DNA of 64,000 nt, taken from the NCBI GenBank assembly GCA_038049695.1, contig CP142461.1:28775001-28839000 (forward strand). The letters run 5' to 3'. The notes under the pieces are model-generated. The model had not been told where the DNA came from. It saw only the letters and a program-made list of their open reading frames with translations, and did no database searches. Both the position numbers and the translations under genes were made by a program. The first letter of the stretch is position 1; each line of letters opens with the position of its first letter. The DNA comes from Cinnamomum chago. Lineage: Eukaryota > Streptophyta > Magnoliopsida > Laurales > Lauraceae. Of this stretch, positions 1 to 64,000 are shown in pieces.

Positions 1-1516
1 CACCCCATCGGATTTCCACTATCTATGTTTTTCAAAATGCTAAGTAATAACTTCTAACAATGTGCTTTTCTAGGCTAAGAATTAACCTTTACAAAATACT
101 TTTCTAAGGGTAAGCAATAACCTCTACACTATGCTTTTCTTTAGGCTAAGCAATAACCTCTTCAATATGTTTTTCTTAGGCTAAGCAATAACCTTTACAA
201 GAGTAGATTTCTCAAATAAGTGTCTACACAAACACTTTAAGAGTTACAATTAAAGCTCAAATACATTTGCCTCTAACATAGGCTAATATGAAATTGAAAA
301 GCAAACTCACACAACACTCTATGAAATGCGAAGATGACTGCTCATTGTGTGAAAACTTCAATCAAGTTTAAACATTAAGCCCAATGTGTATATGCTCAAA
401 GCGTTTAAAAGTTTAAGGCACACAAATAGATTTGATTGAAGTGAAATGCAAATCACATGTATAAATACTAACTTATTGATGACATGAAAATCAAAGGCTC
501 ACAAGTTGTATGAAACTATTTAAGACTAAACATGTGATACATGTATAATGTTGTTTTCAAAAACCAACTAGGTTAACCATTGTTCTTATGTGATTGAAAA
601 CAACATATGTAGATTCAACCAAGTAAATGACTCATGCTATAAAACAAATCAAAGATTTTAGCAAAGCATGATTTATGAAATTTAAAAAAAAAACTTGGTT
701 TGAATCAAGGTGAAGAATCCAATACAACTAAGATCAAAGATTAAATGTAAGTAATGGTTTCAACACATCGAAGTTATCATGCTAAAATTCATTTACCAAT
801 AATTTAAACAAAGCATGTAACATATGATTAGGAAAAGTAAAGCTTACTTAGATGATTAACTCATGATTCCAAGCTTTAGCTTCCTTTTATGACCCTTTAG
901 CCTTCATTAGCTCATTTCCCTTTGTTTGGCCTCAAAACACCTCAAGAATGGTCTCTTGGATGCTCAATAGCCCAAGGAAGAGCTCATTTTATAGAAAAAA
1001 AAGGAGTTCCAACAGCTCTCAAGTCGGTTGACCGACACTTGGAGTTCGGTTAACCGAACTCAAGGGTTATAAGCCCAACGGTCTTATTTTTGAAAAACTG
1101 CTTTTAGTGGCGGTTGCGGCCGCCAGTAAAGGTGATATATTGGCTGCTGGTAAAAGTCTGATTTTCCCAAAACTATGTTTTTCAAAGTATTTTTCTTGGG
1201 AGGACTTTGGGCCACGGAATGAAGCCTGGAAACATGTTTAAATCAATCTAAGAGTTTTAAAAACATGAATCTTAAAATGCCTAAGATAATTTGAAAGTTT
1301 TAAAATCATAGGCTTGCTTGATTAAAAAAGGAAACTTGTTTTCAGACTTAATGCATCCAAGTTTAAAATCCAAAACATGCATGTAACATGATTTTTAAAA
1401 GTCTTAAAAACAATGCATGTGCAAATACAGATTTCAAGTTTTTCTAAATCAATGCTGTGAAAATTCAAATGATAATTAAAATGTTAATGCATCCATCAAT
1501 TTGCAAAGCACAAAAT
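1..1516 (-). mobile_element. Partial LTR, same family as the solo LTR at 24,116-25,822
   Basis: Position 1 aligns with about 24,344 of the second copy and the match runs to the AAAATC at 1,511-1,516, so the start lies outside the window. Shared landmarks are the repeated 'aggctaagcaataacc' blocks, the palindrome block at about 1,022-1,062 and the tail at 1,490-1,516. A TATA box (TATAAAATGAG, minus strand, 983-993) puts transcription on the minus strand. The last 7 bases of the family (CCTAACA) are missing, so this copy is cut at its inner edge. No coding sequence is seen. Family assignment (Copia-type) is inference. Confidence 0.7.
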
Positions 1517-2601
1517 CAATTTGTAGGCACCTCATTAGGCCCCAATGATAGCCTTAAATACCTGTTATATATAGCGGTGCCCTCATTTCATCCATAATTG
1601 AATGATTAATGGCACAATTCAGATTAATAAATGACAATGAAGATGCTTGTTGATAGTTTTCGACTTAGTTCGACAATTTCTAAAAATTCATGAGAGAAAA
1701 GCCAAATTGCGTCGAGATCCTGAGTTAAGCTCACTATTCACACAAGGAATGGACCACGACACTAATCACACGTACTTCATACCACTTAAGACATGTTTAG
1801 GCCAATTTCCACAAAGATTACGCTTATCTTGCCTAAATGTCACCCCATCAGCCTAAGTTTAGGAGCTAAATCCATTGATCCAAATGCCTCCTTCTTCTTA
1901 TTGACCTCTGATCATTAAGATCTATGGACCATTGGATTCTACGCTTCGAGATCTTTCCGACGGTATGTAGAACTCCAGAATCCGACCAAATGGTCAAAAG
2001 TTATGAACTTCTGAAGTTAAGAAGAGATGGAAATCCACCTAGGCACCTCCTTATGGGCGCCCAGGTTGCTGAATTTCACATAGGCGCCCCAAGCTGGGTG
2101 CCCACACTGTCCAAGACCACCTAGACAACCCAAGTTGGGCGCCCACCCTCCAAATCCATTAAATTGGCCTAAAAATAGTCCGGGACCACTCAACATAGGG
2201 ACCCAACTTCAAAGAGTTGAAACCCTACCTAGGCATCATCCCTGTGCCGCCCAGCTTGCTGAATACCACATAGGCACCACCCCTTTGGCTCCTAGCCAAT
2301 TAAGTACCTATGTAGGTCCCCCATAGATGAACATTTATCCATCCAATCTCACCGATTCAATTCTAGAATAATCCGAGACCACTCCAAATTGGACCAAGCT
2401 CCGAAAATGAATCGAACCCACCTAGGTGCCACCCTATGGGCGCCCAAACTGCACAATTCCACTTGGGAGCTACCCCCTGGGCGCCCAGCCTATCTGCCAA
2501 ACCCTAATTCGTCCAAAACCCTAAATCTGCATTGGGATGCGCAGACCTTCTAGAAACTCATTTGAGAGGTAACCCTAATCCCTTTTGCACGCCCAAAACC
2601 C

Positions 2602-2609
2602 CTATATAA
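2602..2609 (+). promoter_or_regulatory. Candidate LTR TATA box
   Basis: CTATATAAG lies just upstream of a conserved-looking start region (GGATCTCTCAACCCC) and a purine-rich leader (2,640-2,760), the usual layout of a plant LTR U3/R junction. It suggests plus-strand transcription of the surrounding old element. Confidence 0.4.
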
Positions 2610-3659
2610 GGATCTCTCAACCCCATTTGCGAAGGGGGCTACAAAAAAGAGAGAAAAATAGAGAACAAGAAAGAGAGAAGGGTAGCCACAATAAGAGAAA
2701 ACCCTAGAACTAGAGGGGAAGGAGGGGAAAGAGAGAAGGAGGCTCTCATATCTTTAAGATCTAGAAGGAAGAGATCATCTAGAGCCATAGATTTCCGTGA
2801 AAGCTCCGGTCTAGGAACTTGAAGAACAAGATATAAATCGGTATTCCTAGATCTCTTCCATTCCATTATTGTTCATCTTCATTCTTAATTAGAAACATGC
2901 TTAGAATCATGCATAAATCGTAGATCTACATTAGGATTGCTATTTTCTTAATAAATCTAGCATTAATTCATCATCATGTTAGGAACATGCTTAGGTTCAT
3001 GCAAGTAGTGTAGATCTGCATTAATTTTGTAATTCTGATTTGCATAACTTAAGCAGATCTTGCATCTACATCATCATCCTCACCATTTAAATCGGGTAGA
3101 TTACACAGAGCTCTCGATAGAAAGGCTGGGCACCACCCTCTGGGCGCCTATCCTTTTTGAGACACGATGGGCGCATTCAACGAACTTTGCTGAAAACTTT
3201 TGCTAAGCAGGGTACATAGGCACCCTGTGGTGCCCAGGTGGGCTTCTCTACTTTTGAGCGCGATTTTTGATCTTTTGAGTTCTTGTTTGATTTGTAATAA
3301 ACTTCGAATTATCATTTTGATCACACATCATATTATAGGATCATTCGAATCATAAAATCATAAAAAAAAATTAAAAAAAGAATCATAAAACATAAAATCA
3401 CTTCTTCTCTTTCCTTACTCTCTAGTATATTAGACAAGAAACCAAAAACAAATCAAAATACAGTCAGAAAATTCAGAAATAATAGGTAGATACTCTAGGT
3501 TTTCGAATTTCGCGCCTAAGTAGGTTAAACCCTAATTAATTAAAAATTAACTACGACATTATAATTAATTAATCTAAAATCATTAAATCATTACAGACCC
3601 TAAAGCAGAGATTCTTAATTAATTTGGACTAAAATTGGATTAAGGGATCACTAAAATTA

Positions 3660-6331
3660 ATTAAGGAATCAAAACTGTCAAGATAGGCTCTGCACCTTTG
3701 GAGCCTAGCTTGCTTGTCCATTGGAAATCATTAATTAAAGACTAAACCTAATTAGCTAAGATCCTAATCAAATCCTAAATAACACTATAACACACTTTTA
3801 ACTAAAAAGACCTAGAACCTTACTCAATTCGAACTAGAATTAACCAAAAAATCACAAAACTCAAAAACCCTAAAATCTGTCAACCTAGACACCACTCCTT
3901 GGGCGTCCATCTTGCCAAAACCACCTGGGCGCCACCCCCTGAGCACCCAGCCTGTCAAATCCACCTGGGCGCCAACCCTTGGGTGCCTAGCCTGCATATC
4001 CCCCTGAAAACCCTTAATTAAAAATCAAACCTAATTAATTGACATTAGACTCAATCCCTAAGATTAATTAGAAATTAATTAGAACATTAGAATTAATTAA
4101 CATAAAAATTACTAAATCATTAAAAACCCTAAAACAGAGAGTCTTGATTAATTCGAACTACAAATCAAATTAAGGAATCACTAGAATTAATTAAGGAACC
4201 CAAACTATTAGGATAGGCTCCTCCACCTTGGAGCCTAGCTTGCTCATCCATTAAAAACCCTTAATCAAGAACTAAATCTGATTAATTAAGACCCTAATCT
4301 CACCCAAATTAATATAATAAAAAAATTTTAAAGTTAAAATACCTAGAACCTTAATCAATTCGGTCTTAAATTGATCTAAACATCACTAAACCGACAAAAC
4401 CTATAAAACAGTCAACCTGGTGCCTAGCCTGTCAAATCCACTTGGGCGCCACCCCCTTGGCGCCCTCAAAAACCCTTAATTAAAGATTAAACTCAATTAA
4501 TTAACTTTCAAACCAATCTCAATTGAACACGAAAAGACATTCCCCATCAAAATACATCAAATCCCATAAAAATTCAATCTTAAATTAATCTAAAAATCAC
4601 CAAATCACCAAAAACCTTGAAACTGTCCACGTAGGCACCACCCCCTGGGCGCCCAGGCTGTTCATTTTCAGAAAACCCCCAATTAACAACTAAACCTAAT
4701 TAATTAACATTCAAACCAATCCCAATTGAGTACTAAAATACACATCACATCAAAATACATCAATTCCCATAAAAATTCAATCTTGAATTAACCTAAAAAA
4801 CACAAAAGCAACCCAAACCTCAAAACAGTTAGCCTGGGTACCACCCCTTGGGCACCTAGCTTGTCTAATCCACTTAGGCACCACTCCATGGGAGCATAGA
4901 CTGCCAATTCTCTTGGAAACCTCAATTAAGGATTAAAGTCAATTAATTAAGATCTAATTCCATCCCAATTGCATACGAATAAACATCCCACGTCCAAATA
5001 CATCCAATCCTATAAAAATTCAATCTAGAATTAACCTAAGGATCACCGAACTGACCCAAACTTCAAAACAATTAGCCTGGGCACCACCCTCTGGGCGCCC
5101 AGCCCATGAACTCCACTTAGGCATCATCCCTTGGGCAACTAGACTACCAATTCCCTTGGAAACCTCAACTGAGGGTTAAACTCAATTAATTAAGATCTAA
5201 TTCCATCCCAATTGAATACGAATAAACATCCCACATCCAAATACATCAAGTCCTATAAAAATTCAATCTTGAATTAACCTAAGAACCATCAAATAGATCG
5301 AAACCTTAAGACAGTCAGCCTGGGCACCACCCTCTAGGCACCCAGCCTATCCATTTTAAGAAACACCCCAATTAACAACTTAGCCTAATCAATTGACACT
5401 CAAACCAATCCCAATCGAGTACAGAGATACACTTCCCACCAAAATACATCCAATCCCATAAAAATCCAATCTAAAGACAACCCTAAAAAACCCGAAACCC
5501 TTAAAAACCAACAAAAAGCAATGTAGACTCCCCCTTGTGGCGTGTAGCCTACATCTCTACCCTAATTCATCAACTCAACTAAAAACCAATCATTGAACAC
5601 CTTACAACTTAAATTAACTAAGACTAGAACGTAAAACAATCCCCGGACCCAAGGAACAGTAATTAAGTCCGATCCGGAATACTTGAAAATCAAAGATAAT
5701 TCATCTGGGCTCCACCCTCTTGGTGCCTATCCCTTCATTTACACTGAAACGTGAATTCTCGACTTTGTTTCAAAACCCGGATCCGAATCATTTTGACATT
5801 TGAACATCAAAGACCAATCTGACACATTAAAATTTATCAATTAAAGCCCACTGGAATTTGGAATATAAGTGAATTATCCCGAAAGTCATATAAAACACAA
5901 ACTGTCAGGATAGGCTCCACCCCTTGGGCTACTACCCTGCTTTAAACACTGAATCGTGATTTTCAATTACGTTTCAAATTTCGATTTGAAATTGACTTTA
6001 ACAAAACATCCCAAAACATTAAAACAATTCACCGAACCAAAACATAGCCCTTAATGCCCATTAGAATTTCGAAAAGAAATCAAAGAGGTTGAAAAATACG
6101 AACTGTCAGGATAGGCTCCACCCCTTGGGCGCCTATCCCTACTTGATATACCAAATTGTGATTCTCAATCTAGTTTCGAATTCCGTATCAAAATTAACAT
6201 AAACAGACTCTCTCAGGACGCATAACCATATTGAAAACTTAATTACCTTGACTTAAACCCCCTAGAATTCTGAATAGAGCCCGAAAAATCATGAAAGTGC
6301 AAAACTGTCAGGATAGGCTCCTCCCATGTGG
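3660..6331. repeat. Degenerate tandem array with GGCGCC-rich cores
   Basis: Units of roughly 200-245 bp repeat with strong divergence. Each has an AT-rich part (AATTAATTAA, AAATCACCAAA) and a GC-rich core such as CTGGGCACCACCCTCTGGGC. Cores fall near 4,627, 4,827, 5,067 and 5,311. A variant core (GTCAGGATAGGCTCCACCCC) sits near 5,903, 6,103 and 6,305. The CACTA element inserted inside one variant core, and the array resumes at 22,786 with another core at about 22,970. Confidence 0.6.
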
Positions 6332-6360
6332 CACTACAAGAATTTGCACTTTTACCGGCG
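6332..6360 (+). repeat. CACTA terminal inverted repeat, left
   Basis: 29-bp terminus beginning CACTACAAG. It is inverted against 22,757-22,785 with 2 mismatches. Confidence 0.85.
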
Positions 6361-7654
6361 TTTTTCTCCGGCGCAATAAGTAAACACCGGGAAAAGTATT
6401 ACTTTTGCCAGCGCAAAAGCCTATTTCGCCGGGAAAAGATAAAGTTTTCCCGGCGACATTTTTTCGCGACAAATGTTAGATTTTTTCTAGCGTTTTTTTA
6501 ATTTTTCGCCGACAAAGGTTAGGTTTTTCCCGACGTTTTTTAATTTTGCCAGCAAATGTTAGATTTTCCCCGGCGATTTTTTCTTTTCGCCGGCAAAGGT
6601 CTATGTTTTATCGTCAATCTGAATAGTTCGTCGGCAAATTTCACCCCGCCAGTTCCGCCAAATATTAGCACCTCTACTTTTCTAATATATTTTCAAAACT
6701 ACTTTTGCCGGCGCATAATTCGCGCTGGCATTGTTATTACTAATTCCCCTACCCGAAACAATCTTCTCAATCGACCCATCTCCAACACGCGCATAGTAAA
6801 CCCTCACATCGTCCTTGCCCTCTGCATCTCCCTCTCTCTCGGTCCCTCGCGCATCTCTCTCTCAACGCACGCAGTGCTAGCCCATCTCGCCTCCCTCCCT
6901 CATTTCTCTCGATCCCTCTGTCTCCCTGCGCAGTTGATAATGGACTGATTCACAAGTCTCTCTCAATCCCTCCGTCTCTCTCACCTTTGCGTCTCGCCCG
7001 TCTCCCAAGTCGGTTCTGGTTTCATAACCAGAACGAAGGATAGAGGAGAAGAGAGTCTGACTTGCTCTCTGAAGGACTGCAGTCCCCGATCGTCGCTGCC
7101 GGAGAAGGACGGGGCTGCCCGCCATCCATACCTTGCCGTTCGTCCCACTAGAGAAGAACGAGGGCCTGGACTGTTGTCGCCTTGATCCTCGCCCCCTTCT
7201 CGAATCCGCAGAGTAAGTCTCTATTCCAAGCCCTTTCCGATCTCATTTCCCCCTTTCCCCTCCTTCGATTTCATCGGATTTTGCTGTTGAGGCATCATGA
7301 CAGATTGGATTATTCTTTCTTCTTAGGCATCAAAATATAATCTGGTTTTTGTACTATTTTTTGATTTGGTTGTCATTAAAAAACATGGTTGTATATGCAA
7401 CAATTCCCTTTACCACCATTCCTCGCAAGTTACTTGCATCAGTACTATATCTACAATCAAAAGTATAGATATAAATAATGGATGTGGTAATTAGAAAGAA
7501 AAGAAGAAAGATGGGTCCATTTATCAATTTCCATAGAAAATGGAAGAGATTCTTACATGATTAAGAACAGGTGTCAGAGATTTTCTTCCAATATTTTCTT
7601 TTTTAAAATTAGTTTTGTGCTTTTAAATCTGGGTAATTTTGTTTTACCTTCCAG

Positions 7655-7887
7655 ACAAGTATACTGATATCCTACTGGGAACCCCTGTAGCCAGAGACAG
7701 GTTATATGCTGGCCCCCATTGCTATTTCACTGCTTACTTAAATGAAACCAGAGCAGAGAAGATTGTAGCAGCCTGTGGCTTGATAGGCATCGTTCTGTTG
7801 TCATCCATGGAAAAAGGGGAAAAGAACAAGAAGAAAAACCAATGTCATGAGAAGAAACCAAAAGGACCAGGAAATAAGGAGACATAA
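7655..7887 (+). pseudogene. Candidate captured exon inside the CACTA element, gene not recognised
   Basis: A pyrimidine-rich tract ending CCTTCCAG (to 7,654) looks like a splice acceptor. The reading frame after it runs 77 codons and contains a well-composed stretch (TDILLGTPVARDRLYAGPHC, then YFTAYLNETRAEKIVAACGL) unlike the low-complexity surroundings, followed by a Lys-rich tail to a stop. Upstream at about 6,830-7,215 is CT-rich, 5'UTR-like sequence ending in a plausible donor (AGAGTAAGTC). I do not recognise the family. It could be part of a captured host gene or of the element's own ancestral gene. Confidence 0.35.
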
Positions 7888-8094
7888 AAAGAAGAAAATC
7901 TAAATAAAATCCATAGTATATGTCACCCTATGCTTTTTAAAGAATGTAACAACCATATATGACAAGGTAACACAAAAAGTATAGAACCACCAAACCAACC
8001 CCGCCATGTCATTTATCCATAGCTTGCATTCAAGAAAGAGTAAGAGGCTTACTGTCCAATAAGTGAACAGCCTGGTATTGTTATCCCTATATAG

Positions 8095-8179
8095 ATCTGG
8101 GCTGACCTGTTATCGCCATAAAGATTACGTGTCAGCATTGGAGCTTGTTAGAGCTTATGGAGGTCACTTTGCTGCGAAG
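8095..8179 (+). pseudogene. Candidate short captured exon inside the CACTA element
   Basis: An AG at 8,093-8,094 and a donor (GAAG/GTATGG) at 8,180 bound an 85-bp stretch with an open frame reading GLTCYRHKDYVSALELVRAY then GGHFAAK. The peptide looks like real protein sequence but I cannot name it. It may belong to the same gene as the candidate exon at 7,655-7,887. Confidence 0.3.
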
Positions 8180-10599
8180 GTATGGTGTTTCAGAGATCTC
8201 TATTTCAATATTTGTTTCATGGAGCATAGAATTGTTTCTCATTGAATTTGTCTTCCAAGCTTTTTGATTGCCACACTGGAGATCTTTTAGATAAATAGTT
8301 GTTGTCTTCTTATTTATTTCGACGTTCTCAATATTTTGTACCCAAAAATACAACAGGATTAGTATGTTTAATCTTTGAATCTTTTTCTCTCAGTTTTTTA
8401 TGATCATGGTAATAGCTTCTGAAAGAGAGGAAAAAAAAGTAAAGAAAAAAGAACTTGAAAGGATCCGTAATTTCCTCTGGGAGGGGCATGAAATTAATAT
8501 TTGGAGGATCTGAGAGAGAATATAGTTCTTCCCAGCCAAGGGATTGCAGAGGTTTGGAAAAGAAAGAAGAATGCCATGGAGAAACATCATCAAAATTAAT
8601 GCAAAACTTAATCATAGCGTATCCTGATTATCCTTTTCATATCACACTACTTAAACCATTTCATCACTTATCCTAGCCTAGTAATGATAGATCATGTACG
8701 GTTGGTTAGGAGATGTGTAGTTTTACTTCTTATCTTAAGTATCTTTGATTATGTCATATTTGCCTGGAGCATGGATACAAGGTGCCAGGTGTGAAGAGCT
8801 GTGGAAAACACAACAAGCTGCCATGTCCATAAAAATCTATAATTTATAGGAAGTTATAAGTATATTTTGTTATACGGCTTTTAGTTTCTAAAGTTACTTT
8901 CGTGAATTAATAAAATTCAATGAAAGAATTCTCTAAATGACATAGGCACATAGCTATACATGTGAAGGCAGTAGGTTGTGTTGGAAGTAGGTGGGCCTCG
9001 TGGATAGGTTTTCAAAACTTTTTGACCCACTTGACTCAGGGATCAACTATCCAGAAGGCTATAACCCAATTCAGGATGCAATCCCTCATTCTCATCAATC
9101 ATGTACAGCAATATAACCTATCTAGAAGACAGAAATCAGCAACTACAAGCAACAAAATAATCTACAAGTAGATAAGCAGATTATACCTTTGGAGCCCGGT
9201 AGTGCTCTAATCGAGGAGAAGACAACCAACTAGAACAAGAATTCTTCTTGAAGCAATTAAAGATCTCCAAGACCTTGTTGTCTTCCACGCTATGACCCTC
9301 TATCAGATCTCTTTTCTCAAGAAGATGTGTGGGATCTCCAAGAGAAAACCCTACTAGAAACTCTAAGGAACTAGAAGGCAACTAAAAGAGAGAGAAGAGA
9401 AGAAAATTGTACAACACTTACACAAATAAAGAGGGTTGGGCGGGCACTCTTATGGCTGGACGTCCAAGGGGTATATTCCCCTTTAAATAGCCCTCAAGTC
9501 TCCTCTCTTATCTCTCTTACTAATTTATATTAGAAGTCACACTTCCACACAAATTAGTAGCTTACTATTACCGCTATTAGAAGTCCCACTTCAAATAGAA
9601 ATAGTAACTTTCTAATTCCTTCCTTTTAGAGTTTAAGTATGAATAGAATCTTTCTAATACATGGGCTAGCGTGGGGACCACTAGGGATTCCTTAGAAAGT
9701 TGGCTTCAACTGGGACACGCGACCCCACATCTTATGTGTAATCCGGGCCCACAGTTAATTGAAAATAACACCACTATATAAATGCAATTGCACTCCAGTC
9801 TTAGGAATAAATTATAATGAAGACCCTAAACTTTCCAATTACCACAAGTAGGCCCCTCTATCATTATCCATGGATCAATTGGAATAAATCTGTCCCATCC
9901 AATCTTAGATCCACATCTTATTATCCTTGAGCCCCAATTAATTACAGTGATCATCAGTACAATCCAATTTGTCACGCCCCCAACCCGGAACTTCGGGGGC
10001 GCGAATGGGATTAAGCAAAAATATATTTTCCTCCCAAGATCCGCATGTGTAAAGACAACACATTCCAACACATTCTTAATATTTTGCGAAAGCTTTCGTG
10101 GCGTTGCGACCCGAAGTCCGTAGTCATCGGGTTCCGTGACACACTTAACCCCTAGCATATAGCTATTATATCAAGAACCATATCAGACTGGAGTAAACCA
10201 TCAAACAAAGTACAGAGCTGACAGTAACAGGATATTACATTCCCATATATGTTCAAGTTACAATTATCAATGTACATTAATTAAGAATTTCAAGAAAAGG
10301 CTAATAGAAGCCATACAACAACAATCTAATAACCACTACCCATATGTGACACAACTCCGATGTCAAGCTCAATGTCTACATGACACAGCCGACAAAACAA
10401 CCTGCAAAGCATGGCTCCACAGCCAACAAAAGCGCTCATCTAGGGACGAAGAAGTCTGGACCTGAGTACCAAAAGTAGTGGGTCAGACACGACGGTCTGG
10501 CAGGTGGATGAAAAGATAATAAATATACTGAAGAATAAAACATATGATAAATCATGCTATTTGATCAAAGGCTGCATATAATTAAACGGGTGCAAAAAT

Positions 10600-10970
10600 C
10601 GAGGATATCTGACAACACATGTATTCGTTTTAAGCACGGGTAAAACAGGAAGATCTAACAAAACATATGTTCATTTACATCATCTATAAAAGCATAGATA
10701 TTTGACAATCGGGTGTTCGTCTAAAACATGTATAAATGCAGAGGTCTGGCAAAACAAACGTTCATTTAAAACGTGTGTAATCATAGAAATCTGGCAAAAC
10801 CAATGTTCATTTGAAACATATGTAAAAGCATGGGTATTTAACCAAATCGGGTATTCATTTAAAACGTGTATAAACATAGAAATCTGGTAAAACAAGTGTC
10901 ATTTAAAACGTATTTAAAAGCACGGATATTTAACAAATCGGGCATTCATTTAAAACATGTGTGTGTACAA
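10600..10970. repeat. About 60-bp tandem repeats within the LTR
   Basis: Repeated phrases of the type 'ATTCATTTAAAACGTGTAT' plus 'AATCTGGCAAAACAA' recur every 55-60 bp, about six times. The partner LTR (about 16,480-16,820) has one extra unit, so the array changed copy number between the two LTRs. Confidence 0.7.
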
Positions 10971-12106
10971 AGAACCGGAAACAATATAACAATAACTGAA
11001 TTTACCTTGGAGAATATTAACACCTGTTTAAATAATAACTTTCATAAAAGAAATGAATCATTTATCGGAAAACAAATAAGCAATATAAAACATGTCAGGT
11101 ATCCAAGGAATCGGGAACTAACAAGATGGCAAGCACATAAAGCTAAGTCCTCTATCACCAAAGTGATAAAAGTAAAACGGGACGTTGGTCTCAGTCACAC
11201 AAGGTGAGGAGATTCAACGAAAACATATATACAATATAAATATACGGGACGGGACCACGATAGCGAACCGGGTATCGGGACGGGACCACGGTAATAAACC
11301 GAGCTTCGGGATCCAAACTGCAGCCGGCGGGACGGGAGGGGATCTCCAAGTCGGTGGATCAAACCGACAAGGTTATCCAAGCTTAGTGATGCCGACTCAT
11401 AGGTCAAATATCGGAAATCAAGACATGTGCAAATAAATCGAGTGTGAGTAAATAAACGGACGGGGCAAGAATGCTCAAAGGTATAACTTTCATTTCATGT
11501 TGGGCAATACATTTCGAGACAAGTAACTGTTACTAGTGTAACTTCAATGCATTCGGGAAAACAAGTCGTGTAATGTAAATCTCGGAAATGAAGAAATACA
11601 ATGAACTATTACAATTTCGGGTAAAATATTGGTTTCAAGATTTATTTAAGGTGAATAGGGGTCCCGTATGTCGATTATAATAATGACTTTGTACTCCTTG
11701 AGTTTGAAGACATTCCGGGCTCCTTATACACTTTACGATTTTCAAAACTTTAAATGAGCTTATAGATAATACTAGACGGTACGTTAAAAATCAAACTATA
11801 AACAGTCCATCCTAAGTATGATGTTAATCCTGAAGCATCGTACAACCTACTCAGTCACCAAAAGGGATAGGATTCGCGATACCCAAGGAAATAGACTTCG
11901 CGTATAGATATAAGGAAGGTATCGCGTTGTCCCATACCATTCAAGATTGAATTAGATTGGATTCTTATGCAACCGAACTAACCATGAAGAACGTCGGCTC
12001 AAGACATCTTCACATATGGTCCAGTGAGTCCAAAAAGGGTAGCCAAAGTCCCACCTAAGCCCATCCAAAAACAGGGTAAAAATCCCTTCCAACAGGGATT
12101 TCCCAG

Positions 12107-12285
12107 TTGGCCCGGTCGACCTGGCCCAGGTCCGGTCGACCCCTTACACAGCAGCCTCGGTCAACCGAGCCCATGGTCGGTCGACCGGGAGTTGTATCTG
12201 AAATGGGTAACAGTAATTTGGTCAGGCTCCCAAGGAGCCTGACCCTGTGTCGCAGGTCGACCGAGCCCCCGCCAGGTCGACCGCG
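12107..12285. repeat. Cluster of GGTCGACC palindromes
   Basis: At least six copies or near-copies of GGTCGACC (a SalI-type palindrome) fall in about 180 bp. They are repeated with one more copy in the right LTR at about 17,967-18,165. The same core appears in the solo LTR at 25,168-25,302. Confidence 0.75.
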
Positions 12286-13154
12286 TACACTGCGGAACAG
12301 AACCCAGGTTCTGTTCTGCAGTGGGTTGGGTCCTTCTCTTCTTCCCTCCTTTCTCTTCCACTTGCACTCTTATACAAACTGAGCTTTTCCTTCCTTCAAC
12401 AAACATCCAAACTAAAATAAAAACTCCCATCAAAACTTCAATGAACATTAAATCCAAACACCTTCTTCTTCACATTCAAACATCAAAGAAAAGAAAACCA
12501 CTATCCATAAGATTCATCTACACTTTAACAACATAATGGATACATTTATCAAGATGTATAATAGAGAAATCAACTCATCAATATGTATTTCAAAAGTAAT
12601 AGAAATCAAGGCAAGGAAAACTATGAAAACACATGTAAAAATCATTAAGAACCAATTGTGTAAAACAAAAGATTTCCATGAAACATGTAAATGTTCAAAA
12701 ACTTATCCATTCATCCACTTGACTTAGGTCCAAGCTAGCCAAACCAAGCCTCTAATCACCTCTTAATCTCAAATCTAAGCTACAAGCAAAAACCCCCAAA
12801 TCAAACCCTAAAATGGGTCAAACAATGAAAGACAAGGAATGGGCTCAAACCAAACTAGGAAATAGAACCTAAGGGAAAACCAAAGCTCAACAATAGAAGA
12901 TGAAAAGAAGTCCTTACCTCTAGGGCCATCAATCAACAAGAAGAAGCTTGAAATAGGGGCTGCCCACCTTAGTTTTGCACCAAAACAGCATCCATGCGAA
13001 GTCGGAGAGATGGGGAAGAAGATGGCAAGGTTGGGTTTCCAAATGGCAAGGATTTCCTCCATGAATGGGGAGGAGAAAACAAGAAGAAAAGGGAGGGGAA
13101 GCTCAGTTGCAGAGCCCCCCCTTTGGCTGCAACGAATGAGTGAGGGGAGAGGGG

Positions 13155-13172
13155 AGAGTCATCTTTTATAAT
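13155..13172 (-). promoter_or_regulatory. Candidate LTR TATA box (minus strand)
   Basis: On the minus strand the sequence reads CCATTATAAAAGATGACTC, a good plant TATA box in the first 530 bp of the LTR. The same site is present in the partner LTR near 19,010. Confidence 0.45.
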
Positions 13173-13684
13173 GGGTGGGTGTGGGCCCCACCACACCAAA
13201 TACTTGCCAAGGGTAAAACTTCAATTTCTGGGCCTCGGCTGCGATCGACGAAGAAGAGGAAAATGTTTCTCATAAAATCTAGTTTTCAAAAAGTATAATT
13301 TTGGCATGGTTCTGGGATCTCAAAATTTGGGTCCAGTTTCAATGTGAAAAGACCGATTTTGCCCTTAGGGCTGGAAAAACTGATTTTCGGAGCTTCGAAT
13401 GGGTACGGAGTGAATACGAAAGTTGTAGAGATTAACAAAATAAGTCAAACGAGGCTAAAACAAGAATTATCGGGAATTTTGAATAGTCTCCCAATCACGC
13501 GCAAAGTCACTAAAAGAATCCCCAAAGGGTCCCACTAATCACAAAGGCACTCAAAACTCCCCAAAACTTTTGAAAAACTATTCTAGCTCACAAACTCAAC
13601 CCAACAAGCACTAATCCCACTAAAAGAAACTAATCCACAATTAAAACAACACTAATCCAGGAAATTAGGGGTCGGGTTCTCACA

Positions 13685-13697
13685 TCCCCCCCTATAA
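13685..13697 (-). promoter_or_regulatory. Polypurine tract
   Basis: The plus strand reads TCCCCCCCTATA; the minus strand is ATAGGGGGGGA directly before the TGTGAGAA LTR start. This is the expected plus-strand primer position. Confidence 0.6.
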
Positions 13698-15761
13698 CAT
13701 TTGGTCCTCCAAATGAACTAAACAAACTAAGAAAAACAAGTGAGGACATTAATCCCACACTCCGGAGACAAAACCTCAAACAACTGCTCCAACTTGGTCC
13801 TCTCATAAGCATTTGGACTCGCTGGATCATCCTCGTTGTAGAACTCTTCGGTCAACTATCAACAGTTGTCAGACATTCCTCCATTGGCTCGAATCTGTTA
13901 CTGCTCTACCAATCTGACTGCTCAAGGAATTTGATATCTCTGACTCCTTCTAAGTGCCACTAAGTCTTTCGCTTCTGGCCACCATGATACAGAAAATTCT
14001 TGAAACAGTTTTGTCGACTTCATCACAATTGTCGAAGCTAGGGTCTCATATCAAATGCACCACCTTCAAGGAGAACTCTTGCTAACTCTAACTCTTTCTG
14101 CTCGGTGCTTTTGATCCATTGCACAACAATCAGTCTCTGACACTATCATGCTTGTCCCTTCACCATTCTTCAACCTTTGAAGCTGCACACTCCCTCTTGC
14201 AACTATTCTGCTGAATTTGTTTCCCCCAACAAGCCCGAAATAATCGATTTCCAGCTCCGTGTATCTGTACGTTGTAATCCGATGTTTCTCATGTCGATAA
14301 AATTCGCAGAATCTTCGTTGTCAGGCGTTCAAGTATAGATCTTTTCTGTTGTCAACTGCTAAAATCTGACTCTCAATGCTTCGTATCTCGCTGGGTCTAC
14401 TTCACCACATGGTTGCACCTGTTGAAAATTTCCAATTAGCTCTTTAACAAAACTCATCAAATTCCGGAAATCTCGAACTCTGAACATCTCCTTGGAGCTT
14501 TACCAACTGAAAAGAAAAATTGTCTTGTCCTTCATCTGCCCTTGGCTTCGAAAAATTGGCGACGCTGAGTATTACCAGATGTCTCTCACTTTAGGCAATG
14601 TCGCCTAGTCCTCGATACACGTCTATCATCTCTGTCAAAGTTGTTGAAATTAGGTCTCCTGCCAATGCACAATCTTCGAGGTGAATGACTTGAAAATCTG
14701 TTACTTCTTCATATGCCAAGCTGATTCAATCAAATGTTTGAACGGTCCTGTGAACACTTCACTCATCTCTATCTGCTCATTGAAAATACAATGCTCACAA
14801 CTCTGTAGGTTTCCGGCTCTGACTAGACCTGCTAACACTTTAACTGTCATGCTACTCCACATGTCCACACTTCGTGAGGTGCGCTTCTGTCAAAGTCATT
14901 CTTCTCTGAATCCTTCAACTGTCATTGTTCATAAGTTATGATTCTCCTGCTCGCATCTGTACTCTGCCCAAACTGATGTTCTACAAGTCGGTAACATCCA
15001 CACAATCTTCTCTATCATGTAATCAGGTAATAATCAATTCCACATATAACTCTCTACACTACTGCTGAAAATTAATTTCCTATGCTTTTAACCATCCACT
15101 GATACATCCTGCTGAGTCGACTCACTATCATAGCTGCAATTGTTAAACCTCCTCAAGCAATTCTCCGTCACAAGTTCATCAATGCTCGAGAAATTTCTAA
15201 CTTTTCACATCTTCTTGGAATGTACCATTGAAAATCACTTCAAACCTCATAAAGTCCACCACTTATTCGGCTTATGGAGTCTTCTGACTTAGGAAAATAA
15301 TCCAAGTTTATCCAAAAATCCACACTTACTTGCCTGACGAATCCTCTGACGGTACACGATCAACTGTAATTGGGTCTCGATATGCTGCTCACATTCCTAG
15401 CTGACAAACAATTGGTCGCAAATTCCTTCTCTAGCTCCATTTGTGACATCGAAAAGCTGAAAATTCTGTCAATGTCCTTTGAGAAACACATGCTAAGTCC
15501 ACAAAACTCTGACTCTCTGGCGCGAGAACAAGGGAAAGGTACTAAATGTGGGTACGGAGACACTAAGTTCTCCCCCACTAGAAAAGAATTTGGTCCTCCA
15601 AATTCCCTAACAACAAGGACAAGAAAAGGAGACAAATATAGTCTCCCCCACTAGAAGAAAAACAGACACGAACTCACAGAAACAATACTAGACAAAAGAA
15701 AACGAGTCCTCACCACACGTCTTAAGGTTCCTAGAGTGTTTTATTTCCTAGAAACCTGCCC

Positions 15762-15773
15762 ACTCTGATACCA
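15762..15773 (-). promoter_or_regulatory. Primer-binding site, initiator tRNA-Met type
   Basis: The minus strand reads TGGTATCAGAGT three bases after the LTR end. The first 11 bases match the complement of the plant initiator tRNA-Met 3' end. This fixes the element's orientation as minus. Confidence 0.75.
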
Positions 15774-15776
15774 GTC

Positions 15777-18700
15777 TGTCACGCCCCCCAACCAGGAACT
15801 TCGGGGGCGCGAATGGGATTAAGCAAAAATATATTTTCCTCCCAAGATCCGCGTGTGTGAAGACAACACATTCCAACACATTCTAAATATTTTGCGGAAG
15901 CTTTCGTGGCATTGCAACCCGGAGTCCGTAGTCATCGGATTTTGCGACGCACTCAACTCCTAGCATATAGTTATTATATCAAGAACCATATCAGACTGGA
16001 GTAAACCATCACAACAAAGTACAGAGCTGACAGTAACAGGATATTACATTCCCATATATGTTCAAGTTACAATTATCAATGTACATTAATTAAGAATCCC
16101 AAGAAAAGGCTAATAGAAGCCATACAACAACAAGCAAATAACCACTACCCATATGTGTTGCAACTCCGATGTCAAGCTCAATGTCTACATGACACAGCCG
16201 ACAAAACAACTTCTAAAGCATGGCTCCAAAACCAACAAAAGCACTCATCTAGGGACGAAGAAGTCTGGACCTGAGTACCAAAAGTAGTGGGTCAGACACG
16301 ACGGTTTGGCAGGTGGATGAAAAGATACTAAATATACTGAAGAATAAAACATATGATAAATCATGCTATTTGATCAAAGGCCGCATATAATTAAACGGGT
16401 GCAAAAATCGAGGATATCTGACAACACATGTATTCGTTTTAAGCACGGGTAAAACAGGAAGATCTAACAAAGCATATGTTCATTTACATCATCTATAAAA
16501 GCATAGATATTTGACAATCGGGTGTTCGTCTAAAACATGTATAAATGCAGAGGTCTGGCAAAACAAACGTTCATTTGAAACTTAGGTAAAAGCATAAGTA
16601 TTCAACAAACCGGGTATTCATTTAAAATGTGTGTAATCATAGAAATCTGGCAAAACCAATGTTCATTTGAAACATATGTAAAAGCATGGGTATTTAACCA
16701 AATCGGGTATTCATTTAAAACGTGTATAAACATAGAAATCTGGTAAAACAAGTGTCATTTAAAACGTATTTAAAAGCACGGATATTTAACAAATCGGGCA
16801 TTCATTTAAAACATGTGTGTGTACAAGGAACAGGAAACAATATAACAATAACTGAATTTACCTTGGAGAATATTAACACCTGTTTAAATAATAACTTTCA
16901 TAAAAGAAATGAATCACTTATCGAAAAACAAACAAGCAATATAAAACATGTCAGGTATCCAAGGAATCGGGAACTAACAAGATGGCAAGCACATAAAGCT
17001 AAGTCCTCTATCACCAAAGTGATAAAAGTAAAACGGGACGTTGGTCTCAGTCACACAAGGTGAGGAGATTCAACGAAAACATATATACAATATAAATATA
17101 CGGGACGGGACCACGATAGCGAACCGGGTATTGGGACGGGACCACGGTAATAAACCGGGCATCGGGATTCAAACTGCAGCCGGCGGGACGGGAGGGGATC
17201 TCCAAGTCGGTGGATCAAACCGACAAGGTTATCCAAGCTTAGTGATGCCGACTCATAGGTCAAATATCGGAAATCAAGACATGTGCAAATAAATCGAGTG
17301 CGAGTAAATAAACGGACGGGGCAAGAATGCTCAAAGGTATAACTTTCATTTCATGTTAGGCAATACATTTCGGGACAAGTAACTGTTACTAGTGTAACTT
17401 CAATGCATTCGGGAAAACAAGTCGTGTAATGTAAATCTCGGAAATGAAGAAATACAATGAACTATTACAATTTCGGGTAAAATATTGGTTTCAAGATTTA
17501 TTTAAGGTGAATAGGGGTCCCGTATGTCGATTATAATAATGACTTGGTACTCCTTGAGTTTGAAGTAATTCCGGGCTCCTTATACACTTTACGATTTTCA
17601 AAACTTTAAATGAGCTTATAGATAATACTAGACGGTACGATAAAAATCAAACTATAAACAGTCCATCCTAAGTATGATGTTAATCCTGAAGCATCGTACA
17701 ACCTACTCAGTCACCAAAAGGGATAGGATTCGCGATACCCAAGGAAATAGACTTCGCGTATAGATATAAGGAAGGTATCGCGTTGTCCCATACCATTCAA
17801 GATTGAATTAGATTGGATTCTTATGCAACCGAACTAACCGTGAAGAACGTCGGCTCAAGACATCCTCACATATGGTCCAGTGAGTTCAAAAAGGGTAGCC
17901 AAAGTCCCACCTAAGCCCATCCAAAAACAGGGTAAAAATTCCTTCCAGCAGGGATTTCCCAGTTGGCCCGGTCGACCTGGCCCAGGTCCGGTCGACCCCT
18001 TACACAGCAGCCCCGGTCGACCTGGTCCCTGTGTGCCCGGTCGACCGAGCCCATGGTCGGTCGACCGGGAGTTGTATCTGAAATGGGTAACAATAGTTTG
18101 GTCAGGCTCCCTGGGAGCCTGACCCTGTGTCGCAGGTCGACCGAGCCCCCGCCAGGTCGACCGCGTACACTGCGGAACAGAACCCAGGTTCTGTTCTGCA
18201 GTGGGTTGGGTCCTTCTCTTCTTCCCTCCTTTCTCTTCCACTTGCACACTTATACAAACTGAGCTTTTCCTTCCTTCAACAAACATCCAAACTAAAATAA
18301 AAACTCCTATCAAAACTTCAATGAACATTAAATCCAAACACCTTCTTCTTCACATTCAAACATCAAAGTAAAGAAAACCACTATCCATGAGATTCATCTA
18401 CACTTTAACAACATAATGGATACATTTATCAAGATGTATTTCAAAAGTAATAGAAATCAAGGCAAGGAAAACTATGAAAACACATGTAAAAATCATTAAG
18501 AACCAATAGTGTAAAACAAAAGATTTCCATGAAACATGTAAATGTTCAAAAACTTATCCATTCATCCACTTGACTTAGGTCCAAACTAGCCAAACCAAGC
18601 CTCTAATCACCTCTTAATCTCAAATCCAAGCTACAAGCAAAAACCCCCAAATCAAACCCTAAAATGGGTCAAACAATGAAAGACAAGGAATGGGCTCAAA

Positions 18701-19535
18701 CCAAACTAGGAAATAGAACCTAAGGGAAAACCAAAGCTCAACAATAGAAGATGAAAAGAAGTCCTTACCTCTAGGGCCATCAATCAACAAGAAGAAGCTT
18801 GAAATAGGGGCTGCCCACCTTAGTTTTGCACAAAAATAACATCCATGCGAAGTGGGAGAGATGGAGAAGAAGATGGCATGGTTGGGTTTCCAAATGGCAA
18901 GGATCTCCTCCATGAATGGGGAGGAGAAAACAAGAAGAAAAGGGAGGGGAAGCTCAGTTGCAGAGCCCCCCCTTTGGCTGCAACGAATGAGTGAGGGGAG
19001 AGGGGAGAGTCATCTTTTATAATGGGTGGGTGTGGGCCCCACCACACCAAAAACTTGCCAAGGGTAAAACATCAATTTCTGGGCCTCGGCTGCGATCGAC
19101 GAAGAAGAGGAAAATGTTTCTCATAAAATCTAGTTTTCAAAAAGTATAATTTTGGCATGGTTCTGGGATCTCAAAATTTGGGTCCAGATTCAATGTGAAA
19201 AGACCAATTTTTCCCTTAGGGCTGGAAAAACTGATTTTCGGAGCTTCGAATGGATACAGAGTGAACACGAAAGTTGTAGAGATTAACAAAATAAGTCAAA
19301 CGAGGCTAAAACAAGAATTATCAGAAATTTCGAATAATCTCCCAATCACGCGCAAAATCACTAAAAGAACCCCCAAAGGGTCCCACTAATCACAAAGGCA
19401 CTCAAAACTCCCCAAAACTAGTGAAAAACCATTTTATCTCACAAACTCAACCCAACAAGCACTAATCCCACTAAAAGAAACTAATCCACAATTAAAACAA
19501 CACTAATCCAGGAAATTAGGAGTCGAGTTCTCACA
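15777..19535 (-). repeat. LARD-like element, 5' LTR in minus orientation (3,759 bp)
   Basis: Partner of 9,970-13,684, starting TGTCACGCCCCCC and ending CTCACA. Divergence by eye is a few percent and uneven: dense near 15,790-15,960, very low near 17,000-17,500. It is followed by polypurine-tract and interior sequence rather than by host flank. Confidence 0.85.
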
Positions 19536-19682
19536 TCCTCCCCCACACCCCCCCCCCCCCCCCCTTAGAACATTTGGTCCTCCAAATGAACTAAACAAAC
19601 TAAGAAAAACAAGTGAGGACATTAATCCCACACTCCGAAGATAAAACCTCAAACACTTCTCCAACTTGGTCCTTTCTCATAG
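19536..19682 (-). repeat. Truncated second copy of the LARD interior
   Basis: From AACATTTGGTCCTCC on, about 110 bp match 13,694-13,800 nearly base for base, then the match stops at about 19,680. A run of about 19 C (19,547-19,565) replaces the short C-run of the first polypurine tract. This piece shows a third LTR-interior junction, so a tandem or recombined element was later deleted on its right. Confidence 0.75.
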
Positions 19683-20084
19683 TGATCAAAGTGCTGCAAC
19701 CTTGTCAGATGAGATGCTCAGTCTCATCACTGGTTGTGAAGATATTTTAAGTATAAGATTTGTGACACATATCTCCCGTATGTGGAACTCATCCATATAC
19801 ATATATCACATCTAATATACTGATGGGACCCGGTTCATCTCTTGAACCATTATATCATATGTATTGGTCATGTGCATTAAGTAATAAATCATCATTCATC
19901 TCAAGAAAGGAAAGCATGATTATATTGATAAATAAATAAATTAATCAGTTTATTACATCAACTGATGGATTGAGACCATACAATCTAACAAGTTGTTGAT
20001 ATAGAAGGGCCAATAAAGTGATGGGCACAAAACTAGCATTAAACTAACTTCAAAGTGTTACCAAAATTAAATTGCCTTGTAATG

Positions 20085-20452
20085 CCTCGCTTGGGAAAGA
20101 AAGTCCAGATCGAGTTACGATTGGAATGGCATTGGAAAGAAAGTCTAGCTGTAGTGTACAGTGTTCATGACAATGGCTATTTGGAGCTGGCAGGGTGTTT
20201 CCGGAAAGGAAGGTGGATGACCCACTACACAGATGCTAAAAAGGTAGATAGCTTGAAGGTTGGGCAGCATGTCTGCTATGGGTATGCAAGGCATGTGAAA
20301 TGGAGAAGGTGAGAGCATTCAAGGTGGGAGACAAGGTGAGGATTAGAGGGGGATTGGTGACACCTAGGTGGGGATGGGGTATGGAGACACCTGCAAGCAG
20401 GGGTGAGGTGGTAGGTGTGGATGCGAATGGGAAGCTAAGGATCAGATTCTGA
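20085..20452 (+). pseudogene. KEG: Captured fragment of KEEP ON GOING (KEG) E3 ubiquitin ligase
   Basis: Two open segments match the C-terminal repeats of plant KEG, the RING-kinase-ankyrin-repeat E3 ligase that targets ABI5 in abscisic-acid signalling. The first (to about 20,289) contains KESLAVVYSVHDNGYLELAG and then CFRKGRWMTHYTDAKKV, typical of one KEG repeat. The second (20,300-20,452) reads FKVGDKVRIRGGLVTPRWGW followed by GMETPASRG and DANGKLRIRF, typical of the last KEG repeat. The segments are not adjacent in KEG and sit in different frames here, with a stop after the second. Neither kinase, RING nor ankyrin parts are present, so this cannot be a working ligase. It lies well inside the CACTA termini, which points to capture by the transposon. 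Confidence 0.85.
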
Positions 20453-22240
20453 TGAAATCTGGTTGGATCTTGCTTTCTATGGAGTGGGATTTTGGTGGGC
20501 TTATTTCCTATGGGTTCTTCTCCTTCTATAAACACTGATTCTCTTCTTCTTCTTTCTCTTGCTATTGAAAATTCTCCTCCTTGTTTTTTTCTTCTAAACT
20601 TCTTCTAGCAATTAGCAATGGCTATACCTGCTGTCCAACTTCAATGTCAGCGTGTATGATTAACATGGGTTAAACACCCAGCTGTCCCAAGCATTTATTG
20701 TATTAATAATAAGACTGAGTCATGACTTTTCAGATTTGTATATAGATTTTTTTTTTGTTTGGGCTTTGGTGACTCCACTCATAGGGTGACTCAACTCATG
20801 CCAATTTTCAGAACACGGAGCTGACAGACAACAAGTTTGACTCCTACCACACAATGAAGACTGAAATAAGAGAAAATGTGGAAAAACATATGCTTTATTG
20901 TTTGTTGTTACTCTTTAGGTTTGAATGTTGAAATCATTTGTGACTTAGGAATTAGGATGTAATTTATTATTCATTTTGATTTCACGTTTTCTGTTTGTTT
21001 ATAATGTGATAGTTTGTTTTTTGTTGTTATTATTTATTATGTCACATGCTGGTTTCTTTATGGAGAAAATGTGGAAAAACATATGCTTTATTTATTAGTT
21101 TTCTGTTTTTTCTTTTCTTTCACATGCTGGTTTTTTGTGGTTTTGTTATGGCTTTGCTATAGAGTGAGATGGAAGATGGCTATGGGGGCTGTTTCATGTT
21201 GCTATATAGTGAGAATTGTTAGAAACTTGAACAAAACATACATAATCCTTGATTCATTTTCCATTAAACGGCAGAGGTCATTTGATGGCTTAGCAACTTA
21301 TCATAATTTTTGTTCTTGTTCTTGTTCTTGAACAGGAAGAGACTCATGGGTCTTGTTGTACACAAGTAATGTTAGAAACAGAGATCTGAGGCCAATAAAT
21401 TTTTTATTTTGGGGGCATATATATATATCATGTGATAGATCTTCAATGACATCAATCATAAATGATGGCCTCATTACTTTCAAAACCAAGATCCAAGTTT
21501 ATTGCTCTAAACCTTGTGTCCTTCTCTTATATTCCTCCTAAGACTTTTAATTTCATTCTGTGATGTATTTTTTCTATGGACTTGATTTAATGGAATCTCT
21601 CTGTTCTAGGGAAGAATTACATTGTTTTCATAATTGATTTCAGTTGCTTTGTTTATATATAGTTTCACTAAAAGTTGTGCATATGACATTCTTAATCATA
21701 TGTTAATCTTGCTATTTTTTTATGCAGATTGAATGAAAATTGAAAAACAAATTTTGTTAAAAGAGTCCATGCAGCTAGGATGCAGCCAACATGAAGGCCA
21801 AGTATACAGAGTAACACATTGCTATATGTTAAAATGAGATGCATGAAATTTTTTAAAACAATGGTACAGGTGTTGGAATGGTGCAACAAGGAAATGATCA
21901 TATATGAATATGTAAATTTTCATTAACATTTGAAGGTTGGTACGGAGTAGAATGTTACCAGTTGTTTTAATTTTGTAATGGTAATGGTAAAGTGCTTTCA
22001 ATGTTGAAAGGATGTTTGAGTATTAATATGAAGTGGAATGAATTTTCTTGTTTCATTTTTTGATGAATTTGGAATGGAAATGGATGTTGGGTGTAGAAGA
22101 TTTGGTCTTGGATAATGGAATTTGCAATTTAAATTTATTCATGTGACACAGGTTGGAAGTTGTAATGAACTGATGTATATACAAGAAAAGAAAATTAAAA
22201 ATCAAATAAATAAATAAATAAATTATATTTAAAAAAAATT
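20453..22240. other. CACTA interior, no gene seen
   Basis: AT-rich, intron-like or UTR-like sequence. One phrase (AGAAAATGTGGAAAAACATATGC) occurs at about 20,872 and 21,063, a local duplication of about 190 bp spacing. No transposase similarity was found. Confidence 0.5.
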
Positions 22241-22756
22241 ATTCCTGGCGAGATAAAACACTGGCAAAAAAATTTTAAAAAAGAATTTTCGTAAATTGTA
22301 AATCTTTTCTAGGCGCAAAATTAACGCCAGCAAAAGTTTTTCTAAATTTATTTTTAAAAAATAAACTTCTTTTCCTGGCAAAAAAAAACGCCAGCAAAAG
22401 TTTTTCTCTATTTATTATTGAAAAATAAACACCTTTTCCTGGTGCAAAAAAACCCTAGCAAATGTTTTTTGAAGATTTATTTGTGAAAAAATAAACTTCT
22501 TTTCCCGGTGCAAAAAAATGCCAACAAAAGTTTTTTCTAAATTTATTATTGAAAAAATAAACATCTTTGCCAGGCGAATAAAACCTCTACCGGCGAAATA
22601 AAACGCCGGCAATGTATACTTTTTCTCGATGCTACCTATTTTTCGCAGGCAATGGGTATTACCGGTGTACTTTTCCCCATGGGTTGCCAGCGCAAGAGAA
22701 ATCGCTAGTAATAGTTTTTCTCGGCATTTTCTGGACCTTTACCGGCGCTTATTTAG

Positions 22757-22785
22757 CGCCGGCAAAAGTGCAAATTGTTGTAGTG
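22757..22785 (-). repeat. CACTA terminal inverted repeat, right
   Basis: Ends TTGTTGTAGTG. It is the inverted partner of 6,332-6,360 and is preceded by GCCGGC-type subterminal repeats. Confidence 0.85.
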
Positions 22786-24029
22786 ATGGCGCCTACCCTG
22801 TTTTTAGTTCATTTAAGAATTTCGACCACGTTTCAAATTTTAGATTGAATTCACTAAAATTAGAATTTTCCAGAACTTAAAACAAACTTGAAACAATAAC
22901 ATAATCTAACAAAAGCCAATCGGGACTCCAGATTATAGTCGAATTGTTGACAAATGCTAAAAACATTATATCAGTTAGGATAGGCTCCACCCCCTGGGCG
23001 CCTATCCCAGTCTTGACAACGAAGTGCAACTTTGGACTATTTTCTGGAATTTTGATTCAAATTGAAAATAACATAACCTTGAAATATTTAAAAACACATC
23101 AAACTGAACCCCAAAACATCCTTAAACCACTCTCTTCCAAAATCACAACTTAAAACATATCAAATCAACTAAAACCTTACCCAACAAGTTGCTTAGGCAC
23201 AAGAACTATCAAACTTAGGCTATTTGCACCCTACGAATAAATTGGATTACCTTGTTAGGTAGCTTAGAGTATTAGGCTTTGCCCCATCACTCTTCCTGTT
23301 CCGTTAGGGGATTGGGAGAGCTGATGTGGGCGATCTAGGATCTTAGTTTAGGGTTAATCCAATGATCAATAATAAAGCATTAATCATGTAAATCCCCTAG
23401 TTAGGCCGTTCTAGCCCCAATATAAAAAATCCATAGAAACTATAAAACTTACAAAATCAAACCCTTAAAGATTTTCTTCTTTTTTCCTCCACCTCAGGTG
23501 CCAGATATTTAATCGAACTTAATGATGAAAGGGTATGAAGAACTGATTTCTAAATTTGGATAAATGAGAATGACGAGATGAGACGACTGATTTCGCACAC
23601 TTTTTATTGTGGCCCATCGGTCACCCTCAAACAAACACGCCCATCAGCCACCTTGAAGTCAATCCTGGCCCATCGCCACATTCAATCAATTACGTCCCAT
23701 CGGCCTTTCACTTTTATCACTCGTGTATCGCACACGAAAAATACATAAATCACTAGTCAAAATCTCATTTGCATCATCATTTTAGTTTGAAAAGTCAACC
23801 TTTAAACTCAATTTTGCCAAGGGATTAGAAGGGGGTACCCGCGAATGGGGCCGATCGTTTTCTTAAATATTTGGCACATCCCTCCTTATATTTTCTTTAG
23901 TTTTTACTTTATCTTACTTGGATATACTATGATTATGCTATGTGAGGATTAACCCTTACTTGGACTTTAACTCATGACCCTGAATTGACCCAACATCAAA
24001 GAGACCCAAATCAATGTAACAGGATAACC
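22786..24029. mobile_element. Old LTR-like sequence, continuation after the CACTA element
   Basis: It begins inside the array core interrupted at 6,331 (GGCGCCTACCC) and holds one more core at about 22,975. After 23,160 the sequence changes character: short GCCCATCGG repeats at 23,610-23,710, then AT-rich DNA. No coding sequence. Confidence 0.45.
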
Positions 24030-24115
24030 GTCGTGAATATGACAAATTCAGATAAAATTGAAGTAGTCTACAGTAAAGTTCATATCAAACTCATATAAGT
24101 TCGTAACAATGTTAA
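24030..24115. repeat. Left piece of a 21-bp-periodic minisatellite
   Basis: The same short AT-rich motif (ATTCAGATAAA, TTCATATCAAACTCATATAA) as in 25,828-26,710. It is cut from the main block by insertion of the solo LTR. Confidence 0.6.
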
Positions 24116-25822
24116 TGAAAGTCCTTGGGATCCTAACCCTAGAGGGGGGGGGTGAATAGGGTGTGCTACAACTATGACCAATTTAATCCAATTTTAACTT
24201 CTTAACATAAACTAGTCACATGTGATGATAAACAATCAAAATGCGGAAGCTAATAAAACAATCATCACAAAGCAAACACCACTACACAAAGATTTATAGT
24301 GGTTCGGCCTCAATGCCTACGTCCACTACCGGCTTGTGATCTAATCACCCCACCGGATTTCCACTATTTATGCTTTTTCAAAGGCTAAGCAATAACCTAT
24401 ACAATGTTGTTTTTCTAGGCTCAACAACAACCTTTACAAGATGCTTTTCAAGGCTAAGCAATAACCTTTACAATGTGCTTTTCTAAGGCTAAGCAATAAC
24501 CTTTACAAAAGAGAATTTTCTCTAAGAAGGTGTCTCTTCAAGAACACTCTAAGAGATACAATTTAAGCTCAAATTAATTTGCCTCTAAATAGGCGGATAT
24601 GAAAGTTAATAACAAATTACAAACATACACAAAAACAAGCTAAAGTGTGTGCACAAGTGTATGAATGTGTTTCTTCAATCAATTTCAACAAAGAAGCTCT
24701 TAAATGAATGCATGATGCATTTTAAAATCAAAGCTTATAAAAAGATGATTGAAGAGAAAACTAATCACATAAAAGATTCAAACAACTTTGAAGAAATGAA
24801 TTAAACAAGTTGTATGAATGTTAAAGTCTAAGAAAGCATGTGATTTAGTTAAGAGAGTTTGCAAACTAATCTAATTTACCAAGGATGATTTAGAGTTTGC
24901 AACACAACTCTTTAAAAGCTAGAAATCATGCAAATATGAAAATACAAAGATTTAACCATTCATTGATTCTACTTTTAATGGAAATCAAAATGAAAAGTAA
25001 GGTCTACCTTTTTAAATCTCAAGCATTTGATTTCCAAATGGCCCTCTAGCCTTTCCAACTTCTTCCCCTTTCTTTGGCTCCAAAATGCTCTCAAAAGTTC
25101 ATGTGTCAAGCCTTGAAAAAGGTTGGAAATGAATGGACTTTATAGCCAAAAAGTTGCCAACGGCTAGTCCTCGGTCGACCTAGAAACAGGCCTCGGTCGA
25201 CCAAGAAAGCACAACGGTCAAAAAAGTGACCGTTGGAGCTTCAGGTGACAGACAACATGCAGTTGTCTCGGTCGACCGAGACACAGATATCGGTCGACCG
25301 GCAACACTGCCGGTTGAGTCACCTGTTGGGTCCAAAAATCCAACTTTTGCACTTTTGAAGGTATTTCTTTGGGAGGATTTTTGGGCCACTAAACCAAGCT
25401 AGAATACATGTTTTAAGACATTCTAAGATGTTTAAAAACATGAACACACAAAGCCTGAGATGATTCAAAAGTTTAAAACCAAAGGCTAGCTTGATTGGAT
25501 AAAACTCTTTTCAAAAGAAAATGCATACAAAAATGATTCTTTGTGTGAAGAATGTATGCAAGGCTCAAACCTAAATTCTCAACATGATTTTCCAAATATA
25601 ATGCACAAGGAAATAGGTTTTCAAAAGAGTTTGGGTTTCAAAACCAATGCATCCAAGTTTAGAACCAAAACATGCATAAAACAAAAAACTTTTCCAAATC
25701 TAAAAACCAATGCATGTATAAAACAACATTTCAAGGTTTTCTAAAACAATGCAAGTGTGAGAATTCAAATGATGCTAAAGTGCAAATGCATCCATCAAAT
25801 TGCAAATACAAAATCCCTAACA
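24116..25822 (-). mobile_element. Solo LTR, 1,707 bp, with GTTAA target duplication
   Basis: It begins TGAAAGTCC and ends CCTAACA, flanked by identical 5-mers GTTAA at 24,111-24,115 and 25,823-25,827. The host sequence on both sides is the same minisatellite. A minus-strand TATA box (CTATAAAG, about 25,137-25,145) with GGTCGACC palindromes just upstream (25,168-25,302) shows minus-strand orientation. No interior is present, so this is a solo LTR left by LTR-LTR recombination. Its family also occurs at 1-1,516. Copia-type assignment is inference. Confidence 0.85.
25168..25302. repeat. GGTCGACC palindrome cluster upstream of the LTR TATA box
   Basis: Four copies of CGGTCGACC-type sequence in about 135 bp. 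They lie 25-170 bp upstream of the minus-strand TATA box. The copy at 1-1,516 has degenerate versions (CGGTTGACCG, CGGTTAACCG) in the same place. Confidence 0.7.
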
Positions 25823-25827
25823 GTTAA

Positions 25828-26710
25828 TAAAATTCATTTCATGGTCAGATAAATTCATTTCAAACGTAGATAACTTCATATCAAATTCAAACAAATTATC
25901 ACCAATGCTAGATAAACTCATATGAAACTTAGCTAACTTCACATCTAACTTAGATAAATATATTTGAAAATGAGATAAAATCATATAAGAATTTAGATAA
26001 ATTTATATCAAATTCGTGTAATCTCATATCAAAATCAGCCAACTTCACATCAAGTTCAAATAACATGAGTCCAAACTCATTAAAGTTCATATCAGACTTA
26101 GATAAATTCTTTCAAACTCAGATAGATTCTTATCAAAGTCATTTAACTTCATATGAAACACAGATAAATTCACATCAACCTTAAATAAATTCATTTGAAA
26201 ATGAAATAAAATCATATAAGAATTCAGATAAATTTATGTCCAATCCATGTAACTTCATATCAAAATTACCTAACTTCACATCAAGCTCAAATAACATGAG
26301 TCCAAACTCAATAAACTAGATGTCATACTCAGATAAATTCTTATCAATCTCATGTATCTTCTTTCAAACTCAGATAAGTTCTTGTCAAAGACATTTAACT
26401 TCATATAAAAACACAGATAAAATTACATCAAACACAGATAAAATCATTTTCAAGTCAAATAAATTCATATCAAACTCATATAACATCAGTTCAAACTCAT
26501 TTAGCTTCATATCAAATTCATACAAATTTATAACAAACTCCCTTTTACATCACTGCAAACTCAGATAATTTCATTCCCAACTCAGATAAATTCAAATGAA
26601 ACATAGAATAAATCATGTCAATGTCAGAAATATTCATTTCAAAGTCAATTAAATTCATTTGAAATTCATATCCCATCAGTTAAAACTTAGATAACTTCAA
26701 TTCAAACTAT
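25828..26710. repeat. 21-bp-periodic minisatellite with a 237-bp higher-order unit
   Basis: Variants of AACTCAGATAAATTCATATC recur about every 21 bp. The block at about 25,945-26,085 is repeated at about 26,184-26,320 with few changes, showing a higher-order unit near 237 bp. Because 21 bp is 7 codons, one plus-strand stretch (26,320-26,568) stays open by chance with a 7-residue pattern (SNSYKFITNS); I do not consider it a gene. Confidence 0.75.
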
Positions 26711-28946
26711 TTGTGATGTAAATTACACAAATAAGCCACATTAAAGCCACAGATGGAAATTATCTGCTTTTTAACATTCTATTGCATCAGACTCTGATAA
26801 GTTTATTTGAGTTTCATATTTTCAGCACAAAACATCCATTTGATCATTAAGTTTTGAAATTTCATTCTGTAACAGAAAATGTTTGACACCAATTAGTCTC
26901 CAAAACTAAACTTCCAATCTTTTTACATACGAAACAACTTTGAAGCATTTCTATTTTCTGATCAATTATCAATGTCCTGATTTGTTCTTCGTTGCTCGCG
27001 TTGTGAAAAAAGTGAAGACTTTGTTCTAGCCATCTCCTACATAGACATGAGCACAAAGAAGATAAATCAGGAAATTTAGTGATGATTTGTGTCGTTTCCT
27101 TATGATATACAAATTGCTAGGGTTTGAAGATGAATACTTTTTGCAAATGTTGTAATATTCAACTTACTTTTTATTTGGATTGAGTGAATGTAAACAATGT
27201 TTTCGAGAAGATGCTTCGACTTCTCTAGAATTTGTGTTTCTTAGGGTTAGGAATCACAAAAGTATTTATTCAACACCTAAATCATCTTCAAACATTGTAT
27301 GTGCAAAGATGACTCAGTTGCTTGAGATTTTATGGGTAAAATCTCCTTCCTTAAATTAGTTTCCCCATTTCTCTTTCTCTTCTCTGCTGAAATCCCTAAT
27401 TTGTTGAGTCGATTCTTCTTCTCGGAATTTACGGGTTAATTTTAGTATTTTTTAATAAGGAGCAGATTGTATTAAGAGGGGCATTTTAGACTTTTTTTTA
27501 ACTGTTTAAAACATAAAAAGGGACCTTTGCCTCTATGGAAAAAAAAAAAAAAAAAAACATAGCCCTTTTGCGATAAAATGGACTGTTGAGGGACCTGCGA
27601 TAAAAAACACCCCCTTTTTTGCTCCAAGTTGTTCCTCTTGGAATTCTCCTGAAATAATACATAAAACTTTTACGCTTTTATGAAATATTCAATTTTTTAT
27701 GTACATTTTTAAATTTCAGCCAAAAAACCTGTCATAAGGGAAGGGTATTTGTCATTTCTTAAAAAAATATTACAAAGAAGACTTGATTGAAAGAATATGA
27801 GAAACTTTTACACTTTTTTGAAATATTCAAATCTTCATGTACTTTTATTAAAACTAGCCAAACGTTTTATACTTTTTTGAAATCATCCCTTTTTAATGAC
27901 ACAAATTGTAATGATAAAGGATAATATGCTTATCTCACTGCATATGGCAACTGAACGTGATTCAACATCCCCATAACTTGTGTCTGACCACGCAAGCTCT
28001 TTTCCCAACTTGACTCGATGGCTTTCCAAATCTAGTCTAATTTCCAAGTTTAACACATTGGTTTTGTTTGGCCGGTTGACAAATGACAACATTATAACCT
28101 TTATTTAAGGATACAAACATGTTGGATCCAACAAAAAATCTATGTGTTGTAATCGGATGGGCATCAACTTAGAAAAAAATTATTTAATTTGGGATTTAAT
28201 TAGAAATAAAATGTAGAATGCATTAGTATAATTGAATAAAAATGCTTTAGAAAAAAAAAAAAAAAAACACAACAAGGCCAATTAAATGGTACATGATTAA
28301 ATCTAAGTCGACTAAAGTACTAATGTACTCAAACTATATAGACTCTTAAAACCTATATATTTTTTATAAGTGAATGTGATCGTCCTGCATTTGGATCCCT
28401 GAGTCGGAATATACAATGATCCCATTCCGGATCCTATATGGGTGGATTTGGATTCAAATTCAAATTTGAATCTCTCTCCAATCCAAAAATAGATTCTATA
28501 AGCACTTTATTCGGAGCCGGAGAAGATGGGGGACTCAAACATCCATATGCAAACCTTCCTTTATCATTGAATTCAAAACCACTGCATGTTTTACTCAAGC
28601 TTTCTTTGAGTGAAGGACTAGAATGCCACTATGGAGCTCACTTATTGAAAACCCTAGTCACTCTAACTGAAATGCCCTAAGCTTGTATGGATATCCCTAA
28701 CAAGTCACTCTCGTGGTAAGATCAAGCATACGATTATTAATATGATTAATATAATTTTATGCACTATTAATCCTATTCACTAATCACTAATCAAATGATT
28801 AATTATAGGTTCAATCTTAGGTGTGACCAACTTCTATTGGAATAAAATATGAAAATGTTACATATACATGATGCAAGCAAGGTTTTCACTTAAAACTATT
28901 CAGATTTATAATAGGTGGGCCGAGGGCTCCACTATGGAGTTCCACT
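26711..28946. other. Intergenic AT-rich DNA, nothing recognised
   Basis: No coding similarity in any frame. It contains an A-run (about 27,539-27,558), a second at about 28,253-28,267, and short open frames without protein-like composition. Confidence 0.5.
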
Positions 28947-29053
28947 CAAGGGCAGCTCTACATTGATCACAATGGGGTCAATTAACCCCCCTAAGAACTG
29001 AAAAAAAAATTCTTTCTTGAATTGAACTTATGGGAAGATTTTGACCCCACTCA

Positions 29054-29771
29054 ATGCCTAAGTTAATCGGCCATCTATCTAACAAAATAAAAATAAAAAT
29101 TAATGGGCCATTGCAAAGGAAAGATCAAGATATTGTGAATGCCATGAAACTAGTTAAAGAGTCTAAGCTACGATTGCAGAAAATGAGAGATGATGAATGG
29201 GGATTTCTATTGATTGAAGTGTCTTCATTTTGCAACAAAAGGTTGTTTCTATCCCGAACATGGATGATATATTTGTAGTTTTGGGGAGGCACAATGCAAA
29301 GCCCCATAAATTACAAATTTACACCACTACCGTGTTGAACTATTCTATACAGTCATCAATATGGCACTTCAAGAGCTCAACAACCATTTCATAGAGGTTA
29401 ATACTGAGTTGCTTCTTCATGTGGCTTGCTTGAATTCCACGAATTCATTTTCTGCTTTTGACAAAGAAAGGTTGGTCCTTCTTGCTCAATTCCATGCTTT
29501 TGATTTTTCTGCAATAGAACTCGTGGCACCTGACCATCAACTTTAAAACTACATTGCTAATATGTGCTCTAGCAACGAGTTTTTAGAATTGAAAGGAATC
29601 GGTGACATTGCTAGAAAATTAGTGGAGACAAAGAAGGATATCGTATACCCATTGGTTTATTTGCTTCTAAAATTGGAGTTGATTTTATTAGTAGCGACTT
29701 CAACGGTAGAAAGAGCATTTTCAGCAATGAAGTATGTAAAGAACAGGTTGCGTAACCGAATGAGAGAATAT
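29054..29771 (+). pseudogene. hAT transposase pseudogene (TTF-type zinc finger/hAT dimerisation family), 5' part
   Basis: Three segments in shifting frames match the C-terminal half of plant hAT-like TTF-type zinc finger proteins. At 29,110-29,230 it reads LQRKDQDIVNAMKLVKESKL. At 29,361-29,546 it has ALQELNNHFIEVNTELLLHV. At 29,562-29,771 it holds KKDIVYPLVYLLLKLELILL and the dimerisation signature VERAFSAMKYVKNRLRNRMR. Internal stops lie between segments, the N-terminal zinc finger and catalytic part are missing, and the frame is broken at 29,771 by an insertion. The last 43 codons continue at 49,026. Not functional. Confidence 0.85.
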
Positions 29772-30639
29772 TGAGTTCAAGAATTTTCACATTTATGCAT
29801 CATTTTATGATGAATTAGGGGTTTAATTAGGTGAATTGCATCATTATTCATTTAATTCAATCATTTCATGCATTTTTCACCTAGGAACCTGAATTTTCAT
29901 ATTTTTCATACGTTTTCTACATTGACTTAGAATGTTTTGCAATTTTCTTCAAAGAGTCCCAGTTGGAGTAGAACTCTATCCAATGGATCCCGCTTCAATA
30001 TGGGTTCTTCAGTATTTGATGTGTTGAATTAGAATGTGCAGAAAATGAGAATTGAAGGCCTGTGTCAAGAGACCCACTTTCAAGCACACAAAGTCATCTT
30101 GGCCATGCATTGCTAAATTGAAGCTTGAAAAGAAGTAAATTGAAGAATTCACCAAGCGGACTCCACACACATGAAAATCAATCAAGGGAGGGTCCACTCA
30201 TCATATCAGTTGAAGAGTCCTAACTATAATAGAAAACTTCTCATAGGGCCCACTATTCAAGCAAATGAAATGCCCCTCATGGTAAGGTCCGTAGTAGTTG
30301 CAGATTTGAAATTATTAATGGATAATTTAACGAGTATAATTCCGATTGCAGATTTGAATGGAGGTTATCTCACCATATAATTCAACACACAAAAAAAGTT
30401 AATAAAAGAACATTTTTTAGCCATTTTTTGTCTGGTCAATCTTATAGTGGGACCAACTCAGTTCTAAGCAAAAATTTGGGATACCCCATAAAGAAGTAAG
30501 CCGATCATTTTGAACAACTACGATTATCCATATTTAAAAACGAGTGGGCCCCACCCAAAAAAGTTCCCAGCGTATATATCCTATAGAAGCCAAAAGACGA
30601 TTATGGGAATGAATTGGCCCCATGAAAAAAACTTGCCCC

Positions 30640-31268
30640 AATGAGTCTTAGTGACGAAAATAAAAAGTTGTCACTAAAATCTTACACCATTAGTGGTGAA
30701 AAATTAAAAATTTCCATTAAATTTCTTTTCCTCTAAAATGACCTTTAGCTACAACATACGAGTTGTCACTAAATGTCCTCACTATTATATCTTTAGTGGT
30801 AACAATAAATCTCACCACTAAAGGTGCGTTTTTAGCAACTGCAGCTGAATTGTGGCTAAAAATATTGTAGGTAAAGGTCGTTTTCTTAAGGTATGTCTTT
30901 AGTGGCAACAAAGAGTCGCCGCAAAAGATAGTACATAAAGTGGCAAAAAAAAAGTCACGGCAAAAAGTAAGATGTCAAAGCAGTTAGCGACGAAAGCAAA
31001 ACGTTGCCACTAAAACCCTTGGCCATTAGTGGCGACAAATTAAAACATGCCACTAAATCTCTTTCCCTCCAAAATCCCATGGCGCCAAAAATTCCCGCCA
31101 AGGAATTAGTGACGAAATTTAGCTGCAACATATAAGTTGCCACTAAATGTGGGCATTATAATACCTCAGTGGCGACATCAAGTTTTTGCCACTAAAGATA
31201 GGTTTTTAGTGGCGAAAATTAGACCGCGGCTAAAAAAGTCGCCACTAAAAGCCAACTTTCTTGTAGTG
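30640..31268 (-). mobile_element. CACTA-like end fragment with subterminal repeats
   Basis: The right end reads TTCTTGTAGTG, i.e. CACTACAAGAA on the minus strand. The preceding 600 bp carry many direct and inverted copies of TTTAGTGGCGAC / GTCGCCACTAAA, typical of a CACTA subterminal region. No matching left terminus was found, so it is a fragment or a degraded miniature element. Confidence 0.6.
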
Positions 31269-33685
31269 AGAAGAACAGTTCGAATCAGCCACATTTGATC
31301 TCCTTTCAAAAATGAAAGTGGTGCAGAGATAAAGTCCATTGCAAATCAAATTTCAAAAGTTAATCTCATTTTTCTCAGGACAACCCCTCTTAAAATGGCC
31401 ATAACATTCATTCTGATCGTTCGATCGATGAAATCTACCTACCGTTGGAGAGCTTATTCAAAGTAGATGTTCGTGGAGCCCAAGATTGTGTAAATTGGAC
31501 CTAAACTGATAAAGTTATGGGTCCTGATATTTTCATGCTCTTTTTTAGATGGGATTGCAATTAAATTCACACCGTTAACAATCCATTGCTGCACATCCCT
31601 TGTGGGACCCCATCGAAAGATTAGTCAAGCCATCCAGACGTTTCCAGAAGCTTCCACGTCATTCAAATTCAAAAAGGATAACATATATACCTTACGGGGT
31701 ATTTGGAAACCATATATTGCTAAAGATCTCAAAATATATTTTGATATGGTAGATAATAACAATCCATTTTTATTTGGTAGTGTTTGGAAAGAGGATATTA
31801 TAAGTTACAATATTAGGTTATCTTTAGAAAAGTTGGATATTGCTTTCTTTAGGGGATGGGTGAATATTGTAGATTGTGTGATGAAGTCCGACACGCCGCC
31901 CCGGAGAGGTGTCCATGCTTCCTAGCACTGGGCTCTACAAGAAAAAAAAATGAAACAAATGAAAACGATTGAGATCAAATTAGCTATGATCTTATCAGTA
32001 GGCCCACATTTAGATATAATGGGTGGAATATAATTTCAATTTTTATAAATCACATTGACCATTTACTTTCAATGGGCCCCACAAATTGGGTCTTTGTGAA
32101 CACGATTGCTAGGTTATATAGCATATCTCTTTTTTATTGATAAATCGATTGAACTTCATTTGAAATTTTGTTAATAATGATAAAATTACAAAATTAAGCT
32201 ATTGATTTACAATGCCAGCCACGTGTAGTGTTCCAAATATACTTTGATATTTTAAAGTATATAACAAAGTTATTCATTACAAAAGATCTAATATAATTAG
32301 AATAAAATGTATTTTTTTGTATAATAGAATCAAACGATCGTGTCTCTCTGGACATGTTGGATGTTATACAACGCTTTGCCATTTAAATTAAAGTTGTGAA
32401 TTTACAATGACACTAGAACTTCTTTTAACAATTTTTTTGTTTCTTATCTTTTATTATTATTATTGAATCAATTCTATTAGTCAAAACCTCTCAAATCAGA
32501 AAATGAATATCATTTGCTCTTCTGTTAATGAGCACGGGCCCGGGCTTAATTGAGCTAATCTACACTCTCTCTCAAAAAAAATCTAATTGAAATTTAAGCA
32601 TACTAAAAACCAATATTATTCCAGAATAGTAGTTAATTTAATTAAAATGGAAAGAGCATCAGTTGGCAATTCCAACTAAACCGAGCTGAGCAGTCATAAA
32701 ATCTTGGGCTGTCTTTATGGGTCTACAATACAGAATTTTTTTTTTACTCACTCCACTCTATTAAATCTTTAGTTTGGTTTTTTCTCATTAAACAAATAAA
32801 GAATATCTACTAAAGAGATAGTTCATTCCTCTTTCTATACTTATGGGTAAATTAACATTTATTGATTCAAACTTAGAAAAAGAGTTTAAATGCACATGTA
32901 TTGATACTTTTGAAATTGGCCAGATTATAAGCGTTAAGATGATGACCTGGTCATCTTTTGGACACCACTCCCTTTTGATGTTACTTCCGACCTATTTCTT
33001 AATTTTAAGTCATATAAAGAACTCGCTGATCATATCTATAATCAAGGTTTATTAGATTCTGTATCTTAGTTTTACTTAAAAATTTTACTTTTACATTGGA
33101 CATTTTACTTAACTAGGAATCGGAGTTTAACTTGAATAAGGAAACTCAATATCATATTCTCAATCTTACATATTATATGGGACCCAAAAGTTTTTTTTTC
33201 CTTTTTCTTATATTTTATTGTCATTATTAAATCAATTCCGTTGGTCAAAACCTCTCAAATCAAAAAAAGAATATCATTTGCTCTTCTGTCTGATGAGCAA
33301 GGGCTCGCCCTATGGTAGAACATCCACAATTACTTCATATTTACATTTAAATTTACTTTCAACTAACCTCTCTCTATCAAATATCCACGCCATATGAATT
33401 GGAAGGCATAAACGTATATAGGGTTCTCCAAAAGATGGTGACCAATATTAAATTTCCTATATAATTGTATTAAATGTAGTTTTTATGTTTTATATGTCTC
33501 TACTTTCAATTTAAATTGAGTTTTCTTTCCACGAATTAAAAGCGCGGGCTATCAAAACACGGGCGGGAAGATCTTCCTTTTGGCTTCGGATATCACAAAA
33601 TGGGAGAAGGTATATCCTTTGGCTTTCCCGGGAAAAAACAACTTCTTTACATCCTTCTATGAAGAAGCCATTTCTTTATCATTCC
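31269..33685. other. Mixed transposon debris, no gene seen
   Basis: AT-rich DNA without recognisable coding sequence. A block of about 110 bp at 32,440-32,545 (TCAAAACCTCTCAAATCA, ATATCATTTGCTCTTCTGT) recurs at about 33,205-33,300 in direct orientation. A possible Harbinger-type terminus (GGGGTATTTGG) lies at about 31,697. Confidence 0.4.
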
Positions 33686-34359
33686 TGTAAGTGCCTAAAA
33701 ATTACGGACTTGATTAAGAGAGGGTTAAGCTCTTAGTTTGATGATCTGGAGAAGATGACGGAAAAGGATAGGTCCTCCGATGACCTGAAAGAGGAAGACA
33801 ACAGTCAGAACCTCTGGCTGTAGGCAGCCGAAGGCACTCCAACGCTCAAGTCAGTGTGATAACTGAGAGAAATAGAGAAGGAGAAGTCTGGGAGGGAGAT
33901 ATGTTGCGTACCTCTTACAGTTCCTTTCATGCATTATATAGACGTGAGAGTCATCATTGGACTGGATCCCTTGAGGAGGCATGGAAGTCCCATCAGTATG
34001 TACATTTCTCTTTTGAGTGGGGGTAGGTAGAAAGGGAACGTCCTATCGGACCACCTCCCTATACCTATGGACGCGACCCTAAGATAAGGCGTGCCACTTA
34101 TCTAGGTCCGGCGCCCACTCTATTTGTCAGTTCGTTGTCCCCGTCACGGCAGCGCATTTATGGCTGAGTGACAGGAGACCGAGATCAGGTTTAAGGCCGA
34201 GACCGAGGTGGACACTCGCGAACGTGGCCACCGAGACGAGCTTCACGGCCTCAACCGAGGTGGTGCTCCTGCCGAGCTCGTACAACACCGAGATTAAGGA
34301 TATTCCGAAATCAGGGAGCGGCCCCACATAAACTTGTGATTACAAACAGACGCCACACA
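33686..34359 (-). repeat. Tat-like element 3' LTR (674 bp)
   Basis: Starts TGTAAGTGCC, ends CACACA, preceded by ATTCC. It differs from the partner LTR mainly by transitions and lacks an 11-bp duplication of CATTTATGGCT. Confidence 0.92.
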
Positions 34360-34369
34360 ATTTCCCCCT
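34360..34369 (-). promoter_or_regulatory. Polypurine tract of the Tat-like element
   Basis: The plus strand AATTTCCCCCT lies directly inside the LTR; the minus strand AGGGGGAAAT is the expected plus-strand primer. Confidence 0.75.
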
Positions 34370-34713
34370 AGCTCTCGACCTCGTTGGTTTTCCCCGAGGT
34401 TGGGAGCTAAGATTTGAGTCGATGGGCTGGCCTGGCCCTAGCTAATCGTATCTTGCTGTCGTGCGATCCTCATCATGACGCCCTTTGGTTTGCCCTAGGC
34501 AATAAATACAGTATCATAATTGCTTCGCCAAGGTAGGCACGCGGGCGTCGTTCAGTATGCCCGAGATGATAAATGTCGTACCAGAGGCATGGTGAGAGAC
34601 GGACCGTTGCTGCCACGTGTAACCCTTAGTTTGGCTGTTCACCGGGATCGAGGCAACTCGTGGCGAGTCCGGAGCGCTGCTTCGCGTGCGCTACAATTAA
34701 GAGGGGCGTCCCT

Positions 34714-34722
34714 CTATAAAAT
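34714..34722 (+). promoter_or_regulatory. TATA box for the antisense ORF
   Basis: CTATAAAAT on the plus strand lies about 330 bp upstream of the ATG at 35,045. A pyrimidine-rich leader (34,735-35,040) follows. This suggests the extra ORF has its own promoter, separate from the LTR. Confidence 0.5.
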
Positions 34723-35044
34723 GGGGATGCCCCCTTCCCTTTCTTCTCTTATCTTTGCTTTTGTCTGAAAGAGGTTTTGCTGAAGAAGAGATCTAGCTGA
34801 GGCCATCCTGCTGAAGTCCTGCCAAAGACAGAACCTTACCGAAACCGGAGACTCCTTTTCCTTTGCTTTTCACCTTCTGCTTTTCATTCTCAGCAAATCG
34901 TCACATTTTCTCTGTGAGTTTTCTTCTCTGTTACTCTCCTTTCACCTCTTTTTTCTTTTGTTTCAGAGGGTTTCATCCCCTCGGGCTCTTCTAGTTCTTG
35001 TTCCTTCTTCTCCGCCTTCTGCTCTGCTATTTAGCCCTTAGAAA

Positions 35045-36043
35045 ATGGGGATTTACAGTCATTGGTTGGAGGGTCTCGCAGCCCTGGAGGGGTTTAGGGG
35101 GGCGTTTAAAATTCTGGCCAACGTTCTGGTGAAGCCCCAAGACTTCCAGGGCCTCTTTGATGGCTTCGCCACTTTCAAGGATTGGATGCCCTTCCCTCTG
35201 TTGTCGGTATGCGAAAGTGGGGTCAGGTTCCCTATCCACCCGCTTCTCCGATCCTGCCTCAGTTCGTGGCAGATATGCCCCTTCCAGCTGATGCCAAATG
35301 GGTTTAAAATTATAATGGGCGTGGCGGAGTTGAACTGGATCCTGGATATCAACCTCGGCGTGCACGACATAGAGGATGTCTATGACATCTGCAAATTCGC
35401 GGGGGGCGAGGACTCCTACTATCTTCGGGTGAAGGCTAGGCGCCGACCCTTGATTAACGCCCTGGAGGACTCAAGCAAATACGCCGGGGATGACCGCATT
35501 CTGGTCTCAGGGAACTGGGAGTTCAGGGAATCCGAGACCGAGGCTGCGCGGCGAATCCAGGTTCCGCGAAGGCCTGGGACCCCTCCGAGTAAATACTCGC
35601 ATCCCCGGGCTATTTGCATTTATCTTAGATGTCGATTTGTCGATCTGATGTCCTCTATTTTCTGCGCAGGTGTTCAGCAAAGGAGGAGAGAGGCCGGCTT
35701 CGATCACTGGAAGAGGAACGACACGTGGCAAGGGAAGATCTATCGCTACCACGGTCATCACGATCGGGCCGCCTTCTCGTTGCTCGAGTACAAGCCGCGG
35801 TACCAATCTTACACCAGGAAGACTGCTGAGATTCCCCTTGAGCCGATAGGGGAGGTCGTGATTGCACTCGAGGAGACTAGTGGCCAGGCCTCGGAGCCCC
35901 AGGGCCCGATCTTAGTTACAGACAGCTCCCCCGACCGAGACCAAGCGGAAGAGGAGATGGACGGGGCGCGCCCTCCTTTGAAAAATTTGGGGGCCGTGAT
36001 TTTCGGGGGCCGAGTTCCTCCCACCCCGAAGCATGCCCCCAGC
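35045..36043 (+). pseudogene. Antisense ORF of the Tat-like element, N-terminal part (putative gypsy-type transposon protein)
   Basis: From the ATG an open frame encodes 333 residues. It resembles the plant 'putative gypsy type transposon' family (Transposase_28-type) by its hydrophobic PFPLLSVCESGVRFPIHPLL, the PNGFKIIMGVAELNWILDIN segment and a following GNWEF. Its function is unknown. A likely intron (GTAAATACT..TTCTGCGCAG, 35,589-35,669) is 81 bp, a multiple of three and stop-free, so the frame stays open whether or not it is spliced. The frame is cut at 36,044 by a hAT-like insertion whose first bases (TAG) supply the stop. Coding resumes after 37,196. It runs opposite to pol. Confidence 0.75.
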
Positions 36044-37195
36044 TAGGGGTGAAAGTGGGCCGGGCAGTCCTAGGGCTGCCCGCTGACGGCCCGTCATAGG
36101 CTCGGCCCGAGCTCGGCTCAAAAGACAAAAGAGCCGAGCTAGGGCCTAGTAGGAGGCCCGTTTGCTTAAAGGGGCCGAGCTCGGGCTTGATGAAGCCCGG
36201 CTCGTAAGCCCTAGGGCCTACATATATTAATACATATTATATATATGTACACTATACAATATATAATACATATATGATATAACATAATCCATAAATCATA
36301 AACCTAAACAGTAAGCCATAGGGCCTACATATATTAATCCATATATTATATGTATGTGTACACTATACAGTATATAATACATATATGAATCTATGATACT
36401 AAATAATCCATAAATCCTAAACCTTAGCTTTAATCCAATATAAATAATCCCTAAACCCTAAGCACTAAATAATCCATAAATCCTAAACCTAAGCACTAAA
36501 CCTTAAACCTTAATTTTAATCCAATATAAATAATCCCTAAACAACCTTGAGGATGCATGTATATTAATGGTCTAGAAGTCATTTTTTAAAGTCTTGTAAC
36601 TCTGGAACAACCTTTCTTTTGTTGTTATTATTATTTATTAACAATGCTCTATTGTTGTTGTTATAGGTGATACTGGTGATGCTAGAGACTTTATTTTATG
36701 ATGCTAGCCGAATACTTTATTTTATTCTATGATTCTATTGGAGTTTAATTTGATTTGTATTATTGTTAGAGTTTGATAATGCTCATCTACATTAACATTG
36801 AACTATTATGGAGTGTTGGAACTGGGCTCCCTTTGCTTTTATGGAGTCTTTCTTATTTTAGTTAATTTTATTGCTGCAATCCAAATTACGGGAATGGGAA
36901 TATGGGATGAATGTATGCATTTGACCATTTTTTGTTCTGGTTTGCATATGTAGATTTCTTTGAATTCATACAGGAATTTTTTTTTCTGAAAAATATTTTC
37001 TTTCAGCTAGTGTTATATCATTAGCCGGGCTCAAAGGGCCGGCCCTAGGGCGTCATAACTTAATAAGGGTCGAGCCCGAGCCAGGGTTTTTGAGGCCCTT
37101 TAGGGCTAGGGCCGAGCTAGGGCCTACTGAAAAATACTAGGGCCGAGCCTAGGGCCTGTCAAAGCCCGGCTCGGCCCGGCCCACTTTCATCCCTA
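36044..37195. mobile_element. Non-autonomous hAT-like element with perfect 8-bp target duplication
   Basis: The left end reads TAGGGGTGAAAGTGGGCCGG; the right end, on the minus strand, TAGGGATGAAAGTGGGCCGG; 21 of the first 22 bases match. CCCCCAGC flanks it on both sides (36,036-36,043 and 37,196-37,203). GC-rich ends (repeats of GGGCCGAGC) surround an AT-rich middle of CCTAAACC and TATATAT stretches. No ORF. 1,152 bp; mobilised, if at all, by an outside hAT transposase. Confidence 0.92.
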
Positions 37196-37203
37196 CCCCC
37201 AGC

Positions 37204-38561
37204 GGGCCTGGCGCTGCTCGAGGCTCTTCAGCCAGCGCCTCCTCCGGTTCTTCGGGCGCAGCAGGGACCTCCTCCTCCGCTAAATGTAAGAGCGCGAGAG
37301 GCCCCCCGTAGGAGAAGAGGGGGAGGTCGGAAGAACCTCCCAAGGATGCCAGGCCGCCCAAAGACACTCAGTCGCTTAAGGAGTCTTGGTCGCAGGTAGT
37401 GGAGCCCGAGAAGGAGGCTTTGCCGCCAAGGGAGACCCGGCCTCGGGCCGCGGAGGCCGAGAAGGAGGGTGAGGGGCCCCCACCCGAGAAGAGGCCCCGC
37501 GTGGGGGGCGAAGAGGAGCGGGTCCAGGAGGCGGATCCAGAGGCTCGGCCTCACAAGCCGATGCCTTGGAGGCCAAATTTTGACATCAACCCCTGCGAGC
37601 CCATGACCGTGGAGGATCGGATGGGGACCTCCTCCAGGACGATCTCGGCTGTCGTCCGGGGATGTGCTCTCCCTTTGGACATGGAGAGGCATAGTAAAGC
37701 AGGGATGATGAGCCTGATCTACTCGACGATGAAAGCGTCGCTCGAGGTGATTCCTGCTTCCTTTGCCTTTGAATTTTAAGCCTTGGTTTCCCGTTCTGAC
37801 CTCCTACCCCTTTTTGTCTTCTTGCAGAATGTACAGAGGCTCCAAATAATACTAGAGAGGACGGAGACGGCGGCCAGGGAAGTTCTCGAGGTGGTCGCCG
37901 AGAAGAAAAAGATGGGGGACGCCCTGGAAGCCAACGCGGCGTAAATAAAGAAGGCGGAGGAGAAGATTGCCGAGTTTGCAACGGTGCAACAAGCGGCAAA
38001 GGCCGAGATAATCAAGTTGCGAGGCGAAAATAAGCATCTGAAAGGCGCAGCCGATGATAAGGCGAGGAGGGTGAGCCAACTGGAGGCCAAGCTTGCCAAG
38101 AAGGAAACTGAGTTAGCTGGGAAAGAGGCTAAGCTCGAGGCCTCCAGGAAGGAGCGAGCCGATGTCGAGTCCACCCTGCGAGCCCAAGTCGCCAAGGCTT
38201 ACCAGGAAGGGGTGGACTGGGCATCGGAGGAGTACGTGGCTCAAATAAAGACCCTGAGCCCAATTTTGTACGAGATGGGATGCAGGGAAGCACTTCGCGA
38301 GTATGGGATCTCTAAGGATGACCCCATATTCACGAATCTTCCCCAATTCCAGTCTGTCATACCGAGCCCAGAGTCAGAGCCCGACTCCAACCCTCCAGAA
38401 GGCCCTCCCGAAGTCCTAGGCCCTCTTCCTCCCCCCCGACGCCCGCCGAGGGTGACAAGGCCCAGGCTTCCTCCACGGCTCTTCCGCTCGAGGCTCCAGG
38501 CGCCCCCGCTGCATCCATCCCTCCAGAGCCGAAGAATAAAGATACGGCGCCCGAGAAGTAG
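37204..38561 (+). pseudogene. Antisense ORF of the Tat-like element, C-terminal part (coiled coil)
   Basis: This is the continuation of the ORF beyond the hAT-like insertion. A proline/glutamate-rich stretch (37,399-37,640) is followed by MTVEDRMGTSSRTISAVVRG. An intron with good borders (CTCGAG/GTGATTCC..TTCTTGCAG, 37,747-37,827) precedes a long charged coiled coil (about 37,828-38,210, e.g. LRGENKHLKGAADDKARR) and a conserved-looking YEMGCREALREYGISKDDP segment. Lesions include a stop at 37,317 (TAG), a TAA near 37,941 inside the coiled coil, and a frame change in the proline-rich tail. The likely end is TAG at 38,559-38,561, followed at once by AATAAA (38,565-38,570). Function unknown. Confidence 0.65.
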
Positions 38562-38564
38562 AGC

Positions 38565-38570
38565 AATAAA
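38565..38570 (+). terminator. Candidate poly(A) signal of the antisense ORF
   Basis: AATAAA lies 4 bases after the probable stop codon, followed by T-rich sequence. It supports an independent plus-strand transcript. Confidence 0.4.
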
Positions 38571-39095
38571 TGTCTGTATTTTTTCTTTTTTTTATGTACT
38601 TCTTTTTCTTTCCCGAGTGTATAGAGCCTTGTACTTATCCTTCCTGATCAATGAAAAACAACTTTCTCTCAAATCTTCAGCTGTCTTTTCATTTCTATCT
38701 TATTGCAATGGTGTGTGGATGTTCTAATGTTTAAACATGACCAAAACTCGCAAGTGGCTGAGGTCGGCGAAGAAACTAGGCTCTGACCTTCTAGTCTCGG
38801 GACATTGAGTGAGAACGAGCCCCTTTTGTCTTTGAACTTTCCAAGTAGCCCAGGTCGATGAATCCGCGAGACTGGGTGATGACAAGGCTAGCTGTTCCTT
38901 GACCGATCCTTCAAACTTTCAAGTGGGCAAGGTCGGTGAACGTCTGGCCCTAAGGCTGGGCTTTGACAACGCGCATCTGAAGGAAATGCCTTTCAAGGTG
39001 AACTTGTAGTTAATTTGGACCCAAAGGCAGACCGAGCTCTGAGACTTCTAAGTGAATTTTTAGATAGTTGAGCGCTCTTGTCCCGAGGGGGGTGG
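38571..39095. other. Spacer between antisense ORF and tandem repeats
   Basis: No gene. Phrases of the type AAGTGGCTGAGGTCGGCGA / CAAGTGGGCAAGGTCGGTGA recur at about 38,750, 38,845 and 38,925, suggesting an older degenerate repeat of about 85-90 bp. Confidence 0.45.
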
Positions 39096-39605
39096 CCTGC
39101 CATCCGAACTCAACGAGGCTGTTGTGAGGCACAAAACCCTGGCCCTGTGGCCGACTTCAAGGAGGCCGGCGCGAGGGCTGGAGCCTTGGGAGCTGGTCCT
39201 ATGACCGAACTCAAGGAGGCTGGTGCAAGGACCGGAGCCTTGGGAGCTGGTCCTATGACCGAACTCAAGGAGGCCGGTGCGAGGACCGGAGCCTTGGGGA
39301 GCTGATCCTATGACCGAACTCAAGGAGGCTGGTGCGAGGACCGGAGCCTTGGGAGCTGGTCCTATGACCGAAATCAAGGAGGCTGGTGCGAGGACCAGAG
39401 CCTTGGGGAGCTGGTCCTATGACCGAACTCAAGGAGGCTGGTGCGAGGATCGGAGCCTTGGGGAGCTGGTCCTCTGACCGAACTCAAGGAGGCTGGTGCG
39501 AGGACCGGAGCCTTGGGGAGCTGGCCCTATGACCGAACTCAAAGAGGCTGGTGCGAGGACCGGAGCCTTGGGAGCTGGTCCTATGACCGAGCTCAGGGAG
39601 GCTCA
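39096..39605. repeat. 54-55-bp tandem repeat array, about 9 copies
   Basis: The unit runs from ACCGAACTCAAGGAGGCTGG through GAGCCTTGGGAGCTGGTCCT. Outer copies are degenerate; the central six or seven are almost identical. 54 bp is 18 codons, so long stretches stay open on the plus strand (MTELKEAGARTGALGAGP). The array lies between the end of integrase and the antisense ORF. Confidence 0.85.
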
Positions 39606-39699
39606 TGACTTCATAGAATTCAAGGCACACTTCTTCCACAAGATCCTTCTTTTATTTATTCATTATTTAAGTACATCTAGAAGTAATACTTCTTAAGGT

Positions 39700-40500
39700 G
39701 CACGACATTCCATGGTCGTGGCAATTCTCTGCCATCTATGCTTTCAAGTCTGTAGGCCGACCTCCCGGAGACCGAGACCACCTTGAAAGGCCCAAGCCAG
39801 TTTGGTGCGAGCTTGCCTTCGTTAGGATTTTTATCTGCTGGAAGCGCCCTTTTTTAAGACTAGTTCCCCGATCGAGAACTTCCTTTCTTTGACCTTCTGA
39901 TTGTAGCATCTGGACAGCTGCTGCTGGTAAGAGGCCAGGCGCACGGATGCCGTTTCTCTTCGCTCCTCGGCCAGGTCGAGCTCTTTGGCGAGGTTCACTT
40001 CATTCTGCCCCTGGTCGAAGAGATCCGACCTCAAGAGGGATTACAACTTCCATTCCGTATGCCAAGGAGAAAGGGGTGGCCGAGGTAGATCGTCTCGGGG
40101 TGGTCCGGTACGCCCAGAGGACACTTGGTAATTCTTCCACCCATCTGCCTTTGGCTTTGTCGAGTCTCTTTTTGAGCCCATCCAGTACCACCTTGTTCGA
40201 GATCTCTGCTTGTCTGTTGCTCTGCGGGTAGGCCGGGGTCGCATAGAGGTTCCTGATACCGAGCTCCAGGCAAAAGTTCTTGAAGAAGTTAGAGTCGAAC
40301 TAGGTTCCGTTGTCCGAGACCAGAGCTCGGGGGAACCCGAACCTTGTGACAATGTTCTTCCATACAAAATTCTTTGTGTCCTGCTCAGTGATGGAAGATA
40401 GGGCCTTTGCCTCTATCCATTTGGTGAAGTAGTCAGTGCCCACTATCAGTCACCTCTCGTTTCCTGGAGTTCGGTGAAGGGGTCCTACGATGTCTAGCCC
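39700..40500 (-). pseudogene. Gypsy integrase, catalytic core and C-terminus, degenerate
   Basis: Read on the minus strand, GLDIVGPL begins the core, followed by VGTDYFTKWIEAKAL (first Asp), VSDNGT (second Asp) and [20 protein letters not shown] (Glu), the DDE set needed for strand transfer. [20 protein letters not shown] and a C-terminal ERKFSIGELVL segment follow. At least three stops interrupt it: at the start (TAG in place of the usual Trp after WPFAQ), before LIVGTDYF (TGA, usual Trp) and after SDNGT (TAG, usual Gln). Not functional. Confidence 0.88.
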
Positions 40501-41169
40501 CTACTGAGCGAAAGGCCATGGGCTGGAGAGAGGACTCAAGTCCTGTGGTGGTTGGTGCAGAGAGTAGGAGAACTTCTGATATTTTTCACACTTCCTAGCG
40601 TAGAGCTGTGCGTCCTTTTGCATATAGGGCCACCAATAGCCCTGACTGATGGCTCTGTACGCCAGTGATCTTCCTCTGATATGGCTTCCGCATATTTCCT
40701 CATGAATTTCAAAAAGGAAGTCTTCTACCTTGCTCGGATGAACGCACTGGAGATATGGTCCCGTATAGGACTTTCTGTAGAGCTTCTCATCTAGGGACAG
40801 CCAGAAATGGGCCGCTTTCTGTCTGACCTTGTGGGCTTCATTCTTGTCTTCTGGGAGCCTGTCTTCTTTAAGGAATGCTATGATCGGATCCATCCAGCTC
40901 GGGCCGAGACCGACGCACAGGACTTGTCGAGGCGGGAGGATCTCTATGCTTGGTTTTTTCAATGTCCCCACATCGACTGTCCTTCTCTTTCCTGCTTCTA
41001 CTGCTGAGGCCAAGTTGGCTAGGGCGTCTGCGTGGCAATTGGACTCTCTGCCGATTTGCCTCACTTCAGCTTTCTCGAACTGGGAGAGGAGCTGCTTTGT
41101 GTGGGCTAGGTAGGTCGTCATCCTCTCGTCTCGGGCTTGATAGTCTCCGCTTAGCTGGTTCGTCACCAA
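40501..41169 (-). pseudogene. Gypsy RNase H C-terminus and integrase zinc-binding region
   Basis: The open frame starts within RNase H (QLSGDYQARDERM, then RESNCHADALANLASA with the late conserved HADALA motif). It continues to the integrase H2C2 region (HEEICGSHIRGRSLAYRAIS .. WWPYMQKDAQLYARKCEKY). The last zinc ligand, usually Cys in KC..C, reads Tyr here, so the finger is probably broken. A stop (from an expected Gln after FSDS) separates it from the upstream segment and another ends it at 40,501. Confidence 0.85.
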
Positions 41170-41591
41170 CTAGGAGTCGCTGAAGACTACTAACCGATGT
41201 GCCCCCAGTATTCTTGCACTACCGAGACCCGCAATCAGCACTTCGTACTCGTATAGTAAATGGTACCTGGTCTCGGCGTCGAGCAGGATCTTGCTCGTGT
41301 AGTAAATGGGCTGCTGTTGTTTGTCGTTCTCCCCAACTAACACCGAGCTCACTGCATGGTCCGAGACTGCTAGGTAGAGATAGAGGAGGTCACCTTGCGA
41401 TGGAGTGGACAACAGCGGTGGTGAAGAGAGGTACTCCTTGAGTTTCTCCAGTGCATGATCACACTCAGGGGTCCACTGGAATTTGGAGCATTTTTCAAGA
41501 GTTGGAAGAAGGGACGACATTTATCCGAAGCTCGGCTGATGAAGCGATTGAGCGCAGCGGCCATCCCTGTGAGTCTTTGGACCTGCTTGGC
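41170..41591 (-). pseudogene. Gypsy RT connection/RNase H, frameshifted and internally deleted
   Basis: Begins AKQVQRLTGMAAALNRFISR right after a TAG that ends the RT frame, changes frame near 41,510, then reads KFQWTPECDHALEKLKEYLS and KQQQPIYYTSKILLDAETRY. Directly after DAETRY comes LLYEYEVLIAGLGSARILGA, a segment that in intact Tat elements lies far downstream in the second RNase H domain. About 130 residues, including the start of that domain with its first catalytic Asp, are missing. Ends with a stop after VVFSDS. Confidence 0.8.
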
Positions 41592-42599
41592 CTAGGTCGG
41601 GCTCTGAATCGCTTGGATAGCTGCGATCTGCTCTGGATTGGCTTCGATCCCTCTCCTGGTCACCAGGCTTTCCAGGAATTTGCCGGAGCCGACGCCAAAC
41701 GCACACTTGGAGGCATTTAGTTTGAGTTGGAATTTTCTGAGGACGGCGAATGTTTGGCGCAGGTCCACCAGATGGTCCTTCGACTTCTTGGACTTGACTA
41801 CCATGTCGTCGATGTAGACCTCCACTGTCTTCCCGAGCTGGCCTTGAAACATCTTCGTGACTGGCCTTTGGTATGTTGCCCCAGCGTTTTTTAACCCAAA
41901 GGGCATCACTTTGTAACAGTAGATCCCTCGAGGTGTTATGAACGCGATCTTCTCCTCATTAGGTCCGTACATGGGGATCTGGTGGTAACCTCGATAGGCG
42001 TCGAGGAAGCTCGTCCTATCGTGTCCCGAGGTGGCGTCGATCATCTGGAAGATCTTTGGGAGGGGGAAGCTGTCCTTGGGGCAGGCTTTGTTGAGGTCAG
42101 TGAAGTCCACACAGACCCTCCACTGGCCATTCTTCTTCTTAACCACTACTGTGTTGGCCAACCACTTCGGATAGTGCACTTCGCGGATTGCTCCGGCCTC
42201 AAGGAGTTTGTCTACTTCTTCCATTACTGCTTCTGTCTGCGGGACCGCTGTTCTGCGGGCCTTTTGCATTATGGGCTTGTGTCCGGGGTCAACATTCAGC
42301 TTGTGGCACATGACTTCGAGGTCAATCCCGGGCATCTCATATGGAGTCCAAGCAAAGACATCCTTGTTCTGCAATAGGAAGTCAAGCAGTTCGGACCTCT
42401 CGTCATCGGAGAGCTGGTTCCCCAGCAGGAAATATCGCTCGGGGTCGTCGGAATTGATCCTGACCTCAGTGAGCTCTTCCATGCTCTTTTCTGTGGCTGG
42501 GCGACCGACATCCTCGAGTTCGGCCTCCAGTTCGGCCATATGCACTTGCTGTGGCTTCGTTTCGCCAGGCACTACGGTCGTGAAGCACTGTCGGGCCAT
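41592..42599 (-). pseudogene. Gypsy reverse transcriptase
   Basis: 335-residue open frame. It shows the RT order: PIMQKARRTAVPQTEAVMEE, EAGAIREVHYPKWLANTVVV, WRVCVDFTDLNKACPKDSFP, FLDAYRGYHQIPM, FITPRGIYCYKVMPFGLKNA and the catalytic YIDDMVVKSK. The three metal-binding Asp residues (one in FLDAYRGY, two in YIDD) are present. The frame ends at a TAG where related elements read on into the connection domain. This is the best-preserved part of pol. Typical of the Tat clade. As a whole polyprotein it is broken. Confidence 0.92.
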
Positions 42600-42602
42600 C
42601 TG

Positions 42603-43430
42603 CTAATCTCCTCGCACAATTACTATCTCAAATGCTCCTCCGGCCTTTTCTAGCGGAAACTTGAGTTTCTGATGAAGGGTGGAGGGTACTGCCTCCATGG
42701 CGTGCAACCAACTTCGTCCCATTATCACATTGTAAGGGGACGACGCGTCCACCACTACAAAATCGGCCATCTTCGTGGCGCCTCCTATTCGGACTTCAAG
42801 CGAGACCCTCCCCTTGGGGTACACCGGCTTGGCGCTGAAGCCTATTAAGGGGACGCGGGCTTCCTGTAGATCAAACTCGGTCAGGCAGAGCTCTTTGAAG
42901 CAACTGAAGTAAAGGATCTCAGACGAGCTCCCAGGATCGATAAGGACGCGCTTCACGGTGTAGTTGTTCAGCCGTAAGGTGAGGGTGAGTGCGTCATTAT
43001 GGGGGAGATGGACCCCTCCTAGGTCCTCGTCTGAGAACCAGATCTTGGGCTTTTCCTTTCTGGCTCTCTTAGGTGCAGGCCCCAGTTTGGCCGACATCAC
43101 TTGTTTGCCATGGGCAGTCCTCCTGGCCTCTGACCGATCTTGGCGACTTTCTTTATTGGGAGTGGGGGCTAGGTGAATAACGTTGATGACTCCTATTGGC
43201 CCGTCGCTGTCCTGATCATCATTGGGTGGAGGCGGTGGAGAGCGCTGCTGAGCCTGGTTGAACCTCTCTCCCTCCTTGACGTACTCCCGGAGGTGCCCGT
43301 CCTTGACGAGCCTCTCGAGGTGGGATTTTAGAGCCATGCAGTCCTCGGTCATGTGCTCGTGCTGCTTGTGATAGGAGCAGTTCTTACTTCGGTCTCGGTG
43401 GATGGGTCGCCCCTCATCGGCTGCGGCCAC
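42603..43430 (-). pseudogene. Gypsy gag C-terminus and aspartic protease
   Basis: 275-residue open frame. The gag zinc-finger-like region (CSYHKQHEHMTEDCMALKSH, LERLVKDGHLREYV) is followed by the aspartic protease with RVLIDPGSSSEILYFSCFKE as active-site region and VVVDASSPYNVIMGRSWLHA towards its end. This layout is typical of Tat and related plant Gypsy elements. It overlaps the upstream gag frame (43,349) in a different frame, consistent with a frameshift lesion. Ends 4 bases before the RT frame. Confidence 0.88.
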
Positions 43431-43918
43431 TGGAAGTAGGGCTCTGCCTTGATTTTGTTCAGGAGTCTGTAAATGGGCTCCTTGAAGACAACATTGACGG
43501 CCCTGTAAGGATCTCCGGGCGGCTTGGTAGGGTTGAATTTTGGTCTCTTGCTACCGCCCGAGATCGAGGCGGAGAAGGTTGCCGAACTGGCGGTGGTCCT
43601 CCTTTTATCTGGCCTTTGTTTGGGGAACGTCCCCTCCCCTTTGGAGGTTTGGCCCTTCTGTGAGAGGTCGAACCGCTCATTGCCGTGAGCTTCGTCCTCC
43701 TCCTGTTCAATGTACTGGTTCACCCTGGCCATCAGCGCCTTCATTGTGGTCACAGGAGTTCGGACTAGGTCCTTTCGGAGCTCGTTTCCTAGGAGTAAGG
43801 CCTGCCGGAAGCACATGATGGCGACGTCATCGTTGGCGTCGGTGATTTGGCTGTAAATTGTCCAGAATCTTCTGGCGAATGCTGTGATACTTTCACCGTC
43901 CTTCATCCGGATCGCCAT
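43349..43918 (-). pseudogene. Gypsy gag, middle to C-terminal part
   Basis: 190-residue frame beginning in the gag core (MKDGESITAFARRFWTIYSQ) and running through GNELRKDLVRTPVTTMKALM to the conserved DPYRAVNVVFKEPIYRLLNK. The Met at 43,918 is only the first in an open stretch; true gag starts upstream near 45,117-45,089. Confidence 0.82.
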
Positions 43919-45117
43919 GAGGTTGCCACCCGTCTTCGGGATGACACGCTGCGCCTGGAATTTCTCGACAAAGGAACTTCAGAGCTGCCGCCAGCTCGTG
44001 ACCGACCTGGAAAGGATCGCAAAACCAACGGAGTGGGAGGTCACCTAGGCTTGAGGAAAAGACCCTGCAATTCAGGTGACCGACATCCGCTGAGTGAAAT
44101 GCCGTAGATGTGCTTCTGGGTCCGAGGTCCCGTCATAAAGGACGAACCTCGGGACGTTGAATCTCTCAGGGAGAGAGAAATCTTTTATCTCCTATGAGAA
44201 GGGGGACATGCCCTGGTCGTCTTCTTCGCGGTCCTCCGTCTGGTCTCAGGTGAAACCGATCTCAGCCAGTCGGGCCTGGACCTCTTGTTTGACGTAATGG
44301 TCCAACAGTTCTTTTAGGCCCGTCGTGCTGTCTGACCTCGGGGACCCTGACTCGCAATGTGATCCCCCGAGGTTGCTAGGTAGGTGGCTGTTGCTTTTCG
44401 CCTTCCTCTTCGCAACGGTCTCTCCTTCTATTGTTGAGGACCTGCCTCAGATCCCGGCTGCCCGGACAGTTCTGCTGTCGCCTGGGAGGTGGAACACGAG
44501 ACCTTCTCTCATTTGCCTTGAGCCGTTCCTGGAGATGACGAATCAACTCCTTTTTTTCTTGGAGGACCTGATTCTGGGCGTCGAGCTCTTTAAGCAGGGG
44601 GTCGTCTTCTCCTGCTTCATGGGCCTGGTGAAAAGACTGGCCATCGTCGTGAGTGCAATGATGAGAGTGGTGGGATTTTACCCCGACAGGGGTCTTGCCC
44701 CGTCGTCGAGGGCCTGACAAGGAGACATTCTGTTGTGGGCCCCTCGGTAGCTGGTTCCCTAGGTGGCGAGGGGCCTCTTGATGGTCGTCACGACGGGGGG
44801 GTGCCGTCAGAGGTCGGGACGAGGAGTCCGACTGGACAATACCTTCCACGTATGCGGGACCGGATTTTCCTCCGGACTTTCTCTGGCGGGGAATCCCCGA
44901 CAGCCCCTGCGGGACGAGGGGGACCCCCGCTGGTCCCGGAGGGGGAAGGAGAGTAGAGCGGACGCCAGTGGGCAGCACTGGAGGTACTAGCTGGGGCGGC
45001 TGAGGTTGCAGCTCTGGTTGCGAAAACGGTGGAAATGGGGGTTGTTCCGGCGAAGGAGGATGACGATCTCCGGGACTTTGATGATCCATCGCCGCCGTAT
45101 CTGGTTTTTGGAGGCAT
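43919..45117 (-). pseudogene. Gypsy gag, N-terminal part
   Basis: Starts at a Met near 45,117 or 45,089, about 55-80 bases after the primer-binding site. It is rich in Pro/Gln/Arg (PPQLVPPVLPTGVRSTLLPP) with a short coiled coil (DAQNQVLQEKKELIRHLQER). The frame stops at 44,376, and the segment to 43,919 carries gag-like pieces with stops. Plant Tat gag N-termini are typically this low-complexity. Confidence 0.65.
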
Positions 45118-45151
45118 GGCTTTTGCAGATTTGGTTTTGGTAGAGATTATG

Positions 45152-45169
45152 TTCCCACAAACGGCGCCA
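45152..45169 (-). promoter_or_regulatory. Primer-binding site of the Tat-like element
   Basis: The minus strand reads TGGCGCCGTTTGTGGGAA two bases after the LTR end. The first 11 bases are complementary to the 3' end of plant tRNA-Asp; the rest diverges, so the primer assignment is tentative. Confidence 0.6.
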
Positions 45170-45171
45170 AC

Positions 45172-45856
45172 TGTAAGTGCCTAAAAATTACGGACTTGAT
45201 TAAGAGAGGGTTAAGCTCTTGGTTTGATGATCTGGAGAAGATGAGGGAAAAGAATCGGTCCTCCGATGACCTGAAAGAGGAAGACAACAGTCAGAGCCCC
45301 TGGCCGTAGGCAGCCGAAGGCACTCCAACGCTCAAGTCAGTGTGATAACTGAGAGAAATGGAGAAGGAGAAGTCTGAGAGGGAGATTTGTTGCGTACCTC
45401 TTACAGTTCCTTTCATGCATTATATAGACGTGAGAGTCATCATTGGACTGGATCCCTCGAGGAGAGATGAAAGTCCCATCAGTATGTACCTTTCTATTCT
45501 GAGTGGGGGTAGGTAAAAAGGGAACGTCCTATCGGACCACCTCCCTATACCTATGGACGCGACCCTGAGATAAGGCGTGCCACTTATTTAGGTCCGGCGC
45601 CCACTCTATTTGTCAGTTCGTCGTCCCCGTTACGGAGCGCATTTATGGCTGCATTTATGGCTGAGTGACAGGAGACCGAGATCAGGTTTAAGGCCGAGAC
45701 CGAGGTGGACACTCGCGAACGTGGCCACCGAGACGGGCTTCACGGCCTCAACCGAGGTGGTGCTCCTGCCGAGCTCATACAACACCGAGATTAAGGATAT
45801 TCCGAAATCAGGGAGCGGCCCCACATAAACTTGTGATTACAAAAAGACCCCACACA
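45172..45856 (-). repeat. Tat-like element 5' LTR (685 bp)
   Basis: Starts TGTAAGTGCC, ends CACACA, followed by ATTCC (45,857-45,861). It contains a tandem duplication of CATTTATGGCT (about 45,639-45,661) absent from the other LTR. Confidence 0.92.
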
Positions 45857-45861
45857 ATTCC

Positions 45862-47119
45862 CATAGAAGCCCTCTCTCTCCTTTTATCAGGTATGAGCTC
45901 CTTTTTTTCTTCTCATTTTTCTTTCTTTTCTCTTCCATTTGTGAATCAGTCAACATTATTTGTTTGAACAAAATCGTTGAATGTTAGAACTGAATAAGAC
46001 ATACCATCCATGAATAAGAATGCTGCAAGTTTTGCTGAAATAATTTATAAAAATATAGAACCTATACAGTATACGTGATGGGGCAAGAACTGTTTCACAT
46101 TTAATTATCTCAAAGAGAGATTGATGAGGCTATCTAGAACCTGGCTTTTGCAGGGTTGTCCGTGGAGGATTGCTTGACAAGAGATGAACTTGTTTGGATG
46201 TTTTAGTTCGTATGCTTGATGGAATGATTGCATAGGAGTCGAGTTGGGTTGGGTGGTTTGGGTTGTTGGAGTGAGGTCATCGGAGTTCTTCAATGGAAAG
46301 GCGAATTGCAATGTTTCAAGGCCGGCCAAGATTAATACATATAAAAAGTTGGTTTAGATGATTGAGATTTCTGTTTTTAATGCAAAAATTGATAAGAAAT
46401 TAAAGGACTGAAAACCCATAACTAGCATTGCGTTTACGCTCTCTCGTTTACTGTTGTTTTGTAGGAAAAAAAAAAAAAAAAAAACAAAGGATGTGGATGT
46501 GTCCATTTTGGGCATTTGATGCAACCTCAGTTTCATGTGTTTTTTTTCTCATTCTTAATTTTGACTTAATTGTCTCTAATATACCTACAGCTGTGGTTCA
46601 GTTGAGAGATATAAGGTAGTGAAAACCCTAGATCCCTGCTTGTTATTTGGATCAAGCCAGAGATTTTCAGTTGCACTAGGGGCTACTGAATTGAAAGATC
46701 TTGCCATTGAAGTGTCAACTGAAATCCCCCTCACCGCATCGAAGATGTTGCGGAGGGGTAGGCCAACGTACGAACAAGTTGCCCAATGCGACCGTGACAT
46801 CAGTATACAAAAAATAGAATGGAAAATTTGGAGAAATAGGTACAAAATATAACCCCATAGAAAGATTAGTGCAGCTCACAATGTGAATGGAATACTTTAG
46901 TGTTTTTAGAGGAGCAGCTTCCTCAATGAGGAAGTCCGTTCAGGAAGTTTTTGCATGATTTCCATTATTAGTGAAGTTGCTTTTAGCCTATGAAGATCTG
47001 ATTTTCGATGAGTACCATTGCAATGACAGTAGTGGCAAGATCGTTTGGAATGATTTGGAGAAGTGGTGATCATGTTCAGCTTACAAGGAGATGATGAAAT
47101 TAGAATTTATGATGAAAGA
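45862..47119. other. Transposon-derived DNA, no gene seen
   Basis: CT-rich, UTR-like sequence with a good donor (ATCAG/GTATGAG) near 45,888, an A-run at about 46,467-46,486, and an open frame at 46,619-46,852 (RFSVALGATELKDLAIEVST) that I do not recognise. It probably belongs to the Harbinger-like element that follows. Confidence 0.4.
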
Positions 47120-47612
47120 TATAAAGAAGAATTTTATCTCGTCAATGTAGGGTATGCAAATACTCCAAGTTACATTGCACCATTTCGGAGTACGATATCA
47201 CCTGAAAGAGTTTGCATGTGGAAATAGAGGCCTTCTCAATGCTAAAGAACTTTTTAACATTCGACATTCATCATTACGGAGTGCAATTGAGAGGATTTTT
47301 GGTGTAGTTAAAGGATGATTTTTTATTTTAAAGAATGCATCACATCACTCTAATGACAATACGACAAAAATTGTCATTGCATATTGCGTTTTACATAATT
47401 TTATTCTAATCGAAACGGGTGTTGAAGATTGGATATACAAGGAATATGACCACCAACCTGCGAATGAAGTTGTTCAAGATGATGATTTTAGTTCAGAAGC
47501 TGATTATCAGAGTGTCAAACAATGATGACTGATGGGAAATGAAATACGAAGACAAATTGCAGATTCAATGTGGGAAGATATTTGCCATCATATTAAGAAT
47601 CTTCGAGAATAA
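47120..47612 (+). pseudogene. PIF/Harbinger transposase pseudogene (HARBI1/ALP1-like DDE nuclease), C-terminal part
   Basis: Frame-shifting segments match plant Harbinger transposases: FYLVNVGYANTPSYIAPFRS; then, one frame over, RYHLKEFACGNRGLLNAKEL, FNIRHSSLRSAIERIFGVVK (with the conserved late R..IER.FG) and IVIAYCVLHNFILIETGVED; finally, after stops, RRQIADSMWEDICHHIKNLR. Stops occur after VVKG and SVKQ. The N-terminal half and the first catalytic Asp are missing. Not functional. Confidence 0.85.
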
Positions 47613-48050
47613 TTGTAACTTAAGTATTGGTGATTTTATATTGAGCAAACTAAATAATGTTTATAAACTTTCATTTCAAATTATTCATTCATTTTATTTT
47701 TATCATTTTTTAAATATTTATGACTAACCAAACACATAAACTTAGAATATATATCTTAAAAGATCCTACAATAAAATCTGTAAAAACTACCAAACAACAA
47801 AAGTAACAAAGTATTATAATATACCAATATTGTACTACATGCAAAAAGAATTTGTCAATATTTAAATCTACATATATTTTATTCTGCTTTTACCCAAACA
47901 CCCCTTTATCAAAGAAGATAAATCAAAACTGTAGAGAATGTGTCCAAATTCAATATATCTGTAAGATAACCAGAGTTAAAAGGAACCCAAAGGAAGTACA
48001 CGAGAGGTATCATTCCTCCCTTGGACGTCCTCTCCCCTTTTCCTTTATTC

Positions 48051-48232
48051 TTTTTTTTTTTTTTTTTTTGATAACATGGGAACCCGCCGACCCTCCTTTG
48101 AGAGATCATTGGTAAACCCACGGATACATAGAACTACCCACAAGCCCTATGTATCGGGTAAGGCCTTAAGGATTCGAAGGCAGGACCTCCAGGTTAAAAA
48201 TGGACTTCCTAACCATACGAACATTTTAAGTG
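48051..48232 (-). mobile_element. tRNA-derived SINE-like element with A-tail
   Basis: On the minus strand a region with an A-box-like TGGTTAGGAAGTCC and a B-box-like CCTTCGAATCCT about 38 bases later is followed by a body and then a run of about 19 A (T-run at 48,051-48,069 on the plus strand). This is the layout of a plant tRNA-related SINE. Target duplications were not found. Confidence 0.55.
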
Positions 48233-49020
48233 TGGGTAACATTAGTTTTTATTCTTCCATTCTTCTTTTCTCCATTAGTTTTTATTTTTATTTTGGTAGC
48301 CTTGGGCCATATCCCAGGACTTATTTTGAAGGAGAAGTATTGCGAAAGAGAAGTTGTAAAGATATAAATTCTAATGACAAATCAAATACTTTTCTTCGCA
48401 ATGGAGGGCTAAATCCATTGACTAAAAGCTATGGATGAAGATAAGCAATCACCACTTTATTTATTTAGTAGTTCTATTTTGTGTTTTATGTTTATGTGAT
48501 TAATGATTAATAGGCATGTCTTCGTCCCTAAGCAAACTTCCATTATTAATTTTTGAAAATAAAAATTGATTTTTGACTATCCATGCTTAGGACTTAGATC
48601 TTTTTTATGGTTTATGCTTACTTTTGATGGATAGTGCTTGGATTATTTTTATTCTTTTATGAGGTGAAGGAAGTCTTGTATTTTGGATTTTATAATTAAA
48701 AAGAATTTTTGAAGTTAGATTTTCAAAGTAAAAAATATTGATTTGTCTTTGGGGTGGAGTAAAAATTGGAACAAGTTAGAGTTACTTGATAAAGTAATTG
48801 GTGGATGCTTATTGGATTCATATTCTCTAATCACTTTCATTAATTGGTAAATCTTATCATTCTAAAGGGGTTGCTTGCTTTTATTTTTAATTTTTCTTAA
48901 TTTTTAGTTAATTAGTTTTCTTAATCTAAAAGTTTCTTTAATTAGCTCCATGTGGGTTTGACATTTTCTGTCCACTGTCTCATATAGGCAGCCGTGCACT
49001 TTCGGTAAATTAGTATCTTA
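48233..49020. other. Right end of the 19.2-kb insertion
   Basis: AT-rich, no gene. The last 75 bases (TCCATGTGGGTTTGACATTT, GTGCACTTTCGGT) resemble Gypsy untranslated leader sequence. Confidence 0.4.
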
Positions 49021-49025
49021 AATAT

Positions 49026-49154
49026 GACATCAAAGATCAACGAATAAATGACGGTTTAGTCACATATATTGAAAATGATGTGTTTGCTAGTGTTGATAAT
49101 GAAGCTATTATGCAACGATTTCAATACATGAAAACACATCAAGGGCAACTATAG
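49026..49154 (+). pseudogene. hAT transposase pseudogene, C-terminal end
   Basis: Reads DIKDQRINDGLVTYIENDVF and then NEAIMQRFQYMKTHQGQL to a stop, the usual C-terminus of the TTF-type hAT proteins. Joined to the frame ending at 29,771 it continues in phase, so this is the missing tail of the same pseudogene. Confidence 0.88.
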
Positions 49155-49426
49155 GAGTTTATGTATTTAGATTTTCTTTTTGGATTAAAAACTATAAGCA
49201 ACAATGTATTAAAATTTCTATTTATTTTTGTTTGAGAATTCAATGTTATCTTTGTCGGATTATCGAAAATAGATTATTTGATAATTTTATATTATATTTG
49301 TCGAATTATCAAAAGTAGATGATAGATGTTGATAAAGGGGAAAACAAATTTATTTGATTTACAGAATATAAGTCTTTTGTTGGCCGCACTAACTCGAATT
49401 CCTAGAGCTGCCACTTGCTCACTCTT

Positions 49427-51500
49427 TCCACCCTCAGTGAGATCCACTAAGAGGATCTAGGTCTCATAGACGGTGACATATGAATTCTATAAATGTGGGG
49501 GCCTACCCACTGTTGGTGATCATTTTCATTGACTACGATGTCTCCCAATATAGACGGATTTGCTAAAAAGCCTCTGATTGATAGATTTTAACATTCTGAT
49601 TGACACAACTTGAAGAGAATTAAAATATGAGTATACACAATCTAGATATTGGGCAAGATGTCCACTCATTTCAAACATATGGACCACCAATATATGGATC
49701 CACATCCATTCATCGTAAGTTCCTCTCCATCCCTGATTTTAATGGATAACAATGGATTGGTTTTGGTTTGTGGTAAACCTGTTGCTTCTCTGTCTCGCAG
49801 CTCTCCCTCCTCATCCCACCACTGGTTGGGATCTGTAATGCCAAACGGCCCAAATCCATATGGTGATGGATATATAGGCTTGGTCAAGTAGGGTTTGGTA
49901 TGCGGTTTTACTGTAATCTCATGATTCAATATGAATAATAGAAAAGATTTCAAGTAAGGCCTTAAATTCTTGCCTTATTTCAGAAAAAAAAAATGATATA
50001 AGTTTTAAAACTTTTCAAATTAGTCTCTAAGTTTTTTATGAAATTTTCAATTAAAGACGTCCGTCCATTGAAAGCTATTTTTCGGCAATTTTCTCCCTCA
50101 ATTTTATTTAAAAATATTCAAATTGTCCTCTATTGAAATAAAACTCTCATTTACTTCCTCTATATTTTCCTTATTTCATTCATCAGCATTCTCAAGTTGA
50201 TCAAAGACAACCAATATCCCCATGGCGATCAGATGCATGTAGCGACTGTCATGCCTTTTTCATGGCTTTAAATGAATGGTAGTTTGGATATTTTAAAAAA
50301 TTGAGGAAAAAAGTCAATAAAAAATACCTTTAAAATGCCTGTGTGTCCTTAATTGAAAATTTATTAAAGAAATTAGGAACTAATTTGAAAAGTTTTAAAA
50401 TTTATGTCTTTTTTCTGAAATAAGACAAAAACTTAAATACTGATATGAAGTTTTTCTTAAATAATAATCAATTTAAGAGCATATTCTCATAAATAACATA
50501 TACTAATAAATATATAAACAGATCATAAACGTTGTCGAGTGAGTGAGGGGCAGCCAAAAAGCAAATCCACCTTAAACCTAACTTGCCTAGACAATAGACA
50601 TATATAAACTCCTACCCACGTTAAACGTGTCAAATCCACTGCCAAACTCCTGTCTAAAAGGAGGATGGTGGGCCCTAGGGGTGTAATTCGGACAAGTTGG
50701 GTCAGGTATTAGCCTAGCCCATGCCGTCGTGATTTATATGTGGGTAAGCTCGAGAGCATAGAAACGGGTTCCTTTTGTGTGAGGTTTATCTATGGCTTGC
50801 TTAAAAAGTAGAAATTTAAGCTCTTTTTTAGGATTCACTTGAATGCATGTCAATCGTAGAAAATAGTGTGACAATTTAAATATGATTTTGGACAAAAAAA
50901 TAATCTCATGCAAGTCATCACAAGTCACAACTATTGGTTTTGGGGTATTAATATCTTGTAGTTTCTAAAGTATAATTTTTTATGAAATTCATTTCAATTT
51001 CCAAATGGAGTCAAATTAAGGTGATTGTTAATTCACAAGAAATTAGTAAATGCGAAAGCGTGAGACTGATGATAGATAAGTGAATCTCATTCAGTGCTAA
51101 AATTGTTACCTCTGATGCATGCTACTGGTGAAACCTTTCCGCAAAAGAAAGAACATCTCGAATTTTGGTGGTTAAGCTTGCTTGAGGTGAATGCTAGGGC
51201 TTTAAAATTTAAGCCCAAGCCCAAATCCCAAGCCAACAAGCTGAGCTGAAATGCATTTTATTAGGCCCATACAAATGGGCTTGACCCAACCCAAGTTGAC
51301 CCTTTGCTCACCTAACACATTGCCCATTTTTGGAAGGGAGGAAAGATGGGTGCCTTCTTTGTGTTCTTGTGCAAGGAAAGAGTGAAATCCTCATGAGGTA
51401 TATATTGCTAAGACCATGTGTGGATTCAGAGTTTCAGGCCCCTCTAGATTGGGGGCAGATAAAATTTATTGAAATAATTGAATGGGAAAAGCTTAGCTTT
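49427..51500. other. Intergenic DNA upstream of the kinase gene
   Basis: No gene. It holds a foldback element (49,960-50,439) and GCCCAAGCCCAAA-type repeats at about 51,205-51,300. No coding similarity was seen. Confidence 0.5.
49960..50439. mobile_element. Miniature inverted-repeat element, about 480 bp
   Basis: Terminal inverted repeats of about 110 bp: TTGCCTTATTTCAGAAAAAA and AAGTTTTAAAACTTTTCAAA on the left pair with AAAAGTTTTAAAATTTATG and TTTTTTCTGAAATAAGAC on the right. Divergence between arms is moderate. No ORF. Long arms suggest a MULE-like or foldback MITE, but no clear target duplication was found. Confidence 0.65.
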
Positions 51501-51649
51501 AACTTTGACCCCTCTCTCTCTCTTATTATTATTATTATTATTTTCCTCTTTTCCTCTGTCTGTACACATCTCTTCTCCAAGACACTACTGCTCCTCTATC
51601 TCTCTCACAGACAAAGCAAACCCTAAAAAGTTCTGATCTTTGAAGGCAG
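51500..51649 (+). promoter_or_regulatory. Probable 5'UTR exon of the kinase gene
   Basis: A CT-rich leader (CCTCTCTCTCTC, TCTTCTCCAAGACACTACTG) is followed by ACAAAGCAAACCC and a good donor (GAAGGCAG/GTATCC) at 51,650. A T-rich stretch runs to an acceptor (GCAATTGCAG) at 53,011, giving a 1.36-kb 5'UTR intron, common in this kinase family. The transcription start cannot be placed from sequence alone. Confidence 0.45.
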
Positions 51650-53120
51650 GTATCCTTTTGAGCTTCTTTTAACTGTTGATTTTGGGGGGTTTTCTTCCTT
51701 TTTTTTTCTGTTTCCTGCGTCTGGGTCCTGGTGGATGGGAGTGTTTTGATCTGTGGTGTTTCCTTTTGGATTGGTTGGATCTGGCTGGGTTCTTGATCTG
51801 TATGTTCTTGCTCTTATACATGGGTTTTGGGTCTTTTTCCTATTTGTATTGTTAATCTTCTTGAAATTGTTCAGAGACTGAGGAAAATAGCTTCTGATCA
51901 ATGCCTTGTTGATTGCATTTATCATTTTTTTAATGGATGGGGCCTTGTTTTTTAGCAATAATCTGGTCTCTTTAGTGGCAAGATTATGTTTTGATTCTTG
52001 AATCAAATTTATTTTTCCTTGTCGGAAGCTTCTGGTTTTATTTTTTTTTCTGGGCGGATGTTGATTTATGCCAATCGTCTATGTGGAAAGATAGCGTTTT
52101 GATCATATGGATGTGATCCTATTGTTGCAAAAGTCTGATTTTTCCTAGTGGGTTTGGGTTTTCTTCCCTGTTTGTTGCGGGAAGATGGGAATTTGATCTC
52201 AATGAGTGTGATTTTCAGCTGCTGTTCTTCTTTTGCTGTAAAAATCTGTTTTTTTTTTTATTAGGTGGGTTTTGGTTAGTGTGTTAATTTTTTTATATAG
52301 GAAAGTTACATCTTGATATTGATGGATACAAGTATCCTTTATCAATCCTTCTCTTGGCCTAAAGTCTTGGTTTTTCTAGTTAGATTTTGGGTTTTTGTAT
52401 CTGCCTTTGCGGTTATTGTAGAAGGATTGGACGTTGATCTGGATTGGTATGACTTTATGTTCTTAAATCCTTCTGTTGTTGCAAGTTTAGCTCAGGGAGT
52501 AATGGAAATAGCAATGGATCATGGCCATGGGCTTCATCTGTTTCTTGAATTTTTTTGTAGGACCTTTTTATTCCTTGGCAGATTAATTTTTCATCACTTT
52601 ATGTTGCTGAAGGAGTGAATTATGATCTGTATGGTAGTCTTTTTGTTTTTGTTCTTCTTATCCAATCAATGGGCAGTTTGGATCTTGATTTCTATGGTAA
52701 CTTGTGTTTTATGCAGAGAATCTTCCTTCTTCTTTTTTTTTTTTGTTATTTCTCCTGTTCTTTGGTCGTATTTTCTTTGAATGTTGTTATTTTGCTCTTG
52801 GTATGTGATTCCAATATTTGGTTGTTTTACAGGTAAAACTGCTTCGCTCTCTAATCTTCTCATTTCCCATCTTTTCTGGCATATATTCCTATTTGTGTCA
52901 TTCAAAAAATGGTACTGTGAAGATTTCATCGCAGTGGTTTTTTGGACAAAAAATGATATGCCTTTATGGTACTTTTCTTTTTGGTGATGGTGTTTATTTA
53001 TGCAATTGCAGAAATTGGCTACAAGTCTGACATAGAAATATTGTTAATGGAAAAGCATACCTGGTTGCTGAGTAATGGGTTTACATAGATCTATCCTATA
53101 AGTCTGACTTCTGTTAATTA

Positions 53121-54094
53121 ATGGCTTCGAAGTCTAGTTCTAGGGCTTGTTCAGATCACCAACAAAAAAATTCCATTGCTGAAACAGTAGAGCCAAACTC
53201 TCACAGACCTTCACCCTTGCAGATTTCGAAGCCCACCAATTCCACATCTCTTAGACTGAGAAAATTGCCAAAATCCCCATTTCCAGCTGTGCCTAGGCAG
53301 ATAACAAGAGAGACTTCAGATTACCAGTCACCTGAAAAGGCTATTGCAAAAACTGCATATTGTTCGGATCCTAGTAATCTGAATTGCTCATCAGGAGATA
53401 ATAAAAAGCCATTCCAGGAAGCGGATGGTGTAGAACAGCATCAAATAAATGATGTCTCAAAACCTTCTGAAGGTGGTGACAACCATGAGAAGAAAACATC
53501 TGAACACAACACTCTAAAGGATAGCTCTGCATCTGCTAAAATAAATGATGTGACTAGCAGTCTTGCTAAGACCAGTGGAAGTGCAAAAATCAGCGACCGA
53601 GCAGATCTTGTCGAAAGTGGAAAGAGCAGCATATGCCGTGGTAGTACAAGCAGTGATGTCAGCGATGAGAGCACATGTAGTAGCATAAGCAGCAGTATCA
53701 ACAAGCCCCACAAGGCGAACGACTCAAGATGGGAAGCTATCCAAGCAGTCAGGGCAAGAGATGGGGCCCTGGGACTGAGCCATTTCAGGCTCCTGAAGAA
53801 ACTGGGCTGTGGAGATATTGGGAGCGTGTATCTGTCAGAGCTAAGTGGGACCAAGAGTTATTTTGCTATGAAGGTTATGGACAAAGGGTTGCTGGCTAGT
53901 CGTAAGAAGCTGCTTAGAGCTCAGACAGAAAGAGAGATATTACAATCTTTGGACCATCCGTTTCTTCCAACGCTGTATACACACTTTGAGACAGAAAAGT
54001 TCTCATGTTTGGTGATGGAGTTCTGCCCAGGAGGGGACCTGCACACCCTTAGGCAGAGGCAGCCAGGGAAGCATTTTACTGAACAAGCGGTGAA
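53121..54094 (+). CDS. D6PKL: D6 PROTEIN KINASE-like Ser/Thr kinase (AGCVIII), exon 1
   Basis: First coding exon of a 616-residue kinase (spliced to 59,894-60,770). AGCVIII kinases of the D6PK/PVPK-1 group are plasma-membrane-associated Ser/Thr kinases that phosphorylate PIN auxin exporters; the role here is inferred from family. Residues 1-220 are a Ser-rich, low-complexity tail ([16 protein letters not shown]). The kinase domain starts about residue 222: [20 protein letters not shown] is the Gly-rich loop, Lys251 in FAMKVMDK the ATP-binding lysine, and [19 protein letters not shown] the hinge side. The start was chosen because MASKSS.. is typical of the group and the next Met would cut the tail. 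The donor AA/GTATGC at 54,095 is in phase 2 after EQAV, a usual intron site in this family. Length fits the family (about 500-610). Confidence 0.92.
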
Positions 54095-54567
54095 GTATGC
54101 TCTTGTATCTTTTTTCATCTATTATCTGGTTTCAGAACTTGACATTATGTCTTCCATGGATTTGCACTTTACAAGGGATTATATGCAATACTTAATTGAA
54201 AGATATTGACCTTTATAGAGTGGACAATGCCCAACGTCTTCCCTATCAGATGATTTTAGGTGTCCAATGAAACTGGCCAATAGTACCAAATGTTCAACGT
54301 TTAATGGTAACTGCGTATTTAGAACCATCCAATGGTGGAGGTTTTGGTGCATAGCATATCTTGCAGTCCACTGTGTTAATGATTTGGATGACCATAATGT
54401 GGTTGCACATATACAGTTTGTTGAGTTAATTAATTGCTTGGTCATGCATTGGTAAAAGAAAAAAGGAAAATACACTGGTAGCGTTCTCTTTGAGTACATG
54501 TGCTGGTTTGTTGTCTTGTTTAGCAGTCTGTAAAGATCTGCTTAAGAGATCTATCAGGATGTCCTCT

Positions 54568-54571
54568 CTCG

Positions 54572-54611
<40 letters not shown>
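54568..54611. repeat. (TC)n-(TA)n microsatellite
   Basis: CTCTCTCTCTCTC followed by about 15 TA units, inside the kinase intron. Confidence 0.9.
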
Positions 54612-54618
<7 letters not shown>

Positions 54619-56218
54619 AATTTTCTTCATTACCAAGGCTGCTATTATTGTGATGCTTTTCTATCTTTCTGAGATATTTGATGCACAGATGCAGCAATCT
54701 GGTTCATTTTTACTGTTCATTTTCTTCAAGAGATGATGTTGATGCTTGGCTATTTTTTGTATGTTGAAGTCATTGACACTTATTATATCACCGTGCAAGA
54801 TGAAAAAATGTGTTAGTTTTGTCTTACTCATCACATTGATATGATATTTAATTGAAGAATATGTTGATTTTCATGCCCTCTCTTCATAGTAACTTTTGGG
54901 TGCTGATCATTTATGATTTGAGAAGAGAAGCATTTAAGCATGCAATTGGATGGTGGGTTCTGCTGATGATTTGATTTGTTCTGTACTGAAGGAATGTATT
55001 AAATGGGCATTATTTTTGCATCTTACCTATATTACATTTTGTGACTTTTGCTTGGTATAGACTCGTGACCTTTTAGCCACTCCTCAGGACCTGGGGTCTA
55101 TGATATTGGACCTTTTTCAAGCACATGTCAATATACGTCTTTTCTTGAAAGTTATATATATACAATGTGTGAGTACAATTGGATATACGGAGTTGAGTGC
55201 TGACAGCAAAGAAGCTATGAGATAAAAACTGCATTTAGCCTAGGTGCAAATGCTAAGATAGATGTGTAGGATACTATAAAGAATATGTACAGGTGGCTCC
55301 AACCAAAGAAAATATAAGCAACGTTTGTGATCATTTGGCCATGTGCCTAGAAGACTGGAAATACTCTGTATAACGACCGGAAGGGTTGCAACTTGCTAGC
55401 ACTATATACTAGGGGAAGGGAGAGACTGATAAAGGAATGGAAAAAAAGTTGTTGGAAACAACCTGCTCTGTTGTGGGATGACAAAGTACATTGCCCTAAA
55501 AAGGGAGAAGTCAGAAGGCAGGACCAGGAAAGTGGCCTCATGTTGATGGAATAAGGCTTTAATGGCGATGAAATCATTTATTTATTGGCCTAACAGATGT
55601 TCTCCAAGCCTCCGCATCAACCATTCTTCCTGTTTGACCAATTCACATATGGTCTTGAACAGAGTCATGGTCCAAATCGTAATTGCTTACTAACTAGGAT
55701 CAAACTATTTCATTATAATAATGTACAGTTCTATTAGCTTGAATCTTGATAATTTGAAGTTGATTTGGTGGATTTTTTTGGTTTAAATCAAACGGATACA
55801 ATTTAATTTGAAACACTCACAGACCCATTTGTATGATATATGAGTACCACCTCCAAATGCTTATTTTGATAAGATTCTATATAATTTCAAATTGCCCATA
55901 TATATGAGGTATTTCTTCTTCTTTTTTTCCTATAAAGAATAAACTACTCTAATTCAAGTACTCAACCAACAAACCACATGGGATAATCAAAGTTATATTG
56001 AACAAAGGAATCAAGTTCAGCTATAGAACACTGCAGCCTGAGCTGTGAATCGAGGGAAACAAAAGTGAGCTGAATGAATCTACTCAAACGAGTTGGGAAG
56101 CTACAAAAGGTGCAGAGTTGTGAGTCGTGATGTGTGAACTTTAATAGATATAATCGAACTACAGACCATGTAACCATGGCTCCAGTCTTCTTGTCTTATG
56201 AAGGTTTTTTCCTTTTAT

Positions 56219-56246
<28 letters not shown>
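56219..56246. repeat. (TC)n microsatellite
   Basis: About 14 uninterrupted TC units inside the kinase intron. Confidence 0.9.
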
Positions 56247-56252
<6 letters not shown>

Positions 56253-57239
56253 TTGTTGTTTGGGAAGAAGCTTCAAAATGTAAAGTTCAATGAAGTCATT
56301 GCCATGAAGAATTAAATTCATCACCAGTGATACCCAAAATCATTCGAGAGAAGTATGTAATTGTGTGAATTAGATGGGGAACATCCCAATAAATGAGAGG
56401 ATGGGGTTCCAAGCTTTATAGTTCCTTATTACAGTTAAACATCTAAGATAGACTTCAACTGATACAAACATGGAGTTAGGCGGTTAGGAAATGGGCCATA
56501 ACTTATTCATATCTTACCAGAATTGCACAATCATGGGCCCATCAGATGGGTGATTGAAAAAACCCATGTAACTGAGTTATTTCATGTCATTCAAACATCA
56601 TTTGACACATGAATTTCTCCCATCTTCGGAAAAACCCTGAATTTAGACTCTTAATACTCCAGGTGTGACATTAGGAAAAAAAAAAGAGAGAAACAAACTT
56701 CCTAATTTGCTCGTGTGCCAACTTGTAACTTAAGTGAGTAATTAAGTGTGCTCAAAGTTTTAGCACTTAGGTAATGTGAATGACCCCTCATTCTTTGTAG
56801 GTGGATTCTTCTTGCACCAGATCTTATCGGCCCAATATCCTAGCTGCATGATTGTTTGTTTTTTACTTTTTTTTTTTTTGAACTAATGGTTTGGGTATTC
56901 TTTCTTGCTTCAGTAATTATATAATCTAGTTTCTATTTCATGAGTATACAATTATGGATTTTCGATGCACAGTTATGGTAAATTGCACTGTGAATTGGGC
57001 AAGTAATTGAGGAATATTCATGCAAAAGTTTTAGTTAGAAGAAGCTTAACAATTGTGGAGTTTCCAGTTTCTTATGCCGTTGATGCAATGGGAGCTCCTT
57101 GGATAGTGCCTTTCTACATTTTAAATGTACTTGCAAAATTAGAAATGAAATCATAGCCATGTATTTTAAGGCTGAAGTTTGTGCCTCTACCTAATTTCTC
57201 CTTCTTAATTGGCGTTTGTGAATGTTAGATGTATCATTG

Positions 57240-57612
57240 ACAGAATCCAGCTGCGAATAAATCGTGACTCTGTGCATTATTAGATGGGTTTCTGGCCTTT
57301 CAAAGGCCCCTTTGAGGATGGCTGACATGATGGAGGAAGTGATGGATCTCGCTCATCTTCATGCATCTTTCCACCACATTAAGAGTGCAAATTCAAAGGT
57401 GGATCTTTTATCGAAGGAAGGAGTTTGGAGACAAAGTTTGATGATTGTTCATGTGGATATCTCTTCTTTCCTAGCTTAGTCTTTCCTTGTGTTTCATTTG
57501 CTTTGCTGCGAGCTCGTTTTCCCCCCTTTGCAGTATAATCTCATTATACTGCACTCTTTTTTCATTATTAATAAAATTACCATTCATTAAAAAATAGAAA
57601 ATAAAAAAAAGA
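57240..57612 (+). mobile_element. 5'-truncated LINE (L1-type) 3' end
   Basis: The frame 57,264-57,479 ends in an RNase H-like tail: LRMADMMEEVMDLAHLHASF, HHIKSANSKVDLLSKEGVWR, which matches the F.HI.R.AN..AD.LAK.G pattern of plant L1 ORF2. A short 3'UTR with TTATTAATAAAATTACC and an A-rich tail (57,587-57,612) follow, as usual for plant LINEs. Same strand as the kinase. Only the last about 70 codons remain. Confidence 0.75.
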
Positions 57613-58084
57613 GACTGGCATCTTATGTCAATTAGATTGTGAAAAGGTGTATATGATAGAGCCAATTTGGGGTTCCTGAAGTTTGTTCTTTAGAGGATGG
57701 GCATTGGTTGAAGGATTTCTCCTTGTCATGATTATTGGTTTGCCCGAAGATCTCTTTTGGTATGTCTAAGGGCCTAAAGGGATTCTCCCTGGTGCTTTTA
57801 TGCTATACCCAGTAAAGATTTTATTTTAAAAGTTGGGAGATAGTAGAACCTTTTTGGAATAAAATAGACAATGATATGATCAACCCAATTGCCTTTATAA
57901 TAGTGCTATGATACAAAGATAGGATTTACTCATTTGAAGGAAGCATCTAATAAAAAATAAAGCACATCTCTTAGGATAATATTTCTAGGGACAAACCTCA
58001 GGATTATCTACTATGGTACACTGTATGTCCATACATTCTGCATGAGAGAATGATGCGAGAATTGATGTATTGAGAGATTGTTAA

Positions 58085-58520
58085 GTAGGTGATGGAATTT
58101 GGCTGTTGTCAGTTGTGACTTGGTGAAGAAATTAGCCTGCTGATCAAATGAGCAGTTGAAGACAATGGTAATTGTCCCTTGTTGAAGATGCTATTGCACA
58201 AAATGACAATCAATTTCAATATGCTTGGTGCTTTCGTGAAACACCATGTTGTGTGATGTGGATGATGCTTTTACTATTATAGTAGAGATGTGTGGGAGGA
58301 TCAATAGAAACACCCTTATATACAAATAAACATCGAAGCCAAACCAATTCATAGGTGGTCTGTAAATATTAAGAGAATGCTGTCCCGCTGCTGCAGAAGG
58401 AACACGAAACTGTAGACTACTATCTCCTTTTTGAAGTAATGGGAAGTCGCCAAGAAAAATGCAGTAACCAGAGGTAGATCTGTGTTCAGTGACATCTATA
58501 ACCCAGTCTGAGTCAGAATC
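58085..58520 (-). pseudogene. Ty1/Copia RNase H fragment
   Basis: On the minus strand, WVIDVTEHRSTSGYCIFLGD matches the RRSTSGYC.FLG motif and NMVFHESTKHIEIDCHFVQ the late TKHIEID.HF motif of Copia RNase H, followed by a decayed C-terminus (QQANFFTKSQL). Frameshifts and stops lie in between. No LTR was found nearby. Confidence 0.85.
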
Positions 58521-59893
58521 TGTTCAAAGAGTGAGAGGACTATGAGGAGAATGTAGAAGTCCCTTGGAGATAATTTGGTACATTGATTGTCTACATATTC
58601 TGCATAATCCTTGAGGTCATGTGGTACAAGGCAAGTTTCGTAATTTACATAATACTTCAGCTCCTTTTGATGGGGATGGGGGACAGGCATGCCATAGGGA
58701 GGCTGATACCCTATGGAGATAAGTAGTTCCTAATTCATTGCCGGCACACTGTACGACTGATATACCTTTGTGGATTTTCTATGTCCATTTCCCTCTTCCA
58801 TCTTAGCTGTGGGATGCTCCTCAGATACTTTTTTTTTTTGCGTGTGGCAGCTTTTGTCTTGTCTAGGCTGGGTGTGGTTGAGGATTGCTGGGTCTCTTTT
58901 TTGATGTAGGCTGGCACCTTGGTTTCCATGCAATGAACAGTACTTTCTTTTACACCATACAAATGTATTCACACTTGCATTTTTCTTGCACACCTTTGAT
59001 GACTCAATTTGTTACTTGATCAGTAAATAAAAAAAAATGAGAGAGAGTATTTCTTCAGAACTTCCTACTTGTAAAATCTTATTCATGCATAATATATACT
59101 ACTATGCCTATGCATGTTGTAAACTGGGATTTTTCCTGCCTGCATTACTCTTGCAACGTTTCCCACATTTGCTGAAGTCATAGTTATAGGGAAACCTGTC
59201 TCCCATCAACTACCTACTTTCTTGCCTCCAATTTCTTGCAGTATAGTAGTTATGTAAGTCATGAAGTCAGGCATGCGCTCCAGAAACTTCCCACTTTCTT
59301 TCCTGAGTTCACCTATATTTATTGTGAAAACCTTTGTCCTAAAATTGATCTAGGCATACATTAGTGCATGACCTTTCAATGGGAATCAAGTGGGTAATTC
59401 TTAATCTTGCCTTCTTTCACATCAATTTGAGCTTAACATGTTCATTGTTCTCAGTTGAATTATTTTTCTATTGTTTTTTTTTTTTGGTAGATTGTCTTAT
59501 GTTGGGAAATGCTTTCCTTGTGGGATAAAAACCAATATGATACAGTTCCATCCTATTGTTACAAGAGTATGGGTATGAGTGTCTACTACAGTGAGGACTA
59601 TGTGTGGTGGATCCTCAAAATCCCGAATTGTTCGGGACATGGGTACTGTTAGTATTGGTTATAAAAATTATAATCAAAGCTAAACTATATTGCACTTTGT
59701 GTTATTTGCTTTATATCCTGAATGCTACTGGGAATGGACTTGAAAAATCAAATCCAACTGCCTGACTCATTACATCTGAACACTGTTTACAACCTCTATT
59801 ATTTCCATTAGTTTCTGAGCAACAAATCAATAAATGTAGAAATAACATGTGAAATGTTGTTTTGATTTGATTTACTGTGACTCGGTCATGCAG

Positions 59894-60770
59894 GTTTTAT
59901 GTGGCGGAGGTGCTCCTTTCACTGGAATACCTGCACATGCTTGGTATTGTCTACCGTGACCTGAAGCCTGAGAATGTCCTTGTTAGGGAAGATGGTCACA
60001 TAATGCTGTCTGACTTCGATCTTTCTCTCCGCTGTGCTGTCAGCCCAACACTTGTTAAGTCTTCATCCCTTGATTCGGACCCACTTCGGAAGAACCCTGT
60101 GTACTGTGTCCAGCCAGCCTGTATCGAACCATCATGTATACAGCCATCGTGTGTGGCGGCACCCACATGCTTCTCACCCCGCTTGTTTTCTAGCAAGTCC
60201 AAGAAGGACCGGAAACCGAAGAATGAAATTGGGAGCCAAGTTAGCCCATTGCCTGAGCTAATTGCAGAGCCTACTGGTGCACGGTCCATGTCATTTGTTG
60301 GCACACATGAATATTTAGCACCCGAAATTATCAAGGGTGAAGGCCATGGAAGTGCCGTAGATTGGTGGACTTTCGGAATCTTTTTGTATGAGCTCTTGTT
60401 CGGCAAGACTCCTTTCAAGGGTTCAGGGAACCGGGCCACTCTTTTCAACGTTGTGGGTCAACCACTTAGGTTCCCAGAGTCACCAGTTGTCAGTTTCCAG
60501 GCGAGGGATTTGATCAGGGGACTCCTAGTGAAGGAACCGCAGCATCGTTTGGCATTCAAACGTGGGGCAACTGAGATAAAGCAGCATGCTTTCTTTGAAG
60601 GTGTGAATTGGGCATTGATACGTTGTGCCAGCCCACCGGAAATCCCAAAACCTCCAGTGGAGATTGTGCGAGTCCCAATGCCTGCAGCATCTACTAGTGA
60701 GAAAGCAGCTGCTGCCACTGCCCCTGATCATAAGAATGCAGATAATTATCTTGAATTTGATTTCTTTTAG
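59894..60770 (+). CDS. D6PKL: D6 PROTEIN KINASE-like Ser/Thr kinase (AGCVIII), exon 2
   Basis: Second coding exon, completing codon 325 (Lys). [20 protein letters not shown] leads to the catalytic loop YRDLKPEN (Asp347). The metal-binding triplet is DFD (Asp365) instead of DFG, the hallmark of plant AGCVIII kinases. Before the activation segment is the family's insertion with a Cys-rich stretch ([20 protein letters not shown]) and a basic patch ([11 protein letters not shown]), known in this family to help membrane binding. Then follow [40 protein letters not shown] and [20 protein letters not shown]. The C-terminus DNYLEFDFF is a PIF-like motif, the docking site for PDK1-type kinases. No stops or frameshifts. 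Sub-group (D6PK versus other D6PKL) would need a tree. Confidence 0.93.
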
Positions 60771-61000
60771 TTATTCTCTGAACTTGCTTCAATTTGTTGT
60801 ATTGAGAGGGAAATTGTATGGGAGTCGTGAACATTGCAGATATGGTGATGGTGATGATGGGTTCTTAGATTGTTATCTGTTACTGTCGTTAAGTGGAATT
60901 ATGAATTTCAAATTGTATTTCTGATTGAATGCCGAAATGGGTTTCATCTATAAATAATCATAGATGTATTTTAGTCTCTTATGTCAGGTCTCTGAGAGCA
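60771..61000 (+). other. 3'UTR of the kinase gene
   Basis: T-rich sequence after the stop, with a poly(A)-signal-like TAAATAATC at about 60,952. The end is not exact. Confidence 0.45.
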
Positions 61001-61577
61001 CTTGCAAGTTGGAAGCCTTTCAAATGACAACTGTGTAGGGTTGAGACTTTATTAGAAATGCTCCAGTGCTATGAGTTATGCTTTTTCTCGAAAGCCTGAA
61101 ATTTCAATGCAGGCATGGCGCCACCACTTGCACTACTAACCTGGGCAGTACAGCGATGTAATACCTAACGGGACGTTCACCATTTTCCTATCATGTTTTT
61201 TCTTATATCTTTTATTGATGTGCTTCCAGTGTATCGTTTTTGCAGGATGGTGAAGGTGTTGGAAAGGGTGAAATATGGAGGATGAAGAGGAAAGGAGCAA
61301 GTTCTATGGTATGATGGGATTCCCTTTCACAAGGTAGGGGGTGGGGGACTATCGAGTCATCAAAGGTGAGAAAATTGATGGCCATATTATATATATAAAA
61401 CTTGTAGACCACATATGAATGAGTTAGAGGAATTAGATTGATATCAAATTTGATATCTAGGTTGACTTCACTTGGATCTTTCGATTCCCTTGTTTCATGA
61501 TTTGTGGGCTCCCAAGTGGAACCCATGAGGTGGCTTGTATGGTTGTACCGGAAGAATGTAGGGAAGCTTGTATGAGA

Positions 61578-61584
<7 letters not shown>

Positions 61585-61622
<38 letters not shown>
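61585..61622. repeat. (TA)n microsatellite
   Basis: About 18 TA units. Confidence 0.9.
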
Positions 61623-61627
<5 letters not shown>

Positions 61628-61946
61628 GCGCTAGCGCCTGGGCAATTTTTTTTTTTTTTTGAGAAAACGCACCTCCTAGATGGACCTACTACGATGCATG
61701 ATGATCATGGAACTTCATTAGATGGAAAGATCTTTATAAGGTCTACCAATATGCAAAATTTTGAGTCCATGAGATCATCCTAATCTTTTGATCCATTGCC
61801 CTAAAATTTATTGGTATAGGGATATCATTTTATTATAATTTGAATGCAATGGTAAGGAAAAGTTGGATAAGTGTCAAACTTGGCCTTGATTCATGGGGGG
61901 TTGTGTGTGTGTAAAAAGACTAGATTGACTCAATATGGGTTTCGTG

Positions 61947-61974
61947 AAAAAAAAAAAAAAAAAAAAAAAAAAAG
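61947..61974. repeat. A-homopolymer of about 27
   Basis: Uninterrupted A-run with no clear retroposon body upstream; length may be affected by sequencing. Confidence 0.85.
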
Positions 61975-62012
61975 ATGGGCAGAAAAAGGAGTGTTTTTTA
62001 GAATTTACCATA

Positions 62013-62034
62013 TTATATATATATATATATATAT
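62013..62034. repeat. (TA)n microsatellite
   Basis: About 11 TA units, just after the A-run. Confidence 0.9.
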
Positions 62035-64000
62035 TATTGACCATTTCATTGCTGCTTTCTTATGAAAGTTATAAGAAAATGGCATCCCCTAATCGTGCTA
62101 TTTCCATCTATTTTTTTAACATATGAACCCTCAACCTTGGAATAGTTGTTAAGCATCCCCTAAATGTCGCAGCCATGTTTCCTGAGAGGCTTGTCTTTTG
62201 ATTCAGTTTTGATTATAACCAAACCAAGCAAAACCCTAATACTGAAAGGGTCAGGACAGGAATATACAGTAGCAGAGCATCAAACAAGTATTCTCGAATT
62301 CGCACCAAGATTCCAGGATTTAGATTTATCTTCTAAACATTCAGTTTGTTTATTAAGCAGGAGAAAAGACAGGAATATAAACCCAATGACAATGTTGAAG
62401 TCTGGTGGAGGTTAAACATTGGCTGTTGAAGCACTATCCTTTTCTTCAGCTCATCTTCTGTTTAGTATGTTGTTAACCATTATAATTTTCATGGTCCCCA
62501 CGTTTGGAGTCCAGGAGGATGCATAAAATTTGGGTTGACCATTGTTGAACCCTATCCTACAAAATAAAATTGCAAAGTATTGGTTTTTTCACAAACAAGC
62601 CGCTACGTTTTCACACAAAAAAGGCTCCTGTATCATCACCTGACTGTAGAATTGTACGGAGAGTAACCCACCCACACACCCACCTTTTTTTTATAAAATG
62701 AATGAAGCAAGGATTTTTCCCAAACGCCCCTTTTCAGATATACTTCCTTCGTGGGCTTTCATGTAGGGGAGCCACCTTTGATGAGGGTCACTGGCTCGAG
62801 ACAATTTGAGGCCTAAAGCAACAATTTTAAATAAGGCCTCAAATTATTCATTCTTCTCATTTTTTTTTATTTTTTTTTTTGAGTACCTGACTCTTATTTT
62901 CTAATAGACATATTTATCATTTATAAATTATAACCACTAATATTTACAAATAAAACGATGACTAACTATAATAAACATACAATACAAGGTTGGAATTAAA
63001 AAAATCCTAAAAGCATAGAACAGTAGAACCCAATTTAGTGATTTATCGTTGTTGGCCACAAATATTGTAGATGTAAATGAGTTTTGAATTTGATGCATTT
63101 TTTAAAATATGAAGAGAAAAAAAAATTATATTTGAGTTAGTGAGTTATGATTAACATATACTATAAAAAAACACCCCCGTATATTATCAAAATATATCTG
63201 CATATATTATTTTTAAAAAAAGGACAATCAAATCAGTAAATCTTTAAAGAAGATTGCTTTAAAAATAATAAGAAAAAGTAGTTATAAAGAAAGACATTAT
63301 GAACGAGACAAAGGGTAAGAGAGTTAAGAGTACCTAAAGATGAAAAAGTGTTGGTTGGTAGAAACGTTTTAGAGGATTTTACCAAAAAAAAAAAACACTT
63401 TAGGTGGCCAGTGGGCCTAAAAGAACATTTTAACCGACCTTGCACCATATCAGTCATTTTGCCTAAAAATATGTTTTTTTTTTAGACTTTCAACTAGCGT
63501 CCTTAAGGACCTTAATTTTATAAAGCTAAGGGTCCCTAGGGACCCTGCGGTGGACACGAATTAGAACAAAAGAGGCGTTTTCTCGTGTTTCGTTGTCAAC
63601 AAGTCTATTTGCACATACTAGGTTCGTTTGCACCCATTTCTTGAAGACCATTTGCACCTCTTGAAGACCATTAAAACCACATGCCTTTGTTTGGTGGAGA
63701 ACATTAAAGTGCATATGATACTTTGTTTGGGGCAGAGCAATGGAAAGGTGAAGTTTGTACTTTGTATTTTGTACTTTTGATAAACCATTTTCATAATTCC
63801 TAGTTGCATGTGACTATTTCTAGATGCATCTCATTGTCTTCTTCTCCACAACATCCCATCATAAAAAGATAGACAGATAGAGATTTGAAATCAAAGTGTT
63901 TGTGTTTTTCTTTTCCTTTCCAATATAAATGCTAAGAAGAAGAAATGTTGTATTTTTATTACGTCCATTGATCAAAAACCCATTGGGCCCTTTCAAGGGA

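Follow-up and report, generated by a model that had tools for sequence, protein, structure and literature searches.

A CACTA element of Cinnamomum chago with rearranged pieces of the KEG gene, and its place among other KEG-bearing elements of the same genome

CACTA elements that carry host DNA have been described before. Pack-TYPE or Pack-CACTA elements combine CACTA ends with host fragments from several loci, were found without a transposase and occur in cargo-bearing copies (PMC8903248). Tgm-Express1 of soybean is a CACTA element that bears several unrelated host gene fragments with their introns retained (PMC1947982), and on wheat chromosome 3B one captured gene was reported from two CACTA families, which was read as recent DNA exchange (PMC4290129). 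The window studied here, a stretch of 64,000 nucleotides (C11:28775001-28839000 of a 1.06-Gb assembly with 14 contigs), holds an element that resembles Pack-CACTA and Tgm-Express1 in the features named above; all comparisons were made within this genome. Its genes and elements are of plant type. We consider it very probable that the element is a non-autonomous, gene-carrying CACTA element (Pack-CACTA) with captured KEG DNA, that such elements have spread and that the KEG pieces are passive cargo.

The CACTA element of the window, designated family A, spans 6332-22785 on the plus strand and contains nested insertions. Its termini, CACTACAAGAATTTGCACTTTTACCGGCG and CACTACAACAATTTGCACTTTTGCCGGCG, are alike at 27 of 29 bp and, by comparison of both ends, form a left inverted repeat at 6332-6360 (plus strand) and a right one at 22757-22785 (minus strand). 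Repeat analysis revealed a subterminal array of ~65-bp units at 22220-22585 (plus strand). When the element is removed and its two flanks are joined, they match uninterrupted sequence at other places: 12 of the 40 matches listed span query positions 14-240 or more, at 71-84% identity. Three empty counterparts that align over the junction, one with a 2-bp gap there, show the insertion point; they represent further copies of the target repeat and not an orthologous site of another plant. Since the flanks are contiguous in these copies, 6332-22785 represents a single insertion that later received others. The target duplication is imperfect, with TGG on each side and one extra A next to the right end. 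The target repeat itself is a diverged tandem repeat at 3527-6205 with the core GGATAGGCTCC..GGCGCCTATCC. A six-frame Pfam search of 6332-9970 and 19538-22785 detected no transposase, nor did any scanned stretch of the other KEG-bearing CACTA elements contain one. Terminal inverted repeats, together with target duplications in copies, rule out a Helitron.

Nested LTR retrotransposon sequence, recognized as such by sequence reading, occupies 8980-19991 and splits a KEG intron piece. It is missing from a family A copy on C9, which aligns from 8979 straight to 19992; the overlap of 5 bp there fits a target duplication. A second LTR element is nested within the first at 9970-19681 (minus strand) and consists of LTRs at 9970-13684 and 15777-19535 followed by a truncated internal stretch; the LTR pair is 97.4% identical (K2P 0.027), and a PBS-like site and the LTR boundaries were identified by sequence reading. 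Further cargo is a neprosin (DUF239) gene fragment at 7639-7815 (minus strand; Pfam PF03080, E 6e-18, in two stretches) with in-frame stops, for which a PDB sequence search gave no match. Outside the element, the window contains an AGC-kinase host gene at 53118-60770, with two open stretches ~5.7 kb apart, which we take to be D6PK-like.

KEG is an E3 ligase with RING, kinase and ankyrin domains and a full repeat array, and regulates abscisic-acid signalling. The two segments that the initial annotation had assigned to its C-terminal repeats are indeed present. In a tblastn search of the window with a provisional Arabidopsis KEG sequence, their scores were 100 (E 2.6e-25) and 72 bits (E 4e-16), compared to 29.6 bits for the best of 200 shuffled queries; identity was 67% in 46 residues (20136-20273) for one and 72% in 58 residues (20276-20449) for the other. 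Independently of this query, 20270-20452 matches Pfam SH3_15 (E 3.9e-9, 37.1 bits with a cut-off of 24), as does the C-terminus of the provisional KEG sequence itself (E 1e-54). The first segment alone had no Pfam match, and PDB sequence searches with the KEG segment returned no match.

Alignment to the parent gene (L009, i.e. C10 from 59598001, serves as reference for KEG coordinates) resolved three KEG pieces, all on the plus strand and in parental order and orientation, at 93-96% identity. An intron piece of the same capture, which the initial annotation had overlooked, lies at 8716-8979 (L009 5862-6120, 93%) and 19992-20092 (L009 6116-6216, 95%). It is followed by 14 bp of filler at 20093-20106, resembling sequence ~40 bp downstream (direct repeat), an exon piece with a 1-bp deletion at 20107-20277 (L009 7376-7547, 94.8%), and a second exon piece with the last repeat at 20275-20449 (L009 8245-8419, 96.0%). 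Between the three pieces 1159 bp and then 697 bp of the parent are missing, and the 697-bp deletion junction has a 3-bp microhomology, GCT, at 20275-20277. The exon pieces were therefore rightly called non-adjacent, being 697 bp apart in the parent, while the start of KEG homology proposed at 20085 has to be corrected, because the exon match begins at 20107 and is preceded by filler. Non-KEG sequence at 20450-20633 (plus strand) is joined to KEG at the identical base in other fetched copies; in a search with it, 23 of 32 matches start within the first 7 query bases, with adjacency to KEG checked at the fetched loci. The inclusion of a KEG intron stretch demonstrates capture as DNA and excludes a processed pseudogene or retroposition. 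The exon pieces sit in different reading frames, which rejects a coding chimera of both repeats. One SH3_15 repeat is the sole KEG domain detected in the scanned parts, so that the element is not a KEG E3 ligase gene.

A genome search with window positions 20050-20460 yielded 40 matches (the best 40 of 53 candidates were scored). The parental exon is located at C10:59605331-59606476 in an uninterrupted frame of 407 aa, which agrees with the C-terminus of the provisional KEG sequence at 70% of 381 residues. It is the only unbroken one among 88 matches to this C-terminus; the runner-up spans just 123 residues, and none of the other 87 comes near the parent. The same locus is also the best match of both exon pieces. 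The window's intron piece falls at L009 5862-6216, in the intron after an exon at ~5653-5847, and both exon pieces are within the last KEG exon. Neither CACTACAA nor TTGTAGTG occurs in the 20 kb around the parent, and therefore no capture footprint is visible there. A KEG intron also contains a high-copy repeat of ~245 bp (L009:4375-4620), with at least 39 further occurrences in the scored matches; it dominated a search with KEG intron 2900-5480 (40 of 889 candidates scored). Our literature search found no title on KEG capture, which does not prove its absence from print; the terms 'CACTA' and 'keep on going' occur together in one paper, by its title a rice E3-ligase study (PMC8924586).

The KEG cargo is not confined to the window. 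The window element has a sister in the C9 copy of family A, C9:50236768-50245256, to which it is 91% identical in the left part, 96% in the KEG part and 89% in the right part; this copy has eroded ends, no target duplication, flanks of its own and another nested insert, and the two family A copies measure 8.5 and 16.5 kb. With up to 3 mismatches allowed, the junction 7547|8245 left by the 697-bp deletion was found at 19 places, and a reversed-pattern control at none. The window and the C9 copy are the same at this pattern, and the other 17 places have one common difference from both. Ten of these 17 loci were fetched and compared (L011 with L012, and L014-L022): all ten contain KEG 7431-7547|8245-8419 (one ends at 8418, one at 8401), nine have 6437-6626 in whole or in part, and three also 5484-6100.

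Three CACTA elements of 10.5-11.3 kb, read end to end, constitute family B: C11:14763661-14774270 with the target duplication ACT/ACT, C4:88431355-88442606 with ATA/ATA, and C5:2801274-2811791 with TCT/TCT. Families A and B are alike in their outermost ~25 bp. Outside the termini, the C11 family B element shares with the window element a KEG block of 489 bp at 94% and otherwise only two stretches of subterminal repeat, one of 80 bp (81%) and one of 45 bp (80%). This C11 element also carries an RB_A fragment (retinoblastoma-related; L016:1629-1805) and, on the opposite strand, an RRM fragment. A young CACTA family, D, is represented by C9:62102619-62113481 (L035+L032+L036) and has the KEG junctions 6100|6437 and 6626|7431 in common with family B. 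Its KEG sequence breaks off at 7501 and is followed by a topoisomerase I fragment, with CPSF_A and Tyr-deacylase fragments upstream, the former presumably DDB1-like. The D copies on C9 and C6 differ by 0 mismatches and 1 gap in 3.97 kb, and the C4 copy shows 99.3% identity across 3.07 kb; this near-identity points to recent movement of the family. The C6 copy has the target duplication AAT/AAT, a clean duplication is missing from the C9 copy, and no ends were detected for the C4 copy where they had been predicted. Two further loci, L025 and L026, include KEG 8152-8419 and 7984-8406 without the 697-bp deletion. In both, the foreign sequence known from the window follows and the right end is of a third type; no left end was located at either locus. 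KEG boundary 8419 is joined to the identical foreign base in the window, family B and L025, and the KEG match of L026 ends at 8406, not 8419. Altogether, perfect 3-bp target duplications flank 4 of the 7 copies with both ends read (three of family B and the C6 copy of family D), and the window element, C9 family A and C9 family D have no perfect one. The other flanks of the C9 family A copy and the duplications of families B and D show that elements were mobilised with their cargo as a unit. The earlier proposals that the segments lie inside CACTA termini and that a host KEG piece was captured and rearranged have thus held up; the KEG gene is the best match, and the CACTA termini are in place.

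At least 59 loci besides the parent, the window among them, carry pieces of this KEG region. The number derives from pooled DNA matches clustered at 15 kb, which gave 60 clusters, one being the parent and one the window, and it is a lower bound, as the two pooled searches scored the best 40 of 53 and the best 40 of 130 candidates; location in CACTA elements is shown for a minority of the 59. A single control, an exon of the AGC-kinase gene of the window, gave 19 matches, none of which, apart from itself, exceeded 87% identity. A 1.5-kb KEG stretch without deletions, at 93% identity and outside the parent, resides at C1:87850742-87852237 and is perhaps close to the founding capture. This locus, C9:26188405 and a group with the junction 5592-5781|5842-6156 are not tied to the same founder by junctions.

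A single founder of the KEG block is favoured by base-exact junctions in common, among them one to foreign DNA. We propose that ~2.9 kb of genomic KEG sequence (L009 ~5484-8419) entered a CACTA element as DNA. This block would have comprised most of the last exon together with introns and parts of upstream exons; internal deletions, marked by microhomology and filler, would then have shortened it and left the two non-adjacent exon pieces, and the KEG-carrying elements would have multiplied by transposition, with the transposase presumably supplied by other CACTA elements. For Pack-CACTA elements it was proposed that neighbouring insertions are re-mobilised as one element (PMC8903248), and such a route would fit the capture of KEG. 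The block appears now in CACTA elements with largely differing subterminal sequence, and our own reading of these differing ends suggests that the cargo was passed between CACTA families. Alternatively, subterminal sequence may have diverged rapidly; families A and B are alike in their outer ~25 bp and in 80 bp of subterminal sequence at 81%, and fast divergence of the ends therefore stays viable. Separate captures of KEG by the individual CACTA families, with the common breakpoints reflecting hotspots, are unlikely: the breakpoints partly differ between families, and one group and some single loci have no common junction at all, but 8419|20450, with its foreign DNA, and 7547|8245 recur base-exactly in elements with differing ends.

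The KEG pieces are most likely passive cargo. A 50-codon open reading frame with a stop and one KEG repeat was found at 20300-20452 (plus strand) by a scan of copies. Its start was present in 12 of 14 sources, and the same search did not find it in L025 and L026; the 50 codons are open in 10 of the 12 and broken in C9 and L022. Among the 10 open copies, 10 nonsynonymous and 5 synonymous changes from the majority occur, with a neutral expectation of 73-77% nonsynonymous. Private changes in the two KEG pieces are distributed over the codon positions as 8:6:11 (12 copies) and 8:3:10 (16 copies), respectively. When counted per copy, differences from the parent are mostly at third positions (56 of 84 and 57 of 85); because many are common to all copies, we read this excess as changes on the branch from KEG to the founder. 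The changes among copies fit neutrality, and nothing in them indicates selection.

The cargo could also act as RNA, with small RNAs from the copies lowering or methylating KEG and thereby altering the abscisic-acid response. Compared to the last KEG exon, the window has 106 exact 21-mers and 88 exact 24-mers in common, with a longest exact run of 58 nt, and matching small RNAs against KEG are therefore possible. Such a role agrees with one unbroken KEG C-terminus and at least 59 loci with KEG pieces, and it is compatible with the preferred explanation in all but passivity. However, the 50-codon stretch is without sign of selection and the KEG exon is still unbroken, and we rate a role as RNA as quite unlikely. 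A link of KEG to abscisic-acid signalling is documented (PMC5385374). The farthest-reaching scenario, in which the block was captured once, exchanged among CACTA families with differing subterminal ends and is still spreading in one young family, with small RNAs from its many near-exact copies tuning the single KEG gene and thereby abscisic-acid sensitivity, appears decidedly improbable to us.

An origin from a KEG pseudogene, produced by segmental duplication or retroposition and only later surrounded by inserting CACTA elements, is very improbable. Longer KEG stretches at some loci, such as the one on C1, would suit this origin, but the intron speaks against retroposition, the cargo lies between target duplications at 4 other loci, and the empty counterparts imply that the contents of the window element arrived with it or later, which contradicts segmental duplication for the window. 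The initial annotation had envisaged a small repeat-only protein as one possible product. That the open reading frame encodes a useful KEG-repeat microprotein is barely credible: it is open in 10 of the 12 copies with a start, but its ratio of 10 nonsynonymous to 5 synonymous changes is near the neutral share of 0.73-0.77.

Taken as a kind, the element is already known as Pack-CACTA, and what is notable is the scale and the legible history. It differs from the Pack-TYPE and Pack-CACTA elements described before (PMC8903248) in that pieces of one gene region recur at at least 59 loci and that the elements measure 8.5 and 16.5 kb in family A and 10.5-11.3 kb in the three family B copies read end to end. 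Tgm-Express1 differs in its length of 5.7 kb, its position in a gene intron and its demonstrated transcripts (PMC1947982). The captured block has a genealogy that can be read, as base-exact junctions make it possible to follow the cargo from one CACTA element to another, where as a rule such a transfer can merely be suspected, and with one unbroken KEG copy found, an effect of small RNAs on KEG would be easy to test. As on wheat chromosome 3B, one captured gene is found in more than one CACTA family, but in comparison the KEG block has base-exact common deletion junctions, more loci and an identified parent (PMC4290129).
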